In this document: one piece after another, positions 1 to 64,000 of the stretch
How positions within the stretch are numbered: position 1 is the stretch's first letter
Layout of the letters: each line of letters begins with the position of its first letter
Assembly (NCBI RefSeq): GCF_019264445.1
Contig: NZ_JAHVAB010000079.1
Span: 1-64,000, forward strand
DNA length: 64,000 nt
Origin: Hydrogenophaga sp.
GTDB lineage: Bacteria > Pseudomonadota > Gammaproteobacteria > Burkholderiales > Burkholderiaceae_C
Reading direction: 5' to 3'
Translations under genes and position numbers: made by a program
The notes under the pieces: generated by a model
The model's database searches: none
What the model was told of the DNA's origin: nothing
The model's input: only the letters and a program-made list of their open reading frames with translations

Positions 1-148
1 AGCCCCCCGGAAAGCCCACGACGATCTTGAGCGGCCGGTTGGGCCACACCGATTGCGCGTGGGCGCCCTGCAGCAGGGTGGGGGCGGCGAGCGCAGCCGC
101 CGTGGCGATGGCCTGGCGGCGGCTGATGGGGGTGTTCTGGAACGTCAT
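1..148 (-). CDS. Tripartite tricarboxylate transporter (Bug/TctC) receptor, N-terminal fragment
   Basis: Only the first 49 codons lie in the window; the gene runs off the left edge. The visible protein begins with a twin-arginine-like SRRQA segment, a short Ala-rich hydrophobic stretch and an Ala-x-Ala cleavage region (AHAQS). It then enters the mature start WPNRPLKIVVGFPGG, the usual opening of periplasmic Bug/TctC solute receptors. These capture carboxylates and other small anions for a TctAB-type permease or for sensing. The start is the ATG at 148. The flavin monooxygenase gene lies 25 bases upstream in the same direction, so the two may form one catabolic operon. The ligand cannot be inferred from a fragment. 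Confidence 0.8.
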   Translation of the reverse strand, partial: MTFQNTPISRRQAIATAAALAAPTLLQGAHAQSVWPNRPLKIVVGFPGG

Positions 149-173
149 GTCGGCCTCGGGCGTGGGAAGGGTT

Positions 174-1382
174 TCAGGGTGTGGGCAACGGCTCGGGTGG
201 CCCATCGTAGAGCCACGTATTCTCCAGCAATCGTTCGCCCAGCAGGCCCATGGCGGCGTCGCGTCCCCAGCGCAGCCAGCCCTGGGCATGGAACACGGTG
301 CCGTTGCGGCGCGACAGTGTCTGCACGCGCGCGTTGCGTTGCCAGCGGGTCTGCGCAAAGTGTTCCAGCCATGCAGGCCAATCGCCTCCAGCGGGCGCTT
401 GCTGCACCACCCGCCCCAGCGTCCACGCGTCTTCAATGGCCATGGCCGCGCCTTGCGCGAAGTACGGCCGCATCGGGTGCGCCGCATCGCCCAGCAGGGC
501 CACACACCCACGGGCTTGCTCCTGCGCACCTCGCAAGGGTGGCCGGTCATTGAGCTGCCACAGGGTCCAGTCGGGCACGGCGTCCACCATCGCCATCAAT
601 TCGGCGCTGGCCGGGCCGAGCCATTGCCGCAGATCGGCCGCGTGCGCCTCGTGCGTCCAGGCCTGTGCATCGTCGCCACCGGGCAGGCTGCCATGCACCA
701 CTGCCACGATGTTGAACCAGTCGCCCTGCTTCACCGGGTAGTGCACCACGTGCAGGCGCGGGCCCAGCCAGGCCGTGATCACGTTGGCCCGCAACGCCGC
801 GGGGAGGTCGACCGCGCGCACCATGCCCCGGTAAGCCAGCTGGCCGGTGGCGTTCACCGGCTGCTCGCCCAGCAAGCCGGCGCGCACGCGGCTCCAGAGA
901 CCATCGCAGCCCATGAGGGCGCTGCCCGGGAGTGTCTCGCCGTTCTCCAGCGCGACCTGCACGCCTTCGCCGTTGTCGACGAAAGACGCCAGCCGCACAC
1001 CAAGCCGCAGCTGCACCTCGGGCCGGCGCTGCACGGCACCCAACAGCAGGCTGTGCAGATCCGCGCGGTGCAGTGTGGCGTAGTGTTGGCCGTGGCGCGC
1101 CAGCGCCATCGCACCCAGGCGCAAATGGCCGAGCTGGTTCGCGCGGTGGGCGTCGCGCACCCGCAAGGCTTCCGGGAACGCCGCGCACGCCTGCACCGCA
1201 TCCATCAACCCCCATTCGGCGAGCACACGAACCGCGTTGGGTCCGAGTTGCAAACCGGCGCCCACCTCGCCAAACGCCGCGGCCTGCTCCAGCACCACCG
1301 ACGACACGCCTGCCCGCGCCAGCGCCAGCGCACACGCCAGCCCGCCAATGCCACCGCCCGCCACGATCACTTGTTGGTTCAT
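174..1382 (-). CDS. FAD-dependent monooxygenase, salicylate hydroxylase-like
   Basis: A 402-residue class A flavoprotein monooxygenase. The N terminus has the dinucleotide-binding GGGIGG motif (about residues 9-14). The DG motif of the family is at GCDGLWSR (158-165), and the second FAD motif GDAAHPMRPYFAQG is at 298-311. Such enzymes use NAD(P)H and O2 to hydroxylate aromatic acids such as salicylate, 3-hydroxybenzoate or 6-hydroxynicotinate; the substrate cannot be read from sequence. It is cytoplasmic, with no signal peptide. The Bug receptor gene follows 25 bases downstream, which suggests uptake coupled to ring hydroxylation. The family is certain; a specific name would be a guess. Confidence 0.88.
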   Translation of the reverse strand: MNQQVIVAGGGIGGLACALALARAGVSSVVLEQAAAFGEVGAGLQLGPNAVRVLAEWGLMDAVQACAAFPEALRVRDAHRANQLGHLRLGAMALARHGQHYATLHRADLHSLLLGAVQRRPEVQLRLGVRLASFVDNGEGVQVALENGETLPGSALMGCDGLWSRVRAGLLGEQPVNATGQLAYRGMVRAVDLPAALRANVITAWLGPRLHVVHYPVKQGDWFNIVAVVHGSLPGGDDAQAWTHEAHAADLRQWLGPASAELMAMVDAVPDWTLWQLNDRPPLRGAQEQARGCVALLGDAAHPMRPYFAQGAAMAIEDAWTLGRVVQQAPAGGDWPAWLEHFAQTRWQRNARVQTLSRRNGTVFHAQGWLRWGRDAAMGLLGERLLENTWLYDGPPEPLPTP

Positions 1383-1441
1383 GCGCGAGATTGTGCCGGG
1401 GCCGGGGCCGGCTCGCGGGTCAGGGGCGCATCACGCGGTCC

Positions 1442-2512
1442 TCAAAGAATCCGGTTGAACCACAGCACCGACAACCCGGCCGAGAGCAGCGCAAGGATGG
1501 CTGCGGCCAGTGCGAGCAGGCCGGAGATTTCGGTTTCCTTTTTCTCCACCGTCAGGCGCGAGCTCAGGGTCTCGTACACCTTCTTGAGGTTCTCGGCGGT
1601 GCCGGCGTAGAAGTACTCGGCCTGCGTGGTGCGCGCCACGTCTTTCAGGCTCTCTTCGTCCAGGCGCACGCGCATGGACCAGCCCTCAAAGCCGATGATC
1701 TCGCCATCGACCGTGCCCACACCCACCGTGTACACGCGCACACCCCGGTCGGCCGCCATCTTGGCGGCCTCGGCCGTGTCCACGCCGGTGGTGCGTTGGC
1801 CGTCGGTGAGCAGAATGATCGCGGCCGACGAGTACGAGCCCGGGGCCACGGGCGTGAAGGTCTTGCCGTCGGGCTTGGGCTGGTCCAGCGCACGGCCCTT
1901 GGGCGCAAACGGATCGGTGTTGCGGCTGTAGGTCATGTCGCCGAGGTTGATGCGCTGGTCGGGGAACAGCTCGGAGAGCGACACCACGATGGCGCTGCCG
2001 ATGGCGGTGGCGCGCTGCAGCTGGAATTTGTCGATGGCCGCCACGAGGTCTTCTCGGCTGAGCGTGACCGGCTGCACCACCTGCGCGGAGCCGGCAAAGG
2101 CCACGATGCCGACCTTCACGTGGCGCGGCAGCTCGGCCAGGAAAGCTTTGGCCGCGTTCTGCGAAGCCACCAGGCGGTTGGGCTGCACGTCTTCAGCGCG
2201 CATGCTGCCCGAGACGTCCATGGCCAGGATGATGGTCTGCTGGTTGGACGGCAGCACGATGGTGGCCATGGGCCGCGCAGAGGCGATGAGCATGGTGGCG
2301 ATGGCCAGCAACAGCAGCACGGGCGGCACGTGGCGGCGCCAGCCGCCGCCTTTGCCCATGGCCTCGCGCACGATCGACAGGCTGGCGTAACGCAAGGCGG
2401 TCTGCTTGCGGCGGCGCAGCAGCCACACATAGAGCAGCACCAGCAGCGGCAGCGCGAGCAGCAGCCACAGCAACTGCGGCCAGACAAAAGTGACAGGCCA
2501 GCTGGACATCAT
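1442..2512 (-). CDS. VWA-domain membrane protein (BatA-like)
   Basis: A 356-residue protein with two hydrophobic N-terminal segments (about 10-31 and 63-80), a von Willebrand A domain and a C-terminal membrane helix (about 333-352). The metal-binding MIDAS motif DVSGS is at 99-103, with a later LLTDGQ strand. It closely follows the aerotolerance BatA pattern of a periplasmic VWA domain held between membrane anchors. The ATGATG start overlaps the stop of the upstream DUF58 gene by four bases, so translation is probably coupled; the second ATG (2509) is the alternative start. With MoxR and DUF58 it forms the common MoxR-associated set thought to assist assembly of membrane or periplasmic complexes. 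BatB-E partners are not present here. Confidence 0.88.
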   Translation of the reverse strand: MMSSWPVTFVWPQLLWLLLALPLLVLLYVWLLRRRKQTALRYASLSIVREAMGKGGGWRRHVPPVLLLLAIATMLIASARPMATIVLPSNQQTIILAMDVSGSMRAEDVQPNRLVASQNAAKAFLAELPRHVKVGIVAFAGSAQVVQPVTLSREDLVAAIDKFQLQRATAIGSAIVVSLSELFPDQRINLGDMTYSRNTDPFAPKGRALDQPKPDGKTFTPVAPGSYSSAAIILLTDGQRTTGVDTAEAAKMAADRGVRVYTVGVGTVDGEIIGFEGWSMRVRLDEESLKDVARTTQAEYFYAGTAENLKKVYETLSSRLTVEKKETEISGLLALAAAILALLSAGLSVLWFNRIL

Positions 2513-3588
2513 GGGCGGGCTCCTTCGCTGGGGGTGGCGCCAAGGCTGCGGCGGTCCCGGGTGGGCAACTGGGTGGGGACATGGCGCGCGCTGAGTCCCT
2601 GGCGCGTTTCGCGCTGGCGGCGCTTGCGCAGATCGATGAAGCGCAGCACGGCGTCGGCCAGGTCGTCTTCGGTGGAGAGTTCGAGCGTGTCGACACCCGC
2701 GCGGCCCAGGCTCTCGCGCAGCTGCGCTTCGCGCTGCGCGGCAATGCGCGCAAAGCGCTGGCGAAAGCCCGCGTCGTGGGTGTCCACCATCAGTTGCTCG
2801 CCGGTCTCGGCATCGCGGATGGGAATGAGCCCAAGGTCGGGCAGGTCCAGCTCCAGGGGGTCGAGCAGGCGCACGGCGACCACGTCGTGCCGGCGCGCGA
2901 GTTCGCCCAGCGGTTTTTCCCAGCCGGGTTCGCTGATGAAGTCCGACACCACAAACACGGTGGCGCGCTGGCGCACGGTGTGCACGGCCGCGGAGAGTAG
3001 GTCCGAGAGTTGGGTCACCCCGTTCTTCTGGGGTGCATCGGCTTTGGTAGGCGGCTGTAACACCATCTGCATGAGGCGAAGCACCTGCGTGCGGCCACCG
3101 CGGGCGGGCAGCACCGCGTCCACCACCGGTTGCCCACGCGAGCCATACAGCACGGCGCCCACGCGGTTGCCGTGGCGGCCGATCAGACGTGCGAGCACGG
3201 CGGTGAAGTCCAGCAGCACCTGGCTCTTGCGCTGGCTGCCCGAGCCGAAGTCCACCGAGGGGCTGAGGTCGAGCAGAAACCACGCGGCCATTTCGCGGTC
3301 TTCGGTGAACACGCGCACATGGGGTTGCTGCAGCCGCGCGGTCACGTTCCAGTCGATGTGGCGCACATCGTCGTGGTGCTGGTATTCGCGCAGGTCGGCC
3401 AGGTCCAGGCCGGAGCCGCGCATGAGCGTGCGGTAATCGCCCTGCAACAGGCCGTCGAGCCGGCGCAGCACGGTCCACTCCAGCCGGCGCAGCAGCGTCT
3501 CGGCGCGGCGCGCCACCGGCGTCGCGGTGGCCTGGGCCACCGCTGCCGCCGGCGCATGGCCTTTTTTGCCGAAGAGCCGCGCGAGCAT
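2509..3588 (-). CDS. DUF58 domain-containing protein
   Basis: A 359-residue cytoplasmic protein of the DUF58 family. The conserved block LREYQHHDDVRHIDWNVTAR lies at about 66-85. A degenerate VWA-like fold follows, including FLLDLSPSVDFG (about 104-115), where the MIDAS residues are altered. DUF58 proteins are nearly always encoded between a MoxR ATPase and VWA proteins, as here, and are thought to act as adaptors for that chaperone-like system; no reaction is established. It overlaps the downstream VWA gene by four bases and begins one base after the MoxR stop codon, so the three genes are one operon. Family assignment is secure, function is not. Confidence 0.9.
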   Translation of the reverse strand: MLARLFGKKGHAPAAAVAQATATPVARRAETLLRRLEWTVLRRLDGLLQGDYRTLMRGSGLDLADLREYQHHDDVRHIDWNVTARLQQPHVRVFTEDREMAAWFLLDLSPSVDFGSGSQRKSQVLLDFTAVLARLIGRHGNRVGAVLYGSRGQPVVDAVLPARGGRTQVLRLMQMVLQPPTKADAPQKNGVTQLSDLLSAAVHTVRQRATVFVVSDFISEPGWEKPLGELARRHDVVAVRLLDPLELDLPDLGLIPIRDAETGEQLMVDTHDAGFRQRFARIAAQREAQLRESLGRAGVDTLELSTEDDLADAVLRFIDLRKRRQRETRQGLSARHVPTQLPTRDRRSLGATPSEGARP

Positions 3589-3589
3589 G

Positions 3590-4591
3590 TCAGGCCACTT
3601 TCTTCTCGTGCTCCAGCGGCCGGGCGGGCGCGGGAATGTGCTTCATGATGCGCGCGATCAACGCCTCGCTGGTGAGGCCTTCCGACAGGCCTTCGTACGA
3701 CAGCACCACACGGTGGCGCAGCACATCGGGCACGAGATCGGTCATGTCTTCGGGCAGCGCGTAGCTGCGTCCGCGCAGCATGGCCAGGGCGCGTGCGCCT
3801 TCCACCAGGCCGATGGTGGCGCGCGGGCTGGCACCAAAGGTGATGAGGTGCGCCATGTCCTTGATGCCGTGCTTCTCGGGCGTGCGCGTGGCCGACACCA
3901 GCTTGACGGCGTACTGCACCAGCGACGGATCGACATAGACCTGCTTGCACTGGGCCTGCAGCGCGGCGAGCTGGTCGGTGGTGGCCACGGCATTGACCTG
4001 CACCGCCGGGCCGGTGACGCGTTCGACGATGACGAATTCCTCTTCGTCGGTGGGGTAGTCGACCATCACCTTCATCATGAATCGGTCGACCTGCGCTTCG
4101 GGCAGCGGATAGGTGCCCTCGGTCTCGATCGGGTTTTGCGTGGCCATCACCAGAAACGGGTTGGGCACCTTGTGCGTTTCGCCCGCAATCGTGACCTGGC
4201 GCTCCTGCATCACTTCCAGCAGCGCGCTCTGCACCTTGGCGGGCGCGCGGTTGATTTCGTCGGCCAGCAGCAGGTTGGCAAACACGGGCCCGAGCGAGGT
4301 GCTGAAGTCACCGGTTTTCTGGTTGTAGATGCGCGTGCCCACGAGATCGGCGGGCACGAGGTCGGGCGTGAACTGGATGCGCTTGAAGCCACCCTGCACC
4401 ACGCTGGCCAGTGTCTTCACGGTGAGCGTTTTCGCCAAGCCCGGCACGCCTTCCACCAGCAGGTGGCCCTGGGCCAGCATGGCCACCATGACGCGCTCGA
4501 GGAACCGGTCCTGCCCGACCACCACGCGCTTGACCTCATACAGGATCTGCTCCATGAGCTGGGCGGTGTCGGGGGCGGTGCTTTGATCCAT
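3590..4591 (-). CDS. MoxR-family AAA+ ATPase
   Basis: A 333-residue AAA+ ATPase. Walker A EGVPGLAKT is at about 47-55 and Walker B LLLADEINRAP at about 107-117. Sensor and arginine-finger regions follow (VMATQNPIE, PEAQVDRFMMK). MoxR proteins work as chaperones for metal-centre insertion or complex assembly together with VWA and DUF58 partners, both of which follow directly. The ATG at 4591 is chosen because an AGGAGCG ribosome site precedes it by a few bases; longer forms upstream read non-conserved sequence. The protease gene ends 25 bases upstream in the same direction and may be co-transcribed. Confidence 0.92.
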   Translation of the reverse strand: MDQSTAPDTAQLMEQILYEVKRVVVGQDRFLERVMVAMLAQGHLLVEGVPGLAKTLTVKTLASVVQGGFKRIQFTPDLVPADLVGTRIYNQKTGDFSTSLGPVFANLLLADEINRAPAKVQSALLEVMQERQVTIAGETHKVPNPFLVMATQNPIETEGTYPLPEAQVDRFMMKVMVDYPTDEEEFVIVERVTGPAVQVNAVATTDQLAALQAQCKQVYVDPSLVQYAVKLVSATRTPEKHGIKDMAHLITFGASPRATIGLVEGARALAMLRGRSYALPEDMTDLVPDVLRHRVVLSYEGLSEGLTSEALIARIMKHIPAPARPLEHEKKVA

Positions 4592-4616
4592 GGAGCGCTC
4601 CTGTGGGTGGGTGGAA

Positions 4617-5537
4617 CTAGAAGGGTGGCAAACCGGCGGCGGACGCTGCGCTCTCGATGGGCACAGCAAAACCGATGCCAACAAACGTGCGGTGGCTGGT
4701 GGGGTTGAGGATGCCGGTGACGATGCCCACCACCTCGCCGTCCATGGTGACGAGCGGACCGCCCGAGTTGCCGGGGTTGGCCGCTGCGTCGAACTGGATC
4801 AGGTTGCCGATTTCCTGCTCGCCTTCAGGCGACTTGAAGGCGCGGCCAAAGCCGGAGATCACCCCGGCCGAGGTGGACGGGCCGATGCCGAAGGGGAAGC
4901 CCACCGCCACCACTTCGTCGCCCGGCACGAGGTCGCTGGTGGAGCGCATGGTGGCGGCAATGAGGTCGTCGGGGATGGTGTGCGCCTGCAGCACGGCCAG
5001 GTCGTTCTTGGCCTGCACGCCGGTGACGCTGGCGGCGGATTCGGTGCCATCGGCAAACACGAGCTTGATGGTCTGCGCGCCCTGCACCACATGCAGGTTG
5101 GTCAGGATGATGCCCTTGTCGACGATGACCACGCCCGTGCCCACGCCCATCTCCTGCTCCACGCCCTTCTTGTCCTTGCCATACGACATGACGCGCACCA
5201 CGGCGGGGCGAATCTTCTCGGCCGCGCGGGCCGCGGGCGACGGCATGTTCTGCGTGGTGAGCGTGCGCAGCACCGCCGCGTCGATGTCCTTCTGCGTGAG
5301 GGCCTGGGGGCCGTGGGCGCGGTTGTGCCAGACGCTGGTGGCCAGCAAGGCCGCGAGCAAGGCCAGCGCCGACCACATCACCCGCGGGCTGGCCGCAGCA
5401 CGCGCGGCATTCGCGCGCCAGCGGCGGGGCCTTTTCACCAGTGCGTCTGCCGCCGGCTCCGGGGGAGGCATGCCATGCGCACCCGCCTGCGGGACCACCG
5501 GGCGGGTGGACGGGCTGTACAGGGCAGGTTTTCGCAT
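4617..5537 (-). CDS. Membrane-anchored trypsin-like serine protease (DegP/HtrA type, no PDZ)
   Basis: A 306-residue S1C-type protease. A basic Pro/Arg-rich cytoplasmic N terminus (about 1-52) is followed by one membrane helix (about 53-70) and then a trypsin-like domain. The catalytic triad is visible as His149 (TNLHVV), Asp179 (KNDLAVL) and Ser258 (GNSGGP). The protein ends soon after the protease domain and lacks the PDZ domains of DegP, DegS or MucD. It probably acts on periplasmic proteins while tethered to the inner membrane. The ATG at 5537 has a GGGAG ribosome site; an upstream GTG at 5567 would add ten residues. Its place next to the MoxR/DUF58/VWA genes suggests a shared role in quality control or maturation. 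Confidence 0.85.
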   Translation of the reverse strand: MRKPALYSPSTRPVVPQAGAHGMPPPEPAADALVKRPRRWRANAARAAASPRVMWSALALLAALLATSVWHNRAHGPQALTQKDIDAAVLRTLTTQNMPSPAARAAEKIRPAVVRVMSYGKDKKGVEQEMGVGTGVVIVDKGIILTNLHVVQGAQTIKLVFADGTESAASVTGVQAKNDLAVLQAHTIPDDLIAATMRSTSDLVPGDEVVAVGFPFGIGPSTSAGVISGFGRAFKSPEGEQEIGNLIQFDAAANPGNSGGPLVTMDGEVVGIVTGILNPTSHRTFVGIGFAVPIESAASAAGLPPF

Positions 5538-5592
5538 GGCGGCTCCCGGTGGACGGAACGAAAACACATCATGCCGCGTTGCGGCAGGCGGC

Positions 5593-8451
5593 TCAAGCGC
5601 TCAACAATTGCCTGAGCACGTAGGGGAGGATTCCGCCATCGCGGTAATAGTTCACCTCCACCGGGGTGTCGATGCGCAGAATCACGCTCAGCTCGCGCCG
5701 CTCGCCGTTGGCGCGCGTGATCACCAGCCGCGCTTCGCTCTGCGGCAGCAGCTCGGGGTGGGGCACCACGTCGACGGTCTCCTCGCCCGTCAAACCCAGC
5801 GTTTCCCATGAGTCGCCTGCCTTGAACTGCAGGGGCAGCACGCCCATGCCGACCAGGTTGGAGCGGTGAATGCGCTCGAAGCTGCGCGCCACCACGGCCT
5901 TGATGCCCAGCAGCTGCGTGCCCTTGGCCGCCCAGTCGCGGCTGGAGCCAGTGCCGTATTCCTCGCCCGCAAAAACCACCGTGGGCACGCCCGCTGCCTG
6001 GTAGCGCATGGCCGCGTCGAAGATGCTCATCTTCTGGCCCTGCCCCACGCCGTCGAGCTGGTAGATCGTCCAGCCGCCCTCCTCGCGCGAGCCATCGGCC
6101 CCGGGCGCGAGCATGAGGTTCTTGATGCGCACGTTGGCAAAGGTGCCGCGCATCATCACGTCGTGGTGGCCGCGGCGCGCGCCGTAGCTGTTGAAGTCCG
6201 CCTTGAGCACGCCCCGCTCGAGCAGCCACTTGCCGGCGGGCGAGTTCTCGGCGATGTTGCCGGCTGGCGAAATGTGGTCGGTGGTGATGGAGTCGCCAAA
6301 CAGCGCCATGACACGCGCACCGCGCACGGCCGGCGCCTGCGTGGCGGCCGTGGCTTCGAGCTTGAAGGTGTCGAAGAAAGGCGGCTCGGCGATGTAGGTG
6401 CTCTCGGGCCAGGTGTACGCGTTGCCCGACACGCCCTTGATGTGCTCCCACAGCTTACCGGGCTCGCTGGCCACGCGCGCGTAGTTCTCGCGGTAGGCCT
6501 TGCCGTTCATGGCGAACTTCATGAGCTTGTAGATCTCGTCGCTGCTGGGCCAGATGTCGCCCAGGTACACCGGCTTGCCGCCCTTGCCTTTGCCCAGCGG
6601 TTCGGTCATGAGGTCTTTCATGACGTTGCCCGCGATGGCGTACGCCACCACCAGCGGCGGGCTGGCCAGGAAGTTGGCCTTGAGGTTGGGGTGGATGCGC
6701 GCCTCGAAGTTGCGGTTGCCCGAGAGCACGGCCGCGCAGATGAGGTCGTTCTCGGTAATGACGGCGTTGAGCTCGGGCGTGAGGTCGCCGGCGTTGCCAA
6801 TGCAGGTGGTGCAGCCGTAACCCGCCAATGCGAAGCCCAGCTTCTCCAGGTAGGGCAGCAGCCCGGTCTGGGTGAGGTATTCGGTGACGATGCGCGAGCC
6901 AGGCGCCAGCGACGTCTTGATGTGCGGCTTGACTTTCAGGCCGGCTTCCACCGCCTTCTTCGCCAGCAGGCCGGCGGCCAGCAGCACGCCGGGGTTGCTG
7001 GTGTTGGTGCAGCTGGTGATGGCGGCGATCAGCACGTCGCCGTTGCCAATGGTCAGGTCGTTGCGCGGCGCCTTGGCAGGCGCGCTGGCGCGCACCGGCC
7101 GGTTGGCCACCATCTCGGCTTCAAAGCGCGGCGCGCCTTCGGGCGTGGGCTGGGCCGACGGCACGGGCGCGGCCTGGCCGTCGTGCGCGTGGTAGCGCGT
7201 GTGCAGCAATTCGGCCGGGCGGTTGAAGCCGTTTTGCGCATTGGGCTTGCTGAACAGGTCGCAGAACTGCTGCGCCACCTTGCCGAGTTCGATGCGGTCC
7301 TGCGGACGCTTCGGGCCGGCCAGGCTGGGCGTGACCAGACCGAGGTCGAGCTTGACCACCTTGGAGTAATCGATGTCGCCGCTGGCGGGCACGCCAAACA
7401 GGCCCTGCGCACGGAAGTACGCCTCGAAGGCCTCGATCTCGGCCTTGCTGCGGCCCGTGCCGCGGAAGTAGTCGAGCGTCTTGCCATCCACCGGGAAGAA
7501 GCCCATGGTGGCGCCGTATTCGGGGGCCATGTTGGCGATGGTGGCGCGGTCCGGCAGGGCCAGCGAGGCGGTGCCTTCGCCGAAGAACTCCACGAACTTG
7601 CCCACCACCTTGTGCTGGCGCAGGATCTCGGTGACGGTGAGCACGAGGTCGGTGGCGGTCACGCCTTCGCGCAGGCGCCCGGTGAGCTCGAAGCCCACCA
7701 CGTCCGGCGTGAGGAAGTACACCGGCTGGCCGAGCATGGCGGCCTCGGCCTCGATGCCGCCCACGCCCCAGGCCACCACGCCGATGCCGTTGATCATGGT
7801 GGTGTGGCTGTCGGTGCCCACCAGGGTGTCGGGGTAATACAGGCCGCCCTTCATGTGCACGCCGCGCGCGAGGTACTCCAGGTTCACCTGGTGCACGATG
7901 CCGAAGCCCGGGGGCACCACGCCAAAGGTGTCAAAGGCCTGCATGCCCCACTTCATGAACTGGTAGCGCTCGTTGTTGCGCTGGAATTCCAGCTTCATGT
8001 TCAGGTCGAGCGCGCTCTTGGTGCCGTAGTGATCGACCATCACCGAGTGGTCCACCACGAGGTCCACGGGCACCAGCGGTTCGATCTTCTTGGGGTCTTG
8101 GCCCAGGCGCTGCGCCACGCTGCGCATCGCCGCCAGGTCGGCCAGCAGGGGCACGCCGGTGAAGTCCTGCAGCACCACGCGGGCCACGGTGAAAGGGATC
8201 TCGTCGGTGCGCGCGGTGTTGGGCTGCCACTGCGCCAGTTGTGCCACGTGCTCGGGCGTCACACGCTCACCATCGCAATGGCGCAGCACGCTCTCCAGCA
8301 CGATGCGCAGCGACACCGGCAGGCGCTTGACCGAGGGGTACTGCTTGGCCAGCGCCGGCAACGAATAGAACCGGCCGCTCTTGCCCGAGGCGGTCTTGAA
8401 GGTCTTGACGGTGGAGGCGAAGGGATGGGCGAAATGGCTGGTGGTGGGCAT
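5593..8451 (-). CDS. acnA: Aconitate hydratase A (AcnA)
   Basis: A 952-residue aconitase of the AcnA/IRP type that isomerises citrate to isocitrate through cis-aconitate in the TCA cycle. The three [4Fe-4S] ligands are Cys481 (ITSCTN), Cys547 and Cys550 (GCTTC); the 66- and 3-residue spacings match the family. The swivel domain carries [15 protein letters not shown]. The start at 8451 follows a GGAGC ribosome site; a longer frame upstream is not conserved. A second aconitase (acnB) lies at 20.9 kb, so the strain carries both types, as many proteobacteria do: AcnA is usually the more oxidation-resistant, stress-induced form. It stands apart from the TCA cluster. Similarity to the 2-methylcitrate pathway AcnD is less likely because prpC-type neighbours are absent. 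Confidence 0.95.
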
Positions 8452-8544
8452 GGGGGCTCCTGCGGAAACGGTGAAACACCGGCCCATTCTGTCAGCAGCA
8501 CGCATTTCCGTGCGAGCAGGCATGGATTGACCGCGCCCACAAAA

Positions 8545-8574
8545 ATGCCCCCGGCACTGGCAAGCCGGGGGCAT
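8545..8574 (-). terminator. Rho-independent terminator downstream of the DUF3309 gene
   Basis: A perfect 11-base stem (ATGCCCCCGGC at 8545-8555 with GCCGGGGGCAT at 8564-8574) with an 8-base loop. In the minus direction the stem is followed by five T residues (AAAAA at 8541-8545 on the plus strand). It would stop transcription from the small membrane-protein gene before acnA, so acnA should have its own promoter between about 8452 and 8540. Confidence 0.75.
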
Positions 8575-8615
8575 GGCCGTTCAAGGGCAGGCCCGGGAGG
8601 GCCACCCCGACGCGC

Positions 8616-8774
8616 TTACAACCTGCCGGTGAGCAGCATCACGATGACCACCACGAGCACGATGCCCAGCACACCACTGGGCCCGTAGCCCCAGCCCTTG
8701 CTGTGCGGCCAGGTGGGCACAACACCCAGGAGGATCAGCACGAGAACGATGAGGAGGATGGTTCCGAGGGTCAT
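8616..8774 (-). CDS. DUF3309 small membrane protein
   Basis: A 52-residue hydrophobic protein. It has one membrane helix at about 4-19, a short conserved loop TWPHSKGWGYGPSG (about 21-34) and a second helix at about 35-50. The Pro-Trp-Pro-His and Gly-Tyr-Gly-Pro-Ser-Gly signatures are those of the DUF3309 family, which has no known function and is often found as a single small gene in proteobacteria. The upstream sequence on the coding strand is rich in A and G. A clear intrinsic terminator follows 42 bases downstream, so it may be a monocistronic unit. Confidence 0.82.
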   Translation of the reverse strand: MTLGTILLIVLVLILLGVVPTWPHSKGWGYGPSGVLGIVLVVVIVMLLTGRL

Positions 8775-8885
8775 TTTTTTCCTTCCGCGAAGGGGGCCGA
8801 TTGCCCATTGACGGACCGTCCATCAGTGGCGCATCACCACCGTACCGGTTTGGGGTGCGGCCATCTGTTCGCTGCCGCACACGGC

Positions 8886-9299
8886 TCAGGCCATGGCCAG
8901 CGAGCGCTGGCGCCGCAGGGCCATCCATTGCAACTCGGCCAGCACCAGCACGGCCAGCGCCTGCACCACCAGGTACGCCTGGCCCCATGGCGTGGGCGAC
9001 AGCGCACCGCCCAGCAGCAGCGCCACGCAGGCCACCACCCACACAAAGTTGCCCAGCACCAGCGCGCGCAGCCCGGCGCGCGATGGCGTCACCTGCAAGG
9101 CCAGCGACCCCGCCAGCGCCACAAACAGCAGCAACACGAAGCCGCTGGCGTGCAGCAAGCCCGCAGGCAAGCCGAGCCAGGCCGCCAGAGGCGCTGCGAG
9201 CGCCAGATGCAGCGCGGCGGTGGCGGAGCCCGACAACGCATCGGCCCAGAGCACGCGGCGCAGGCCGGCGGTAGAGGTGAGGTGATCGATCAGCGACAT
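8886..9299 (-). CDS. Small integral membrane protein, four predicted helices
   Basis: A 137-residue protein with four hydrophobic segments (about 21-38, 45-64, 75-95 and 104-124) and a basic C terminus. I do not recognise a named family. The layout resembles small uncharacterised membrane proteins found beside regulators. The ATG at 9299 is chosen because an AAGGAG ribosome site precedes it; longer forms upstream read into the divergent promoter region. It is transcribed away from the XRE regulator, with a 123-base gap holding two palindromes, so it is a plausible target of that regulator. Confidence 0.72.
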   Translation of the reverse strand: MSLIDHLTSTAGLRRVLWADALSGSATAALHLALAAPLAAWLGLPAGLLHASGFVLLLFVALAGSLALQVTPSRAGLRALVLGNFVWVVACVALLLGGALSPTPWGQAYLVVQALAVLVLAELQWMALRRQRSLAMA

Positions 9300-9343
9300 G
9301 GTGCACTCCTTGAGGTGGTGGAACGAAGGGAATCCGGGGGCAT

Positions 9344-9388
9344 GGTCGTGCGCGACCGGCACCGCGTCCATGACGTGGGAGGTCATGG
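9344..9388. promoter_or_regulatory. Two palindromes in a divergent promoter region
   Basis: The gap between the small membrane-protein gene (minus) and the XRE regulator (plus) contains GGTCG-TGCG-CGACC (9344-9357) and CCATGAC-gtgggag-GTCATGG (9368-9388). Both are perfect inverted repeats sized for a dimeric helix-turn-helix protein. The adjacent XRE-family gene is the obvious candidate to bind them, which would make the pair autoregulated. No convincing -10/-35 pair was recognised. The assignment is inference. Confidence 0.45.
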
Positions 9389-9422
9389 CCTTGCGCCCCA
9401 ACCGTGGCCTACCATGCCGCCC

Positions 9423-10253
9423 ATGAACGCCCTGACCGCACTTCGCAGCGCCCCGTCATCCACCCCCTCGCCCTTTGGCGAGCGCCTGCGCCACTGGCGC
9501 CAGCGGCGGCGCCTGAGCCAGCTCGATCTGGCGCACGTGGCCGAGGTGTCCACCCGCCACCTGAGCTACGTGGAGACTGGCCGCGCCAGCCCCAGCCGCG
9601 ACATGGTGCTGCGCCTGCTGGACCGGCTCGACATTCCGCTGCGCGAGCGCAACGCCCTGCTGCAAGCGGCGGGCTACGCCCCGATGTACCGCGAGCGCGC
9701 GCTGGACGCACCCGACATGGCGGGCGCGCGCGACGCGGTGAAGCGCATCCTCGATTGCCACGAACCCTGGCCCGCGCTCGCCATGGACCGGCACTGGAAC
9801 CTCGTCATGGCCAACCGCATGGTGCAGATGCTGATGGCAGGTGCCGCGCCGCGGCTGCTGGAGGCGCCCATCAACGTGCTGCGCCTAAGCCTGCACCCCG
9901 AAGGCCTGGCGCCCCGCATCGCCAACCTGCAGCAGTGGCGCGGGCATTTGTTTGAACGCCTGCGCCAGCAGATCCACGCCACGGGTGACGACACGCTGGC
10001 CGTGCTGCTGGCCGAACTCAAGGGCTATCCGGAAACCGTGGGTCCCGACGCTGGCGCCTTGCCGGGCGAGCACCACGGTGTGCTCATGCCCTTTCAGTTC
10101 GACACCGGGCACGGCGTGCTGCACCTGGTGAGCACCACCACCGTTTTCGGCTCACCGGTGGACATCACGCTGCAGGAGCTGGCGCTGGAGACGTTTTTCC
10201 CGGCCGACGAGGCGTCTGCCGCGTTGCTGCGGCGGCTGGCGGCGCAGGCCTGA
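9423..10253 (+). CDS. XRE-family regulator with MmyB-like ligand domain
   Basis: A 276-residue DNA-binding protein. The N-terminal helix-turn-helix (about 18-72) includes RRRLSQLDLAHVAEVSTRHLSYVETGRA, described here only by its key parts: LSQLDLA, VSTRHLSYVE and GRASPS. The remainder matches the MmyB-like PAS-type domain, with YAPMYRERALD and LAMDRHWNLVMAN, which in related proteins binds fatty acids or similar ligands. These regulators usually control a neighbouring gene, here probably the divergent membrane-protein gene. An alternative ATG nine bases upstream (9414) is equally possible. It is a cytoplasmic repressor or activator with unknown ligand. Confidence 0.85.
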   Translation: MNALTALRSAPSSTPSPFGERLRHWRQRRRLSQLDLAHVAEVSTRHLSYVETGRASPSRDMVLRLLDRLDIPLRERNALLQAAGYAPMYRERALDAPDMAGARDAVKRILDCHEPWPALAMDRHWNLVMANRMVQMLMAGAAPRLLEAPINVLRLSLHPEGLAPRIANLQQWRGHLFERLRQQIHATGDDTLAVLLAELKGYPETVGPDAGALPGEHHGVLMPFQFDTGHGVLHLVSTTTVFGSPVDITLQELALETFFPADEASAALLRRLAAQA

Positions 10254-10314
10254 ACCGACACCGATGACGCACGCCTGCCGTTGCGCGGGTCGCTATGCAT
10301 CCCCCTGCAGATTG

Positions 10315-10342
10315 GTTCATATAATGAACTTCATTTCATTGA
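10315..10342 (+). promoter_or_regulatory. Candidate promoter -10 and IclR operator before the MmgE/PrpD gene
   Basis: A perfect palindrome GTTCAT-ATA-ATGAAC (10315-10329) contains a consensus TATAAT (10320-10325). It is followed by ATTTCATTGA (10333-10342), which is the reverse complement of a ten-base motif in the operator-like region before the FAD dehydrogenase gene (12589-12598). The -35 is weak, which fits regulated expression. The probable binding protein is the IclR regulator encoded just downstream of this gene on the opposite strand. Confidence 0.5.
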
Positions 10343-10354
10343 GCAAAATCTGTG

Positions 10355-11743
10355 ATGGATCGACTGCCTGAAGCGCGCCTTGCGGCGCACGTGCACGCAC
10401 TGCGTGACCGCCCTCTGTCCACCGCCACGCGTGAGCGACTGGCGCAAGCGCTGCTCGACTGGTTCACCGCCGGCTGGGCGGCGCTGGACATGCCGGCCAC
10501 GCCAACGCTGCAGGCGCTTGCGCGCATCAGCGTGCCCGGGACGGGTCCATCGCCGGTGTTCGGTGGCGGCGGCTTGCAGCCGATGGGGGCGGCCTTCGCC
10601 AATGCCGGCATCGCGCACTTGCGCGAAATCGACGACGCGCACCGCGCGGCGATGCTGCACCCAGGTGTGGTGGCCATCTCACCCGTGCTGGCACTGAGCG
10701 CAGCGCACCACATGCCCCTGCGGCGCTTGGCTGACGCGATCATCGCGGGCTATGAAGTGGCGCTGCGCGTGGGTGAGGTGCTGGGCACTCGCCATGCGGC
10801 TCACTTCCATGCGACCGCCACCGCCGGTGCGGTCGGCGCCGCTGCCGCCAGTGCGGTGGCATTGGGCCTGTCACAAGACCAGTTGCACCACGCCATGGGC
10901 ATCGCGGCCACGCAGTCCGCGGGTTTGTGGCAACTGGTGGACGATGAGGCACACGCCTCCAAGTCGCTGCACCCGGCGTTTGCGGTGCGCAACGGGATGA
11001 TGGCGGCCTGGGCCGCGCAGGCCGGCTTCCCCGGTGCCCGCGCGTTCGTCACCGGCCAGCGCGGGCTGTACGCCCTGCTCGCGGGCGACGGTTCGCTGGC
11101 CGCGCTGGACGGCGATCTCGATGCACCCGAACGGGTGAACACGGCCACCATCAAAGCCTGGCCTTGCTGCGCTCAACTGTTCACGCCACTGGATGCCACG
11201 CTCGAAATCCTGGACGCGCACCGGCCGGTCGTGGACGACATCGCGACCGTCGAGGTGGTGATCTTTCCTCACGCGCTGAAGATCGCTGGCGTGCACTGGC
11301 CGACCCATGCGGGCGAGACGCCCTTCTGCCTGCGTTATGTGATCGCCACGCTGTTGAGCAAAGGCCACCTGGGCATCGCAGAAATGGAAGCGCCGGACCT
11401 GCAGTCCAGCGAGCTGCTGGCGTTGGCCGAGCGCATCCAGGTGTCCACCAGCGATGAGTTCCAGCGCGCGTTTCCGCACAAACGCCCAGCGCAGGTCACC
11501 CTGACCACGAAGAACGGCGAGCGCTGGAGCGTGCTGCGCGAGCTGCGGCGCGGCGACCCAGAAGATCCGTTCACATGGGCGCAGCTGCAGGCGCGCATGC
11601 GCGCCTTCGCGCCCGAGATGGACGACGCTCAGGCCGGGCAACTCACCCGGTGGTGCGAGACGTTTGCTGATCCGGCACTGGACGACATGCCTTGCACCTT
11701 GAGCGCGTCGCTCTTTGGCTCCTCGCGCGTCACACCGGCGTAG
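10355..11743 (+). CDS. MmgE/PrpD family protein
   Basis: A 462-residue protein of the MmgE/PrpD fold. Known members are 2-methylcitrate dehydratase, cis-aconitate decarboxylase and iminodisuccinate epimerase, all acting on the alpha-carbon of polycarboxylates. Typical parts are present: the helical domain with an H-F-H-A-T-A-T-A-G stretch near 150 and LHPAFAVRNGMMAAWAAQAG near 205-225. No prpB or prpC genes are nearby, so 2-methylcitrate dehydratase is not favoured. The start ATG at 10355 is directly preceded by a possible GTG (10352). The gene overlaps the convergent IclR gene by 14 bases at its 3' end. It shares an operator-like motif with the catabolic operon downstream, which suggests it belongs to the same pathway, perhaps as an epimerase or dehydratase. 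Confidence 0.85.
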   Translation: MDRLPEARLAAHVHALRDRPLSTATRERLAQALLDWFTAGWAALDMPATPTLQALARISVPGTGPSPVFGGGGLQPMGAAFANAGIAHLREIDDAHRAAMLHPGVVAISPVLALSAAHHMPLRRLADAIIAGYEVALRVGEVLGTRHAAHFHATATAGAVGAAAASAVALGLSQDQLHHAMGIAATQSAGLWQLVDDEAHASKSLHPAFAVRNGMMAAWAAQAGFPGARAFVTGQRGLYALLAGDGSLAALDGDLDAPERVNTATIKAWPCCAQLFTPLDATLEILDAHRPVVDDIATVEVVIFPHALKIAGVHWPTHAGETPFCLRYVIATLLSKGHLGIAEMEAPDLQSSELLALAERIQVSTSDEFQRAFPHKRPAQVTLTTKNGERWSVLRELRRGDPEDPFTWAQLQARMRAFAPEMDDAQAGQLTRWCETFADPALDDMPCTLSASLFGSSRVTPA

Positions 11744-12503
11744 GCTGCCAGCCGCTGGGGGCCTTGCTCGTAAAGCCCTGCAAGGCGAGCTGCTGGCGCA
11801 CGATGTCTGCGGCTTTGCGCTGCGCCGCCACGCCATGGCGTGAAGCCAGCCCGATCACCACCAGTGCACCCAGAAACGCGCCGTCGCCATCGAATACAGG
11901 CAGCGCCACCGATGCCATTTCAGCCACGCGCTCCGAACGCGTCATGGCATAGCCCTTGGCGTCGATCTCTGCGCGATGCGGCGTGTCACCGCCTGTGAAG
12001 GCAAGCAGGATGTGCGCCGACGAACCCCCGGCGTCCAGCGCAATGCGCGTTCCCACCTCGACGTGGTGGCGCACCTCCTTGGCCGTGTTCTCACGGTACA
12101 GGCACACGCGCTCGTTGCCGCTGCGAATGTAGAAAGCGACCGTCTCGCCGGTCTGCCGCATCACCTCGTGCAGCACCGGCTGCAGCCGTGTGCCCAAGTC
12201 GAAAGTGCTGCGGTAGAGCATGCCCATGTGAAGCAGTGCCGGGCCTGGCGCGTAGCTGCCACTGTCGAAGCGGTGCAGCATGCGCGCGCGCAGCAGCACG
12301 CCCAGCAAACGAAGCAGCGTGGCCTTGTCCAGCCCGGTGCATTCGGCCAGCTCGCGCAGCGACATGCGCAGCCGGTCTTCACGAAAGCATTCCAGGATGG
12401 AGATACCGCGCTCCAGCACACCCGCAGGCGGCCTGGGAGCGCTGGCATCGGCAGCTTCGTCCAGTTCCTCATTGGCAGCGATCGTGGTCTTTGGGTTCTT
12501 CAT
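11730..12503 (-). CDS. IclR-family transcriptional regulator
   Basis: A 257-residue regulator. The winged helix-turn-helix (about 29-90) contains GISILECF, SLRELAECTGLDKATLLRLL and the family's later GSYAPGPALLHMG. The C-terminal IclR ligand domain (about 95-250) carries ETVAFYIRSGNERVCLYR and ASVALPVFDGDGAFLGALVV. IclR proteins sense an intermediate of the pathway they control. It is transcribed divergently from the FAD dehydrogenase operon and convergently with the MmgE/PrpD gene. Inverted repeats carrying TTCATTGA-type half sites lie in front of both arms, so it very likely regulates the whole island and possibly itself. Confidence 0.93.
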   Translation of the reverse strand: MKNPKTTIAANEELDEAADASAPRPPAGVLERGISILECFREDRLRMSLRELAECTGLDKATLLRLLGVLLRARMLHRFDSGSYAPGPALLHMGMLYRSTFDLGTRLQPVLHEVMRQTGETVAFYIRSGNERVCLYRENTAKEVRHHVEVGTRIALDAGGSSAHILLAFTGGDTPHRAEIDAKGYAMTRSERVAEMASVALPVFDGDGAFLGALVVIGLASRHGVAAQRKAADIVRQQLALQGFTSKAPSGWQPTPV

Positions 12504-12535
12504 GGTGGGCGTCCTGTGGTGGCGAATTATCCGTG

Positions 12536-12595
12536 TTGACAGCTCGCAAGGCTGCGCTTATAGTTTCATTCATTGAATCATAGTTCATTCAATGA
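12536..12595 (+). promoter_or_regulatory. Sigma70-type promoter with overlapping inverted-repeat operator
   Basis: TTGACA (12536-12541) and TATAGT (12559-12564) are separated by exactly 17 bases, a near-consensus promoter reading toward the FAD dehydrogenase operon. The predicted start site falls at about 12571. It is covered by a perfect nine-base inverted repeat TCATTGAAT - 8 bases - ATTCAATGA (12570-12578 and 12587-12595). A protein bound there would block initiation, so repression relieved by ligand is the simplest model. The divergent IclR gene starts 33 bases upstream of the -35 box. Confidence 0.7.
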
Positions 12596-12650
12596 AATGA
12601 TTCGACAAATCAAAACGCACGAGACAACCACCGCGACACCGCCCTTTTTC

Positions 12651-14105
12651 ATGTCGACCTTGCCCGACCCCCTTGTTGCCGACCTCGTTGCCATCGTCGG
12701 CGCCGCGCATGTACTGACCGACGCGGCGGACACCGCCCGTTACGTGTGCGACTGGCGCCGCACCTTCCCCGGCATCGCCCGCGCCGTGATCCGGCCCGCC
12801 AACACCGACGAGGTGTCGCGCGTGGTGTCGCTGTGTTCGGCGCAGGGGATTTGCGTCGTACCTCAGGGCGGCAACACGGGGCTGGTGGGCGGCTCTACGC
12901 CCGACGCCTCCGGGCGCGAAGTGGTGCTCAGCCTGGAGCGCATGTCAAAAGTGCGCCGCATTGACCCCCTGGACAACAGCATGACGCTGGAGGCGGGCTG
13001 TACCGTGCTGGCCGCGCAGCAGGCCGCCACCAACGCAGGGCGGTTGTTTCCTTTGTCCCTGGCCTCTGAGGGCAGCGCCACCGTGGGCGGCGTGGTGTCG
13101 AGCAACGCCGGGGGTGAACAGGTGCTGCGCTATGGCAATACGCGCGACCTCACGCTGGGCCTGGAGGTGGTGCTCGCCGACGGTCGCGTGCTCAATGCCT
13201 TGGGCGCCCTGCGCAAAGACAACACGGGGTACGACCTAAAGCAACTTTTCATCGGGGGCGAAGGCACGCTGGGCATCGTCACTGCCGCCACCTTCAAGCT
13301 CTACGCTCAGCCCCGCAAGGTGGTCACCACCTGGGCGGGTGTGCGCGACCCGCAAGCCGCGGTGGAACTGCTCGCGCAGCTCGGCGGTGCCGTGGGCGAA
13401 CGGGTGACCGCTTTCGAGCTCATCGGGCACCACGCACTGGCCCAGGTGCTGGCGCATGGCACACCGGGCATGCGCAACCCTTTGGCCGGCCAGCACGCAT
13501 GGTGTGTGCTGTTCGATGTGTCGGAAACATCGGCCCACATCGATCCCACGGGAGCGGTCGAAGAGGTGCTGGGCAGCGCGATGGAACAAGGCCTGGTGCT
13601 GGACGCAGTGATTGCCGCCTCTGGCCAGCAGGCGCACGACCTTTGGGCCTTGCGCGAGCACGTGCCCGAAGCGCAACGGCTCGAAGGGCCGTCGATCAAA
13701 CACGACATCTCGGTGGCCGTCTCGCGCATTCCCGAATTCATCGATGAGGCGGGCGCTGCCTTGCAAGCGCTGATGCCGGGCATTCGCGTGGTGTGCTTCG
13801 GCCATGTGGGCGACGGCAACCTGCACTACAACCAAAGCAAGCCGGCAGGCATGACGGACGCCGAGTTCCGCGCCCGCGAGGATGCTGTGCACGACACCGT
13901 GCACGCCATCACCGCGCGCATGCAAGGCTCGATCTCGGCAGAACACGGCATCGGTCGGCTCAAGCAGGCGGCCTTTCTGCACCACAAGCAGCCGCTGGCA
14001 CTCGAACTGATGGCGCGCATCAAGCACGCACTGGACCCGACCAACACCTTCAACCCGGGGCGCATGCTGCCCCTCGCCCCGCCACACACCCGTTCCCTCC
14101 CCTAG
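12651..14105 (+). CDS. FAD-binding D-2-hydroxyacid dehydrogenase (GlcD/D2HGDH family)
   Basis: A 484-residue flavoprotein of the vanillyl-alcohol-oxidase/PCMH fold. The FAD domain has PQGGNTGLVGGSTPDASG (about 65-82), SLASEGSATVGGVVSSNAGG and GGEGTLGIVTAATFKLY. The C-terminal cap has CFGHVGDGNLHYN and the metal/substrate motif SAEHGIGRLKQ. Relatives oxidise D-lactate, D-2-hydroxyglutarate, D-malate or glycolate, passing electrons to a quinone, cytochrome or ETF. The ATG at 12651 fits the family N terminus; an ATG at 12597 would add 18 residues but lies right after the operator. It heads the plus-strand operon. The substrate is probably a D-2-hydroxy dicarboxylate made by the island enzymes, which is inference. 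Confidence 0.88.
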   Translation: MSTLPDPLVADLVAIVGAAHVLTDAADTARYVCDWRRTFPGIARAVIRPANTDEVSRVVSLCSAQGICVVPQGGNTGLVGGSTPDASGREVVLSLERMSKVRRIDPLDNSMTLEAGCTVLAAQQAATNAGRLFPLSLASEGSATVGGVVSSNAGGEQVLRYGNTRDLTLGLEVVLADGRVLNALGALRKDNTGYDLKQLFIGGEGTLGIVTAATFKLYAQPRKVVTTWAGVRDPQAAVELLAQLGGAVGERVTAFELIGHHALAQVLAHGTPGMRNPLAGQHAWCVLFDVSETSAHIDPTGAVEEVLGSAMEQGLVLDAVIAASGQQAHDLWALREHVPEAQRLEGPSIKHDISVAVSRIPEFIDEAGAALQALMPGIRVVCFGHVGDGNLHYNQSKPAGMTDAEFRAREDAVHDTVHAITARMQGSISAEHGIGRLKQAAFLHHKQPLALELMARIKHALDPTNTFNPGRMLPLAPPHTRSLP

Positions 14106-14120
14106 CTCTTCAGGACAACC

Positions 14121-15482
14121 ATGCCCGTTTCCGTTTTCGACATGCAATCGCTCCAGCATCTGTGGGGCACCGACGAACTGCGCACCATCTTCGGCGAAGA
14201 AAACCGCATCCAGAAATGGCTCGACTTCGAGGCCGCGCTCGCGGCAGCACAAGCCGAGCTCGGCATCATTCCTGCGGCAGCTGCCAAAGAGATCGCGGCG
14301 CAAGCCAAGGTCGAGAACATTGACATCGCACAGATGTCCGCCGAGATCCGCCGCATCAAGCATTCGCTGGTGCCTGCGCTCAAGCAGCTCCAGGCGCGTT
14401 GCACCAGGGAAAACGGCGAATGGGTCCACTACGGCGCGACCACGCAAGACGTCGTGGACACCGGCGTGGCGCTCCAACTCAAGGAGTTTCATGCCGTGGC
14501 CATGCGCGACCTCAAGGCCGTTGGCAATGAACTGTCGCGTCTGGCCACCACGCACCGCGACGTGCCAATGGCAGGACGCACCCATGGCGTGCAAGCCCTG
14601 CCCATCACGTTCGGTCACAAGTGCGCCATCTGGCTGGACGAGCTTGGCCGTCACCATGAGCGCCTCGTGCAGGCCGCGCCGCGCGTGCTGGTGGGCATGC
14701 TGGCGGGTGCAGTGGGCAGCCAGGCCTCGCTGGGGCCCAAAGCGCTGGAGCTTGAACGCCTCATGCTCGACAAGCTGGGGCTGGGAACGCCCGACATCAG
14801 CTGGGCGCCCGCGCGCGACCGCTTCACCGAATACGCCAACCTGCTGGCCATGCTCGGCGCCACCTTGTCCAAGATAGGCAACGAGCTCTTCAACATGCAG
14901 CGCAATGAGTTCAGTGAGGTGGAGGAAGGTTTCTCCGATGGCAAGCTGGGCTCGTCCACCATGCCCCACAAGCGCAACCCGACGTCGGCTGAAAACCTGG
15001 CCGGGCTGTCCCGCCCGCTGCGCTACAACGCCGCGATGATGATCGAAGGCATGGTGCAGGAAAGCGAGCGCGACGGCATCGCCTGGAAGATGGAATGGAA
15101 GGCGCTGCCCGAGTGCTGCCTGATCGCGGGCGCCATGCTGTTTCAAGCCAAGAACCTGCTGGCGGGACTGAAGGTCAACGCCGCCAACATGGCCGCCAAC
15201 CTTGACATGATGCGCGGCTACCTGCTCTCCGAGCGGGTGATGCTCGAGCTGTCCGAGCGCGTGGGCAAGCAAACCGCCCACGAATGGATCTACGAGGCCT
15301 CGATGCACGGCATCACCTCCAAGCTCAGCTTTGCCGATGCGATGCGCCAGCACGAGGGCTTGTCCGGCTTGCTGAGCGATGCCGACATTCGCAACTTCAC
15401 CGACCCCCTGCAGTACCTCGGCCAATGCGGCGCCACGGTGGACCGCGTGGTCGCCGCGCAGGCACCCTGGCTGCAGGCCTGA
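14121..15482 (+). CDS. Fumarase/aspartase-superfamily lyase (PurB / CMLE-like)
   Basis: A 453-residue lyase with the superfamily signature GSSTMPHKRNP at about 277-287. A conserved first region WVHYGATTQDVVDTG lies near residue 95-110 and AGRTHGVQ near 150-157. It sits in the adenylosuccinate lyase / 3-carboxymuconate cycloisomerase branch. The housekeeping purB role is doubtful: the gene is inside a regulated catabolic operon, 15 bases after the FAD dehydrogenase and followed by a Bug receptor. The family breaks C-N or C-O bonds of succinyl adducts by beta-elimination, usually releasing fumarate. A catabolic substrate such as an N- or S-succinyl compound is possible. An AGGA ribosome site precedes the ATG. 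Confidence 0.85.
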   Translation: MPVSVFDMQSLQHLWGTDELRTIFGEENRIQKWLDFEAALAAAQAELGIIPAAAAKEIAAQAKVENIDIAQMSAEIRRIKHSLVPALKQLQARCTRENGEWVHYGATTQDVVDTGVALQLKEFHAVAMRDLKAVGNELSRLATTHRDVPMAGRTHGVQALPITFGHKCAIWLDELGRHHERLVQAAPRVLVGMLAGAVGSQASLGPKALELERLMLDKLGLGTPDISWAPARDRFTEYANLLAMLGATLSKIGNELFNMQRNEFSEVEEGFSDGKLGSSTMPHKRNPTSAENLAGLSRPLRYNAAMMIEGMVQESERDGIAWKMEWKALPECCLIAGAMLFQAKNLLAGLKVNAANMAANLDMMRGYLLSERVMLELSERVGKQTAHEWIYEASMHGITSKLSFADAMRQHEGLSGLLSDADIRNFTDPLQYLGQCGATVDRVVAAQAPWLQA

Positions 15483-15527
15483 ATTTCCCGGCCCGTCCAA
15501 CGCCACACAACAACAGGAGACATGACC

Positions 15528-16517
15528 ATGACGACATTCGCACGCCCCACACTGCGCCGGCGCACCGCATTCGCACTTGCCGGGGTGCTGGCACTGACCG
15601 CCCTGCCCTCGCTGGCCGCCTACCCCGATCAACCGGTGAAGCTGATCGTCGGCTTCCCACCGGGCGGCGGCGGTGATCTGTATGGCCGCTTGATCGCGGG
15701 CGCGCTGAGCAAGACCCTGGGTCAGAACGTCATCGTGGACAACCGCACCGGCGCTGGCGGCAACATCGCCGCCGACCTGGTGGCCAAGTCCAAGCCCGAC
15801 GGGTACACACTGTTGCTGGCCATGAGCGGCAACCTGGCCGTTGCACCGGCCATCAAGCCGCAGTCAATCCCCTACAAGGTGCCCGATGACTTCGCGCCCA
15901 TCGGCATGATCCTCGAGGCGCCACATGGTCTTTTCGTGGCCAACAACTCCCCTTTCAAGACCGCCCGCGAACTGCTCGATGCGACCAAGACACGCAAGCT
16001 CAGCTTCGCTTCGACGGGCACGGGCGCTGCCGCCCACATTGGCATGGAGATGGTGAAGATGGCGGCCGGCGTGGACATGCTGCACGTGCCGTACCGAGGC
16101 TCCGGCCCCGCCATCACCGACATGATGGGCGGCCAGGTTGACAGCTTCTTTGCCACCGCATCGCCTCTGGTGAACCAGGTGCGCCAAGGGCAACTGCGCC
16201 TGCTCGCGATCACGGGCAATGCGCGCAACCCCGCCATTCCCGATGTGCCCACGTTCAAGGAATTGGGCGTGAACGTCCCCGTGACCCAGTGGTATGGCCT
16301 GGTGGCACCCGCCGGCACGCCCGAGCCGGTCATCAAGCACCTGGCCGACCACTTGAGCCGCGCGCTGGCATCGGCGGAGGTGCGCGACGCCATCCGCCGC
16401 GATGCGGCCACTGAGCGCGATCTGCCCACGCAGGGCTTTCGCAAGTTCATTCAGGAAGACATCGAACGCTACAAGGGCGCCGTCACGCCCGCGCTGCTCA
16501 AGGAAATTTCTCAATAG
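15528..16517 (+). CDS. Bug/TctC-family periplasmic receptor, first paralogue
   Basis: A 329-residue exported solute receptor. A basic start is followed by a hydrophobic signal (AFALAGVLALTALPSLA), and the mature protein begins near YPDQPVKLIVGF. The ligand-loop motif is FPPGGGGDLYGR rather than the more common PGGGTD form; the second paralogue at 17456 has the same version. GAGGNIAADLVAKSKPDGYTLL and SGPAITDMMGGQVD are standard family blocks. The ATG at 15528 is preferred over the one at 15522 because AGGAG ends 8 bases before it against 2. No TctA or TctB permease gene is seen in the window, so it either uses a distant permease or acts in sensing. Confidence 0.9.
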   Translation: MTTFARPTLRRRTAFALAGVLALTALPSLAAYPDQPVKLIVGFPPGGGGDLYGRLIAGALSKTLGQNVIVDNRTGAGGNIAADLVAKSKPDGYTLLLAMSGNLAVAPAIKPQSIPYKVPDDFAPIGMILEAPHGLFVANNSPFKTARELLDATKTRKLSFASTGTGAAAHIGMEMVKMAAGVDMLHVPYRGSGPAITDMMGGQVDSFFATASPLVNQVRQGQLRLLAITGNARNPAIPDVPTFKELGVNVPVTQWYGLVAPAGTPEPVIKHLADHLSRALASAEVRDAIRRDAATERDLPTQGFRKFIQEDIERYKGAVTPALLKEISQ

Positions 16518-16555
16518 ACCGGCACGCCCTCGTGCCCGCCAGCCTGGACCTTCAT

Positions 16556-17413
16556 ATGATGTTTGACACCCTGATTTCCGCCAACGAACTGGCGGTCGCG
16601 CAGAACAGTCCCGGCTCGCTGCTGGTGCTGGACTGCAGCTTCGAGCTCAACGATTTGCAGGCTGGCCAGCGCGCGTACGACGCTGGCCACATTCCCGGCG
16701 CGCACTACCTGCACCTGGAACACGCGCTGTCTGCACCGAAGACAGGCCGCAACGGAAGACACCCGCTGCCCAGCCGAGAAACCTTTGCCACCACGATGGC
16801 GGCGCTGGGCCTGAACCAGCACACGCAGGTGGTGGCCTGCGACAACGCCGGCGGCATGTACGCGGCGCGCTTGTGGTGGATGCTGCGCTGGGTCGGCCAC
16901 CGCGCTGTTGCAGTGCTTGACGGAGGTGTGGCCGGCTGGGTCGCCCAGGGTCACGCCCTCAGCACACACACGCCTCCCGCTCTGCCTCCGGGCAACTTCG
17001 CCCTGCGGCCATCGCTGGTGACCACCGTGACCTTCGACGACGTAAAAGCCAACATCGATCAACCGCAACGGCTGGTGCTGGACGCGCGTGCACCGGACCG
17101 CTTTCGCGGTGAGAACGAAACCATGGACCCGATCGGCGGCCACATCCCGGGCGCGCGCAACCGCCTGTTCAAGGACAACCTCGGTGCCGACGGTCACTTC
17201 AAACCAGCGGCCCAATTGCGCCAGGAGTTCGACGCCATCACAGGTGGACGCGCCGCCACACAACTGATCAACCAGTGCGGCTCAGGCGTGACCGCCTGCC
17301 ACAACCTGCTGGCCATGGAGGTGGCCGGTCTGCAAGGCGCGGCGCTCTACCCTGGCTCGTGGAGCGAATGGAGCGCGCAACCGGGTGCACCCATTGCCAC
17401 CGGCGCGGCCTGA
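16556..17413 (+). CDS. 3-mercaptopyruvate / thiosulfate sulfurtransferase
   Basis: A 285-residue tandem rhodanese protein. The N-terminal domain (about 1-130) lacks a catalytic cysteine. The C-terminal domain has Cys241 in CGSGVTA, the loop typical of 3-mercaptopyruvate sulfurtransferase rather than thiosulfate-specific rhodanese (CRKGVTA-type). It transfers sulfane sulfur from mercaptopyruvate to acceptors such as cyanide or thiols, in the cytoplasm. It lies between two Bug receptor genes in the island operon, an unusual place for this enzyme, and hints that sulfur chemistry is part of the pathway. Two adjacent ATGs (16556 and 16559) are possible starts; a GTG at 16532 would add eight residues. 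Confidence 0.88.
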   Translation: MMFDTLISANELAVAQNSPGSLLVLDCSFELNDLQAGQRAYDAGHIPGAHYLHLEHALSAPKTGRNGRHPLPSRETFATTMAALGLNQHTQVVACDNAGGMYAARLWWMLRWVGHRAVAVLDGGVAGWVAQGHALSTHTPPALPPGNFALRPSLVTTVTFDDVKANIDQPQRLVLDARAPDRFRGENETMDPIGGHIPGARNRLFKDNLGADGHFKPAAQLRQEFDAITGGRAATQLINQCGSGVTACHNLLAMEVAGLQGAALYPGSWSEWSAQPGAPIATGAA

Positions 17414-17455
17414 CCACCACGCACCCTCAACACAACAACACCGCTGGAGACACAC

Positions 17456-18433
17456 ATGAACGCACATTCCTGGACAAGGCGCTGCGCCGCACTGGCTGCG
17501 GCCGCCTGCCTGCTGGGCCTGACAACGGCCGCAAGCGCCAATGGCTACCCGGAACAACCCATCCGATTGCTGATCGGTTTCCCCCCAGGTGGCGGCGGCG
17601 ATCTGTACGGCCGAACCATCGCCAACGAACTCGGGAAACACATCGGCAAGCCCCTTGTCGTGGAGAACAAGCCCGGGGCGGGCGGCAACATTGCCGCCGA
17701 GTTGATGACGCAAGCCAAGCCCGATGGCTACACCTTGCTGCTCGCCATGAGCGGCAACTTGGGCAGTGCCCCAGCCATCCGCAACAACCTGACCTACAAG
17801 GTGCCCGACGATTTCGTCTTCATCAGCCAGCTGGTGGAAACGCCCTACGGGCTGGTGGTCAGCGGTGACTCCAAAATCAAGACCATCCAGGACTACATCA
17901 CAACGGCCAAAGGCGGTCAGCTCAGCTACGCATCCACCGGAACGGGCGGTGCGGCGCAGATCGTGATGGAGATGGTCAAGCAACAGGGCAATCTGGATGT
18001 GCTGCATGTGCCTTACAAAGGCTCCGGGCCGGTGATGACCGACTTGATGAGTGGCCTGGTGGGCAGCTTCTTCGCGCCCTACACCCCACTCATGGGGCAG
18101 ATCAACAGCGGCAAGCTGCGCGTGCTGGCCGTGAGCAGCGAGAAACGGGTCCCCAGCATGCCCAACGTACCCACGCTCAAGGAGTCCGGCATCGATGTGG
18201 TGATGACCCAGTGGTACGGCCTTGTCGCACCCAAGGGCACACCGCAGCCGATCATCGACAAGATCACGCAGGCGGTGAAGCAAGCCATGCAGACGCCTGA
18301 GGTGCAGCGCGTGTACAGGGCAGACGGCGCACAGGAGTCGACACTGACCGGCGCCGCCTTTCGCGAGTTCGTGCTCAAGGACATCGCCAACTACAAGCGC
18401 GGAGTGGAACGGGGCAACCTCAAGGTGGAGTGA
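17456..18433 (+). CDS. Bug/TctC-family periplasmic receptor, second paralogue
   Basis: A 325-residue exported receptor with a clear signal peptide (CAALAAAACLLGLTTAASA) and mature start YPEQPIRLLIGF. It shares long stretches with the first paralogue, including FPPGGGGDLYGR, the GAGGNIAAEL block and VTQWYGLVAPKGTP-like sequence near 240, so the two arose by duplication. GGAG lies six bases before the ATG. The duplicates flank the sulfurtransferase gene in the same direction, suggesting two ligands or a substrate and a product. As with the first copy, no permease gene is nearby. Confidence 0.9.
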   Translation: MNAHSWTRRCAALAAAACLLGLTTAASANGYPEQPIRLLIGFPPGGGGDLYGRTIANELGKHIGKPLVVENKPGAGGNIAAELMTQAKPDGYTLLLAMSGNLGSAPAIRNNLTYKVPDDFVFISQLVETPYGLVVSGDSKIKTIQDYITTAKGGQLSYASTGTGGAAQIVMEMVKQQGNLDVLHVPYKGSGPVMTDLMSGLVGSFFAPYTPLMGQINSGKLRVLAVSSEKRVPSMPNVPTLKESGIDVVMTQWYGLVAPKGTPQPIIDKITQAVKQAMQTPEVQRVYRADGAQESTLTGAAFREFVLKDIANYKRGVERGNLKVE

Positions 18434-18529
18434 AGCCGCCATTCGCGCAACCCGACGCCTCCTGCCCACTGAACACCCCTGCATTCCGCCGTGCCACCGC
18501 TCCCCCTGACACCGAACGCCCACCCCCAG

Positions 18530-20818
18530 ATGCACCCGCACAGCGCACACTGGGGGGTCTTTTCTGCCGGCTGGCACAACGGCACCCTGGTGGTGAAACC
18601 CCACCCGGGCGACCCCGACCCCAACCCGCTGATTGAGAACTTCACCACCGCCTTGCACCACCAGGCGCGGGTCACGCAGCCCATGGTGCGACGCGGCTGG
18701 CTTGAGCGAGGTCCCGGACCCGACGCCCGACGAGGCCTTGACGGCTTCGTACCCATGGCATGGGATGAGGTGCTCGATCGTCTGGCCGCCGAGTTGCGCC
18801 GCGTACAACAACAGCATGGCTGCGAAGCCATCTTCGGTGGCTCTTACGGCTGGTCCAGTGCAGGGCGTTTCCACCATGCACAAAGCCAGGTGCACCGGTT
18901 CCTCAACACGTCGCTGGGCGGCTACGTGCGCTCGGTCAACAGCTACAGCGCCGGGGCCTCGGGCCCGATCCTTCCGCACGTCATCGGCACCATGGAAGAG
19001 GTCGCCCGGCGCAACGTGACCTGGGAACAGATCGTCGAACACACCGACGTGGTGCTGGCGTTCGGTGGCATGGCGCTCAAGAACTCGCGCGTGGCCTCAG
19101 GCGGGATCAGTCGTCATATCGAGCGCGAGTCGATGCGCGCGGCAGCCGCGCGCGGCTGCCGCTTCGTGTCCATCAGCCCGATCAAGAGCGATCTGCCCGA
19201 AGAAGCGGCTTTCGAATGGCTGCCCGCCGTGCCCGGCACCGACACCGCCCTGATGCTGGCGCTCGTGCACCAGCTGGTGAGTGACGGTGCGCATGACCGC
19301 GCCTTCATCGACAGGTATTGCGACGGCTGGAACACCTTCGAGGACTACCTGCTCGGCCGCAGCGACGGCACACCCAAGGGCTGCGCCTGGGCAGCGCCCA
19401 TCTGTGGCGTGACTGAAACCCGGTTGATCGCTCTCGCACGATCACTCGTCGGCAAGCGTGTGCTGGTGGTGGTGGCGCATTCATTGCAACGCGCCGAACA
19501 CGGTGAGCAACCGGTGTGGATGGGCGCTGTGCTCGCGGCAGCACTGGGCCAGCTGGGACTGCCCGGCGGCGGCTACAACTACGCACTGGGCACATTGGCG
19601 CACTACGGCAAGCGCAACAACGCTGTGCCCGCCGCCGCGCTGCCGCAAGGCGACAACAGCGTGCGCGCATTCATTCCTGTGGCCCGCATCAGCGACATGC
19701 TGCTCAACCCGGGACAACCGTTCGACTACAACGGCCAGCGACGAATCTACCCCCACATCCGGCTGGCGTATTGGGCCGGCGGCAATCCGTTCCACCACCA
19801 CCAGGATCTCAAGCGCCTGGCGGACGCCTTTCGAACGCTGGACACCTTTGTCGTGCACGAGATCGCGTGGACGGCCACCGCAAGGCACGCCGACATCGTG
19901 TTGCCCTGCACGATGACGCTGGAACGCGAAGACATCGGCGCCACCCCCACCGACCCCCTGCTCGTGGCCATGCACCGCATCACTGAGCCGCACGGCCAGG
20001 CGCGCGACGACTACGACATCTTTTGTGATCTGGCCCAACGGCTGGGCGCACTCGACGCGTTCAGCGAAGGCCGCAACACGCGTCAATGGCTCGCCCATCT
20101 CTACGAGCGGACCCGTGCGGGCCTGGCGGGGCTTGGCCTTGAAGCGCCCGACTTCGACACCTTCTGGCAACGCGGCGAGCTCACACTGCCGCAGAAGGAC
20201 GACGACGGCGGGATACTTCGCGCTTTTCGCCACGACCCTGTCGGCGCACCCCTGGCCACGCCCAGCGGCAAGGTTCAAATCAGCTCGCCGGTGGTGACCT
20301 CGTTTGGCTACTCGGACTGCCCAGGGCACCCGGCCTGGCTGCCTCCGGCCTTTCCCCCCGACCACAAACACCCGCTGTGGCTGGTGGCCAACCAGCCCCA
20401 CACCAAGCTGCACAGCCAGCTCGACTTTGGTGCCCACAGCCAGGCCAGCAAACGCCAGGGCCGAGAGGTTTGCACGATGCACCCCAACGCCGCCAGCGCC
20501 CGTGGCATCCACGAAGGCGACATCGTTCGCCTGTTCAATGAAGTGGGCGCCTGTCTGGCCAGTGCGCACCTGTGCGCCGACATGCGCGAGGACGTGGTGC
20601 AACTGCCGACCGGCGCCTGGTACGACCCCATACACGATGCGCAGGGTCGCCCGATGTGCGCGCATGGCAACCCCAACGTGCTCACACGCGACGTCGGCAC
20701 CTCGTCGCTGGCGCAGGGTTGCGCGGGGCAGCTGGGCACCGTCCAGGTCGAGCGCCACGAAGGGCCGCTGCCCCCGATCCGGACCTACGAGCCGCCCACA
20801 CCCCACAGCGCTTGGTAA
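18530..20818 (+). CDS. Molybdopterin oxidoreductase, BisC/TorZ (DMSO reductase) type
   Basis: A 762-residue bis-MGD enzyme of the DMSO reductase family. The N terminus lacks the Cys motif for a 4Fe-4S cluster, as in BisC, TorA and Rhodobacter DMSO reductase. GGSYGWSSAGRFHHAQ at about 103-118 corresponds to the serine molybdenum-ligand loop of that subgroup. The C-terminal MGD-binding domain begins near PLWLVANQPHTKLHSQ. No twin-arginine signal is visible, so it should be cytoplasmic like BisC, which reduces biotin or methionine sulfoxides and other S- or N-oxides. No c-type cytochrome or chaperone gene accompanies it. A GTG at 18491 would add 13 residues. It ends the island operon just before a terminator. 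Confidence 0.85.
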   Translation: MHPHSAHWGVFSAGWHNGTLVVKPHPGDPDPNPLIENFTTALHHQARVTQPMVRRGWLERGPGPDARRGLDGFVPMAWDEVLDRLAAELRRVQQQHGCEAIFGGSYGWSSAGRFHHAQSQVHRFLNTSLGGYVRSVNSYSAGASGPILPHVIGTMEEVARRNVTWEQIVEHTDVVLAFGGMALKNSRVASGGISRHIERESMRAAAARGCRFVSISPIKSDLPEEAAFEWLPAVPGTDTALMLALVHQLVSDGAHDRAFIDRYCDGWNTFEDYLLGRSDGTPKGCAWAAPICGVTETRLIALARSLVGKRVLVVVAHSLQRAEHGEQPVWMGAVLAAALGQLGLPGGGYNYALGTLAHYGKRNNAVPAAALPQGDNSVRAFIPVARISDMLLNPGQPFDYNGQRRIYPHIRLAYWAGGNPFHHHQDLKRLADAFRTLDTFVVHEIAWTATARHADIVLPCTMTLEREDIGATPTDPLLVAMHRITEPHGQARDDYDIFCDLAQRLGALDAFSEGRNTRQWLAHLYERTRAGLAGLGLEAPDFDTFWQRGELTLPQKDDDGGILRAFRHDPVGAPLATPSGKVQISSPVVTSFGYSDCPGHPAWLPPAFPPDHKHPLWLVANQPHTKLHSQLDFGAHSQASKRQGREVCTMHPNAASARGIHEGDIVRLFNEVGACLASAHLCADMREDVVQLPTGAWYDPIHDAQGRPMCAHGNPNVLTRDVGTSSLAQGCAGQLGTVQVERHEGPLPPIRTYEPPTPHSAW

Positions 20819-20833
20819 GCGCCGCAAACTCAC

Positions 20834-20868
20834 AAAAAAAAGCCGCTGCATCTGCAGCGGCTTTTTTT
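20834..20868. terminator. Bidirectional terminator between the molybdoenzyme gene and acnB
   Basis: GCCGCTGCA (20842-20850) pairs with TGCAGCGGC (20853-20861), and the stem extends through an A-run (20834-20841) into a T-run (20862-20868). It would terminate the plus-strand island operon and the minus-strand acnB transcript from the opposite side. The apparent two-base loop would open to a larger one in RNA. Confidence 0.85.
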
Positions 20869-20901
20869 CTCCCGCACCGCCAGCGCGGTGCGCGGCAGGC
20901 C

Positions 20902-23502
20902 TTACGCCGTCACGCCTTTGGCGGTGTCCGCGTACTCCTCGATCTGGTCGAAGTTCAGGTACTTGTAGATCGCCGCGCCGTCCTTGTTCACCACACCCAT
21001 GGCTTCGTGGTATTCAGCCACGGTGGGGATGTGCCCCAGCTTGGACGCAATCGCGGCCAGCTCGGCCGAGGCCAGGAACACGTTGGTGTTCTTGCCCAGG
21101 CGGTTGGGGAAGTTGCGGGTGGAGGTGGACACCACGGTGGCGCCTTCGCGCACCTGCGCCTGGTTGCCCATGCACAGCGAGCAGCCCGGCATTTCGGTGC
21201 GCGCACCGGCCGCGCCGAAGTTGGCGTAGTGGCCTTCCTTGATCAGCTCGCTCTCGTCCATCTTGGTGGGGGGTGCCACCCACAGCTTGACGGGGATGTC
21301 GCGGCTGCCACCCAGCAGCTTGGCGGCTGCGCGGAAGTGGCCGATGTTGGTCATGCACGAGCCGATGAAGGCTTCATCGATCTTGGTGCCGGCCACGTCC
21401 GACAGGGTCTTGGCATCGTCCGGGTCGTTCGGGCAGCACAGGATCGGCTCCTTGATGTCAGCCAGGTCGATTTCGATCACGGCGGCGTACTCGGCGTCCT
21501 TGTCGGCTTCCAGCAGGCTCGGGTTCGCCAGCCAGGCTTCCACCTTTTCGATGCGGCGCTTGAGGCTGCGCGCGTCGGCGTACCCTTCGGCGATCATGTT
21601 CTTCATCAGCACCACGTTGCTGGTGAGGTATTCCTTCACCGGCTCGGGGTTGAGCTTGATGGTGCAGCCAGCGGCCGAGCGCTCGGCGGAAGCGTCGGAC
21701 AACTCGAACGCCTGCTCCACCTTCAGGTCCGGCAAGCCTTCGATCTCCAGGATGCGGCCCGAGAAGATGTTCTTCTTGCCGGCCTTGGCCACGGTCAGCA
21801 GACCGGCCTTGATGGCGTACAGCGGGATCGCGTGCACCAGGTCGCGCAGGGTCACGCCGGGTTGCATCTGGCCCTTGAAGCGGACCAGCACGGACTCGGG
21901 CATGTCCAGCGGCATGACGCCGGTGGCGGCACCGAAGGCCACCAGGCCGGAGCCAGCCGGGAAGGAAATGCCGATCGGGAAACGGGTGTGCGAATCGCCG
22001 CCCGTGCCCACCGTGTCAGGCAACAGCAGGCGGTTGAGCCAGCTGTGGATCACGCCATCGCCCGGACGCAGCGCCACGCCACCGCGGTTGCTGATGAACG
22101 CAGGCAGTTCGCGGTGGGTCTTCACGTCCACCGGCTTGGGGTAGGCGGCGGTGTGGCAGAAAGACTGCATCACCATGTCGGCGCTGAAGCCGAGGCAGGC
22201 CAGGTCCTTCAGTTCGTCGCGGGTCATCGGGCCGGTGGTGTCTTGCGAACCCACGGTGGTCATCTTGGGCTCGCAATACGTGCCAGGGCGCACGCCCTGA
22301 CCTTCGGGCAAACCGACCGCACGGCCAACCATCTTCTGCGCCAAGGTAAAGCCAGCCTTGGTGGCGGCCGGTGGCTGCGGCAGACGGAACACGGTGGATG
22401 CAGGCAGGCCCAGGAACTCGCGCGCCTTGGCGGTGAGCGAACGGCCGATGATCAGGTTGATACGGCCACCCGCGCGCACTTCGTCAAACAGCACATCGCT
22501 GCGCAACTGGAACTCCGTCACCAGGGCGCCGCCCTTGGTGATCTTGCCTTCGTAGGGGTGGATGTCGATCACGTCGCCCATTTCGAGCTTGCTCACGTCC
22601 ACTTCGATCGGCAGCGCGCCCGAGTCTTCCTGGGTGTTGAAGAAGATCGGCGCGATCTTGCCGCCGAGCGTCACCCCGCCAAATCGCTTGTTCGGCACAA
22701 ACGGAATGTCCTGGCCCGTGGCCCAGATCACCGAGTTGGTGGCGCTCTTGCGGCTGGAGCCCGTTCCCACCACGTCGCCCACATAGGCGACCAGGTGGCC
22801 CTTCTTCTTCAGGTCGTCAATGAACTGCATCGGGCCGCGCTTGCCATCTTCCTCGGGCTTGAAGGCCGCGCCTTCACGCGTGTTCTTCAGCATGGCGAGG
22901 TAGTGCAGCGGAATGTCGGGGCGGCTCCAGGCGTCGGGCGCGGGAGACAGGTCGTCGGTGTTGGTTTCGCCGGGCACCTTGAAGACGGTGACGGTGATCG
23001 TCTTGTCCACTTCGGGGCGGGTCGTGAACCACTCGGCATCGGCCCAGCTCTGCATCACTTCCTTGGCCTTGGCATTGCCGGCCTTGGCCTTCTCGGCGAC
23101 GTCGTTGAAGAAGTCGAACATCAGCAGCGTCTTCTTCAGGCCTTCAGCGGCCACGCCAGCCACTTCCGCGTCGTCCAGCAGCTCGATCAGCGGGTGCACG
23201 TTGTAGCCACCCACCATGGTGCCCAGCAACTCGGTGGCCTTCGCTTTGGAGATCAGCTTGACCTGCATGTCGCCATGGGCCACGGCAGCCAGGAACGAGG
23301 CCTTGACCTTGGCGGCATCGTCCACGCCGGGGGGCACGCGGTGCGTGAGCAGGTCCAGCAGGAAGGCGTCTTCGCCAGCCGGGGGGGCCTTGATCAGCTC
23401 GATCAGCTCGGCCACCTGCTTGGCTTCAAGCGGCAGCGGCGGAATGCCCAGCGCGGCGCGTTCGGCGGCGTGGGCGCGGTAGTCGGTGAGGAAGGTGGAC
23501 AT
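20902..23502 (-). CDS. acnB: Aconitate hydratase B (AcnB)
   Basis: An 866-residue AcnB-type aconitase, the main TCA-cycle enzyme in most proteobacteria. The N-terminal HEAT-like domain (about 1-155) contains [18 protein letters not shown]. The swivel domain follows ([16 protein letters not shown]), then the catalytic domains with [4Fe-4S] ligands Cys716 (GSCMTN), Cys774 and Cys777 (GCSLC). Start at 23502 is supported by a GGAGATC ribosome site; a longer frame upstream overlaps the CitE-like gene and is not conserved. It follows mdh and the CitE-like lyase in the same direction, 64 bases after the latter, so it is probably in the mdh transcript or has its own promoter there. Confidence 0.97.
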
Positions 23503-23566
23503 GGCGATCTCCAGAGGACAGTGAAATTCGTGGGTCGGAAAACAGATGGGGCGGATGCAAGCAAGC

Positions 23567-24562
23567 TCAATGCCGCCGCGCAGCGGGCTCATCGAAACAC
23601 GCTTGAAGCACGTTGGGCAAAGACTGGCCCGTCTGGTGTGCGCGCTCAAGCACTTGCCAGAAATAGCGGTAACTCGCCCGGTCATGCAGGCGGTTTTCGA
23701 ACTGCACAGGGGCCCACTCGGCGGCCATGGCGCGCTCGATGAGCGCAGCTGCAGTCGCCACCTCGCGCTCCGAGGGCGCAAAGGCCTTCAGGATCGGGCG
23801 GATCTGGTCAGGATGGATGCTCCACATGCGCGTGTAGCCCAGCTCTCGCGACGCCTGACGGGCGGCTTGCTGCAGCGCGTCCAGGTCCTTGAACTCGGTC
23901 ACCACGCAATGCGAAGGCACCTTGCCGTGCGCATGGCAGGCCGATGCGATCTCCAGCTTGGCTCGCACCACCAGCGGATGCGTGAACTGCCCGGCGGCGC
24001 TCATGCCATCGGCCGGTATCGCACCGCCGTGGGCAGACACAAAATCCATCAGCCCGAAGCTGATGCTCTGCACGCGCGGGTGCGCGGCGATGTCGAAGGC
24101 GCGGTGCACCGCTGCCGGCGACTCAATGAGCACGTGCAGCGGCAGGCTTGTCGCACCAGCGGCATCCAGCGCTTGGGCGGCACGCTGCACGTCGGCCACA
24201 GACTCGACCTTGGGCACCATGAGATGCGCGAGTCGGTGCCCAGCAAGCCCTGCAATGGTGGCCACATCGGCACCGAACGCGGGGTGATCGACCGGGTGCA
24301 CGCGCACCGCCACACGCGCTTGCGGCGCGGCGGCCAGCGCCAGCTCAGTGACCAGCGCAGCGTGCTCCGCTTCGCCGCCCACGGGCGCGCCGTCTTCGCA
24401 ATCGAGCGTGACATCGAACACGCAGGTGCCGAACTCCTCGGCCATCTCCGCCTGCAGCGCAAGGCTCTTGCGCATCCGCGCCTCGACCCCGCTGTAGTGG
24501 TCACAGACCGGCAGCGACAACGCCCCGGCCTGGGCACCCAGCAGGATGGATCGGGGATGCAT
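23567..24562 (-). CDS. CitE-like HpcH/HpaI lyase (malyl-CoA/citramalyl-CoA lyase family)
   Basis: A 331-residue TIM-barrel lyase of the CitE/HpcH family. The metal-binding region [13 protein letters not shown] lies at about 52-64, [10 protein letters not shown] follows, then [14 protein letters not shown] and the [12 protein letters not shown] loop. Family members cleave or form malyl-CoA, beta-methylmalyl-CoA, citramalyl-CoA or the citryl thioester, but the stand-alone role in TCA clusters of Burkholderiales is not defined. Citrate-lyase partners CitD and CitF are absent, so it is not part of citrate lyase. Position 20 bases after mdh and before acnB points to a link with malate or acetyl-CoA metabolism. 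A GTG codon precedes the ATG at 24562. Confidence 0.85.
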
Positions 24563-24582
24563 CACGCGCGCTTACCTGCCGA

Positions 24583-25569
24583 TCACAGCAGGTGCTTGAC
24601 GCCGTCCTGCTCGCCCACGAGCTCGGCCAGGGTCTTGTCGATGCACTTCTGGCTGAATTCGTCGATGGCCAGACCTTCGACGATCTTGTACTTGCCGTTC
24701 TCGGTGGTGACCGGGAAACCGAAGATCACGTCCTTCGGAATGCCGTACTCGCCGTTGGACGGCACACCCATCGTGACCCAGTGGCCCTTGGAGCCCAGCG
24801 CCCAGTCGCGCATGTGGTCGATAGCGGCATTGGCAGCCGATGCGGCCGACGACAGGCCACGCGCTTCGATGATGGCGGCGCCGCGCTTGCCCACGGTGGG
24901 CAGGAAGGTGTCAGCGTTCCAGACCTGGTCGTTGATCAGGTCCTTGACGCTCTTGCCGCCGATGGTGGCAAAGCGGTAGTCGGCGTACATGGTGGGCGAG
25001 TGGTTGCCCCAGACGGTGAGCTTCTCGATCTCGCCGACCTTGCCCCCAGTCTTGGCAGCGATCTGGCTGGCGGCACGGTTGTGGTCCAGGCGCAGCATGG
25101 CGGTGAAGTTCTCGCGCGGCAGGCTGGGCGCGCTCTTCATGGCGATGTAGGCGTTGGTGTTGGCGGGGTTGCCCACCACCAGCACCTTGACGTCGCGGCT
25201 GGCCACCTGGTCCAGGGCCTTGCCTTGGGCCGTGAAGATCTGGGCGTTGGCCGCCAGCAGGTCGGCGCGCTCCATGCCCGGGCCGCGGGGGCGGGCGCCC
25301 ACGAGCAAGGCGTAGTCGGCGTCCTTGAAAGCCACCAGTGGGTCGCCCGTGGGGATCACGCCGGCGAGCAGCGGGAAAGCGCAGTCTTCCAGTTCCATGA
25401 TCACGCCCTTGAGCGCCTTCTGGGCCTTCTCATCAGGAATCTCCAGCAGCTGCAGGATCACCGGCTGGTCCTTGCCGAGCATTTCGCCAGAGGCGATGCG
25501 AAACAGCAGGGCGTAACCGATCTGGCCAGCGGCGCCAGTGACGGCAACGCGAACGGGCTTCTTGTTCAT
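24583..25569 (-). CDS. mdh: Malate dehydrogenase
   Basis: A 328-residue NAD-dependent malate dehydrogenase of the type common in betaproteobacteria, related to cytosolic and chloroplast enzymes. The Rossmann motif GAAGQIG is at 12-18. Substrate arginines are in the loop [13 protein letters not shown], and the catalytic His is in [14 protein letters not shown]. It oxidises malate to oxaloacetate in the TCA cycle. A GGAG ribosome site precedes the ATG. It is the first gene of a minus-strand unit with the CitE-like lyase and acnB, and it diverges from gntR and the sdh genes across a 224-base regulatory region. Confidence 0.97.
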
Positions 25570-25696
25570 GGTGAAAACTCCGGAAAAGGACGTTGGGAAA
25601 AGAGAAAAAGCGAGGTGACGAGGCGGGAGCGGGCCGGGAAGTGCACCCGGAGCGCACTGGCAAAACCTGCTGCCCCAGCTTCGGGGTCAGCCCGGG

Positions 25697-25755
25697 AGTG
25701 TACCCTCGCAAACCCTGATACGTCAATTTGTCTTATGTCTTATATAAGATATGAT
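25697..25755. promoter_or_regulatory. Divergent mdh / gntR promoters with a 12-base palindrome
   Basis: Toward mdh, TTGACG (complement of 25721-25726) and TACACT (complement of 25697-25702) are 18 bases apart. Toward gntR, TTGTCT (25728-25733) and TATGAT (25750-25755) are 16 bases apart. Between the gntR boxes lies the perfect palindrome TCTTATATAAGA (25738-25749), preceded by an extra TCTTAT half site at 25731. A GntR dimer bound there would cover the gntR promoter and sit just upstream of the mdh -35, consistent with autorepression and control of mdh. Confidence 0.55.
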
Positions 25756-25793
25756 TCAAGCCCCTGAGCACCCTCCCGCGGTGTCGTGAACGC

Positions 25794-26594
25794 ATGGCCA
25801 CTCCACCCTCAAACTCCACCGAAGCGTCCCCAGCCGAGCCGGCCGCTCAGAGCGTGTTGGACAACGTCGCACCCGCGTTCAGCCCGCTGTACCAGCAGAT
25901 CAAGACGCTGATCCTGCGCAGCCTGCAGGCCGGCGAGTGGAAACCTGGGGACATGATCCCGAGCGAGTTCGATCTGGCCGCCCGGTTTCGGGTCAGCCAG
26001 GGCACCGTGCGCAAAGCCATCGACGAGCTCGCCACCGACAACCTGCTGGTGCGCCGCCAGGGCAAAGGCACGTTTGTGGCCACACATGCCGAGCAGCACA
26101 TCCAGTACCGCTTTCTGCGTTTGCTGCCGGACACCGGTTCGCTGGAAGAACAAGGCCCGGCCGAGCGGCGCATCATCGAATGCCGCCGTCAACGGGCTCC
26201 GGCCGAAGTGGCGCGGCAATTGGCCATGCGCACCGGCGATGCGGTGCTGCAAGTCAAACGCGTGCTGACCTTCAACGGCACACCGGCCATCCTCGAAGAA
26301 CTCTGGCTGCCCGGTGGCCCTTTCAAGGGCCTCACGACCGAGACCTTGTCCGATGACAAGGGCCCCATGTACGCCCTCTTTGAAACGCAGTTCGGCGTGC
26401 GCATGGTGCGTGCAGTGGAAAAAATCAAGGCGGTCAGCGCCGACGACGGCACCGCCTCCTTACTGGGGGTCACGCCAGGTCACCCGCTGCTCAGCGTCGA
26501 ACGTCTGGCCTACACGTACAACGACGAGCCGATGGAACTGCGCCGCGGCCTCTATCGCACCGACACGCGCCATTACCACAATGAGTTGAGCTGA
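25794..26594 (+). CDS. GntR-family (HutC/UTRA type) transcriptional regulator
   Basis: A 266-residue regulator. The winged helix DNA-binding domain (about 31-97) has PLYQQIKTLIL, MIPSEFDLAARFRVSQGTVR-type helices and LVRRQGKGTFVATH. The C-terminal UTRA domain (about 115-260) has QVKRVLTFNGTPAILEELWLP and ELRRGLYRTDTRHY, typical of the HutC subfamily that senses small metabolites. It sits between divergent mdh and the sdh operon, 149 bases upstream of sdhC, so it probably coordinates TCA-cycle genes in response to an intermediate such as citrate or another organic acid; the ligand is unknown. A palindrome in its own promoter suggests autoregulation. Confidence 0.92.
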   Translation: MATPPSNSTEASPAEPAAQSVLDNVAPAFSPLYQQIKTLILRSLQAGEWKPGDMIPSEFDLAARFRVSQGTVRKAIDELATDNLLVRRQGKGTFVATHAEQHIQYRFLRLLPDTGSLEEQGPAERRIIECRRQRAPAEVARQLAMRTGDAVLQVKRVLTFNGTPAILEELWLPGGPFKGLTTETLSDDKGPMYALFETQFGVRMVRAVEKIKAVSADDGTASLLGVTPGHPLLSVERLAYTYNDEPMELRRGLYRTDTRHYHNELS

Positions 26595-26613
26595 TGCCCC
26601 TGTAAATCCTCGT

Positions 26614-26661
26614 TTGCAACGCAAGCATCCGACCTTCGGCCTCTGGCATGGTGCGTTGCAA
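26614..26661. repeat. Ten-base inverted repeat upstream of sdhC
   Basis: TTGCAACGCA (26614-26623) and TGCGTTGCAA (26652-26661) form a perfect inverted repeat with a 28-base spacer, in the gap between gntR and sdhC. A possible -10 box TAGAAT (26662-26667) follows directly. It could be a paired operator upstream of the sdh promoter or a hairpin in readthrough RNA from gntR. No T-run follows, so it is not a standard terminator. Confidence 0.5.
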
Positions 26662-26743
26662 TAGAATTTGACGTGCCTTGGCAGAAGTTACCAATGAGTT
26701 ACCAAGCGCCTCGAACCCTCCTCCCCGGAAGAAAGCCCCCACC

Positions 26744-27175
26744 ATGACCGAGTTGACCAAGAAGCGGCCCGAGTTCCGCAACATCAACGCTTTCAAGGAT
26801 CTCACCACCTACCGCCTGCCACCGGCCGGCTGGGTGTCGATCCTTCACCGCGCCAGCGGTGGCCTGATGTTCATCCTGCTGCCCCTCATCGTCTGGCTGT
26901 TCGACACCTCCGTGTCGTCCGAGCTCTCCTTCGAACGATTCAGCGCGGCCTTCACAGCCGGCATTGGCTTCGTGCCGGGCTGGCTGTTCAAACTCGTGGT
27001 GCTGGCCATCATCTGGGCCTACCTGCACCACCTCATCGCCGGCCTGCGCCACCTGTACATGGACGCCTGCCATGCCGTGAGCAAGGAATTCGGCAAGACC
27101 TCGGCCCTGGTCACGCTGGGCCTGAGCATTGGCCTCACGCTGCTGCTGGGCGCCAAGCTGTTTGGTGTGTATTGA
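26744..27175 (+). CDS. sdhC: Succinate dehydrogenase cytochrome b556 subunit
   Basis: A 143-residue membrane anchor with three helices (about 29-51, 70-98 and 113-138). SILHRASGG near the first helix forms part of the quinone site, and HHLIAGLRHLYMD contains the axial haem ligand region. It anchors SdhAB to the inner membrane and helps pass electrons to ubiquinone. The ATG at 26744 gives the standard N terminus (ELTKKRPEFRNINAF-type); an upstream frame is unrelated. It is the first of sdhCDAB, with sdhD starting 50 bases later. Confidence 0.95.
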   Translation: MTELTKKRPEFRNINAFKDLTTYRLPPAGWVSILHRASGGLMFILLPLIVWLFDTSVSSELSFERFSAAFTAGIGFVPGWLFKLVVLAIIWAYLHHLIAGLRHLYMDACHAVSKEFGKTSALVTLGLSIGLTLLLGAKLFGVY

Positions 27176-27225
27176 TTGCGGGTCAGGTCTTCAGCACCGA
27201 CCCCAACTGATTAGGAAACTGACCC

Positions 27226-27591
27226 ATGTCCGTCAATTACGGTTCCAAACGCGTCGTCACCGGCGCCCACTATGGCCTGCGCGACTGGCTGGCCCAGCGC
27301 ATCACGGCGGCCCTCATGGCCCTCTTCACGCTGATCGTGCTGCTGCAGGTGCTCTTCATCAGCGGGCCCATCGGCTACGACAGCTGGGCTGGCATTTTTG
27401 CCAAGCAGTGGATGAAGGCACTGACCTTCGCTGTGTTCCTGGCACTGGCCTACCACGTGTGGGTCGGCATGCGCGATATCTGGATGGACTACGTCAAGCC
27501 CGCCGGCATCCGCCTCGTGCTGCACGTCTTCACCATCGTCTGGCTCCTGTCCTGCCTGGGCTGGGCCGTTCAAGTTCTCTGGAGGCTCTGA
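27226..27591 (+). CDS. sdhD: Succinate dehydrogenase membrane anchor subunit
   Basis: A 121-residue three-helix anchor subunit. GAHYGLRDWLAQRIT at about 13-27 and YHVWVGMRDIWMDYVKP near 76-92 are the conserved helices that contribute haem and quinone contacts. With SdhC it forms the membrane domain of complex II. An AGGAAA ribosome site precedes the ATG. The sdhA start is four bases after the sdhD stop, indicating tight coupling. Confidence 0.94.
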   Translation: MSVNYGSKRVVTGAHYGLRDWLAQRITAALMALFTLIVLLQVLFISGPIGYDSWAGIFAKQWMKALTFAVFLALAYHVWVGMRDIWMDYVKPAGIRLVLHVFTIVWLLSCLGWAVQVLWRL

Positions 27592-27595
27592 AGCC

Positions 27596-29401
27596 ATGAC
27601 CGCAACCGCATCCCTTCCCAAGCGTCAGTTTGACGTCGTCATCGTCGGCGCCGGCGGCTCCGGCATGCGCGCCTCGCTGCAACTGGCGCGCGCCGGCCTC
27701 AAGGTGGCCGTGCTGTCCAAGGTGTTCCCGACCCGCTCCCACACGGTCGCCGCTCAGGGTGGCATTGGTGCCTCGCTCGGCAACATGAACGAGGACAACT
27801 GGCACTACCACTTCTACGACACCATCAAGGGCTCTGACTGGCTGGGCGACCAGGATGCCATCGAGTTCATGTGCCGTGAAGCACCCAAGGTCGTGTACGA
27901 GCTCGAACACTTCGGCATGCCCTTTGACCGCAACCCGGATGGCACGATTTACCAGCGCCCGTTCGGTGGTCACACCGCCAACTACGGCGAGAAGCCCGTG
28001 CAACGTGCCTGCGCGGCTGCTGACCGCACCGGCCACGCCATGCTGCACACGCTGTACCAGCAAAACGTGCAGGCGCGCACCACTTTCTTCGTCGAGTGGA
28101 TGGCGCTGGACCTGATCCGCGACGCCAGCGGCGACGTGGTCGGCGTGACCGCCCTGGAAATGGAAACGGGCGAGACCTACATCCTCGAAGCCAAGACCAC
28201 GCTGCTGGCCACCGGCGGCGCAGGCCGCATCTTCGCGGCCTCCACCAACGCGTTCATCAACACCGGTGACGGCCTGGGCATGGCGGCGCGCGCTGGCATC
28301 CCGCTGCAGGACATGGAGTTCTGGCAATTCCACCCGACCGGCGTGGCCGGCGCGGGCGTGTTGCTCACGGAAGGCTGCCGCGGCGAGGGCGCCATCCTGC
28401 TCAACAGCGAAGGCGAACGCTTCATGGAGCGCTATGCGCCCACGCTGAAAGACCTGGCACCGCGCGACTTCGTCAGCCGCTGCATGGACCAGGAAATCAA
28501 GGAAGGCCGAGGCTGCGGTCCCAACAAGGACTATGTGCTGCTCAAGCTCGACCACCTGGGCGCAGAGACCATTCACAAGCGCCTGCCGTCGGTGTACGAG
28601 ATCGGCGTGAATTTCGCCAACGTGGACATCACACGCGAGCCCATTCCTGTGGTGCCCACCATCCACTACCAGATGGGCGGCATTCCGACCAACATCCATG
28701 GTCAGGTGGTCACACCCGACGGGCAGGGCAACCAGAAGGTCGTCAATGGCCTGTACGCGGTGGGCGAATGTTCCTGCGTGAGCGTGCACGGTGCCAACCG
28801 CCTGGGCACCAACTCGCTGCTGGACCTGCTCGTGTTCGGCCGGGCTGCTGGCAACCACATCGTCCAGTTCAACGACAAGAACAAGACGCACAAGCCGCTG
28901 CCCGCAGATGCGGCCGACAAAACCCTGGCCCGCCTGGCCCGTCTGGACAACGCCGCCGGTGGCGAATACGCCCAGGACGTGGCCAATGACCTGCGCGCGG
29001 CCATGCAGCAACACGCGGGTGTCTTCCGCACCCAGGCCAGCATGGACGAAGGCGTTGCCAAGATCAACGCCATGCGTGCACGCGTCGGCAACATTGCCTT
29101 GAAGGACAAGTCCAAGGTCTTCAACACGGCACGCATCGAAGCACTGGAAGTCGAAAACCTGATGGAGTGCGCCCAGGCCACCATGACTTCGGCAGCTGCA
29201 CGCCACGAATGCCGTGGCGCCCACACGGTCAACGACTACGAGCGCCCTGCGGACGACGCGCAGTTCCCGCTGGGACGCAACGACGCTGAATGGATGAAGC
29301 ACACGTTGTGGCACAGCGCCGACAACAGCCTGACCTACAAGCCCGTCAACCTCAAGCCCCTCACCGTGGAGTCGGTGCCGCCGAAGGTTCGCACCTTCTG
29401 A
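27596..29401 (+). CDS. sdhA: Succinate dehydrogenase flavoprotein subunit
   Basis: A 601-residue catalytic subunit of complex II, oxidising succinate to fumarate with covalently bound FAD. The nucleotide-binding motif IVGAGGSGMRA is at about 15-25. The FAD-linking His is in RSHTVAAQGG (about 49-58). Active-site regions include HPTGVAGAGVLLTEGCRGEG (about 243-262) and the SVHGANRLGTNSLLDLLVFG block (about 396-415). Length and motif order are normal. A strong GGAGG ribosome site precedes the ATG. SdhE, encoded three genes downstream in order, is expected to attach its flavin. Confidence 0.98.
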   Translation: MTATASLPKRQFDVVIVGAGGSGMRASLQLARAGLKVAVLSKVFPTRSHTVAAQGGIGASLGNMNEDNWHYHFYDTIKGSDWLGDQDAIEFMCREAPKVVYELEHFGMPFDRNPDGTIYQRPFGGHTANYGEKPVQRACAAADRTGHAMLHTLYQQNVQARTTFFVEWMALDLIRDASGDVVGVTALEMETGETYILEAKTTLLATGGAGRIFAASTNAFINTGDGLGMAARAGIPLQDMEFWQFHPTGVAGAGVLLTEGCRGEGAILLNSEGERFMERYAPTLKDLAPRDFVSRCMDQEIKEGRGCGPNKDYVLLKLDHLGAETIHKRLPSVYEIGVNFANVDITREPIPVVPTIHYQMGGIPTNIHGQVVTPDGQGNQKVVNGLYAVGECSCVSVHGANRLGTNSLLDLLVFGRAAGNHIVQFNDKNKTHKPLPADAADKTLARLARLDNAAGGEYAQDVANDLRAAMQQHAGVFRTQASMDEGVAKINAMRARVGNIALKDKSKVFNTARIEALEVENLMECAQATMTSAAARHECRGAHTVNDYERPADDAQFPLGRNDAEWMKHTLWHSADNSLTYKPVNLKPLTVESVPPKVRTF

Positions 29402-29441
29402 GGCCCCCGCCTTCCGCACCCACGACACACGGAGAAACACC

Positions 29442-30146
29442 ATGGCCAAACGCACATTCAAGATCTATCGCTACGACCCGGAAAAGGACGCCAAGCCGTA
29501 CATGCAGACCATCGAGGTGGAACTCGACGGCCACGAGCGCATGCTGCTGGACGCATTGATGAAACTCAAGGCGGTCGACCCCTCGATTTCCTTCCGCCGC
29601 TCCTGCCGCGAAGGTGTCTGCGGCTCGGACGCCATGAACATCAACGGCAAGAACGGCCTGGCCTGCCTGACCAACATGAACACGCTGCTTGGCGTGATCA
29701 CGCTCAAGCCCCTGCCCGGCTTGCCCGTCGTGCGCGACCTGATCGTCGACATGACGCTGTTCTTCAAGCAATACAACAGCATCAAGCCGTATCTGATAAA
29801 CGAAACCGTTGCCCCCGAAAAAGAGCGCCTGCAGAGCCCTGAAGAGCGGGAAGAGCTCAACGGCCTCTACGAGTGCATCCTGTGCGCGAGCTGCTCCACG
29901 AGCTGCCCGAGCTTCTGGTGGAACCCCGACAAGTTTGTTGGACCCGCCGGCTTGCTGCAGGCCTACCGCTTCATTGCCGACAGCCGCGACCAGGCCACCA
30001 GCGAACGCCTGGACAACCTCGAAGACCCGTACCGCTTGTTCCGTTGCCACACGATCATGAACTGCGTGGACGTGTGCCCCAAAGGCCTGAACCCCACCAA
30101 GGCGATCGGCAAGATCAAGGAAATGATGGTGATGCGCTCGGTTTGA
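29442..30146 (+). CDS. sdhB: Succinate dehydrogenase iron-sulfur subunit
   Basis: A 234-residue electron-transfer subunit. The [2Fe-2S] site is in SCREGVCGSDAM with the later CLTN cysteine. The [4Fe-4S] ligands are in CILCASCSTSCP, and the [3Fe-4S] and shared ligands are in CHTIMNCVDVCPKGLNP. It carries electrons from the SdhA flavin to the quinone site. GGAGA precedes the ATG. It directly precedes sdhE, with a gap of four bases. Confidence 0.98.
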   Translation: MAKRTFKIYRYDPEKDAKPYMQTIEVELDGHERMLLDALMKLKAVDPSISFRRSCREGVCGSDAMNINGKNGLACLTNMNTLLGVITLKPLPGLPVVRDLIVDMTLFFKQYNSIKPYLINETVAPEKERLQSPEEREELNGLYECILCASCSTSCPSFWWNPDKFVGPAGLLQAYRFIADSRDQATSERLDNLEDPYRLFRCHTIMNCVDVCPKGLNPTKAIGKIKEMMVMRSV

Positions 30147-30150
30147 GCGC

Positions 30151-30477
30151 ATGCCAACGAATGCCATGACCGACACCGACCTGCAGGACGCCTTGCTGGA
30201 CGAACGCGCGCTGAGCAAGCTGCGCTGGCGGTGTCGTCGTGGTCTGCTCGAGAACGATCTGTTCATCGAGCGATTTTTCGCCAGGCACGAAACTGGCTTA
30301 ACGGTGCGCCAGGCAGATGCACTCGGGCTCTTGATGGACTTGTCCGACAACGACCTGCTGGATCTGCTGCTTGGCCGAAAGCCACTCCAAGGCGATCTCG
30401 AACGCGAGGACGTGACGCAAGTGCTTGCCTTGCTTCGCACCCCGCAACCTCTCCCATCTTCCGAGGAACCTGCATGA
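30151..30477 (+). CDS. sdhE: Succinate dehydrogenase flavinylation factor (SdhE / YgfY)
   Basis: A 108-residue small helical protein of the SdhE/Sdh5 family, needed for covalent FAD attachment to SdhA. The signature RGxxE is present as [10 protein letters not shown] at about 29-38, followed by [10 protein letters not shown] and [14 protein letters not shown]. The location between sdhB and gltA supports the role. An internal ATG at 30166 would remove five residues and is equally plausible, as neither start has a clear ribosome site. The stop overlaps the gltA start by four bases, so the two are translationally coupled. The YgfX-like gene often paired with sdhE in gammaproteobacteria is instead at 58.6 kb. 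Confidence 0.9.
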
Positions 30478-31784
30478 AACTCGTAGACAACAAAGCCACC
30501 CTGTCGTTCTCCAATGGCAGCCCCAGCGTCGATCTTCCGGTGTATGCCGGCAGCATCGGTCCGGACGTGATCGACATCCGCAAGCTCTACGCGCAGACGG
30601 GCATGTTTACCTACGACCCGGGCTTTCTGTCCACGGCTTCATGTCAGTCAGCGATCACGTACATCGACGGTGACAAGGGCGAGCTGCTGTACCGCGGCTA
30701 TCCGATCGAACAGCTCGCGACCCAGTGCGACTACCTGGACACCTGCCACCTGCTGCTCAACGGCGAACTGCCCAACGAGACGCAACGCGCCGACTTCCAC
30801 AAGCTCGTGATCAACCACACCATGGTGAACGAGCAGATGCAGTTCTTCCTTCGTGGCTTTCGCCGCGATGCCCACCCGATGGCCGTGCTGACCGGTCTCG
30901 TGGGCGGCCTGTCGGCCTTCTATCACGACAGCACGGACATCAACAATCCGAAGCACCGTGAAATCGCGGCCATCCGCCTGATCGCCAAAATGCCCACCCT
31001 GGTGGCCATGGCCTACAAGTACGGCATCGGCCAGCCGTACATGTACCCGAAGAACGACCTGAGCTACTCGGGCAACTTCCTGCGCATGATGTTCGGCACG
31101 CCGTGCGAAGAGTACGTGGTGAACCCCGTGCTCGAACGCGCCCTGGACCGCATCTTCATCCTGCACGCGGACCACGAACAGAACGCCTCCACCTCCACGG
31201 TGCGCCTGTGCGGCTCTTCGGGCACCAACCCGTTTGCCGCCATTGCCGCTGGCGTGGCCTGCCTCTGGGGCCCTGCACACGGTGGCGCCAACGAAGCCTG
31301 CCTCAACATGCTGGAAGACATCCAGCGCCAGGGTGGTGTTTCCAAGGTCGGCGAGTTCATGGAGAAGGTCAAGGACAAGAACTCCGGCGTCAAGCTCATG
31401 GGCTTCGGCCACCGCGTGTACAAGAACTACGACCCCCGCGCCAAGCTCATGCAAGAAACCTGCAACGAAGTGCTGCAGGAGCTCGGCCTGGAAAACGACC
31501 CGCTGTTCAAGCTCGCCAAGGAGCTGGAAAAGATCGCGCTGGAAGACGAATATTTCGTCTCGCGCAAGCTGTACCCGAACGTGGACTTCTACTCCGGCAT
31601 CGTGCAACGCGCGATCGGCATCCCGGTCAACCTGTTCACCGGCATCTTCGCGCTGGCCCGCACGGTGGGCTGGATCGCCCAGCTCAACGAAATGATCAGC
31701 GACCCCGAGTACAAGATCGGCCGTCCGCGTCAGCTGTTCACCGGCTCGCCCCGTCGCGACGTCAAGCCCATCGGCAACCGCTGA
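30474..31784 (+). CDS. gltA: Citrate synthase (type II)
   Basis: A 436-residue citrate synthase that condenses oxaloacetate and acetyl-CoA. Catalytic regions are visible: [15 protein letters not shown] (about 225-239), [15 protein letters not shown] (about 264-278) and [14 protein letters not shown] (about 309-322). Length is that of the hexameric, often NADH-inhibited, gram-negative type. The ATG at 30474 follows a GAGGAA ribosome site and overlaps the sdhE stop. It ends the sdh operon, and a strong terminator follows 18 bases after the stop codon. Confidence 0.97.
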
Positions 31785-31801
31785 TTCGAGGTTCCTCAAG
31801 C

Positions 31802-31830
31802 AAAAGCCCGCCTTGTGCGGGCTTTTTTTT
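31802..31830 (+). terminator. Rho-independent terminator after gltA
   Basis: The stem AAAAGCCCGC (31802-31811) pairs with GCGGGCTTTT (31817-31826) around a five-base loop and ends in eight T residues (31823-31830). It closes the gntR/sdh/gltA transcript before the LysR gene. Confidence 0.9.
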
Positions 31831-31939
31831 CGTTTGAGGCTTCGTGCTCCAGCATCTTGGCCATCGCGTTTGGAGATGCCAAAGGGCAAGATACTGAAGG
31901 AAAATCGTCAAAGCATCTCAGAACGAGACGCCCCATCTC

Positions 31940-32866
31940 ATGCTCTCCGAACGCAACTTCGCCCGCCAGATCGATCTCACCTCACTGCAGCTGTTCGTGG
32001 CTGTGTGCGAGTTGGGCAGCATCGGGCGTGCGGCCGAGCGGGAATTCATCGCCGCGTCTGCCATCAGCAAACGCCTGTCTGATCTGGAGGGTGCGCTGGG
32101 CACTACGCTGCTTCACCGGCACACGCGCGGCGTGCGACTCACGCCTGCAGGGGAAGGACTCCTGCACCACGCCCGGGCCGTGCTCTTCGGTCTCGAAAAG
32201 ATGCAGATGGAATTGGCCGAATACGCCGATGGCGTTCGCGGCCATGTGCGTGTGCACGCCAGCATCTCGGCCATCGTGCAGTTCCTGCCGGAAGATCTGG
32301 GCGCATTCGCCCGCCTGCACCCCCAGGTCAAGATCGACCTGGAGGAGCACCTCAGTCCGGAAGTGCTCCGCGCGGTGCAGGAAGGGGCAGCCGATCTCGG
32401 CCTGTGCAATGGCGCCATGGGCACGCATCAGTTGCAAAGCCTGCCGTATCGGAAAGACCGGCTTGTGCTCGTGGTGCCGCATGGGCATGCGCTGGATCAG
32501 GCGCAACCTGTGTCATTCGCAGACACCTTGCCGTTTGACCACGTCGGACTTCACGCCAACAGCTCCATTCACCTCGCCACACACCAGGCAGCCACGCTGG
32601 CAGGCACCACGGTGCGCGTGCGCATTCGAGTCACCGGGCTGGACGCCATGTGCCGCATGATCGCCAACGGCCTGGGCGTGGGCGTGATGCCCGAACGCGC
32701 GTTCGACCTGTTGCACACAGGCGCTGCACTGCGATCGGTACCACTCTCCGATGCCTGGGCGCGGCGGCAGCTTGTGCTCGTGGCCCGGGACTTCTCCAGC
32801 CTGCCGGCCACCGCACGCCTGTTGGTCGATCACCTGACCGCCGACACGGCCATGCTGGCCGCATAA
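31940..32866 (+). CDS. LysR-family transcriptional regulator
   Basis: A 308-residue LysR protein. The N-terminal helix-turn-helix (about 11-70) includes [20 protein letters not shown] and [21 protein letters not shown]-type helices. The substrate-binding domain runs from about residue 92 to 300. No divergent partner gene is present: it lies after the gltA terminator and 29 bases before leuC, in the same direction. It could regulate leuC or an unlinked target, and readthrough into leuC is possible. The ligand is not predictable. Confidence 0.92.
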
Positions 32867-32895
32867 AATTCAATCCAACTTCAAAGCCCCACGCC

Positions 32896-34317
32896 ATGCC
32901 ACGCACGCTCTACGACAAGATCTGGGACGAACATGTCGTCCACACCGAAGAGGACGGCACATCCGTGCTCTACATCGACCGCCACCTTGTGCACGAGGTC
33001 ACCAGCCCGCAAGCCTTTGAAGGCTTGCGCCAGGCGGGCCGGAAGGTGTGGCGGGTGAGCTCGGTGGTGGCCACGGCCGACCACAACACGCCCACCAACG
33101 GCTGGGAACTCGGGTACGACGGCATCACCGATCCGATCAGCAAGGAACAGATCACCACGCTGGACAGCAACATTGCCGAGTTCGGTGCGGCCGCGTTCTT
33201 TCCCTTCATGTCCCAGCGCCAGGGCATCGTGCACGTCATCGGCCCTGAAAACGGTGCCACGCTGCCGGGCATGACCGTCGTCTGTGGCGACAGCCACACC
33301 TCCACCCACGGCGCGTTTGGTGCCCTGGCCCATGGCATTGGCACCAGCGAAGTCGAGCACGTGCTGGCCACGCAAACCCTGCTGGCCAAGAAGGCCAAGA
33401 ACATGCTGGTGCGCGTGGACGGCCAGCTGGCCAAAGGCTGCACCGCCAAGGACATCGTGCTGGCCATCATCGGCAAGATCGGCACCGCCGGCGGCACCGG
33501 CTACACCATCGAATTCGGCGGCGCCGCCATCCGGGCACTGAGCATGGAAGGGCGAATGACGGTGTGCAACATGGCCATCGAAGCCGGCGCTCGCGCCGGT
33601 CTGGTGGCTGTCGACGAAAAAACCATCGAGTACGTCAAAGGCCGCCCACTCTCCCCCACCGGCGTCGAGTGGGACCAGGCGGTTGCTTACTGGAAGACCC
33701 TGCACTCCGACACCGATGCGAAGTTTGATGCGGTGGTGGAGCTTGATGCCTCGCGCATCGTGCCGCAAGTGACCTGGGGCACGTCGCCCGAAATGGTGCT
33801 CGGTATTGACGGCACCGTGCCCGACCCCGACCGCGAAAAGGACGCCAACAAGCGGGGCGCCATCGAACGTGCCCTGACCTACATGGACCTCGCGCCTGGC
33901 AAGCCGCTCAACGACATCTTTGTCGACAAGGTGTTCATCGGCTCGTGCACCAACAGCCGCATTGAAGACATGCGCGAAGCGGCTGCCGTGGTCAAGAAAA
34001 TCGGTCAAAAGGTGGCCAGGAATGTGAAGCTCGCCCTGGTGGTACCGGGCTCCGGCCTGGTGAAGGCACAGGCCGAGCGTGAGGGTCTGCACGAGATATT
34101 CAAAGCGGCCGGATTCGAGTGGCGTGAACCGGGCTGCTCGATGTGCCTGGCCATGAATGCCGACCGCCTTGAACCCGGCGAGCGCTGCGCGTCCACCAGC
34201 AACCGCAACTTTGAAGGCCGCCAGGGTGCTGGAGGCCGTACCCACCTGGTTTCCCCCGCGATGGCAGCCGCCGCTGCAGTGCACGGCCACTTTGTGGATG
34301 TGCGCACCATCGCATGA
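32896..34317 (+). CDS. leuC: 3-isopropylmalate dehydratase large subunit
   Basis: A 473-residue aconitase-family subunit of isopropylmalate isomerase in leucine biosynthesis. Conserved blocks are [21 protein letters not shown] (shown as key part [12 protein letters not shown], about 133-144), the [4Fe-4S] ligands in [15 protein letters not shown] and [10 protein letters not shown], and [12 protein letters not shown]. It forms a heterodimer with LeuD, encoded 212 bases downstream after a small lipoprotein gene. The ATG at 32896 gives the standard [14 protein letters not shown] start. No obvious ribosome site is seen. Confidence 0.97.
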
Positions 34318-34352
34318 CTGTTCCATTCCGCAACCCACCTCAGGAGACCCAC

Positions 34353-34514
34353 ATGAAACGCTTTGCAATCATCGCAGCCGCATTCGCTCTCTCTCTGACC
34401 CTGGCCGCGTGCAACACCTGGAGCGGTGTCAAGCAGGACGCCAAGGAAGTTGGCCAAGCCGCGGGTAAAGGCATCGAAAAAGCCGGCGAAAAAGTCCAGG
34501 ACATCGCCAAATAA
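34353..34514 (+). CDS. Entericidin-family small lipoprotein (EcnA/EcnB-like)
   Basis: A 53-residue lipoprotein precursor. A signal peptide with lipobox LAAC places the lipidated Cys near residue 20. A short Lys/Gly-rich amphipathic tail follows (KQDAKEVGQAAGKGIEKAGE). This matches the entericidin family, small membrane lipoproteins described in Escherichia coli as a stress-linked antidote/toxin pair; here a single copy is present. A CAGGAG ribosome site precedes the ATG. It sits inside the leu operon between leuC and leuD, so it would be co-expressed with leucine biosynthesis, whose functional reason is unknown. Confidence 0.88.
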   Translation: MKRFAIIAAAFALSLTLAACNTWSGVKQDAKEVGQAAGKGIEKAGEKVQDIAK

Positions 34515-34529
34515 CCGGTCGAAATACGC

Positions 34530-35180
34530 ATGCAGAAATTCACCCGCCACAAGGGCCTCGTGGCCCCGATGGACCGCGAGAACGTCGACACCGACGCCAT
34601 CATCCCCAAGCAGTTCCTGAAGTCGATCCGCAAGACGGGCTTTGGTCCCAACCTGTTCGATGAGTGGCGCTATCTCGACAAGGGCGAACCAGGGCAAGAC
34701 CCGGCGAGTCGCAAACCCAATCCCGACTTCGTGCTCAACCAGCCCCGTTATGCGGATGCATCCGTGTTGCTGGCCCGCAAGAATTTTGGCTGTGGGTCGA
34801 GCCGCGAACACGCGCCTTGGGCCATTGACCAATATGGCTTTCGAGCCATCATCGCGCCCAGTTATGCCGACATCTTCTTCAACAACTGTTTCAAGAACGG
34901 CCTGCTGCCGATCCAGTTGCCAGATGCACAAGTGGCGCAACTGTTCGATGAAGTCGCGGCCTTCCCGGGCTATGAACTCACGGTCGATCTTGAGCGTCAG
35001 GTCGTCGTCAAGCCGCAAGGCGAGGAGCTGCCCTTTGAAGTGCAGGCGTTTCGCAAGTTCTGCCTGATCAATGGCCTCGACGACATCGGACTGACCCTGC
35101 GCTACAAGGACAAGATCTCCGCCTTCGAGGCCGAGCGCCTGGCCACCAAACCCTGGCTCGCACACACCATGCCGGTCTGA
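34530..35180 (+). CDS. leuD: 3-isopropylmalate dehydratase small subunit
   Basis: A 216-residue swivel-domain subunit of isopropylmalate isomerase. [20 protein letters not shown] near the N terminus and [14 protein letters not shown] near 88-101 are the family signatures. With LeuC it converts 2-isopropylmalate to 3-isopropylmalate. It starts 15 bases after the entericidin gene and precedes leuB by 62 bases, consistent with one leuC-ecn-leuDB operon. Confidence 0.97.
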
Positions 35181-35242
35181 GAGACCGTTCGCCCTTTTCG
35201 AGACCTGCCCTGGCATGAAGCCAGGCATCACATTGGCATCAC

Positions 35243-36331
35243 ATGAAAATCGCAGTTCTTCCCGGCGACGGCATTGGCACAGAAATCGTCGCTGAGGCGG
35301 TCAGAGTCCTGCAGGCGCTCGAGCTACCGGTCGAGATGGAGTCGGCCCTGGTGGGCGGCGCTGCCTACGAGGCCCACGGCCATCCACTCCCCGAATCGAC
35401 GCTGAAACTGGCCATGGACGCCGATGCGGTGCTGTTCGGTGCCGTCGGCGACTGGAAGTACGACAAGCTGGACCGTCCGCTGCGCCCCGAACAAGCGATC
35501 CTCGGGCTGCGCAAGCATCTCGGCCTGTTTGCCAACTTCCGCCCAGCCATTTGTTATCCCGAGCTGGTCGGCGCATCCAGCCTCAAGCCGGAGCTCATTG
35601 CGGGCCTGGACATCCTCATCATCCGTGAACTGACCGGTGACATTTATTTTGGGCAGCCGCGCGGCAGACGCGTCGCCACCGACGGCCACTTCCCTGGCGC
35701 GGAAGAAGCCTTCGACACGATGCGCTACAGCAAGCCCGAGATCGAACGGATTGCGCACGTGGCTTTTCAGGCCGCCCGCAAGCGAAACAAGAAAGTCACC
35801 AGCGTCGACAAAGCCAACGTGCTGGAGACCTTCCAGTTCTGGAAAGATGTGGTGACCGAGGTGCATGCCCAGTACCCTGACGTCGAGCTCGAGCACATGT
35901 ACGTGGACAACGCGGCCATGCAACTGGTCAAGGCACCCAAGAAGTTCGACGTGGTGGTCACTGGCAACATGTTTGGCGACATCCTCTCGGACGAAGCCTC
36001 CATGCTCACGGGGTCGATCGGCATGCTCCCCTCGGCTTCGCTGAACACGAAGAACCAGGGTCTGTACGAGCCCAGTCACGGCAGCGCACCTGACATCGCT
36101 GGCAAGAACCTGGCCAATCCTCTGGCTACAATACTGTCCGCTGCCATGATGCTCAAATTCACCTTCAACCAGACCGAAGCCGCCGACCGCATTGAACGTG
36201 CGGTCAGCGACGTGCTTGCGTCCGGGCTTCGCACCACCGACATCTGGTCGGAAGGTACGACCAAGGTGAGCACCCGCGGCATGGGCGATGCCGTTGTGGC
36301 CGCCATCACCAAAACCATTACCAAGGGCTGA
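35243..36331 (+). CDS. leuB: 3-isopropylmalate dehydrogenase
   Basis: A 362-residue beta-decarboxylating dehydrogenase for the third step of leucine biosynthesis. The N-terminal motif is GDGIGTEI, with Thr where many homologues have Pro. Substrate arginines lie in the [10 protein letters not shown] and [11 protein letters not shown] regions, and metal ligands in [32 protein letters not shown] is the NAD-binding signature. Length is normal. It ends the leu operon before a hairpin with a T-run. Confidence 0.97.
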
Positions 36332-36356
36332 TCCAGCTCCGGTTCGTCACGCCCCT

Positions 36357-36391
36357 CCCCGGCCAGACGAGCCGGGGCAAACCGGTTTTTT
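36357..36391 (+). terminator. Probable terminator between leuB and asd
   Basis: CCCCGGC (36357-36363) pairs with GCCGGGG (36371-36377) around a seven-base loop. A run of six T residues (36386-36391) follows after an eight-base gap. The gap makes it less certain than a canonical terminator, but it separates the leu genes from asd. Confidence 0.55.
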
Positions 36392-36408
36392 AACCAAAAG
36401 GCGTTGAC

Positions 36409-37563
36409 ATGACGAAACAAGTATCGGGAATGAAGCAGCCTCTCGTCGGGCTGGTAGGCTGGCGCGGCATGGTGGGCTCCGTGCTCATGGACCGGATGGT
36501 GGCAGAGAGCGACTTCGATCTGATCGAACCGCTGTTCTTCTCCACATCCAACGCGGGTGGCAAGGCACCAGCGATGGCCAAGAACGAGACGCAGCTGCAG
36601 GACGCACACGACATCAATGCGCTGAAGCGATGCGAGGTGATCATCACCGCGCAAGGCGGCGACTACACCAGTGAGGTCTATCCCAAGCTGCGCGCGGCCG
36701 GCTGGAATGGTCACTGGATCGACGCGGCATCCACGCTGCGCATGGACAAAAACGCCGTCATCGTCCTGGATTCGGTCAACCTGCCCGTGATCGAGAACGC
36801 ATTGGCCCAAGGAGGCAAAGACTGGATCGGAGGCAACTGCACCGTGAGCTGCATGCTCATGGGCGTGGGCGCTCTCTACAAGGCTGGCCTGGTCGAGTGG
36901 ATGAGCACGCAGACCTATCAAGCGGCATCAGGCGGCGGAGCCCAGCACATGCGCGAGCTGCTCACGCAATACGGCACGCTCAATGCTGAGGTCAAGGCGC
37001 TGCTCGACGATCCCAAAAGCGCCATTCTGGAAATCGATCGCAAAGTCATTTCCAAGCAGCGTTCGCTGTCGGGCGCTGAAACCGCCAACTTCGGTGTCCC
37101 ACTGGGTGGCTCCTTGATCCCCTGGATCGACAAGGATCTGGGCAACGGCATGTCCAAGGAAGAGTGGAAGGGCATGGCTGAGACCAACAAGATCCTGGGC
37201 ATGGGCGAAGGGTTCAGTGCGCCCGCCATCCCGGTTGATGGCTTTTGCGTTCGTGTGGGCGCCATGCGTTGCCACAGCCAAGCCCTCACCTTCAAACTCA
37301 AGAAGGACGTGCCTTTGGCCGACATCGAAGCCATGATTGCGGCCGACAACGCGTGGGTCAAGGTGGTACCGAACACCCGCGAGGCGACCATCAAAGACCT
37401 GACGCCTGTGGCGGTCACCGGAACCATGACGATTCCCGTGGGCCGTCTCCGCAAACTGGCGATGGGGCCTGAATACCTCGGCGCATTCACCATCGGAGAC
37501 CAGCTGCTCTGGGGTGCCGCTGAGCCGCTGCGGCGCATGCTGCGCATCCTGCTGAACCGCTGA
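36409..37563 (+). CDS. asd: Aspartate-semialdehyde dehydrogenase
   Basis: A 384-residue enzyme reducing aspartyl phosphate to aspartate semialdehyde, the branch point to lysine, threonine, methionine and diaminopimelate. The nucleotide-binding motif [14 protein letters not shown] is near 18-31. The catalytic Cys is in GGNCTVSCM, and [11 protein letters not shown] and [10 protein letters not shown] are further active-site parts. It is the gram-negative type of about 370 residues. An internal ATG at 36430 gives a seven-residue shorter form. It lies between the leu operon and fimV, a common order in Burkholderiales. Confidence 0.96.
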
Positions 37564-37596
37564 GTGGACTGGCGGCGCTTGTAACGGCGACAGGAA

Positions 37597-37623
37597 GCGG
37601 GGGCGCTCTCGTTGCGCCCCTGC
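37597..37623 (+). terminator. Hairpin downstream of asd
   Basis: GGGGCGC (37600-37606) pairs with GCGCCCC (37614-37620), extendable to ten pairs with one G-U. No T-run follows, so it may be a weak terminator, an RNA-stability element or a rho-aided stop. A second inverted repeat CTGAGAA / TTCTCAG lies at 37661-37685 in the fimV upstream region. Confidence 0.4.
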
Positions 37624-37745
37624 AACGTAAACAACCCGACCTAAGACGACAGAGGGTCGACTGAGAAACTCAAGCGGATTCTCAGCTTGTCACTGTAATG
37701 CGTTGATGTTAAGGTCAATTCTCGGTTTTTTACGTCGAGGTCAAA

Positions 37746-40472
37746 GTGCCATCCAACTCCCGCCACACACCATCCCAACAGGCCCGCCAAGTGCAACAAA
37801 GTGCTGGCTCTCGCGGCCTCGCGAGGTTGCATGCGGTCGCTGCGGCGGCACTGCTGTGTGCGAGCCTGACCCACCACACGGATGCGTCGGCACTGGCGCT
37901 GGGTCGTGTTGTCGTGCAATCCGCGCTGGGCGAGCCCTTGCGCGCCGAGATCGACGTTCCCGACATCAACGCGGAAGAAGCCGCCAGCCTTCGGGTTGGC
38001 CTGGCTTCGGGAGATACTTTCCGGGCAGCCGGCGTCGACGTGAATCCTGCGCTCGCCAATCTGCAGATCAGCCTGCAACGCCGCCCTGACGGCCGGGCCT
38101 TCCTGCGTCTGACCAGCTCTCGGCCAGTCACCGAGCCGTTCGTGGACCTGATTGTTGAAGCGAACTGGTCATCCGGACGTGTCGTGCGCGACTACACCCT
38201 GCTCTTTGATCCGCCAAGCCTGCGTGCCGCCACGCCGCAGCCGACCCCGATCGCACCGGGTGTGTCTTCGGCCGCGCAGGCACCCCGTGCCGCGCCTGCT
38301 CCCAGCGCTGTTCAGCCACAGGCTCAAGCCCCCAGGGCCGTTGCTACAGCGCCTGTCGCGCCACCCGCAACGCCCAGACCAGCCCCCGCCGCTGCACCGG
38401 CGCCCGCGCCCAGTTCGGCGGGCGGTGGTCAGGTGCGCGTGCAGGCAGGTGATACGGCAGGCGCCATTGCTGCAGCCAACAAACCTGCGAGCGTGTCGCT
38501 CGACCAGATGTTGGTGGCGATGCTGCAGCAAAACCCCAATGCGTTCATTTCGGGCAACGTCAACCGCTTGAAGTCGGGCGTCGTGCTCGACTTGCCAAGC
38601 GCTGCCCAGGCCAGCGCCGTGGCCCCAGGCGAGGCCCGTCAAACGATCAACGCCCAAAGCCGCGACTTCAACGAGTTCCGCAGGCGGCTTGCCGGCAGTG
38701 CGCCTGAAGCTGCCGTGGCAGCGGCCGACCGCCAGGCATCGGGGCGTGTGCAAACCGAGGTGAAGGACGCGAAGCCCGCGGCACCCGCTGCCGACAAATT
38801 GACACTGTCCAAGGAGGCAGCGCCAGGCCAGGCCGCCAACGAGGACAAGATCGCCAAAGAGCGTCAAGCCAAAGAAGCCTCTTCGCGCGTGGCAGAGCTC
38901 TCGCGCAACATCGAAGAGCTGTCCAAGCTGGGCAACCCGCCTGCCGCTCCGGCGGCACCCGCGGCCGCACAGACGCCGCCGCCGGCAGCGCCAGTGGTTG
39001 CACCACCCGCCGCGCCCGCACCGGCGCCCGCCCCCGCTGTCGCTGCACCCACCCCGCCTGCGACCGCAGCCACGCCAGCAACGGAAGCACCCGCTCCGAC
39101 ACCTCCCGCGGAGGCGCCTGCTGCAACCGCACCATCCACCACGCCCGCGCCCGTAAGGCCCCCGCTGCCCGCGCCTACGCCGCTGCCCGATGAACCCTCC
39201 TTCCTGGATCAGCTGCGCGAAAACCCGCTGACCTTGCCATTGGCGGGTGGCTTGCTGGCGCTGCTCGCGGCGTTTGGTATCTACCGCATGCGCCAGCGCA
39301 AAAATGGCTCCAGCGTGGACAGCTCGTTCCTCGAGAGCCGCCTCCAGCCAGACTCGTTCTTCGGCTCCAGCGGCGGACAGCGCATCGACACGGCTGAGTC
39401 GGTCGCTTCTGGCTCTTCCATGGTGTACTCGCCGAGCCAGCTCGACGCCGCCGGCGATGTGGACCCGGTGGCTGAGGCCGATGTGTACCTTGCCTATGGT
39501 CGCGACCTTCAGGCCGAAGAAATTCTCAAAGAGGCCATGCGCAGCACGCCGACGCGCGTGGCCATTCACAACAAGCTGCTGGAAATCTACGCCAAGCGCC
39601 GAGACGCTCGCGCGTTCGAAGTGGTGGCCACCGAGGCCTACGGTCTCACGCAGGGCCAGGGCCCCGAGTGGGAACATGCTTGCGAACTGGGCAAGGAGCT
39701 CGATCCTTCGAATCCGCTGTACCAACCCGGCGGCAGCCCTGCCGTCAAGGTCTCTGCCACGGCGGGTATTGCAGGCGCCGGCCTGAACACCATGCCCTTT
39801 GGCGCCAGCACCCTGGCCGAAACTGGCAAGCAGGCACTGCCATCGGGCATGGCCGATCTGGATCTCGACCTCGACTTTTCTCTGGATGAACCTGAGGCGC
39901 CCGCACCTTTGGCATCGCCTGTGGCGCCTGCCAGCACCGAGCCGCCGATGTCCAGCATGGATGACCTGAATGCCACGGAATCGCTGACCAGCCCAGTGGC
40001 CGAGAAAGACGGTCCTCCGTCGTCCATGTCGATGGACTTCGATCTGGACTTCCCGTCCGGTCCGGCGCCGTTGCAGGAAAACGCGCCTGAACCGATCTCG
40101 GCAGCAGAACGGTCTCCAACGCAAGACGCTCTGGATTCGCTCCCTTTCGACGACGGGCCGATCCTCAACCTCGACACACCAGCGGCGAACAGCGAGAGTG
40201 CTGCCAGCCCACCGCCTGCCGTCCCAGACATGATGTCGTTCGACCTGAACGGCATCAACCTGGACCTGGACCCTCCCGCAGCGGGTGAAGATGGCGATGC
40301 CGAAGGTCGCCTGACGGAAGAGAATCCGCTGGAGACCAAGTTGTCGCTTGCGGAAGAATTCCGCGCGATTGGTGACTTCGAAGGCGCCCGCTCGCTGGCC
40401 GAGGAAGTGCTGGCCGAAGCCTCTGGCTCGCTGAAGACCAAGGCGGGCACGTTCCTGGCCGACCTGGCCTGA
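37746..40472 (+). CDS. fimV: FimV-like peptidoglycan-binding membrane protein
   Basis: A 908-residue protein with FimV architecture. A long signal/anchor region (about 20-48) leads into the FimV N-terminal domain (about 50-158; LGRVVVQSALGEPLRAEIDV). A LysM-like segment (about 230-283) is followed by a very Ala/Pro-rich linker (about 390-485), one membrane helix (about 497-516) and an acidic cytoplasmic region with Asp-Leu repeats. The FimV C-terminal domain is at about 858-905 (LETKLSLAEEFRAIGDFEGA). FimV organises polar type IV pilus and twitching functions. The start is a GTG with GAGG five bases upstream; an in-frame stop is at 37710. It lies between asd and truA as in Pseudomonas. Confidence 0.9.
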   Translation: MPSNSRHTPSQQARQVQQSAGSRGLARLHAVAAAALLCASLTHHTDASALALGRVVVQSALGEPLRAEIDVPDINAEEAASLRVGLASGDTFRAAGVDVNPALANLQISLQRRPDGRAFLRLTSSRPVTEPFVDLIVEANWSSGRVVRDYTLLFDPPSLRAATPQPTPIAPGVSSAAQAPRAAPAPSAVQPQAQAPRAVATAPVAPPATPRPAPAAAPAPAPSSAGGGQVRVQAGDTAGAIAAANKPASVSLDQMLVAMLQQNPNAFISGNVNRLKSGVVLDLPSAAQASAVAPGEARQTINAQSRDFNEFRRRLAGSAPEAAVAAADRQASGRVQTEVKDAKPAAPAADKLTLSKEAAPGQAANEDKIAKERQAKEASSRVAELSRNIEELSKLGNPPAAPAAPAAAQTPPPAAPVVAPPAAPAPAPAPAVAAPTPPATAATPATEAPAPTPPAEAPAATAPSTTPAPVRPPLPAPTPLPDEPSFLDQLRENPLTLPLAGGLLALLAAFGIYRMRQRKNGSSVDSSFLESRLQPDSFFGSSGGQRIDTAESVASGSSMVYSPSQLDAAGDVDPVAEADVYLAYGRDLQAEEILKEAMRSTPTRVAIHNKLLEIYAKRRDARAFEVVATEAYGLTQGQGPEWEHACELGKELDPSNPLYQPGGSPAVKVSATAGIAGAGLNTMPFGASTLAETGKQALPSGMADLDLDLDFSLDEPEAPAPLASPVAPASTEPPMSSMDDLNATESLTSPVAEKDGPPSSMSMDFDLDFPSGPAPLQENAPEPISAAERSPTQDALDSLPFDDGPILNLDTPAANSESAASPPPAVPDMMSFDLNGINLDLDPPAAGEDGDAEGRLTEENPLETKLSLAEEFRAIGDFEGARSLAEEVLAEASGSLKTKAGTFLADLA

Positions 40473-40497
40473 CGCGCGCTCGTCCCGGTTTCCGTCT

Positions 40498-41313
40498 TTG
40501 CCTTCAACCGCCCTGGAGCCGGACCGAACGCGCATTGCGCTGGGCGTCAGCTACAACGGTCGCGGGTATGAAGGCTGGCAAAGCCAGCCCAGCGGACGCA
40601 CGGTACAAGACCAACTCGAACTGGCGCTGACCCGCTTCAGCGCCCAAGAGGCGGTTCACACCCTCTGTGCTGGCCGCACCGATGCTGGCGTGCACGGCCT
40701 CATGCAGGTGGTTCATTTCGACACGGCCCTGGATCGCCCCGAGAACGCCTGGGTGCGAGGGACCAACAGTTTTCTCCCCGATGACATCGCCGTGCAATGG
40801 GCGCGGCGCGTGCCGCTCAGCTTCCATGCCCGTGCAAGCGCCCGTTCACGCCGATACGCCTACGTATTGCTCGAGGCGCCCGTGCGGCCCAGCACCGACT
40901 CCGGCCAGGTGGGCTGGGTGTTCCGGCCACTCGATCTGGAGCCCATGGTCCTGGCAGCGCAGTCGCTGCTGGGCGAGCACGATTTCACGTCGTTTCGTGC
41001 AGCCCGCTGCCAGGCGCATTCGCCGGTCAAGCGCCTGATGCGGCTGGACATCTCCAGGCGAGGCAGCTACTGGCGATTCGAGTTCGAAGCCTCGGCTTTC
41101 CTGCATCACATGATCCGCAACATCATGGGATGCCTTATTGCCATCGGCAGCGGCAGCCGACCCGTCACGTGGATGTCGGACGTGTTGCTTGCCCGCAGCA
41201 GAGACGCTGCCGCGCCCACCTTTTCCCCCGACGGCCTGTACTTTCTCGGGCCCGTCTACGATGAAGGCCTGGGTTTGCCAGACCGCACGCCCGCCTTCGA
41301 CTGGTTGCCATGA
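40498..41313 (+). CDS. truA: tRNA pseudouridine(38-40) synthase
   Basis: A 271-residue TruA enzyme that isomerises uridines at positions 38-40 of the tRNA anticodon arm. The catalytic Asp lies in GRTDAGVHG near residue 61-69. Other family blocks are VSYNGRGYEGWQ at the N terminus and FLHHMIRNIMG near 201-211. No ATG fits the conserved N terminus; the first usable start is TTG at 40498, without a clear ribosome site, so initiation may rely on coupling to fimV, which ends 25 bases upstream. Its stop overlaps the trpF start by four bases. Confidence 0.94.
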   Translation: MPSTALEPDRTRIALGVSYNGRGYEGWQSQPSGRTVQDQLELALTRFSAQEAVHTLCAGRTDAGVHGLMQVVHFDTALDRPENAWVRGTNSFLPDDIAVQWARRVPLSFHARASARSRRYAYVLLEAPVRPSTDSGQVGWVFRPLDLEPMVLAAQSLLGEHDFTSFRAARCQAHSPVKRLMRLDISRRGSYWRFEFEASAFLHHMIRNIMGCLIAIGSGSRPVTWMSDVLLARSRDAAAPTFSPDGLYFLGPVYDEGLGLPDRTPAFDWLP

Positions 41314-41987
41314 CACCCCAACGCACGCGCATCAAAATCTGTGGACTCACCCGCGAAGCGGACGTCGACGCAGCTGCTCTCGCCGGGGCCGATGCCGTGG
41401 GATTCGTGCTGTATCCGGCGAGCCCGAGGCACGTGACCGCGCAACGCGCCAGTGAACTCGCACGACGCCTGCCGCCTTTCGTCACGCCGGTACTGCTGTT
41501 TGTGAACGCGGCGACACGAGACATCCAGCAGGCGTGTGAAGCCGTTCCGCAGGCATTGCTGCAGTTCCATGGCGACGAAACGCCCGCCGCGTGCGAGGCC
41601 GCTGGTCGCCCTTACCTTCGGGCGGCCCGCATTCCCACCGGACCCGCCGGGGCAGGCTTCGATCTCCTAAAATACGCGTCGGATTTCTCCACGTCTCAAG
41701 CCATCCTGCTTGATGCCCTCGTTGACGGCTATGGCGGCGGAGGTCAATCCTTCGACTGGAATGCCTTCCCTTGGTCACATCCGCTTCTAAACGCCAGCTC
41801 TCGCCTCGTTTTGTCTGGTGGACTCACGCCTGCAAACGTGATCGATGGCATCTCACGCGTACGGCCTTGGGCCGTTGACGTGAGCTCCGGGGTGGAAGCC
41901 GCCAAAGGCATCAAGGACCCCGACAAGATGCTCGCTTTCGTGGCCGCCGTGCGGGCGGCCGATGCACAGATTTCGCACCCGACCTGA
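41310..41987 (+). CDS. trpF: Phosphoribosylanthranilate isomerase
   Basis: A 225-residue TIM-barrel isomerase of tryptophan biosynthesis. The catalytic Cys region [10 protein letters not shown] is at about 8-17. The catalytic Asp and phosphate loop are near LLDALVDG and VDVSSGVE (about 190-197). The four-base ATGA overlap with truA shows tight coupling. trpB follows after 44 bases. trpC, trpD and trpE are not in the window, matching the split trp arrangement of betaproteobacteria. Confidence 0.95.
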
Positions 41988-42031
41988 ATCCCCATCATGG
42001 GTGCAGACGGGCGCACCGACCGAGACACCCC

Positions 42032-43315
42032 ATGACCGACTACCAGCAACCCGACACGAAGGGCCACTTTGGCATTTACGGCGGCAGTTTTGTGAGCGAA
42101 ACCCTCACACACGCCATCAATGAGCTGAAGACCGCTTACGCCAGATACCAGCACGACCCCGAGTTTCTCGCCGAGTTCAAGCGCGAGCTCGCGCACTTCG
42201 TGGGCAGGCCCAGCCCGGTTTACCACGCGGCACGCATGAGCAGGGAAACGGGCGGCGCACAGATTTTCCTCAAGCGCGAAGACCTCAACCACACCGGTGC
42301 GCACAAGGTCAACAACACCATCGGCCAGGCCATGCTGGCGCGCCGCATGGGCAAGCCGCGCATCATTGCCGAGACGGGTGCCGGCCAGCACGGCGTGGCC
42401 ACAGCCACCATCTGCGCCCGTTACGGACTGGAATGTGTGGTCTACATGGGCAGTGAAGACGTGAAGCGGCAAAGCCCGAACGTCTATCGCATGAAATTGC
42501 TGGGAGCGACCGTGGTACCGGTCGAGTCGGGCAGCAAGACCCTCAAGGACGCGCTCAATGAAGCCATGCGCGACTGGGTGGCCAATGTGGACAACACGTT
42601 CTACATCATCGGCACCGTGGCGGGGCCGCACCCGTATCCGATGATGGTGCGCGACTTCCAGAGCGTGATTGGTGAGGAGTGCCTGGTGCAGATGCCCCAG
42701 ATGCTGAACGAGGCCGGCTGCAGGAGCGAACAGCCCGATGCGGTGGTGGCCTGCGTGGGAGGTGGCAGCAACGCCATGGGGATCTTCTATCCCTACATCA
42801 ATCACGGCAGCACGCGGCTGATCGGTGTCGAGGCCGCGGGCGAGGGCCTGGACAGCGGCAGGCATTCGGCATCCCTGCAAAAAGGCAGCCCGGGTGTGCT
42901 GCACGGCAACCGCACCTATGTGCTGCAGGACGACAACGGCCAGGTGACCGAGACGCACAGTGTGAGCGCCGGCCTGGACTACCCGGGCGTCGGGCCCGAA
43001 CACGCGTTCCTCAAAGACATCGGCCGCGCGGAATACGTGGGCATCACGGACACCGAGGCGCTGGAAGCGTTCCACTACCTGTGCCGCACCGAGGGGATCA
43101 TCCCGGCGCTCGAGTCGAGCCACGCCGTGGCCTATGCCATGAAACTGGCGAGGACGATGACGCCGGATCAGTCGATTCTGGTGAACCTGTCCGGCCGTGG
43201 CGACAAGGACATCGGCACCGTCGCCGACCTCTCCAACGCCGACTTTTACTGCCGTCCGAGCTGCCGGGGGCAGTCGGTCAAAGGCGGTGTGGCCACCATC
43301 GAGGTGAAGAAATGA
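42032..43315 (+). CDS. trpB: Tryptophan synthase beta chain
   Basis: A 427-residue PLP enzyme joining indole and serine. The PLP lysine is in HTGAHKVNN at about residues 88-96. The substrate and cofactor loops [17 protein letters not shown] and GRGDKD are present. It works as an alpha2-beta2 complex with TrpA, whose start codon overlaps the trpB stop by four bases. An earlier internal methyltransferase-like gene seen between trpB and trpA in some relatives is absent here. Confidence 0.97.
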
Positions 43316-44121
43316 GCCGTATCGAAACGACCTTTGCAGCCTTGAAGAAGCAGGATCGCAAGGCCCTGATTCCCTTCGTCACCGCCGGCTTCCCCTACGC
43401 CGACATCACACCCGACCTGATGCACGGCATGGCGGAGGCAGGTGCCGACGTGATCGAGCTTGGCGTGCCCTTCTCCGACCCTTCGGCCGACGGCCCGGTG
43501 ATCCAGAAGGCAGGTGACCGCGCACTTGCTGCCGGCATTGGTCTGGTTCAGGTGCTGTCCATGGTGCGCACGTTCCGCGAGCGCAACAGCACCACCCCCG
43601 TGGTGCTCATGGGCTATGCCAACCCGGTCGAGCGCTACGACCAGAAGCATGGTGCAGGTCATTTCGTGCGCGATGCGGCCGCCGCCGGCGTGGACGGCGT
43701 GCTGATCGTGGACTACCCACCCGAGGAGTGCGAAGCGTTCGCCACGTCACTGCGCGAACACGACATGAACCTCATCTTCCTGCTCGCGCCTACCTCCACC
43801 GATGAGCGCATGGCGCAAGTAGCCCGGGTGGCCAGTGGCTACGTGTACTACGTCTCGCTCAAGGGGGTCACGGGCGCTGGCACGCTCGATGTGGGCCAGG
43901 TCGAAGCCATGCTGCCGCGCATCCGTTCGCATGTGAGCGTGCCCGTGGGCGTGGGCTTTGGCATTCGGGATGCCGAGACCGCGCGCGCCATCAGCCGCAC
44001 GGCCGATGCGGTGGTGATCGGCAGCAAGATCATCCAGTTGATCGAGAACGAACCGCACGAGAAAGTGGTCGCGGTCGCGGCCCAATTCCTTCGCACCATT
44101 CGGAAAGCGCTCGACGCATAA
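43312..44121 (+). CDS. trpA: Tryptophan synthase alpha chain
   Basis: A 269-residue TIM-barrel subunit that cleaves indole-3-glycerol phosphate to indole. The catalytic Glu is in [15 protein letters not shown] (about 48-62) and the second acidic residue in [13 protein letters not shown]. The phosphate loop [13 protein letters not shown] lies near 212-224. The ATGA overlap with trpB ensures equal synthesis of the two subunits. accD follows 42 bases later, a frequent association in proteobacteria. Confidence 0.97.
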
Positions 44122-44163
44122 TCCGCCCTCTGCGCCTTGCGGCGCCTCTGCACGGAGAACACC

Positions 44164-45042
44164 ATGTCCTGGCTTGAAAAACTGCTGCCGCCCAAGATCA
44201 CGCCCACCGACCCGACCGAGCGCCGCAGCGTGCCGGAAGGTCTGTGGATCAAGTGCCCGAGTTGCGAGGCGGTGCTCTACAAAAACGACCTGGAGAAGAA
44301 CCAGAACGTCTGCCCCCACTGCAGCCATCACCACCGGGTGGGCGCACGCGCGCGGCTCAACGCCTTCCTTGATGCCGAAGGCCGTTATGAGATCGCCCAG
44401 GAAGTCATTCCCGTCGATGCGCTCAAGTTCAAGGACAGCCGCAAGTACCCGGAACGTCTGAAGGACGCGCTGGAGACGACCGGTGAAACCGACGCACTGA
44501 TTGTCATGGGGGGCGCGGTGCGGGGCGTCAGCGTCGTCGTGGCCTGTTTCGAGTTTGATTTCATGGGTGGCTCCATGGGGTCGGTGGTCGGCGAGCGCTT
44601 CGTGCGCGGTGTCGAGGAAGCCATCGCACAAAAGGTGCCTTTCGTCTGCTTCACAGCCACCGGTGGCGCACGCATGCAAGAGGGTCTGCTCTCGCTCATG
44701 CAGATGGCCAAAACCAATTCAGCCCTCACGCGTCTGGCCAAGAAGGGCCTGCCGTACATCAGCGTGCTCACCGACCCGACCATGGGCGGCGTGAGCGCAG
44801 GCTTCGCCTTCCTGGGCGACGTGGTGATCGCCGAGCCCAAGGCGCTGATTGGCTTCGCAGGCCCTCGGGTGATCGAGAACACCGTGCGCGTGAAGCTGCC
44901 TGAAGGCTTCCAGCGCGCCGAATTCCTGCAGACCAAGGGCGCGGTGGACTTCATCTGTGACAGGCGCGAGCTGCGCGCCACCATCGCCAACGCGTTGGCG
45001 ATGCTGCAGCGCCAGAGCGCCGATGCGGTGGTCGACGATTGA
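44164..45042 (+). CDS. accD: Acetyl-CoA carboxylase carboxyltransferase beta subunit
   Basis: A 292-residue subunit of the carboxyltransferase that makes malonyl-CoA. An N-terminal zinc ribbon has four Cys in CPSC...CPHC (about 29-52). The crotonase-like core includes [17 protein letters not shown] and [12 protein letters not shown]. The ATG at 44164 has a GGAGA ribosome site and gives the standard [10 protein letters not shown] start. It supplies substrate for the fab genes at the right end of the window. Its stop overlaps the next gene. Confidence 0.97.
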
Positions 45043-45725
45043 ATTCCACGCCGGGTGCTGAGGCACTGACGCTGTCTCAACTGCCGCTGTTCCCCCTGCA
45101 AACCGTCCTGTACCCGGGCGGTTGGCTTCCCCTTCGCATCTTTGAGGTTCGCTACCTCGACATGATCGGCCGCTGCCACAAGGCGGGTGCGCCGTTTGGC
45201 GTGGTGTGCCTGAGCGAAGGCAGCGAAGTCAGGCGCCTGGATCCGGCCGCGCTGCCCAGCGGCGACGGATTTGCCAAAGAGGTGTTTCATGCCGTGGGCA
45301 CACTGGCCCACATCGAGAGTCTGGAGCGCCCACAGCCTGGCCTGATGATGATCCGCTGCCGGGGTTTGCAAGGCTTTGACATTCAGCGCCGGCAGCAGCT
45401 ACCGCACGGTCTGTGGGTGGCTGATGTTCAGTTGCGCCCGCCAGAGCCCGTGGTGCCCGTGCCCGAGCATCTCGCGCCGACCCGCGAAGGTCTTCAGCGC
45501 CTGCTGCGCAGCCTGCAGGAACGCGACCCCATGAGCCTTGAGCAACTGCCACTGCAGCCGCCCTACCAATGGGACGACAGCGGCTGGCTGGCCAACCGAT
45601 GGGCCGAACTGCTGCCAGCCCCGGCCGAACTCAAACAGCGCCTGATGACGCTCGACAACCCGCTCCTGCGCCTGGAGCTGGTGTCGGATCTGCTGGACAA
45701 ACTCGGGCTCGACAACGGCGCCTGA
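45039..45725 (+). CDS. Lon N-terminal (LON substrate-binding) domain protein
   Basis: A 228-residue protein made mainly of the LON-N/PUA-like domain, without the ATPase or protease parts of Lon. [22 protein letters not shown] (key part [11 protein letters not shown], about 18-28) is characteristic. Such stand-alone proteins are widespread in proteobacteria and their role is unknown; substrate recognition is suggested. Start is TTG at 45039, giving a TTGA overlap with the accD stop; no nearer ATG fits the domain. folC, the usual neighbour of accD in this order, is not here. The gene ends 19 bases from the convergent nagZ stop. Confidence 0.87.
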
Positions 45726-45744
45726 TGCGCGACGCTTCAGGGCG

Positions 45745-46839
45745 TCAGCCCGGCAGCAGAGAGAGCGCCTGCATGTAGCGCTCGCTCACCATCAAGTCGT
45801 CCCACGGCACAGCGGCCATGCGGGGCAACAACGCGAGACGACGCTCCTCGCTCGCGGCACTGGGTTGCCAACGCCCATCCAACACCGCCTGCGACAGGGC
45901 GTTGATCGCCTCATCGATGGGCGCTCCCCCCTCCACCACCGACTGATTGCACAGCAACACGAGATCGCCGCCTGCGGTGAGGGCCGCAAGTGCCGCCTCG
46001 GTGAAGCTCACCTCATGCCCTGCGATCTGGCGAGCGGCCGCCATGCTGAGGTCGTCGCTGAAGATCGCGCCAGCGAAACCCAGTCGACGGCGAAGGATGT
46101 CTTGCAGCCAACGTGCCGAAAAACCCGCCGGGCGTGCGTCCACCTTCGGGTAGATCACATGCGCGGGCATCACCGCCTGCAGGCTGGCCGAGAGCCAGCC
46201 ATACGGCGCAGCGTCCTCGGACAGGATGGTGCTGAGGCTGCGCCGATCCACGGGCACCGCCAGGTGAGAGTCGGCCTTCACGAAACCGTGTCCGGGGAAA
46301 TGCTTGCCGCAGTTGCCCATGCCACTTTGCAGCAAGCCGTGCATGACGCCTTGCGCCAGCAGCGTGACCATGCGCGGGTCGCGCGCAAAGGCGCGGTCTC
46401 CAATCACCGAACTCTCGCCGTAATCCAGATCGAGAACCGGGGCAAAGGTCAGGTCCACACCACAAGCGCGCAGCTCGGCACCCAGAACGTAGCCACAGGC
46501 GGTCGCTGCGTTGATGGCGTGCAGCGCGGAGGCGCCCTCCGGCTCACCGGCCTTCGCGGGTCGCTGCCACCATTCGCCGAGCGTGGCCATCGCAGGCACA
46601 TGGGTAAAGCCATCGGTGCGAAAGCGCTGCACGCGCCCACCTTCGTGATCCACCGCGATCAGCAGGTCGTGCCGCACGGCCTTGATCTGGCGGCACAGCG
46701 CAGTGAGCTGAAGGCGGTCCTTCCAGTTGCGCCCAAACAAGATGACGCCTCCCACCAGTGGGTGGGCCAGGCGCCGGCGGTCTGCGGTGGTCAGGCTGTG
46801 GCCAGCCACGTCAATGATGAGGGGTGCGTGTGAGTGCAT
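45745..46839 (-). CDS. nagZ: Beta-N-acetylhexosaminidase NagZ
   Basis: A 364-residue GH3 glycosidase that removes N-acetylglucosamine from anhydromuropeptides in the cytoplasm during peptidoglycan recycling. The catalytic loop KHFPGHGFVKADSHL (about 181-195) carries the Asp/His pair typical of NagZ. The substrate motif DHEGGRVQRF is near 64-73 and the nucleophile region IFSDDLSMAA near 256-265. Length is slightly over the usual 340. It is the last gene of the large minus-strand block, with acpS 30 bases upstream. Confidence 0.95.
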   Translation of the reverse strand: MHSHAPLIIDVAGHSLTTADRRRLAHPLVGGVILFGRNWKDRLQLTALCRQIKAVRHDLLIAVDHEGGRVQRFRTDGFTHVPAMATLGEWWQRPAKAGEPEGASALHAINAATACGYVLGAELRACGVDLTFAPVLDLDYGESSVIGDRAFARDPRMVTLLAQGVMHGLLQSGMGNCGKHFPGHGFVKADSHLAVPVDRRSLSTILSEDAAPYGWLSASLQAVMPAHVIYPKVDARPAGFSARWLQDILRRRLGFAGAIFSDDLSMAAARQIAGHEVSFTEAALAALTAGGDLVLLCNQSVVEGGAPIDEAINALSQAVLDGRWQPSAASEERRLALLPRMAAVPWDDLMVSERYMQALSLLPG

Positions 46840-46869
46840 GGCATGTTTGTTGATGGGAGGCAGGGCGCG

Positions 46870-47262
46870 TCATTCACGCTCCACCACCACGAAGCTGGCG
46901 GCGTAGTCGGTTTCGTCGGTCACCGTGACGTGCGCTCGCAGGCCCTGCGCTTCGAACCAGGTTTTCAGATCGCCGTACAGCACGATCACCGGTTGCCCGC
47001 TGGGCAGGTTGGCCACCTCGCAGGCTCGCCAGGTCATGGGCATGCGAATGCCCAGGCCCACCGCCTTGGAGAACGCTTCTTTCGCAGAAAAACGCGTGGC
47101 CAGGTAGCGCAGCCCGCGCTGCGGCCAGCGTGCGCTGCGCTTTTGCCAGACGGTGAATTCCGCATCGGTGAGTACCTTGCGGACGAAGCGCTCGCCTTGG
47201 CGCTGCAGCACGGCCTCGATGCGCCGTATGTCGCACACATCCGTGCCAATGCCGTAAATCAT
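46870..47262 (-). CDS. acpS: Holo-[acyl-carrier-protein] synthase
   Basis: A 130-residue phosphopantetheinyl transferase that activates AcpP, encoded near 60.4 kb in this window. The metal/CoA motifs are [13 protein letters not shown] at about 5-17 and [13 protein letters not shown] near 58-70. It overlaps the pdxJ stop by four bases, an arrangement conserved in proteobacteria. Expression probably comes from a promoter farther upstream in the lepA-to-nagZ block. Confidence 0.95.
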
Positions 47263-48032
47263 GGCGCGAAGGCGTCGTCTATGCAGCGGTTGTAGCTTGC
47301 CACCGTGGCGGCATAGCCCAGCTCAAGCGCATCCGCGATCAATGCGTGACCAATGGACACCTCCAGCACGCCGGGGACTGTGCGCAGGAATGCGGTGAGG
47401 TTGTCGCGATTCAGATCGTGTCCGGCATTGATCTCCAAGCCGGCTTGCGTGGCCGCTTGCGCCGCGGTCTTGAAGCGCTGCAGTTGCACGTTGCGCTCGG
47501 GTGTATTCCATGCAGCCGCATACGGCTCGGTGTACAGCTCCACCCGGTCGGCACCCACCGCTCTCGCCGCTGCCATCTGCCCGGGCTCGGCATCCATGAA
47601 GAGGCTGACGCGCGCGCCCAGTGCCTGCGCCTCGGCCACCAGGGGGCGAAGCCGCTCGGCATCAGCCGGGAATCGCCATCCGTGATCGCTGGTGAACTGA
47701 CCTTCGCTGTCGGGCACGAAGGTCACCTGGTGCGGGCGCACCTCGCGCACGAAGCCCATGAGGTTGTGAAACGGGTTGCCCTCGATGTTGTATTCGCGAT
47801 CCGGCCAGTCCTTGAGCAACGCCGCGAGCTCGCGCACATCATGGGCGCGGATATGGCGCTCGTCGGGCCGGGGATGGACAGTGATGCCCCTCGCACCGGC
47901 CTGAAGGCACAGCGTGGCCGCGCGGGTGACCGAAGGAATGCCCAGATGCCGGGTATTGCGCACCAGCGCCACCTTGTTGAGGTTCACCGACAGGGCGGTG
48001 GGCTGGTGCAAGGAGCGGGAAGCCTCGGTCAT
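47259..48032 (-). CDS. pdxJ: Pyridoxine 5'-phosphate synthase
   Basis: A 257-residue TIM-barrel enzyme making pyridoxine phosphate from 1-deoxyxylulose phosphate and aminoacetone phosphate. The N-terminal [15 protein letters not shown], the loop [11 protein letters not shown] and NIEGNP are family signatures. The catalytic His region is near the C terminus in INAGHDLN. The ATG at 48032 overlaps the recO stop by four bases. The upstream frame is unrelated sequence inside recO. Confidence 0.96.
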
Positions 48033-48844
48033 GATTCGGTCGCGGTGGGCAGAGGATCTGAAGTGGAGCCAGCGCCGTGGGGCGCTTCGGGCGGTCGGGT
48101 CATGGCCTGCACATCGAGCATCAGCTGACGCGTCTTGAACACCCGTACGCCGCAATGGTAGTGCAGCAGGTTGCGCAGCGGGATGCGTACTGCCTGCAAA
48201 CAACCGGCGCACGCGCGCAAGGCAGGCAGGAAAGGGTCGGGCTCGTCCAAGGCGCTCTGCAAATCACCCCACTGCTCGCCCGTCAGGGCGTGTGGGTCAG
48301 CATCGTGCGCGGGCGCCAACCCGCTCTCGGGCACCAGCACATAGCGGCGCTGCCCGTCGAGGGGAGCCAGCGTCCCGCCCTCTGATGCCAGATCGGGAAG
48401 CAAGCCCACATCGCGCAGCAACAGAAGCTCGAACGCTCGCAATATCAACGGCTGGGCATCGGCCTTCTCTGCCAACAGCTGCACAGCCATCGCGAAGTGG
48501 TCAAACAATCGCTCATGGGGGTCGTCGCGCGCCAGCAAGCGCATGAGCAACTCGTTCAGGTAGCCGCCTGAAATCAAGGCCTCGCCCGTGGGCATGACGT
48601 GCCCGCCTTGCCACTGCGCCGCCTTGAGCGTACGCACTTCGGCATCCCCACTCCAGGAAATGAGCAAGGGCTGCAAAGGCAACAACACGGGACGGAACTG
48701 TGAGGTGGGCCGCTTCACCCCTTTGGCCACCAGAGCGACACGCCCGTGACGCCGGGTGAACACCTCCAGCACGAGACTGGTCTCGCTCCAGTCGTAGCGG
48801 TGCAGCACAAAAGCCGGCTCGTCGGAAAAGCGTTTCAACGCCAT
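48029..48844 (-). CDS. recO: DNA repair protein RecO
   Basis: A 271-residue recombination mediator that helps RecA load on gapped DNA with RecR. The N-terminal OB fold includes [20 protein letters not shown] (shown in part: [12 protein letters not shown]). The C-terminal helical domain ends with [19 protein letters not shown], typical of betaproteobacterial RecO. A CAGC motif near 212-216 may be a remnant of the zinc site. The ATG at 48844 is chosen because the longer frame overlaps era and is not conserved. The gene order era-recO-pdxJ-acpS is strongly conserved. Confidence 0.93.
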
Positions 48845-48890
48845 GCAGCACGGCCTCGTGTGTGCGCGGGCACCTCGGCAGCCTTGGGCT

Positions 48891-49928
48891 TTACTCGTAG
48901 CCGAACGAGCGCACCCGTGCGTCGTCGTCCGCCCAGCCCGAACGCACCTTGACCCACAGCTCCAGGAACACCTTGCAATCCCAGAGCTTCTCCAGCTCCT
49001 GCCGGGCTTCGGTACCGATGCGCTTGAGCTTTTCGCCCTTCTCACCGATCACCATGCCCTTGTGTCCCTCGCGCTCGACCACGATGGTGGCCGCGATGCG
49101 CTTGAGCGAGCCCTCTTCCTCGAACTTGTCGATGATGACCGTGGAGGTGTAGGGCAGCTCGTCGCCCGTGAGACGAAAGAGCTTCTCGCGCACCATCTCG
49201 CTGGCCATGAAGCGCTCGCTTCGGTCGGTCAGGTCGTCAGGATCGTGCATCCAGGGTTGCTGGGGCAGGTATTTTTCGCAGATGCCGAACAAGCGTTCGA
49301 TGTCTTTGGCAGCCTTGGCCGACATCGGCACGAATTCCGCAAAGGGATGGCGCTCCTGCATGGAGCGCAACCAGGGCGCCAGATCGCCGCGACGGTGCAC
49401 GAGATCGAACTTGTTGGCCACCAGCATCACCGGCACGTTGGCCGGCAGCAGCGACAACACCTTGGCGTCGGCCAGGTTGAATTGCCCCGCCTCAACCACA
49501 AAGAGAATAAGGTCGACATCGTTCACGGCCCCCAGCACGGTCTTGTTGAGCGCGCGGTTGAGCGCGTTGCCATGGCGCGTCTGAAAGCCGGGGGTGTCCA
49601 CGAACACGAACTGCGTCGGCCCCACCGTGCGCATGCCGGTGATGCGGTGACGCGTGGTCTGCGCCTTGCGCGAGGTGATGCTGACCTTCTGACCCACCAG
49701 CGCATTGAGCAATGTGGATTTGCCGACATTGGGCTTTCCCACGATCGCCACGTACCCACACCGCTGGCTCTCCGGATCGGCAGGCGCAGCCGTGAGCGGC
49801 ACTTCTTGCGGGTCTGCAGATTCAGCCGGCGAAGCGTGGTCGGCAGGAGGCGTGCCCTTGCCCAGAACGCGAGCCAGCATGGCGTCCAGATCGGGATTGG
49901 AAGGAGGTGAAGCGGGAGAGTGGGCCAT
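48891..49928 (-). CDS. era: GTPase Era
   Basis: A 345-residue GTPase that assists 16S rRNA maturation and 30S assembly at the membrane. G1 is GKPNVGKST (about 64-72), G3 DTPGF, G4 NKFD, and a C-terminal KH domain contains [13 protein letters not shown] (about 295-307). The protein has an Ala/Pro-rich N-terminal extension of about 55 residues before the G domain, longer than the usual 300-residue Era, and poorly conserved in character. The start at 49928 is three bases from the rnc stop; an internal start that removes the tail is possible. Confidence 0.95.
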
Positions 49929-49931
49929 GGA

Positions 49932-50687
49932 TCAGGGTTGCGTGGCGGTTCGGGGAACGGCCGGGGAGTCGGAGGCCGCAGAGGTTACGCCCGCTGTCAA
50001 ATGTTGCAGCATGGCCGCGGCGGCAGCTTGTTCGCCGGCCCGCCTTGAAGCACCGATCCCCCGCTCGCTGCGCCCAGTTTCAGTCACCGTGCACTCCACG
50101 TCAAAAGTCTGCTTGTGCGCCTCGCCGAGCGTGGCGACCACGCGGTAGACCGGCAGCTTCATTTTGCGCGCCTGCAGCCACTCCTGCAATTCGGTCTTGG
50201 GGTCTTTGCCCATCGCGCTCATTTGGGCATTGAGCTCGACACCGCTGTAGAGGCGGTGCACCAGCGCGGCAGCCACCTCAAAACCAGCATCGAGATACAC
50301 CGCGCCAATCACGGCCTCCAGCGCATCGGCAAGGATGGAAGGTCTTTTGTGACCACCCGACCGCTTTTCTCCATCGCCCAGCCGCAGGCATGGCGACAAG
50401 CCGAGCTGCGAGGCAATCTGGAACAGCGTTTCCTGCTTGACCAAATTGGCCCTGACTCGGGACAGGTCGCCCTCAGGAAGCTGGCTGAGCTTTTCGAACA
50501 GCAAACCCGACACCGCCAGATTCAGCACAGAGTCTCCGAGAAACTCCAGTCGCTCGTTGTGATCGGCCGTAAAGCTGCGATGCGTGAGCGCGCGCTCAAG
50601 CAGGCGCGGGTTGGCAAAGGGGTGTTGGAGGCGCTGTTGCAGCGCCAGCATGTCGGGGCTCAAGGGGCGCTGCGCCCAACGGTGCAT
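49932..50687 (-). CDS. rnc: Ribonuclease III
   Basis: A 251-residue double-strand RNA endonuclease processing rRNA and other transcripts. The catalytic signature ERLEFLGDSVLNL is at about 45-57, with the second acidic pair in DALEAVIGAVYLD. The dsRNA-binding domain starts at about 160 (PKTELQEWLQARK). A short Ala/Pro tail follows. An internal ATG at 50651 gives a 239-residue form close to the usual length. The lepB-DUF4845-rnc-era order is typical of betaproteobacteria. Confidence 0.95.
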   Translation of the reverse strand: MHRWAQRPLSPDMLALQQRLQHPFANPRLLERALTHRSFTADHNERLEFLGDSVLNLAVSGLLFEKLSQLPEGDLSRVRANLVKQETLFQIASQLGLSPCLRLGDGEKRSGGHKRPSILADALEAVIGAVYLDAGFEVAAALVHRLYSGVELNAQMSAMGKDPKTELQEWLQARKMKLPVYRVVATLGEAHKQTFDVECTVTETGRSERGIGASRRAGEQAAAAAMLQHLTAGVTSAASDSPAVPRTATQP

Positions 50688-50706
50688 CTGCGCTGTACAA
50701 CGCTCA

Positions 50707-51054
50707 TCACTTAGAACGGCCTTCGTACTTCATCACGAGGTGCGCGGGACCTGCGAGGTGAATCTCGCGCTGGTAGGCAAAAGACACCACCACGCGATCC
50801 CCCTCTTTACCCACCGTCAAATCCTTGCCCGCGACGGTGCGAATGTCATCGATGCTCGCCGCCTTGTCGAAAAGACTGCGCACTTCAGCCACCGTGCTAC
50901 CGCTCGCCGCCTTGTCGACCGCCTTCTGCACGGCGAGGTACTCGATATACGTGGGGGCCACCTGGGCCAGGATGACACCAGAGTAGGCGAGGAGGATGCC
51001 GACGATGAGCAGGCCGACAAAGGTCAGCCCCCGTTGTTTTTGTCTCAGTTTCAT
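50707..51054 (-). CDS. DUF4845 membrane protein
   Basis: A 115-residue protein with one N-terminal membrane helix (about 8-26; GLTFVGLLIVGILLAYSGVI in part) and a small periplasmic domain (PTYIEYLAVQKAVDKAA). This is the DUF4845 family, found between lepB and rnc in betaproteobacteria; function unknown, the helix resembling a pilin-like stop-transfer segment. An AGGGTGA ribosome site precedes the ATG. Position suggests a role near the signal peptidase. Confidence 0.88.
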   Translation of the reverse strand: MKLRQKQRGLTFVGLLIVGILLAYSGVILAQVAPTYIEYLAVQKAVDKAASGSTVAEVRSLFDKAASIDDIRTVAGKDLTVGKEGDRVVVSFAYQREIHLAGPAHLVMKYEGRSK

Positions 51055-51084
51055 GCGTTCACCCTGTTGAAACCACCAACGGCC

Positions 51085-52062
51085 TCACTCGAACGACCCG
51101 ATACGTCCGAGATCGCCAAAATTCATCCAGACAAAAAAAGCTTTGCCAACGATGTTCGCCTCTGGCACAAAACCCCAGTAGCGGGAGTCCAGCGAGTTGT
51201 CGCGATTGTCGCCCATCATGAAATAGTGGCCAGGCGGCACCTTGCAGGTCACCCCCTCCACCGTATACCGGCAGGCATTGCTGAACGGAAACTGCGCCGT
51301 ACCTTGTATGAAGGCGGGCCGATCGTCGTCGTTGAGCGTGTTGTAGCTGCGTGCGTCGAGCGTCTCGCGGAACTGACGGGCGTAGCGCATGGTTTCGCTG
51401 TCAAAGAACTCTGGCTGTGCCACACGGGGAACTGGCTTTCCGTTGACCGTGAGCTGCTTGTTCAAGTAAGCAACCTCATCGCCCGGAACACCAATCACGC
51501 GCTTGATGTAGTCCAGGCTGGGCTGAGGCGGGTAGCGAAAGACCATAACGTCGCCCCGCTTGGGTTCGTTGTTGGCCAGAAGCTTGGTGTTGAACACCGG
51601 CAAACGCACTCCGTAGTGAAATTTGTTGACCAGTATGAGGTCGCCCACACGCAAGGTGGGAATCATGGAACCAGACGGTATCTTGAAGGGCTCGAACAGA
51701 AACGAGCGCAGCACGAACACCGCCAGAATCACCGGGAAGAGCCCCGCCGTCCAGTCCAACCACCAAGGCTGGGCCAGCAACTTGTGGCGCGCGGTTTCCA
51801 CATCGCCTTCAATGTGCGTGAAACCTTGCTTGAGAAGCGCCTCCTTGCGGGTGTTGTGCTCCAACAGCAACTGGTCTGCCGCTCGCCGGCGTTTGGGCAG
51901 GAAGACCAATTTTTCGATCACCCAGTACACGCCCGTCACTGCCGTGGCGAGCATCAGCAACACGGCAAAGTTGCCCTCCACGACGCCGGTGTACCAGGCC
52001 CCCGCATAGGCAACAAATGCCGCGAGGATCACCGCAGTGATCGTTCCCATGACCGCCGGCAT
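51085..52062 (-). CDS. lepB: Signal peptidase I
   Basis: A 325-residue inner-membrane protease that removes signal peptides. Membrane helices lie at about 5-27 and 31-52, and another at about 106-121 before the catalytic domain. The catalytic Ser is Ser132 in PSGSM, and the general base is Lys187 in DYIKRVIGVPGDE. The C-terminal box GDNRDNSLDSRYWG is intact. The start at 52062 overlaps the lepA stop by one base; a second ATG at 52050 is possible. Confidence 0.96.
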   Translation of the reverse strand: MPAVMGTITAVILAAFVAYAGAWYTGVVEGNFAVLLMLATAVTGVYWVIEKLVFLPKRRRAADQLLLEHNTRKEALLKQGFTHIEGDVETARHKLLAQPWWLDWTAGLFPVILAVFVLRSFLFEPFKIPSGSMIPTLRVGDLILVNKFHYGVRLPVFNTKLLANNEPKRGDVMVFRYPPQPSLDYIKRVIGVPGDEVAYLNKQLTVNGKPVPRVAQPEFFDSETMRYARQFRETLDARSYNTLNDDDRPAFIQGTAQFPFSNACRYTVEGVTCKVPPGHYFMMGDNRDNSLDSRYWGFVPEANIVGKAFFVWMNFGDLGRIGSFE

Positions 52063-53870
52063 CAGTCTTGCACCTGCAAAATGGCGAGGAAAGCCTCTTG
52101 GGGAACTTCGACCGAGCCAATCTGTTTCATGCGCTTCTTGCCTGCTTTCTGTTTTTCGAGAAGTTTGCGTTTGCGGGTGATGTCGCCGCCGTAGCATTTT
52201 GCCAGCACGTTCTTGCGCAGCGCCTTGATCGTTTCGCGCGCGATCACGTTGCCACCGATGGCCGCCTGAATGGCCACATCGAACATCTGGCGACTGATGA
52301 TCTCACGCATCTTCGCCGCCACCGCACGACCCCGGTACTGCGCCTGCGTGCGGTGCACGATGATGGACAGCGCGTCCACCTTCTCGCCGTTGAGCAGGAT
52401 GTCGACCTTCACCACATCGGAGGCGCGGTACTCCTTGAACTCGTAGTCCATCGAGGCATACCCACGGCTGACCGATTTCAGTTTGTCGAAAAAGTCCAGC
52501 ACGATCTCACCGAGCGGCATGTCGTAGGTCAGCATGACCTGCTTGCCGTGGTAGGCCATGTTGATCTGCAGGCCGCGCTTCTGGTTGGCCAGCGTCATGA
52601 CCGCACCGACATACTCTTGAGGCATGTAGAGGTGGACGGTCACGATAGGCTCGCGAATTTCATCGATGCGGCCCTGATCGGGCATCTTGGATGGGTTCTC
52701 CACCATGATCACCTCGCCGTCGGGCTTGACGACCTGGTAGACCACGCTCGGGGCGGTGGTGATCAGATCCTGATCGAACTCGCGCTCCAGCCGCTCCTGC
52801 ACGATTTCCATGTGCAGCAGTCCCAGGAAGCCGCAGCGAAAACCGAAGCCCAACGCCTGAGAGACTTCAGGCTCGTAGTGGAGCGACGCATCGTTGAGCT
52901 TGAGTTTTTCCAGTGCGTCGCGCAGAGCGTCGTACTGGTTCGCTTCTGTGGGATAGAGGCCCGCAAACACCTGTGGCTGCACCTCCTTGAACCCGGGCAG
53001 CGCTTCGGCAGCAGGTCCGGCGTTGTTCGGCAGCTTTTTCTCCAGCGTGATGGTGTCACCCACCTTTGCCGCTTGCAGCTCCTTGATGCCCGCAATGATG
53101 TAACCGACCTCACCCGCCTCCAGCGATTCGCGCGGCTCGTTGGCTGGCGTGAACACGCCAAGGTTATCGGCGTTGTAGACGGTGTTGGTGGCCATCATCT
53201 TGAAGCGCTCGCCCTTCTGCAACCGCCCGTCGACCACCCGCACCAACATCACCACGCCGACATAGGCGTCATACCAGCTGTCCACGATCATGGCGCGCAA
53301 TGGTGCGTCAGGCCGGCCCTTGGGAGGTGGGATACGAGCAACCACGGCCTCCAGGATGTCTTCCACACCCAGACCCGTTTTCGCCGAGCAAGGGATCGCA
53401 TCGGTGGCATCGATCCCGATCACATCTTCGATCTCGCTTTTGGCGTTCTCTGGATCTGCGTTGGGCAAATCCATCTTGTTGAGCACCGGCACCACTTCGA
53501 CACCCAAGTCGAGCGCGGTGTAGCAGTTGGCCACTGTCTGCGCCTCAACACCTTGACTGGCATCGACCACCAACAACGCGCCTTCGCAGGCGGACAGGGA
53601 GCGCGACACCTCATACGAAAAGTCGACATGCCCGGGCGTGTCGATCAAGTTGAGGTTGTAAACCTCGCCGTTGCGGGCCTTGTACTTGAGAGCAGCCGTC
53701 TGCGCCTTGATGGTGATACCGCGCTCTTTCTCGATGTCCATCGAGTCGAGCACCTGCTCGCTCATCTCACGGTCGGACAACCCACCGCACAGGGAAATGA
53801 TCCGGTCAGCGAGCGTGGACTTGCCATGATCGATGTGCGCGATGATCGAAAAATTGCGGATGTGGTTCAT
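52062..53870 (-). CDS. lepA: Elongation factor 4 (LepA)
   Basis: A 602-residue translational GTPase that acts on ribosomes during initiation and stalled elongation. G1 is AHIDHGKST (about 11-19), G2 [10 protein letters not shown]3 DTPGHVDF and G4 NKMDLPNAD. The LepA-specific C-terminal domain includes [16 protein letters not shown] near the end. It is the first gene of the lepA-lepB-DUF4845-rnc-era-recO-pdxJ-acpS-nagZ run, preceded by about 500 non-coding bases with a terminator for mucD and several regulatory-looking sites. Confidence 0.97.
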
Positions 53871-53926
53871 CAGGAAACGACTCGGGAACGAAAAAACCGC
53901 AGGTTCACGCAGGAACGGGCGGCCAT

Positions 53927-53957
53927 AAAAAAGGGCGCGTCAGCTGCTGACGCGCCC
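53927..53957 (-). terminator. Rho-independent terminator upstream of lepA
   Basis: GGGCGCGTCA (53933-53942) pairs perfectly with TGACGCGCCC (53948-53957), with a five-base loop. In the minus direction a run of six T follows (AAAAAA at 53927-53932 on the plus strand). It would stop any minus-strand transcript arriving from mucD or starting in the gap, only 57 bases before lepA, so it could also act as an attenuator of lepA. Confidence 0.85.
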
Positions 53958-54183
53958 GTAACCAACAATCAATGGCAACTGCGATAGTTGGGGTTTCATT
54001 GTAGGCAAAAAGCCCGGAATGCACACCCCAAACCCGCCAGGATTGCCCTGTTGCAGCGCAGCAACATTCAAATTTTTGCACAGGTTATCCACAGAAAGAG
54101 AGGGCAACTTGTGCGTGGCTTGTGGATGAACCGATCCAGAGGCGCTGGACTTCCACATCGTGAATCGTCCTGCCAACACCAGA

Positions 54184-54199
54184 TGTGAATCAGCTCACA
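54184..54199. promoter_or_regulatory. CRP/FNR-like palindrome
   Basis: TGTGA-N6-TCACA is a perfect five-base inverted repeat with the core spacing of the CRP/Vfr family. It lies just downstream, in the lepA direction, of a possible -10 box at 54209-54214. In other families similar sites bind FNR-type proteins with different half sites (TTGAT). Binding is unproven. Confidence 0.4.
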
Positions 54200-54318
54200 A
54201 CCGCTCGCATTTTAGCGAATTCAGACACAAGACAGGTAATGATTGTGAGCATTCACTAACAAACAGGATGCTGAGACGCTCGGAGGGTGGGCAAAACAAG
54301 ATGTGGTGAATCAGCCAC

Positions 54319-54368
54319 CGCGCTCAATAACCCGCATGCCCTTCAGCACTTCAGGGGTATTGAGCGCG
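54319..54368. repeat. Imperfect inverted repeat after mucD
   Basis: The arms at 54319-54333 and 54354-54368 are 15 bases with one mismatch (CGCGCTCAATA pairs with TATTGAGCGCG), separated by 20 bases that contain a repeated CTTCAG. The element begins 11 bases after the mucD stop in the minus direction. No T-run follows it, so its role may be RNA stability of the mucD message. Confidence 0.5.
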
Positions 54369-54378
54369 AACACGAACT

Positions 54379-55887
54379 TCAGCGGGGCGCCCGGATGACG
54401 GCGTACTGCGCCCACTCGCCGCGGCGGAACAGCACATTGATGGGTCGCGATTTCTCCAACTTGCTCAGTGCCGCCTCCACATCTTTCACGCTGGCGGTCT
54501 CGACATTGGCAATCGCCACAATCACGTCACCCTCACGAAGCCCCGCACGTGCCGCAGCGCCCTCTGCCGATGCCACGCGCACGCCGCCTTTGAGATTGAG
54601 CTCTTTTTTCTCTGCCGCCGACAACTCGGCCAGGCTCAAACCCAATGCCTGGAGCGCATTGCTGGCCTGCGGTTTGACCGCCTCTGGCGCAGAGGCCTTT
54701 GCCTCCGTGCGTTCAGGCTCGAGCTCGGCCACGATGATCGACAGCTCACGCTGGCTGCCGCGCCGAAAGACTGTGATGCTGCTCTTGTTGCCCGGCTTGG
54801 TGTTACCCACCAGCCGCGGCAGATCGACCGACTTGTCGATGTCCTTGCCATCGAACTTCACGATGATGTCACCGGGCTCAACCCCCGCTTTGGACGCAGG
54901 CGAGTTGGGTTCCACACCCCTCACGAGAGCGCCCTTGGGCTGCCCCAGGCCAATGGCCTCCGCCACGTCCTTGCTGACCTGATCGATCTGGACGCCGATG
55001 CGGCCACGGGTCACACGACCGCTCGTCTTGAGCTGATCGGACACACGCACGGCTTCATCGATTGGAATGGCGAACGAAATCCCCTGGAAACCGCCTGATC
55101 GGGAATAAATCTGGCTGTTGATGCCCACCACTTCGCCACGCATGTTGATCAGCGGCCCACCCGAGTTGCCTGGATTGATGGCCACGTCGGTCTGGATGAA
55201 CGGGAGAAAGTCACCGGTATCGCGCTGCTTGGCGCTCACGATGCCGGCCGTCACCGTGTTCTCAAGACCAAACGGCGAGCCAATGGCCATCACCCATTCG
55301 CCCACGCGCAGACGGTTGACGTCGCCAATCTTCACTGCGGTCAGGCCGGTGACGTCAATCTTCACCAGCGCCACATCGGTGCGCTTGTCCGCGCCGACCA
55401 GCTTGGCCTTGAACTCGCGCTTGTCGGGCAAGGTGACGATGAGTTCATCCGCGCCGTCGACGACGTGTGCGTTGGTCATGATGAGGCCATCCGCACTCAA
55501 CACAAACCCCGAGCCCACGCCGCGTGGTTGAGCCTCCTCCGAGGGGGCACGGTCCTGGCGAGGCGTCCTGGGTGTCACACCCGGTGGAATCGGGATACCG
55601 AAGCGCTTGAAGAACTCGAGCATTTGCTCATCTGGGGAGCCGCCAGCGGCGCCCTCTTTCGCTCGCTCCAGAGTCCGGATGTTGACCACTGAAGGACCCA
55701 CCAGGTCCACCAGATCGGTGAAGTCAGGCAAGCCACGCACGCTGGCCGCAGGCGGTACCGTCGGCACGACAGGGGCTTGAGCGAGGGCGGAGGTGTGAAA
55801 AACCAAAGCGGTGCCGCCGCCAGCTGCGAGGACGATCGCGGGCAGCAAGGCGCGCAGAGATGAGCCAGTGGTGCGGACATGCGTCAT
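54379..55887 (-). CDS. mucD: Do-like periplasmic serine protease MucD/DegP
   Basis: A 502-residue HtrA-family protease. An N-terminal signal segment (about 10-37) is followed by a trypsin domain with His141 (TNAHVV), Asp171 (RTDVALV) and Ser242 (GNSGGP). PDZ domain 1 (about 285-375) and PDZ domain 2 (about 405-495) follow. It degrades or refolds misfolded envelope proteins and, in Pseudomonas, restrains sigma-E activity. It is the last gene of the rpoE-rseA-rseB-mucD unit; rseB ends 112 bases upstream. The glutaredoxin-like gene found after mucD in some relatives is absent. Confidence 0.95.
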   Translation of the reverse strand: MTHVRTTGSSLRALLPAIVLAAGGGTALVFHTSALAQAPVVPTVPPAASVRGLPDFTDLVDLVGPSVVNIRTLERAKEGAAGGSPDEQMLEFFKRFGIPIPPGVTPRTPRQDRAPSEEAQPRGVGSGFVLSADGLIMTNAHVVDGADELIVTLPDKREFKAKLVGADKRTDVALVKIDVTGLTAVKIGDVNRLRVGEWVMAIGSPFGLENTVTAGIVSAKQRDTGDFLPFIQTDVAINPGNSGGPLINMRGEVVGINSQIYSRSGGFQGISFAIPIDEAVRVSDQLKTSGRVTRGRIGVQIDQVSKDVAEAIGLGQPKGALVRGVEPNSPASKAGVEPGDIIVKFDGKDIDKSVDLPRLVGNTKPGNKSSITVFRRGSQRELSIIVAELEPERTEAKASAPEAVKPQASNALQALGLSLAELSAAEKKELNLKGGVRVASAEGAAARAGLREGDVIVAIANVETASVKDVEAALSKLEKSRPINVLFRRGEWAQYAVIRAPR

Positions 55888-55999
55888 GGTGATCCTTTAA
55901 CAGGTACGCAAAGCAAGGAAGAAAGCAAAACAAATGACAGCCACCCGGCGGCAACGCCTCGTGGCGAAGTGAAGCGCCTCCGGCGGCTCCCGGGCCAGC

Positions 56000-57091
56000 T
56001 TACCGTGTTCGCTCCAGTGCAGCGGCGAAACGCCGCAACGTGGGCGCAGGCACTTCGCCAATGACGGTGAGCCAATAATCACCCACGCGACGGTTCACGG
56101 AATGTGTCGCGCCCACCTCTGCCATGGATTCTTGGGAGTGTCGTTGCGAATCGAAGGGCTCCACAAACAAAGACACGGAAGCAAGGCCATCTGAAAACAC
56201 CCATTGCATGGATGAGGCACTCGACCCTTGCGCGCCAGCGCCGGGCGTATCGCGCGTGTGGCAACTCATGGGGGTGAAGCCAGGAACCGGCTCCTTGAGG
56301 CGCCAACCTTCCGCTTCGGCGGTGGTCTTTTTCAAAATGGGCTTGTGAACTTCGTAGCCCCGCGTGTCCTTCATGAGCTTGGTGAGCTTTTCCATGCTCA
56401 CAGGCGCATCAAGCTGCAGCTCGGAGAATGCCACTTGCTCCAGAACCGTGCCGCGCTCACCCAGGGTTTGCAGCTTCACGACAAGCCCGGTCTGGCGCTC
56501 GGACCAGATGCGATATCCAAAGCGCAGGTCATCGCGCGGCAGGATTTCGACCATGTCTGCCACATGACCAGCGATCCGCTGAACACCCACTTCCTGGGCG
56601 CTGTAAAACTGGGGAATCACGTTGCTGGGTGTGCGCAGCAGCTCTGGAAACATTCCCAGCGACTCCCGCTTCTCCACGATCGCCGTTTTCGCGTCGGGCA
56701 CGAAGGTGATGACTTCCTTGTTGCGGCGAATGGTGGTTCGCGGGGCACCGGTCAACGTATCCACCCGCTCCATCTGCTGAGCGCCGTCGCACACGTGCCA
56801 GATCTTGGAGGCCGACATGGAACTGCCCGCCGACACCACCAGCGTACCGATGTAGGAACGCTGACGCGAGGCTTCATGCATGCGGGTGAGCCACTCATTG
56901 ACACTGCGCGCGTTCGCAGGGTTCTGCAGCGCATTCTGCGCGTGCACTGGCGACATGAATCCAGACGCCAAAGCGACCAACGCGGCCGCCCCCCACCGCC
57001 GCATGACCGGCCTGCGAGCATCCAGGCCGCGCGATTGCAACGCGGAACGTGCGTCGTCACCATGAAAAGGCAGAGGCGAAGCAAACGTCAT
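56000..57091 (-). CDS. rseB: Sigma-E regulatory protein RseB/MucB
   Basis: A 363-residue periplasmic protein that binds RseA and senses mislocalised lipoproteins or lipopolysaccharide, protecting RseA from cleavage. The N-terminal LolA-like domain contains VNEWLTRMHEASRQRSYIGTLVV in part (about 64-86) and the C-terminal domain includes the MQWVFSDGLASVSLFVE region. An internal ATG (57004) directly begins a typical signal peptide (MRRWGAAALVALASGF), so the first 29 residues may not be translated. The 57091 start is supported by GAAGGA in the end of rseA. Confidence 0.9.
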   Translation of the reverse strand: MTFASPLPFHGDDARSALQSRGLDARRPVMRRWGAAALVALASGFMSPVHAQNALQNPANARSVNEWLTRMHEASRQRSYIGTLVVSAGSSMSASKIWHVCDGAQQMERVDTLTGAPRTTIRRNKEVITFVPDAKTAIVEKRESLGMFPELLRTPSNVIPQFYSAQEVGVQRIAGHVADMVEILPRDDLRFGYRIWSERQTGLVVKLQTLGERGTVLEQVAFSELQLDAPVSMEKLTKLMKDTRGYEVHKPILKKTTAEAEGWRLKEPVPGFTPMSCHTRDTPGAGAQGSSASSMQWVFSDGLASVSLFVEPFDSQRHSQESMAEVGATHSVNRRVGDYWLTVIGEVPAPTLRRFAAALERTR

Positions 57092-57097
57092 GGCGCT

Positions 57098-57802
57098 TTA
57101 GCGTCCTTCGGACTCATAGGTGGCGTTGCGGATGAAGCCGGTGGGATTTTGCAGCGCCGACATACCACCGTTTTGCCGGTGCTCGGCGAGCAGCTGTTCG
57201 AGGCGCGCATCTCGGATCAGGGTGCCCTGCCCCGTGTTCACCACCACAGCCGTGGCAGCAGGATCGCTGGACTTTGTCGAAGCCGCCAATGCCGGCGCGG
57301 AACCAGCCGGCACGGCTGCGATTTGCGGGGATGCATCGCCCCCCACGCCGCGAGGGGTGCTGCTGAGCACGCTCCAGCTCACAGCCATGACCGCTGCCAA
57401 TGAAGCCAGCCCAGCGACCAGTTTCCACCGGAAGACCGCGTCATTCGCAGCAGGCGCCGATGGTGCAGCCAGATAGCGCGTTTCCCCTTTAGGGTTTGCG
57501 CGCGGCATCAGATGCAAGGGCGAGGCTTCCTGCTCCAGACGGCCGCGCACACCCGCCAGAAAATCGCTGGGGCGCACCAGGGACGCCAAAGGCGGCTCGC
57601 CACGCAACACATCGCCGATCAGCTGGTACGCGTGCCAGCTCTCCATCGCCTCGGGCTGGAGCTGGTCCAGCTTCAAGAACAGGCCGGGGAGTTCCCCGGC
57701 ATCCAACTCACCATCAACCAAAGCAGACAGTGCTTCGTCCAGCAAAGGCGGTTCAGCGGCCTTCAGCCCTGCGGGGTTCGTGTTGACTTGTGCGGCATTC
57801 AT
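57098..57802 (-). CDS. rseA: Anti-sigma-E factor RseA
   Basis: A 234-residue anti-sigma factor. The cytoplasmic N-terminal domain (about 18-75; LLDEALSALVDGELDAGELP) binds sigma-E. One membrane helix (about 129-147) and a periplasmic tail (148-234) follow, the latter being the target of DegS- and RseP-type cleavage. AGGAAG precedes the ATG. It lies between rpoE and rseB with six bases to the latter, the standard envelope-stress arrangement. Confidence 0.92.
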   Translation of the reverse strand: MNAAQVNTNPAGLKAAEPPLLDEALSALVDGELDAGELPGLFLKLDQLQPEAMESWHAYQLIGDVLRGEPPLASLVRPSDFLAGVRGRLEQEASPLHLMPRANPKGETRYLAAPSAPAANDAVFRWKLVAGLASLAAVMAVSWSVLSSTPRGVGGDASPQIAAVPAGSAPALAASTKSSDPAATAVVVNTGQGTLIRDARLEQLLAEHRQNGGMSALQNPTGFIRNATYESEGR

Positions 57803-57874
57803 GATGACTTCCTGAACTTCCCTAATCGCTGGGCTACCGGCAAGCTGCATTTCAGCGGCCAGCTTGAGCCCTTC

Positions 57875-58516
57875 TTACCAGCGTTTGCCCGTCTGGCGCT
57901 CGAGCATCGGCTTGATGCGCCCTGAAATGGCCTCGCGCGCCCGAAATATCCGGGAACGCACCGTACCGATGGGGCAATCGAGGGCTGTGGCAATTTCTTC
58001 ATAGCTCATGCCCTCGATTTCCCGCAGGGTGATCGCCATGCGGAGCTCTTCGGGCAACGCATCCATCGCCGCGTTGACGGCTTGCGCGATTTCCTTGCTG
58101 GCCAGCACCGCTTCGGGCGTTTCGGTATCAGCCACACCAGAATTTAGTTCGCGTTCCGGCCCGGAAGTTTCATCATCGTCGCCGGATTTCATCTGCGACT
58201 GAAAAACCAGGGGGTCGCGCTTGAGCTCCATCAGCTGCTTTTTCGCAGTATTGACCGCGATGCGGTAGAGCCAGGTGTAGAACTGTGCGTCACCCCTGAA
58301 TTGAGCCAACGCACGGTATGCCCGGATGAACGTCTCCTGGGCGATATCCTGAACCAGATCGGAATCGCGCACCATCCGACCGATTAGGCGCTCAACGCGC
58401 CGCTGGTACTTGACGACCAGCATCTCGAAGGCCCGCTGCTCGCCCGCAAGCGTGCGTTGCACCAACATGACGTCGCTGTCTGGCGGTGGCGGGGCGGTGT
58501 GGTCTTCGAGAGTCAT
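57875..58516 (-). CDS. rpoE: RNA polymerase sigma-E factor (RpoE/AlgU)
   Basis: A 213-residue extracytoplasmic-function sigma factor. Region 2 contains DLVQDIAQETFIRAYRALAQ and FRGDAQFYTWLYRIAVN in part. Region 4 contains LPEELRMAITLREIEGMSYE and CPIGTVRSRIFRARE. It directs transcription of envelope-stress genes with GGAACTT/TCTGA-type promoters; no such promoter was found directly upstream, where the YgfX-like gene ends 43 bases away. The ATG at 58516 fits the family N terminus; a longer frame runs into the neighbouring gene. Confidence 0.95.
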   Translation of the reverse strand: MTLEDHTAPPPPDSDVMLVQRTLAGEQRAFEMLVVKYQRRVERLIGRMVRDSDLVQDIAQETFIRAYRALAQFRGDAQFYTWLYRIAVNTAKKQLMELKRDPLVFQSQMKSGDDDETSGPERELNSGVADTETPEAVLASKEIAQAVNAAMDALPEELRMAITLREIEGMSYEEIATALDCPIGTVRSRIFRAREAISGRIKPMLERQTGKRW

Positions 58517-58559
58517 GCGCGCGGAAATATAACCGACGCAACCTGTGCCACCGGAGCGC

Positions 58560-59018
58560 TCAAGCTCGTGCTGCCCACAGCGCACGGCGGAGCTCGGTCC
58601 AGTGCGCGGGGTCGCGGATGCGCTCCACCCAGACCCAGCGGGTGAGCGAGTCCGCATTGTGCAAGCGCAAAAGGAGGCAGACCTGTAGGTCCAGCACGAG
58701 CTCCACGCGCTCGATGGGCGCCCCCTCCGGACATGCGGCACTCAACCAATGCCACTGGCCTGGCATCGCGGCGACGGCGCGCCTTTCGGTCGCCCGCCAG
58801 GCAATCCGACCCTGCGGCGTACGCCGCCAGCTGCCGAGCGCGAACGCCACCCACATCAACCAGACGGCGCTCGCCATGCTCCCGGCCCATGTCGGCACGG
58901 GTGCATATATCCACCACGCTACCAGCACAAGCCCGCCCAACGCCGCGAGCGCTCCCAACAACCCAGCATATAAAGCGCAACGCCCCACCGGGAATATCAC
59001 CGATGGGGCGTTGTGCAT
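58560..59018 (-). CDS. YgfX-like membrane protein
   Basis: A 152-residue protein with two adjacent membrane helices (about 13-35 and 43-62) and a small cytoplasmic C-terminal domain rich in Trp and Arg (LVLDLQVCLLLRLHN, TRWVWVERIRDPAHWTELRRAL). This pattern resembles YgfX (DUF1434, formerly CptA), which in gammaproteobacteria is encoded with sdhE and in Pseudomonas near the rpoE homologue. Here it lies between fabF and rpoE, both in the same direction. A strong hairpin covers the start codon region. Similarity is by eye and moderate, so no symbol is given. Confidence 0.75.
   Translation of the reverse strand: MHNAPSVIFPVGRCALYAGLLGALAALGGLVLVAWWIYAPVPTWAGSMASAVWLMWVAFALGSWRRTPQGRIAWRATERRAVAAMPGQWHWLSAACPEGAPIERVELVLDLQVCLLLRLHNADSLTRWVWVERIRDPAHWTELRRALWAARA
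58975..59016 (-). promoter_or_regulatory. Hairpin at the fabF/YgfX-like gene junction
   Basis: CAACGCCCCA (58978-58987) pairs with TGGGGCGTTG (59004-59013), extendable to 13-base arms with one mismatch (58975-58987 with 59004-59016). In the minus transcript it begins within the first codons of the YgfX-like gene and is followed by CGCTTTATAT, a weak T-rich end. It could be a leaky terminator for the fab operon or a translation block limiting readthrough into rpoE. Confidence 0.5.
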
Positions 59019-59051
59019 GGGTGCGCTTAAAGATAAAGACGGCCGGTACGT

Positions 59052-60296
59052 TCAGATGCGACGGAATACCAGCGTGCCGTTGGTACCGCCAAATCCGAAG
59101 TTGTTCTTGAGCGCCACATCCATCTTCACATCGCGTGCGACGTTGGCGCAATAGTCCAGGTCACATTCAGGATCCTGATTGAAGATGTTGATGGTGGGTG
59201 GCACCTTCTGATGGTGCAAAGCGAGCACGGTAAACACGGACTCGATGCCGCCAGCCCCACCCAGCAGGTGCCCCGTCATCGATTTCGTCGAGCTGACCAA
59301 CATCCGTTTGGCGTGGTCGCCCAACGCCGCCTTGATCGCATTGGTTTCGTTGATGTCACCCAGCGGCGTCGACGTACCGTGCGCATTCAGGTAGTCGACC
59401 TCGTCCGGATTGACGCCAGCATTGCGCAAGGCCCCGAGCATGGCCCTGCGGGGGCCATCCATGTTCGGCGCGGTCATATGGCCTGCGTCGGCACTCATGC
59501 CAAACCCGCTCAATTCCGCATAAATCTTCGCACCGCGCGCCTTGGCGTGTTCGTACTCTTCAAGCACCATGACGCCAGCACCCTCGCCCAGCACGAACCC
59601 ATCACGGTCCTTGTCCCAGGGTCGGGAGGCGGTTTTCGGGTCCTCATTGCGGGTGGACAGCGCGCGCATTGCAGCGAAGCCGCCGATCCCCAAGGGCGAA
59701 ACCGTGGCCTCGGAGCCGCCCGCAATCATCACGTCGGCGTCGCCATATTCGATCATGCGCCCGGCCTCGCCAATGCAATGCAGGCCAGTGGTACAAGCTG
59801 TGACGATGGCAATGTTCGGGCCTTTAAACCCGAACTTCATCGACACGTGACCAGAGATCATGTTGATGATCGAGGCGGGCACGAAGAAAGGCGTGATCCT
59901 GCGAGGGCCCCGATTGGTCAGCTCGGCGTGTGTCTCCTCGATCAGAGGCAGACCACCGATACCGGAACCAATCACACAGCCTATACGGGTAGCCTGCTCA
60001 TCGCCAAGCTGGTCGCCAGTTGGCAAGCCAGCGTCGGCCACAGCCTGCATGGACGCAGCGACTCCATAGTGAATGAAAGTGTCCATCGTCCGCGCTTCCT
60101 TCGCGGTGATGTACTCGTCCAGGTTGAACCCCTTGACCTCTCCTGCAAACTTGCAGGCGAAGTTCGACGCATCGAACTTTGTGATGAAGTCGATGCCGGA
60201 TTGCCCAGCCAGGAGGTTGGCCCAGGAGTCGGCCACCGTGTTGCCCACGGGGCTGATACAACCCAGGCCGGTCACGACGACGCGGCGACGGCTCAT
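59052..60296 (-). CDS. fabF: 3-oxoacyl-ACP synthase II
   Basis: A 414-residue condensing enzyme for fatty-acid elongation. The catalytic Cys168 is in VTACTTG, with His306 (NAHGTSTP) and His343 (GHLLGGAGG) completing the triad. Other conserved parts are the N-terminal [14 protein letters not shown]. It uses malonyl-ACP and elongates acyl-ACPs, including the cold-responsive step to cis-vaccenate. acpP lies seven bases upstream. Confidence 0.97.
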
Positions 60297-60303
60297 CTGT
60301 GCT

Positions 60304-61424
<1,121 letters not shown>

Positions 61425-61438
61425 GGGGTACTCCAGCT

Positions 61439-62389
61439 TCAGGCAAGCAAGGCCTGGACCTCAGCCAATGTGGCGGGATCAAAGAGGGCGGCACTGGTCA
61501 GCGTGGGATCGATGCGCTTGATCATCGATGCGAGCACCTTGCGAGGGCCGCACTCGACCACGATATCCACGCCACTCGCCTTGATGGCACCGACACATTC
61601 GACCCAACGCACGGGCCCAAAGGCCTGCCGATAGAGCGCATCACGAATACGATCAGTATCGGATTCCGCAACGACATCAATATTGTTCAGCACCGGTATC
61701 TGCGGTGTCGCGAAGGCCGTGGCCGTGAGCTTTTCTTTCAGCTTTTCCGCTGCTGGCTTCATCAGACTGGAGTGAAAGGGTGCCGACACAGGCAAGGGCA
61801 GCGTGCGCTTGGCGCCCTGACCCTTGAGGACTTCACACGCCTTCTCCACAGCAGCCTTGCTGCCGGCAATCACAGTCTGCATCGGGTCGTTGTAGTTGAC
61901 GGCTTCAACCACCTCGATGCTGCCGGGCCCGAAGCTCGCCTGAGCTTCACGACAACCCGCCACCACCGCATCCGCGCTCAGCCCCAGCACGGCAGCCATT
62001 GCACCCGCACCCGCTGGAACGGCATCCTGCATGGCCTGCGCACGGAAACGCACCAAGGGAGCAGCCTGCGCGAGCGTGAGCACACCCGAGGCCACCAAAG
62101 CGGCGTACTCGCCCAAAGAATGCCCTGCCATCACGGAAGGTACCGCGCCTCCTTCAGCACGCCAGACGCGCCAGGCGGCGATACCGGCAATCAGCATCAC
62201 AGGCTGTGTATTGACCGTCATGGCCAACACGTCTGCGGGGCCTTCTTGAATCAGGCGGCCCACATCTTCGCCCAAGGCCTCCGAAGCCTCAGCCAAGGTG
62301 TCTCGCACCGCTGGGTGTTCGCCCCAGGCGTCCAGCATGCCCACGGCCTGTGAACCCTGGCCGGGGAATACAAAAGCAAAATTTTTCAT
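61439..62389 (-). CDS. fabD: Malonyl-CoA:ACP transacylase
   Basis: A 316-residue acyltransferase that loads malonyl groups on AcpP. The nucleophile Ser91 is in GHSLGEY, and the catalytic His is in the VSAPFHS motif near 201-207. The N-terminal FVFPGQGSQAVGM is standard. It links AccD, encoded at 44.2 kb, to the condensing enzymes. fabH lies 33 bases upstream. Confidence 0.97.
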   Translation of the reverse strand: MKNFAFVFPGQGSQAVGMLDAWGEHPAVRDTLAEASEALGEDVGRLIQEGPADVLAMTVNTQPVMLIAGIAAWRVWRAEGGAVPSVMAGHSLGEYAALVASGVLTLAQAAPLVRFRAQAMQDAVPAGAGAMAAVLGLSADAVVAGCREAQASFGPGSIEVVEAVNYNDPMQTVIAGSKAAVEKACEVLKGQGAKRTLPLPVSAPFHSSLMKPAAEKLKEKLTATAFATPQIPVLNNIDVVAESDTDRIRDALYRQAFGPVRWVECVGAIKASGVDIVVECGPRKVLASMIKRIDPTLTSAALFDPATLAEVQALLA

Positions 62390-62422
62390 GGCGTAATCAA
62401 AACGAGAGAGAGGTGCGCTTGG

Positions 62423-63400
62423 TCAGAAATCGAGCAACACAGAGCCCCAAGTGAAGCCTCCACCGACACCTTCCAGCATGACGGTGTCCCCTTTTTTGAC
62501 CCGGCCAAGGCGCACTGCATGGTCGAGTGCCAGGGGAATCGAGGCGGCCGAGGTGTTGCCGTGCTGATCCACGGTCACAACCACTTTGTCCAGCGGCAGC
62601 TTGAGCTTGCGAGCCGTGCTGTGCATGATGCGGATGTTGGCCTGATGCGGGATCAACCAGTCAATATCTTGCGTGGTTTTCCCCGCCTTGGCGAGCGTGG
62701 CACGCGCGGTGTCTTCCAGCACACCGACGGCCAGCTTGAACACGGCCTGGCCGTCCATCTTGAGCAACGGGTCGCCGAGAATCTGCCCGCCGGACACGTG
62801 CCCGGGCACACACAGAATGCCCGTATGCTTGCCATCGGCATGAATATCCGTCGCGAGGATGCCAGGCACATCTGAGGACTCGAGCACCACCGCGCCAGCA
62901 CCGTCTCCAAACAAGACACAGGTCGTGCGATCGTTGAAATCCAGCAAACGGCTGAAAATCTCACTGCCCACCACCAAGGCTTTGTTCGCTGTGCCAGAAC
63001 GGATCAACGAATCGGCAACCGTCAGGGCATAAATGAAACCACTGCAAACGGCCTGGACGTCAAACACCGGACAACCTGCAATCCCCAGCTTGTGCTGAAG
63101 GATGGCCGCGGTAGACGGAAACACCATGTCTGGCGTGGACGTGGCCACAATAATCAAATCGATCTCTGAAGGCTCAACGCCTGCCGCAGTCATTGCCCGC
63201 TGAGAGGCTTCGACCGCCAGGTCGCTGGCGTAAACGCCCTCAGCCACGAAATGGCGTGCGCGTATGCCTGTGCGCTCGACGATCCACTCGTCGCTGGTGT
63301 CCACGCCACGCGGCGCCAGCATTGCGACCATGTCGGCGTTCGTCAACCTCTGGGGCGGCAGGGTGCTGCCGGTGCCTGTGATGCGGGCGTAGCGTGTCAT
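62423..63400 (-). CDS. fabH: 3-oxoacyl-ACP synthase III
   Basis: A 325-residue enzyme that starts fatty-acid synthesis from acetyl-CoA and malonyl-ACP. The catalytic Cys119 is in [11 protein letters not shown], and His and Asn are in PHQANIRIM and [10 protein letters not shown]. The N-terminal [11 protein letters not shown] is standard. It begins 19 bases after the plsX stop, the usual plsX-fabH-fabD-fabG-acpP-fabF order. Confidence 0.97.
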
Positions 63401-63419
63401 GCAGACGGGTCGGGAAGAT

Positions 63420-64000
63420 TCAGAGCGTTGGGATGCTTTTCAACTCGCTCGGCAAAGCATCGGGCGAGATCAGCGGCTTTGCGTGGGCGATACGCTCTCG
63501 AACATTGTTGAGCAGTTGATTGTGGGCCGCATCATAAGCCCGGGCCAGCGCCTGTTCAAAAGCGAACGCGTCGGCGGATCCATGGCTCTTGAAGACCAGA
63601 CCTTGCAGACCCAGCAAGGCCGCACCGTTATACCGCCGGTGATCTACCCGATTTTTGAACGACTTTAGGACCGGATAAGCGATGATTGCACTCAATTTCC
63701 GGAACAAGCTCTTCGAGAACTCCTCACGGATGAAGCCACTGATCATGGATGCCAGGCCTTCACTTGCCTTCAACGCCACGTTGCCGACAAAGCCGTCGCA
63801 CACCACGATGTCGGTCGTACCCTTGAAGATATCGTCACCCTCGACATTCCCAAAAAAATTCAAATCGCCGGTGTTGGCCGCATTTCGCAACAATACGCCC
63901 GCTTTTTTGATGACTTCACTGCCTTTGATCACCTCTTCGCCCACATTCAGCAGGCCCACGCTGGGCTCCGGCCGACCGGTGGCCGCCGCCACCAGCGCCG
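63420..64000 (-). CDS. plsX: Phosphate acyltransferase PlsX, C-terminal part
   Basis: The gene runs off the right edge; the visible 193 codons give the C-terminal part of PlsX, which makes acyl-phosphate from acyl-ACP for phospholipid synthesis. Recognisable blocks are [33 protein letters not shown] and the later [18 protein letters not shown] (in part GAALLGL). The true start lies outside the window. It heads the fab cluster, in the standard position before fabH. Confidence 0.96.

What the first reader, a model, noticed from the sequence alone, without database searches (positions are those of the whole stretch)
14121..15482. PurB-like lyase in a regulated catabolic operon
By sequence it would be named adenylosuccinate lyase, but it sits between a FAD dehydrogenase and a Bug receptor behind a repressible promoter. 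That makes a housekeeping purine role unlikely and suggests a mis-annotation trap and a new substrate.
Basis: inference. Interest (0 to 1): 0.5.

Follow-up and report, generated by a model that had tools for sequence, protein, structure and literature searches.

The report
Misnamed PurB in organosulfur-degradation operon
A gene that automatic annotation would call a purine-making enzyme belongs instead to a dedicated, repressor-controlled set of genes that probably breaks down a sulfur-containing acid, releasing fumarate and the sulfur.

Summary
The lyase is real and is not the housekeeping PurB: the genome has a separate canonical PurB. It still passes the curated purB cut-off, so the annotation trap is real. 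It belongs to a clade (100/99 support) apart from PurB and shares the motif ERDxxxW[KR]xEW with S-(2-succino) lyases and XcbD. In 46 of 54 named clade loci, within about 10 kb, it has a sulfurtransferase, an FAD D-2-hydroxyacid dehydrogenase and an MmgE/PrpD protein; all 52 sulfurtransferase rows listed carry the 3-mercaptopyruvate-type loop CGSGVT. An S-oxide reductase (33 of 54) or persulfide dioxygenase-like protein (17 of 54) is often added. A conserved palindrome sits by cluster gene starts at 92 of 92 sites (0 in five shuffles) and at only two places in the 4.43 Mb genome, both in this cluster. Best reading: an IclR-controlled organosulfur regulon whose lyase splits an S-succinyl thioether, probably of 3-mercaptolactate or 3-mercaptopyruvate, into fumarate and thiol. 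The regulon is well supported by comparison, the sulfur role strongly inferred; the exact substrate is a hypothesis without an experiment.

The parts
10315..10348 (+). operator-like palindrome before the MmgE gene
   Evidence: one of two sites at 22 or more of 29 in the window and one of two places in the whole genome; 37 of 38 MmgE genes with at least 50% identity have such a site
10352..11743 (+). MmgE/PrpD-family protein, possible epimerase of the succinyl carbon
   Evidence: Pfam; best solved matches B. subtilis IRG1 7bra 111.7 bits and IDS-epimerase 2hp3 90.8 bits
11730..12503 (-). IclR-family regulator, presumed repressor
   Evidence: Pfam HTH_IclR and IclR_C; palindrome upstream of it in 49 of 52 loci that have it
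12536..12564 (+). sigma-70-like promoter TTGACA-17-TATAGT
   Evidence: consensus scan, 11 of 12 matches
12564..12597 (+). operator-like palindrome overlapping the end of the promoter
   Evidence: 29 of 29 consensus positions; whole-genome count
12651..14105 (+). FAD-linked D-2-hydroxyacid dehydrogenase (ORF listed from TTG 12573; ATG 12651 is likelier because 12573 lies inside the operator)
14121..15482 (+). the finding: fumarase/ADSL-superfamily lyase, proposed C-S lyase
14952..14978 (+). superfamily signature SSTMPHKRN of the lyase (residues 278-286)
   Evidence: invariant positions in the 50-row alignment except H283
15066..15098 (+). ERDGIAWKMEW motif of the lyase (residues 316-326), in place of PurB ERDISHSSxER
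15522..16517 (+). Bug/TctC solute receptor
   Evidence: Pfam TctC 228.1 bits
16532..17413 (+). tandem rhodanese with CGSGVT loop, proposed 3-mercaptopyruvate sulfurtransferase
17456..18433 (+). second Bug/TctC receptor
   Evidence: Pfam TctC 225.8 bits
18491..20818 (+). BisC-like molybdopterin S/N-oxide reductase
   Evidence: bisC_fam 870.5 bits, below its cut-off of 1017.55; DMSO reductase 1dms 610.9 bits

Best explanation
The gene encodes a fumarate-releasing C-S lyase, the central enzyme of an IclR-repressed organosulfur catabolic regulon (MmgE; FAD dehydrogenase-lyase-Bug-sulfurtransferase-Bug-BisC). Proposed flow: Bug receptors help import an S-succinyl thioether acid; the BisC-like enzyme reduces its sulfoxide if it arrives oxidised; the MmgE/PrpD protein inverts or otherwise isomerises the succinyl carbon so that both stereoisomers can be used; the lyase beta-eliminates the thiol, giving fumarate and a three-carbon thiol acid; the FAD D-2-hydroxyacid dehydrogenase turns 3-mercaptolactate into 3-mercaptopyruvate (before or after the lyase step); the sulfurtransferase gives pyruvate and a persulfide; a persulfide dioxygenase (in the cluster in some relatives, on another contig here) gives sulfite. 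Most likely substrate: S-(2-succino)-3-mercaptolactate or the matching mercaptopyruvate, the deaminated form of succinated cysteine. Shown by comparison: non-PurB identity, conserved gene set, palindrome, CGSGVT loop. Inferred: IclR binding, direction, each reaction, substrate. I put about 0.7 on an S-succinyl (C-S) lyase and about 0.35 on the named substrate.
For: Separate PurB. Clade with 100/99 support apart from PurB, 2SL-context and XcbD rows. ERDxxxW[KR]xEW in 57 of 57 clade rows, 3 of 3 2SL-context and 2 of 2 XcbD rows, 0 of 31 rows of the 40% group, 0 of 25 PurB, 0 of 13 Chloroflexi/other. MST-type sulfurtransferase in 48, FAD dehydrogenase in 50, MmgE in 52, all three in 46 of 54 clade loci, against 0 of 10 sister loci for each, in varying gene order. 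CGSGVT in 52 of 52 sulfurtransferase rows, as in MPST and unlike TST's CRKGVT. Persulfide dioxygenase-like neighbour, found in 17 of 54 loci. One operator element for MmgE and the lyase operon. 2SL precedent: fumarate release from S-succinyl thiols (PMC9706529).
Against: No assay. The sulfurtransferase scores below the curated MST cut-off in the window (144.2 of 250) and its best solved matches to MST and TST are tied (144.9 and 144.4 bits). BisC scores below the bisC_fam cut-off. MmgE lacks the second proposed IDS-epimerase base (Tyr in 12 of 58 rows). Two clade loci (L074, L077) have none of the partners; L100, L101 and L109 lack the sulfurtransferase and L068 and L071 the dehydrogenase. The sister clade has a D-2-hydroxyacid dehydrogenase but no sulfurtransferase, so the lyase chemistry need not be sulfur-bound. 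Structural neighbours do not discriminate.
Confidence: 0.6

Rival explanations
1. It is a plain S-(2-succino) lyase of the known 2SC pathway, acting on 2SC or N-acetyl-2SC to give cysteine or N-acetylcysteine.
For: Shared motif with lyases of Pantoea and Niallia loci that have GNAT, amino-acid ABC and amidohydrolase genes; 2SL enzymes accept several small thiols (PMC9706529 section 9).
Against: The GNAT and amidohydrolase queries found no homologue in the 54 clade loci (rows); the clade is separate from the 2SL-context clade; partners fit a hydroxy- or keto-acid thiol, not an amino acid.
Confidence: 0.12
2. The substrate holds no sulfur at the cleaved bond: an O- or N-succinyl acid such as carboxymethyloxysuccinate (giving glycolate) or iminodisuccinate (giving aspartate), with the MmgE protein as epimerase and the GlcD-like enzyme oxidising the hydroxyacid.
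For: MmgE is related to IDS-epimerase; the dehydrogenase matches GlcD, below cut-off; sister loci pair the lyase with a NAD D-2-hydroxyacid dehydrogenase and no sulfurtransferase. The ether example is recalled, from no call.
Against: Conserved CGSGVT sulfurtransferase, persulfide dioxygenase-like and S-oxide reductase neighbours; motif differs from 3c8t of BNC1.
Confidence: 0.13
3. It acts on a tricarboxylate such as aconitate, like trans-aconitate decarboxylase Tad1 or 3-carboxymuconate cycloisomerase.
For: Best structural matches are Tad1 and CMLE (Z 45.1 each); aconitase genes flank the cluster in the window; Candidimonas L139 has a divergent lyase with Bug, MmgE and an aconitase-family gene.
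Against: Motif ERDxxxW[KR]xEW against ER[AGS]TGPW; below both CMLE cut-offs, of the 84 relatives' loci examined only L139 had an aconitase hit nearby; a sulfurtransferase is not explained.
Confidence: 0.06
4. It is an XcbD-type enzyme of coenzyme M synthesis.
For: XcbD is its best NCBIfam model (527.6 bits).
Against: Below the cut-off of 600, which JS614 and NBB4 XcbD pass with 695.2 and 710.8; XcbD rows have Y, V and I where the clade has H103, T108 and S279; no phosphosulfolactate synthase among the eight proteins scanned.
Confidence: 0.04
5. It is a second, housekeeping-type adenylosuccinate lyase.
For: Over the TIGR00928 cut-off.
Against: Separate full PurB in the genome; PurB's ERDISHSSxER absent; 17 of 57 columns invariant in 12 PurB rows differ in the clade majority.
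Confidence: 0.02

Closest known systems
S-(2-succino) lyase 2SL of yxe/scm-type loci (Hillmann et al. 2022, PMC9706529)
   Same: same superfamily and motif; proposed fumarate release from an S-succinyl thioether; also found in an organosulfur gene set
   Different: separate clade; no GNAT or amidohydrolase homologue in the clade loci; partners are a 2-hydroxyacid dehydrogenase, an MST-like protein, Bug/TTT and BisC
XcbD, 3-sulfopropionylcysteine synthase of coenzyme M synthesis
   Same: closest NCBIfam model; C-S bond chemistry; shared motif
   Different: below cut-off; H103, T108 and S279 against Y, V and I; no coenzyme M genes among the neighbours scanned
IDS-epimerase (2hp0/2hp3) and BNC1 fumarate lyase 3c8t
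   Same: an MmgE-type protein beside a fumarate lyase is a parallel pairing; that 3c8t is an iminodisuccinate lyase is my guess, from no call
   Different: MmgE lacks the tyrosine base in most rows; lyase motif ERDxxxW against ERATGPW
3-mercaptopyruvate sulfurtransferase and persulfide dioxygenase sulfur oxidation
   Same: CGSGVT loop; Type II-like dioxygenase neighbour in 17 of 54 clade loci
   Different: here set beside a fumarate-lyase-family enzyme and a D-2-hydroxyacid dehydrogenase under one operator

Membership tests
Adenylosuccinate lyase (PurB) | score over the curated purB model | tested here: met
   361.6 bits, cut-off 326.2; 2SL-context lyases pass it too (378-383 bits), so it does not discriminate
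Adenylosuccinate lyase (PurB) | PurB motif ERDISHSSxER of the Bacillus-type enzyme | tested here: not met
   ERDGIAWKMEW instead; 0 of 57 clade rows have the PurB form, 15 of 25 PurB rows do and the other 10, E. coli-type, have RDLTDST
Adenylosuccinate lyase (PurB) | the genome's PurB | tested here: not met
   another ORF is the E. coli-type PurB
Adenylosuccinate lyase (PurB) | activity on adenylosuccinate | not testable with these tools
   needs an assay
S-(2-succino) lyase (2SL) | yxe-type locus (acetyltransferase, amino-acid ABC, deacetylase) | tested here: not met
   no GNAT or amidohydrolase hit in the 54 clade loci at E 1e-6, 55% coverage; definition from PMC9706529
S-(2-succino) lyase (2SL) | same clade as lyases of yxe-type loci | tested here: not met
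   only three 2SL-context rows, and not the two assayed enzymes, were on hand
S-(2-succino) lyase (2SL) | fumarate release from S-succinyl thiols | not testable with these tools
   shared motif is suggestive only
XcbD | score over the curated cut-off of 600 | tested here: not met
   527.6 bits; references 695.2 and 710.8
3-carboxymuconate cycloisomerase (PcaB) | score over curated cut-offs | tested here: not met
   PRK09053 371.9 of 595, TIGR02426 277.4 of 355.75
3-mercaptopyruvate sulfurtransferase (neighbour 16532-17413) | CGSGVT catalytic loop | tested here: met
   window translation; 52 of 52 relatives' rows
3-mercaptopyruvate sulfurtransferase (neighbour 16532-17413) | score over the curated MST model PRK11493 | tested here: not met
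   144.2 of 250 in the window; Celeribacter L110 passes with 257.7, L102, L095 and L093 do not
IDS-epimerase type MmgE/PrpD (neighbour 10352-11743) | the two proposed bases His99 and Tyr145 | tested here: not met
   His in 58 of 58 rows, Tyr in 12 of 58 and Ala in the window; residues from PMC7347537 passages, mapped by me through bsIRG1 (His102, Tyr146)

The most novel reading that the evidence does not exclude
A new, widely spread route for succinated (fumarate-adduct) sulfur compounds that works on the deaminated hydroxy- or keto-acid form: sulfoxide reduction, epimerisation, C-S lysis to fumarate, D-2-hydroxyacid oxidation and 3-mercaptopyruvate sulfur transfer, under one IclR operator, in beta-, alpha- and gammaproteobacteria. 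It would be a third disposal path for succination products beside YxeK and 2SL, one that needs no acetylation.
Probability: 0.35. Interest if true: 0.78.

Novelty: new variant of a known kind. Interest (0 to 1): 0.6.

Why it matters
Genes that pass the purB model can be named adenylosuccinate lyase although they sit in sulfur-linked operons; the motif and operator given here separate this clade. If the pathway holds, it shows how soil and plant-associated bacteria recover carbon and sulfur from S-succinyl thioethers, products of fumarate damage to thiols that are studied in metabolic disease, and it predicts roles for MmgE/PrpD, FAD dehydrogenase, Bug and rhodanese genes that now lack a substrate.

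Tried and rejected
Housekeeping PurB: rejected. XcbD membership: below cut-off, differing residues. Plain 2SL: other neighbours and a separate clade.

Trees and counts. A first tree held rows translated from the wrong strand; it was discarded and rebuilt with checked frames. For one search, L019 and L035 gave no clean frame, L130 had been dropped for an in-frame stop, loci under 4200 bases (L026, L148) were left out, and 88 of 143 rows were used after thinning. There PurB did not come out as one group, and XcbD, Proteus, Niallia, L136, L132, L027 and L139 are long branches whose place is unsure. In one search the 31 rows of the 40% group include 4 second copies of the same genes (L178-L181). 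In one search L051 and L080 are the same genome and L047 and L048 near-identical strains. My note says 51 sulfurtransferase rows; a recount gives 52. The purB-column count mixes 8 Bacillus-type and 4 E. coli-type PurB rows. Homology thresholds: E 1e-6 or better, 55% query coverage, FAD dehydrogenase at least 40% and IclR at least 33% identity; MmgE of L093 and L094 is only 28-29% identical. Of the persulfide dioxygenase-like proteins only two (L102, L095) were scanned against profiles; the rest are counted by similarity to them. The GNAT and amidohydrolase queries came from Niallia.

Operator. The consensus was drawn from these loci and then scanned on them, so scores are partly circular; positions, the absence in 23 sister and other loci and the whole-genome count are not.

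Structure. The AlphaFold model's matches (Tad1, CMLE, 3c8t, PurB; Z about 39-45) do not discriminate.

Literature. Ten searches of the held open-access library. I saw no description of this gene set in the listings or passages; (three or more of adenylosuccinate lyase, 3-mercaptopyruvate sulfurtransferase, MmgE, IclR, biotin sulfoxide reductase) found 0 papers. Subscription papers are mostly not held, so I do not claim it is unpublished. Seen: PMC9706529 abstract with introduction, results part 1 of 2, section 9, discussion and a term search; PMC7347537, PMC12757645, PMC5373536, PMC6370202, PMC8102459, PMC6060420 and PMC10135228 by passages only; all others as search listings. The Variovorax thiodipropionate and Advenella mercaptosuccinate passages seen do not name this cluster. 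That bsIRG1 is YxeQ, the ether-lyase example and general roles of catalytic residues are recalled, from no call.

Full report
Observation. The ORF at 14121-15482 encodes 453 aa with Lyase_1 and ADSL_C domains. It passes the curated purB model (361.6 bits, cut-off 326.2) while scoring best, though below cut-off, against XcbD, a C-S enzyme of coenzyme M synthesis (527.6, cut-off 600). The own genome (99.98% complete) has four Lyase_1 proteins: FumC, ArgH, a canonical E. coli-type PurB (724.5 bits, cut-off 446) and this one.

Neighbours. From 10352 to 20818 lie an MmgE/PrpD protein, a convergent IclR regulator, an FAD-linked dehydrogenase closest to D-2-hydroxyacid enzymes (PDB 3pm9, putative oxidoreductase, 448.9 bits; mitochondrial D-2-hydroxyglutarate dehydrogenase 6lpn, 285.5 bits), the lyase, a Bug receptor, a tandem rhodanese, a second Bug receptor and a BisC-like molybdopterin S/N-oxide reductase. 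The rhodanese matches a solved 3-mercaptopyruvate sulfurtransferase (144.9 bits) and a thiosulfate sulfurtransferase (144.4 bits) equally well, but its loop reads CGSGVTACH like the first and unlike CRKGVTACH of the second (loops confirmed by passages of PMC10135228). It stays below the curated MST cut-off (144.2 of 250).

Distribution. Close relatives are patchy. At E 1e-60, 30 of 150 genomes of the family (own included) had a match, nearly all at 37-41% identity; the one close relative was G132 at 88%. The one other genome of the same genus in the draw had none. In the order, 11 of 399 genomes (own included) had a match at E 1e-110: one at 80%, nine at 55-57%. A scan of named species genomes gave 80 loci, the best 80 of 86 relatives. 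I divide them into 54 clade loci (62-92% identity; L062-L113, L122, L124), 10 sister loci (54-58%; L114-L121, L123, L125), 14 Chloroflexi and other loci, and two set aside (L139, a divergent second copy that falls inside the clade; L141, with no full-length lyase hit in my ORF tables). In the 54 clade loci the sulfurtransferase is found in 48, the FAD dehydrogenase in 50, MmgE in 52, IclR in 48, a Bug-type receptor in 52, BisC in 33, a persulfide dioxygenase-like protein in 17 and TctA in 12; 46 have sulfurtransferase, dehydrogenase and MmgE together. Gene order and strand vary between Comamonadaceae, Alcaligenaceae, Roseomonas, Rhodobacter-type alphas, Aurantimonadaceae and Billgrantia, which speaks for a functional tie. 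Exceptions: L074 and L077 (Paracidovorax cattleyae and oryzae) have none of the partners and lie near RHS and alpha-glucan genes; L073 is a short contig without the sulfurtransferase; L068 and L071 lack the dehydrogenase; L100, L101 and L109 lack the sulfurtransferase. The sister loci give 0 of 10 and the Chloroflexi and other loci 0 of 14 for the sulfurtransferase and for the FAD dehydrogenase; MmgE is in 0 of 10 and 2 of 14. Seven of 10 sister loci instead have a homologue of a NAD D-2-hydroxyacid dehydrogenase.

Sulfur evidence. All 52 rhodanese rows listed have CGSGVT. The metallo-beta-lactamase-fold neighbour (two examined) matches the dioxygenase half of Blh (373.0 and 376.1 bits; the cut-off of 625 is for the full fusion), and one of them matches PDB 4ysk (312.3 bits, second to 9g8t). 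The companion entry 4YSL is described as the Pseudomonas putida Type II persulfide dioxygenase with glutathione (PMC6060420 passages). In several Variovorax loci this gene is divergent from MmgE across the palindrome. The own genome has such a protein (60% identity) on another contig.

Regulon. TTGACA-17-TATAGT at 12536-12564 is the one sigma-70-like match in 9200-21000. A 34-bp palindromic element follows at 12564-12597, and a second copy lies at 10315-10348 before MmgE. In 58 sequences (window, L046-L048 and the 54 clade loci; 1.23 Mb) 92 sites reach 22 of 29 positions, and 92 of 92 lie near the start of a cluster gene; 49 of 52 loci with IclR have one upstream of it, and 37 of 38 MmgE genes with at least 50% identity have their own; 23 sister and other loci have none, and five dinucleotide shuffles gave 0 each. 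In the whole 4.43 Mb genome a degenerate pattern with up to 3 mismatches hits only these two places; the reversed control pattern hits none. This ties MmgE to the lyase operon and supports the repressible-promoter idea; binding by the IclR protein is inferred. The TTG start of the dehydrogenase lies in the operator, so the ATG at 12651 is likelier.

The enzyme. In an 88-row tree the 36 cluster rows form one clade with 100/99 support (L139 inside), next to the 57% group with Proteus and Cupriavidus; Pantoea and Niallia lyases from GNAT-ABC-amidohydrolase loci, and XcbD of JS614 and NBB4, are separate. The motif ERDxxxW[KR]xEW occurs in 57 of 57 clade rows, 3 of 3 2SL-context rows, 2 of 2 XcbD rows and 9 of 11 sister and Proteus rows; L139 has a near form; it occurs in 0 of 31 rows of the 40% group (ER[AGS]TGPW, as in Tad1 and 3c8t), 0 of 25 PurB and 0 of 13 Chloroflexi/other rows. 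H103, T107, D110, H155, S278, K284 and N286 are invariant in the 50-row alignment; the clade has H103, T108 and S279 where 2SL-context rows have H, T, T and XcbD has Y, V, I. I read this as a fumarate-releasing C-S lyase. The AlphaFold model is confident (mean pLDDT 91.7), but its neighbours do not discriminate.

Mechanism. 2SL enzymes cleave succinated thiols to fumarate and thiol, reversibly and with some promiscuity towards small thiols (PMC9706529). Here the partners fit a three-carbon thiol acid: the D-2-hydroxyacid dehydrogenase would make 3-mercaptopyruvate from 3-mercaptolactate, the sulfurtransferase pyruvate and a persulfide, the dioxygenase sulfite. Pulling the thiol away would also overcome the equilibrium, which for 2SL favours synthesis (PMC9706529 discussion). 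BisC would reduce a sulfoxide to the thioether. MmgE could be an epimerase, as IDS-epimerase is, but the tyrosine base is missing in most rows, so another isomerisation or a dehydration is possible. The substrate, S-(2-succino)-3-mercaptolactate or -mercaptopyruvate, is my hypothesis.

Verdict. Ordinary in fold, not in role: a conserved, operator-defined, probably organosulfur regulon behind a purB name. New variant of a known kind; the central chemical claim awaits an assay.

Noticed in passing
L050:8001-9371; L145:7001-8371: Pantoea plasmid genes named purB sit with GNAT, amino-acid ABC and amidohydrolase genes and are probably S-(2-succino) lyases.
   Followed up: partly
L142:7989-14703: Niallia taxi pMEGANia has a 2SL-like lyase together with GNAT, amidohydrolase and an NtaA/DmoA-type FMN monooxygenase, which may be YxeK-like: both disposal routes side by side.
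   Followed up: partly
L049:3685-10818: Proteus mirabilis has a sister-clade lyase followed by an MmgE protein, near cystathionine beta-lyase, DcuC and an MST over its cut-off; its lyase has Leu where the others have H155.
   Followed up: partly
L114-L121: Seven of these eight sister loci pair the lyase with a NAD D-2-hydroxyacid dehydrogenase homologue, and all eight have TctA; the substrate is unknown.
   Followed up: partly
L074:3007-4362; L077:4477-5832: Paracidovorax cattleyae and oryzae keep the lyase alone, near RHS and alpha-glucan genes, without any partner found.
   Followed up: partly
G000:C77:34609-35469 (L187): A second sulfurtransferase-like reading frame of the own genome (49% identity) has one in-frame TGA.
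   Followed up: no
window 5593-8574 and 20902-23781: The cluster lies between two aconitase-type genes here; of the relatives' loci examined only L139 had an aconitase hit nearby.
   Followed up: partly
L110:9624-9956 and L079:12479: A small carboxymuconolactone-decarboxylase-family protein (L110 scanned) recurs by similarity in 23 of 54 clade loci; role unexplained.
   Followed up: no
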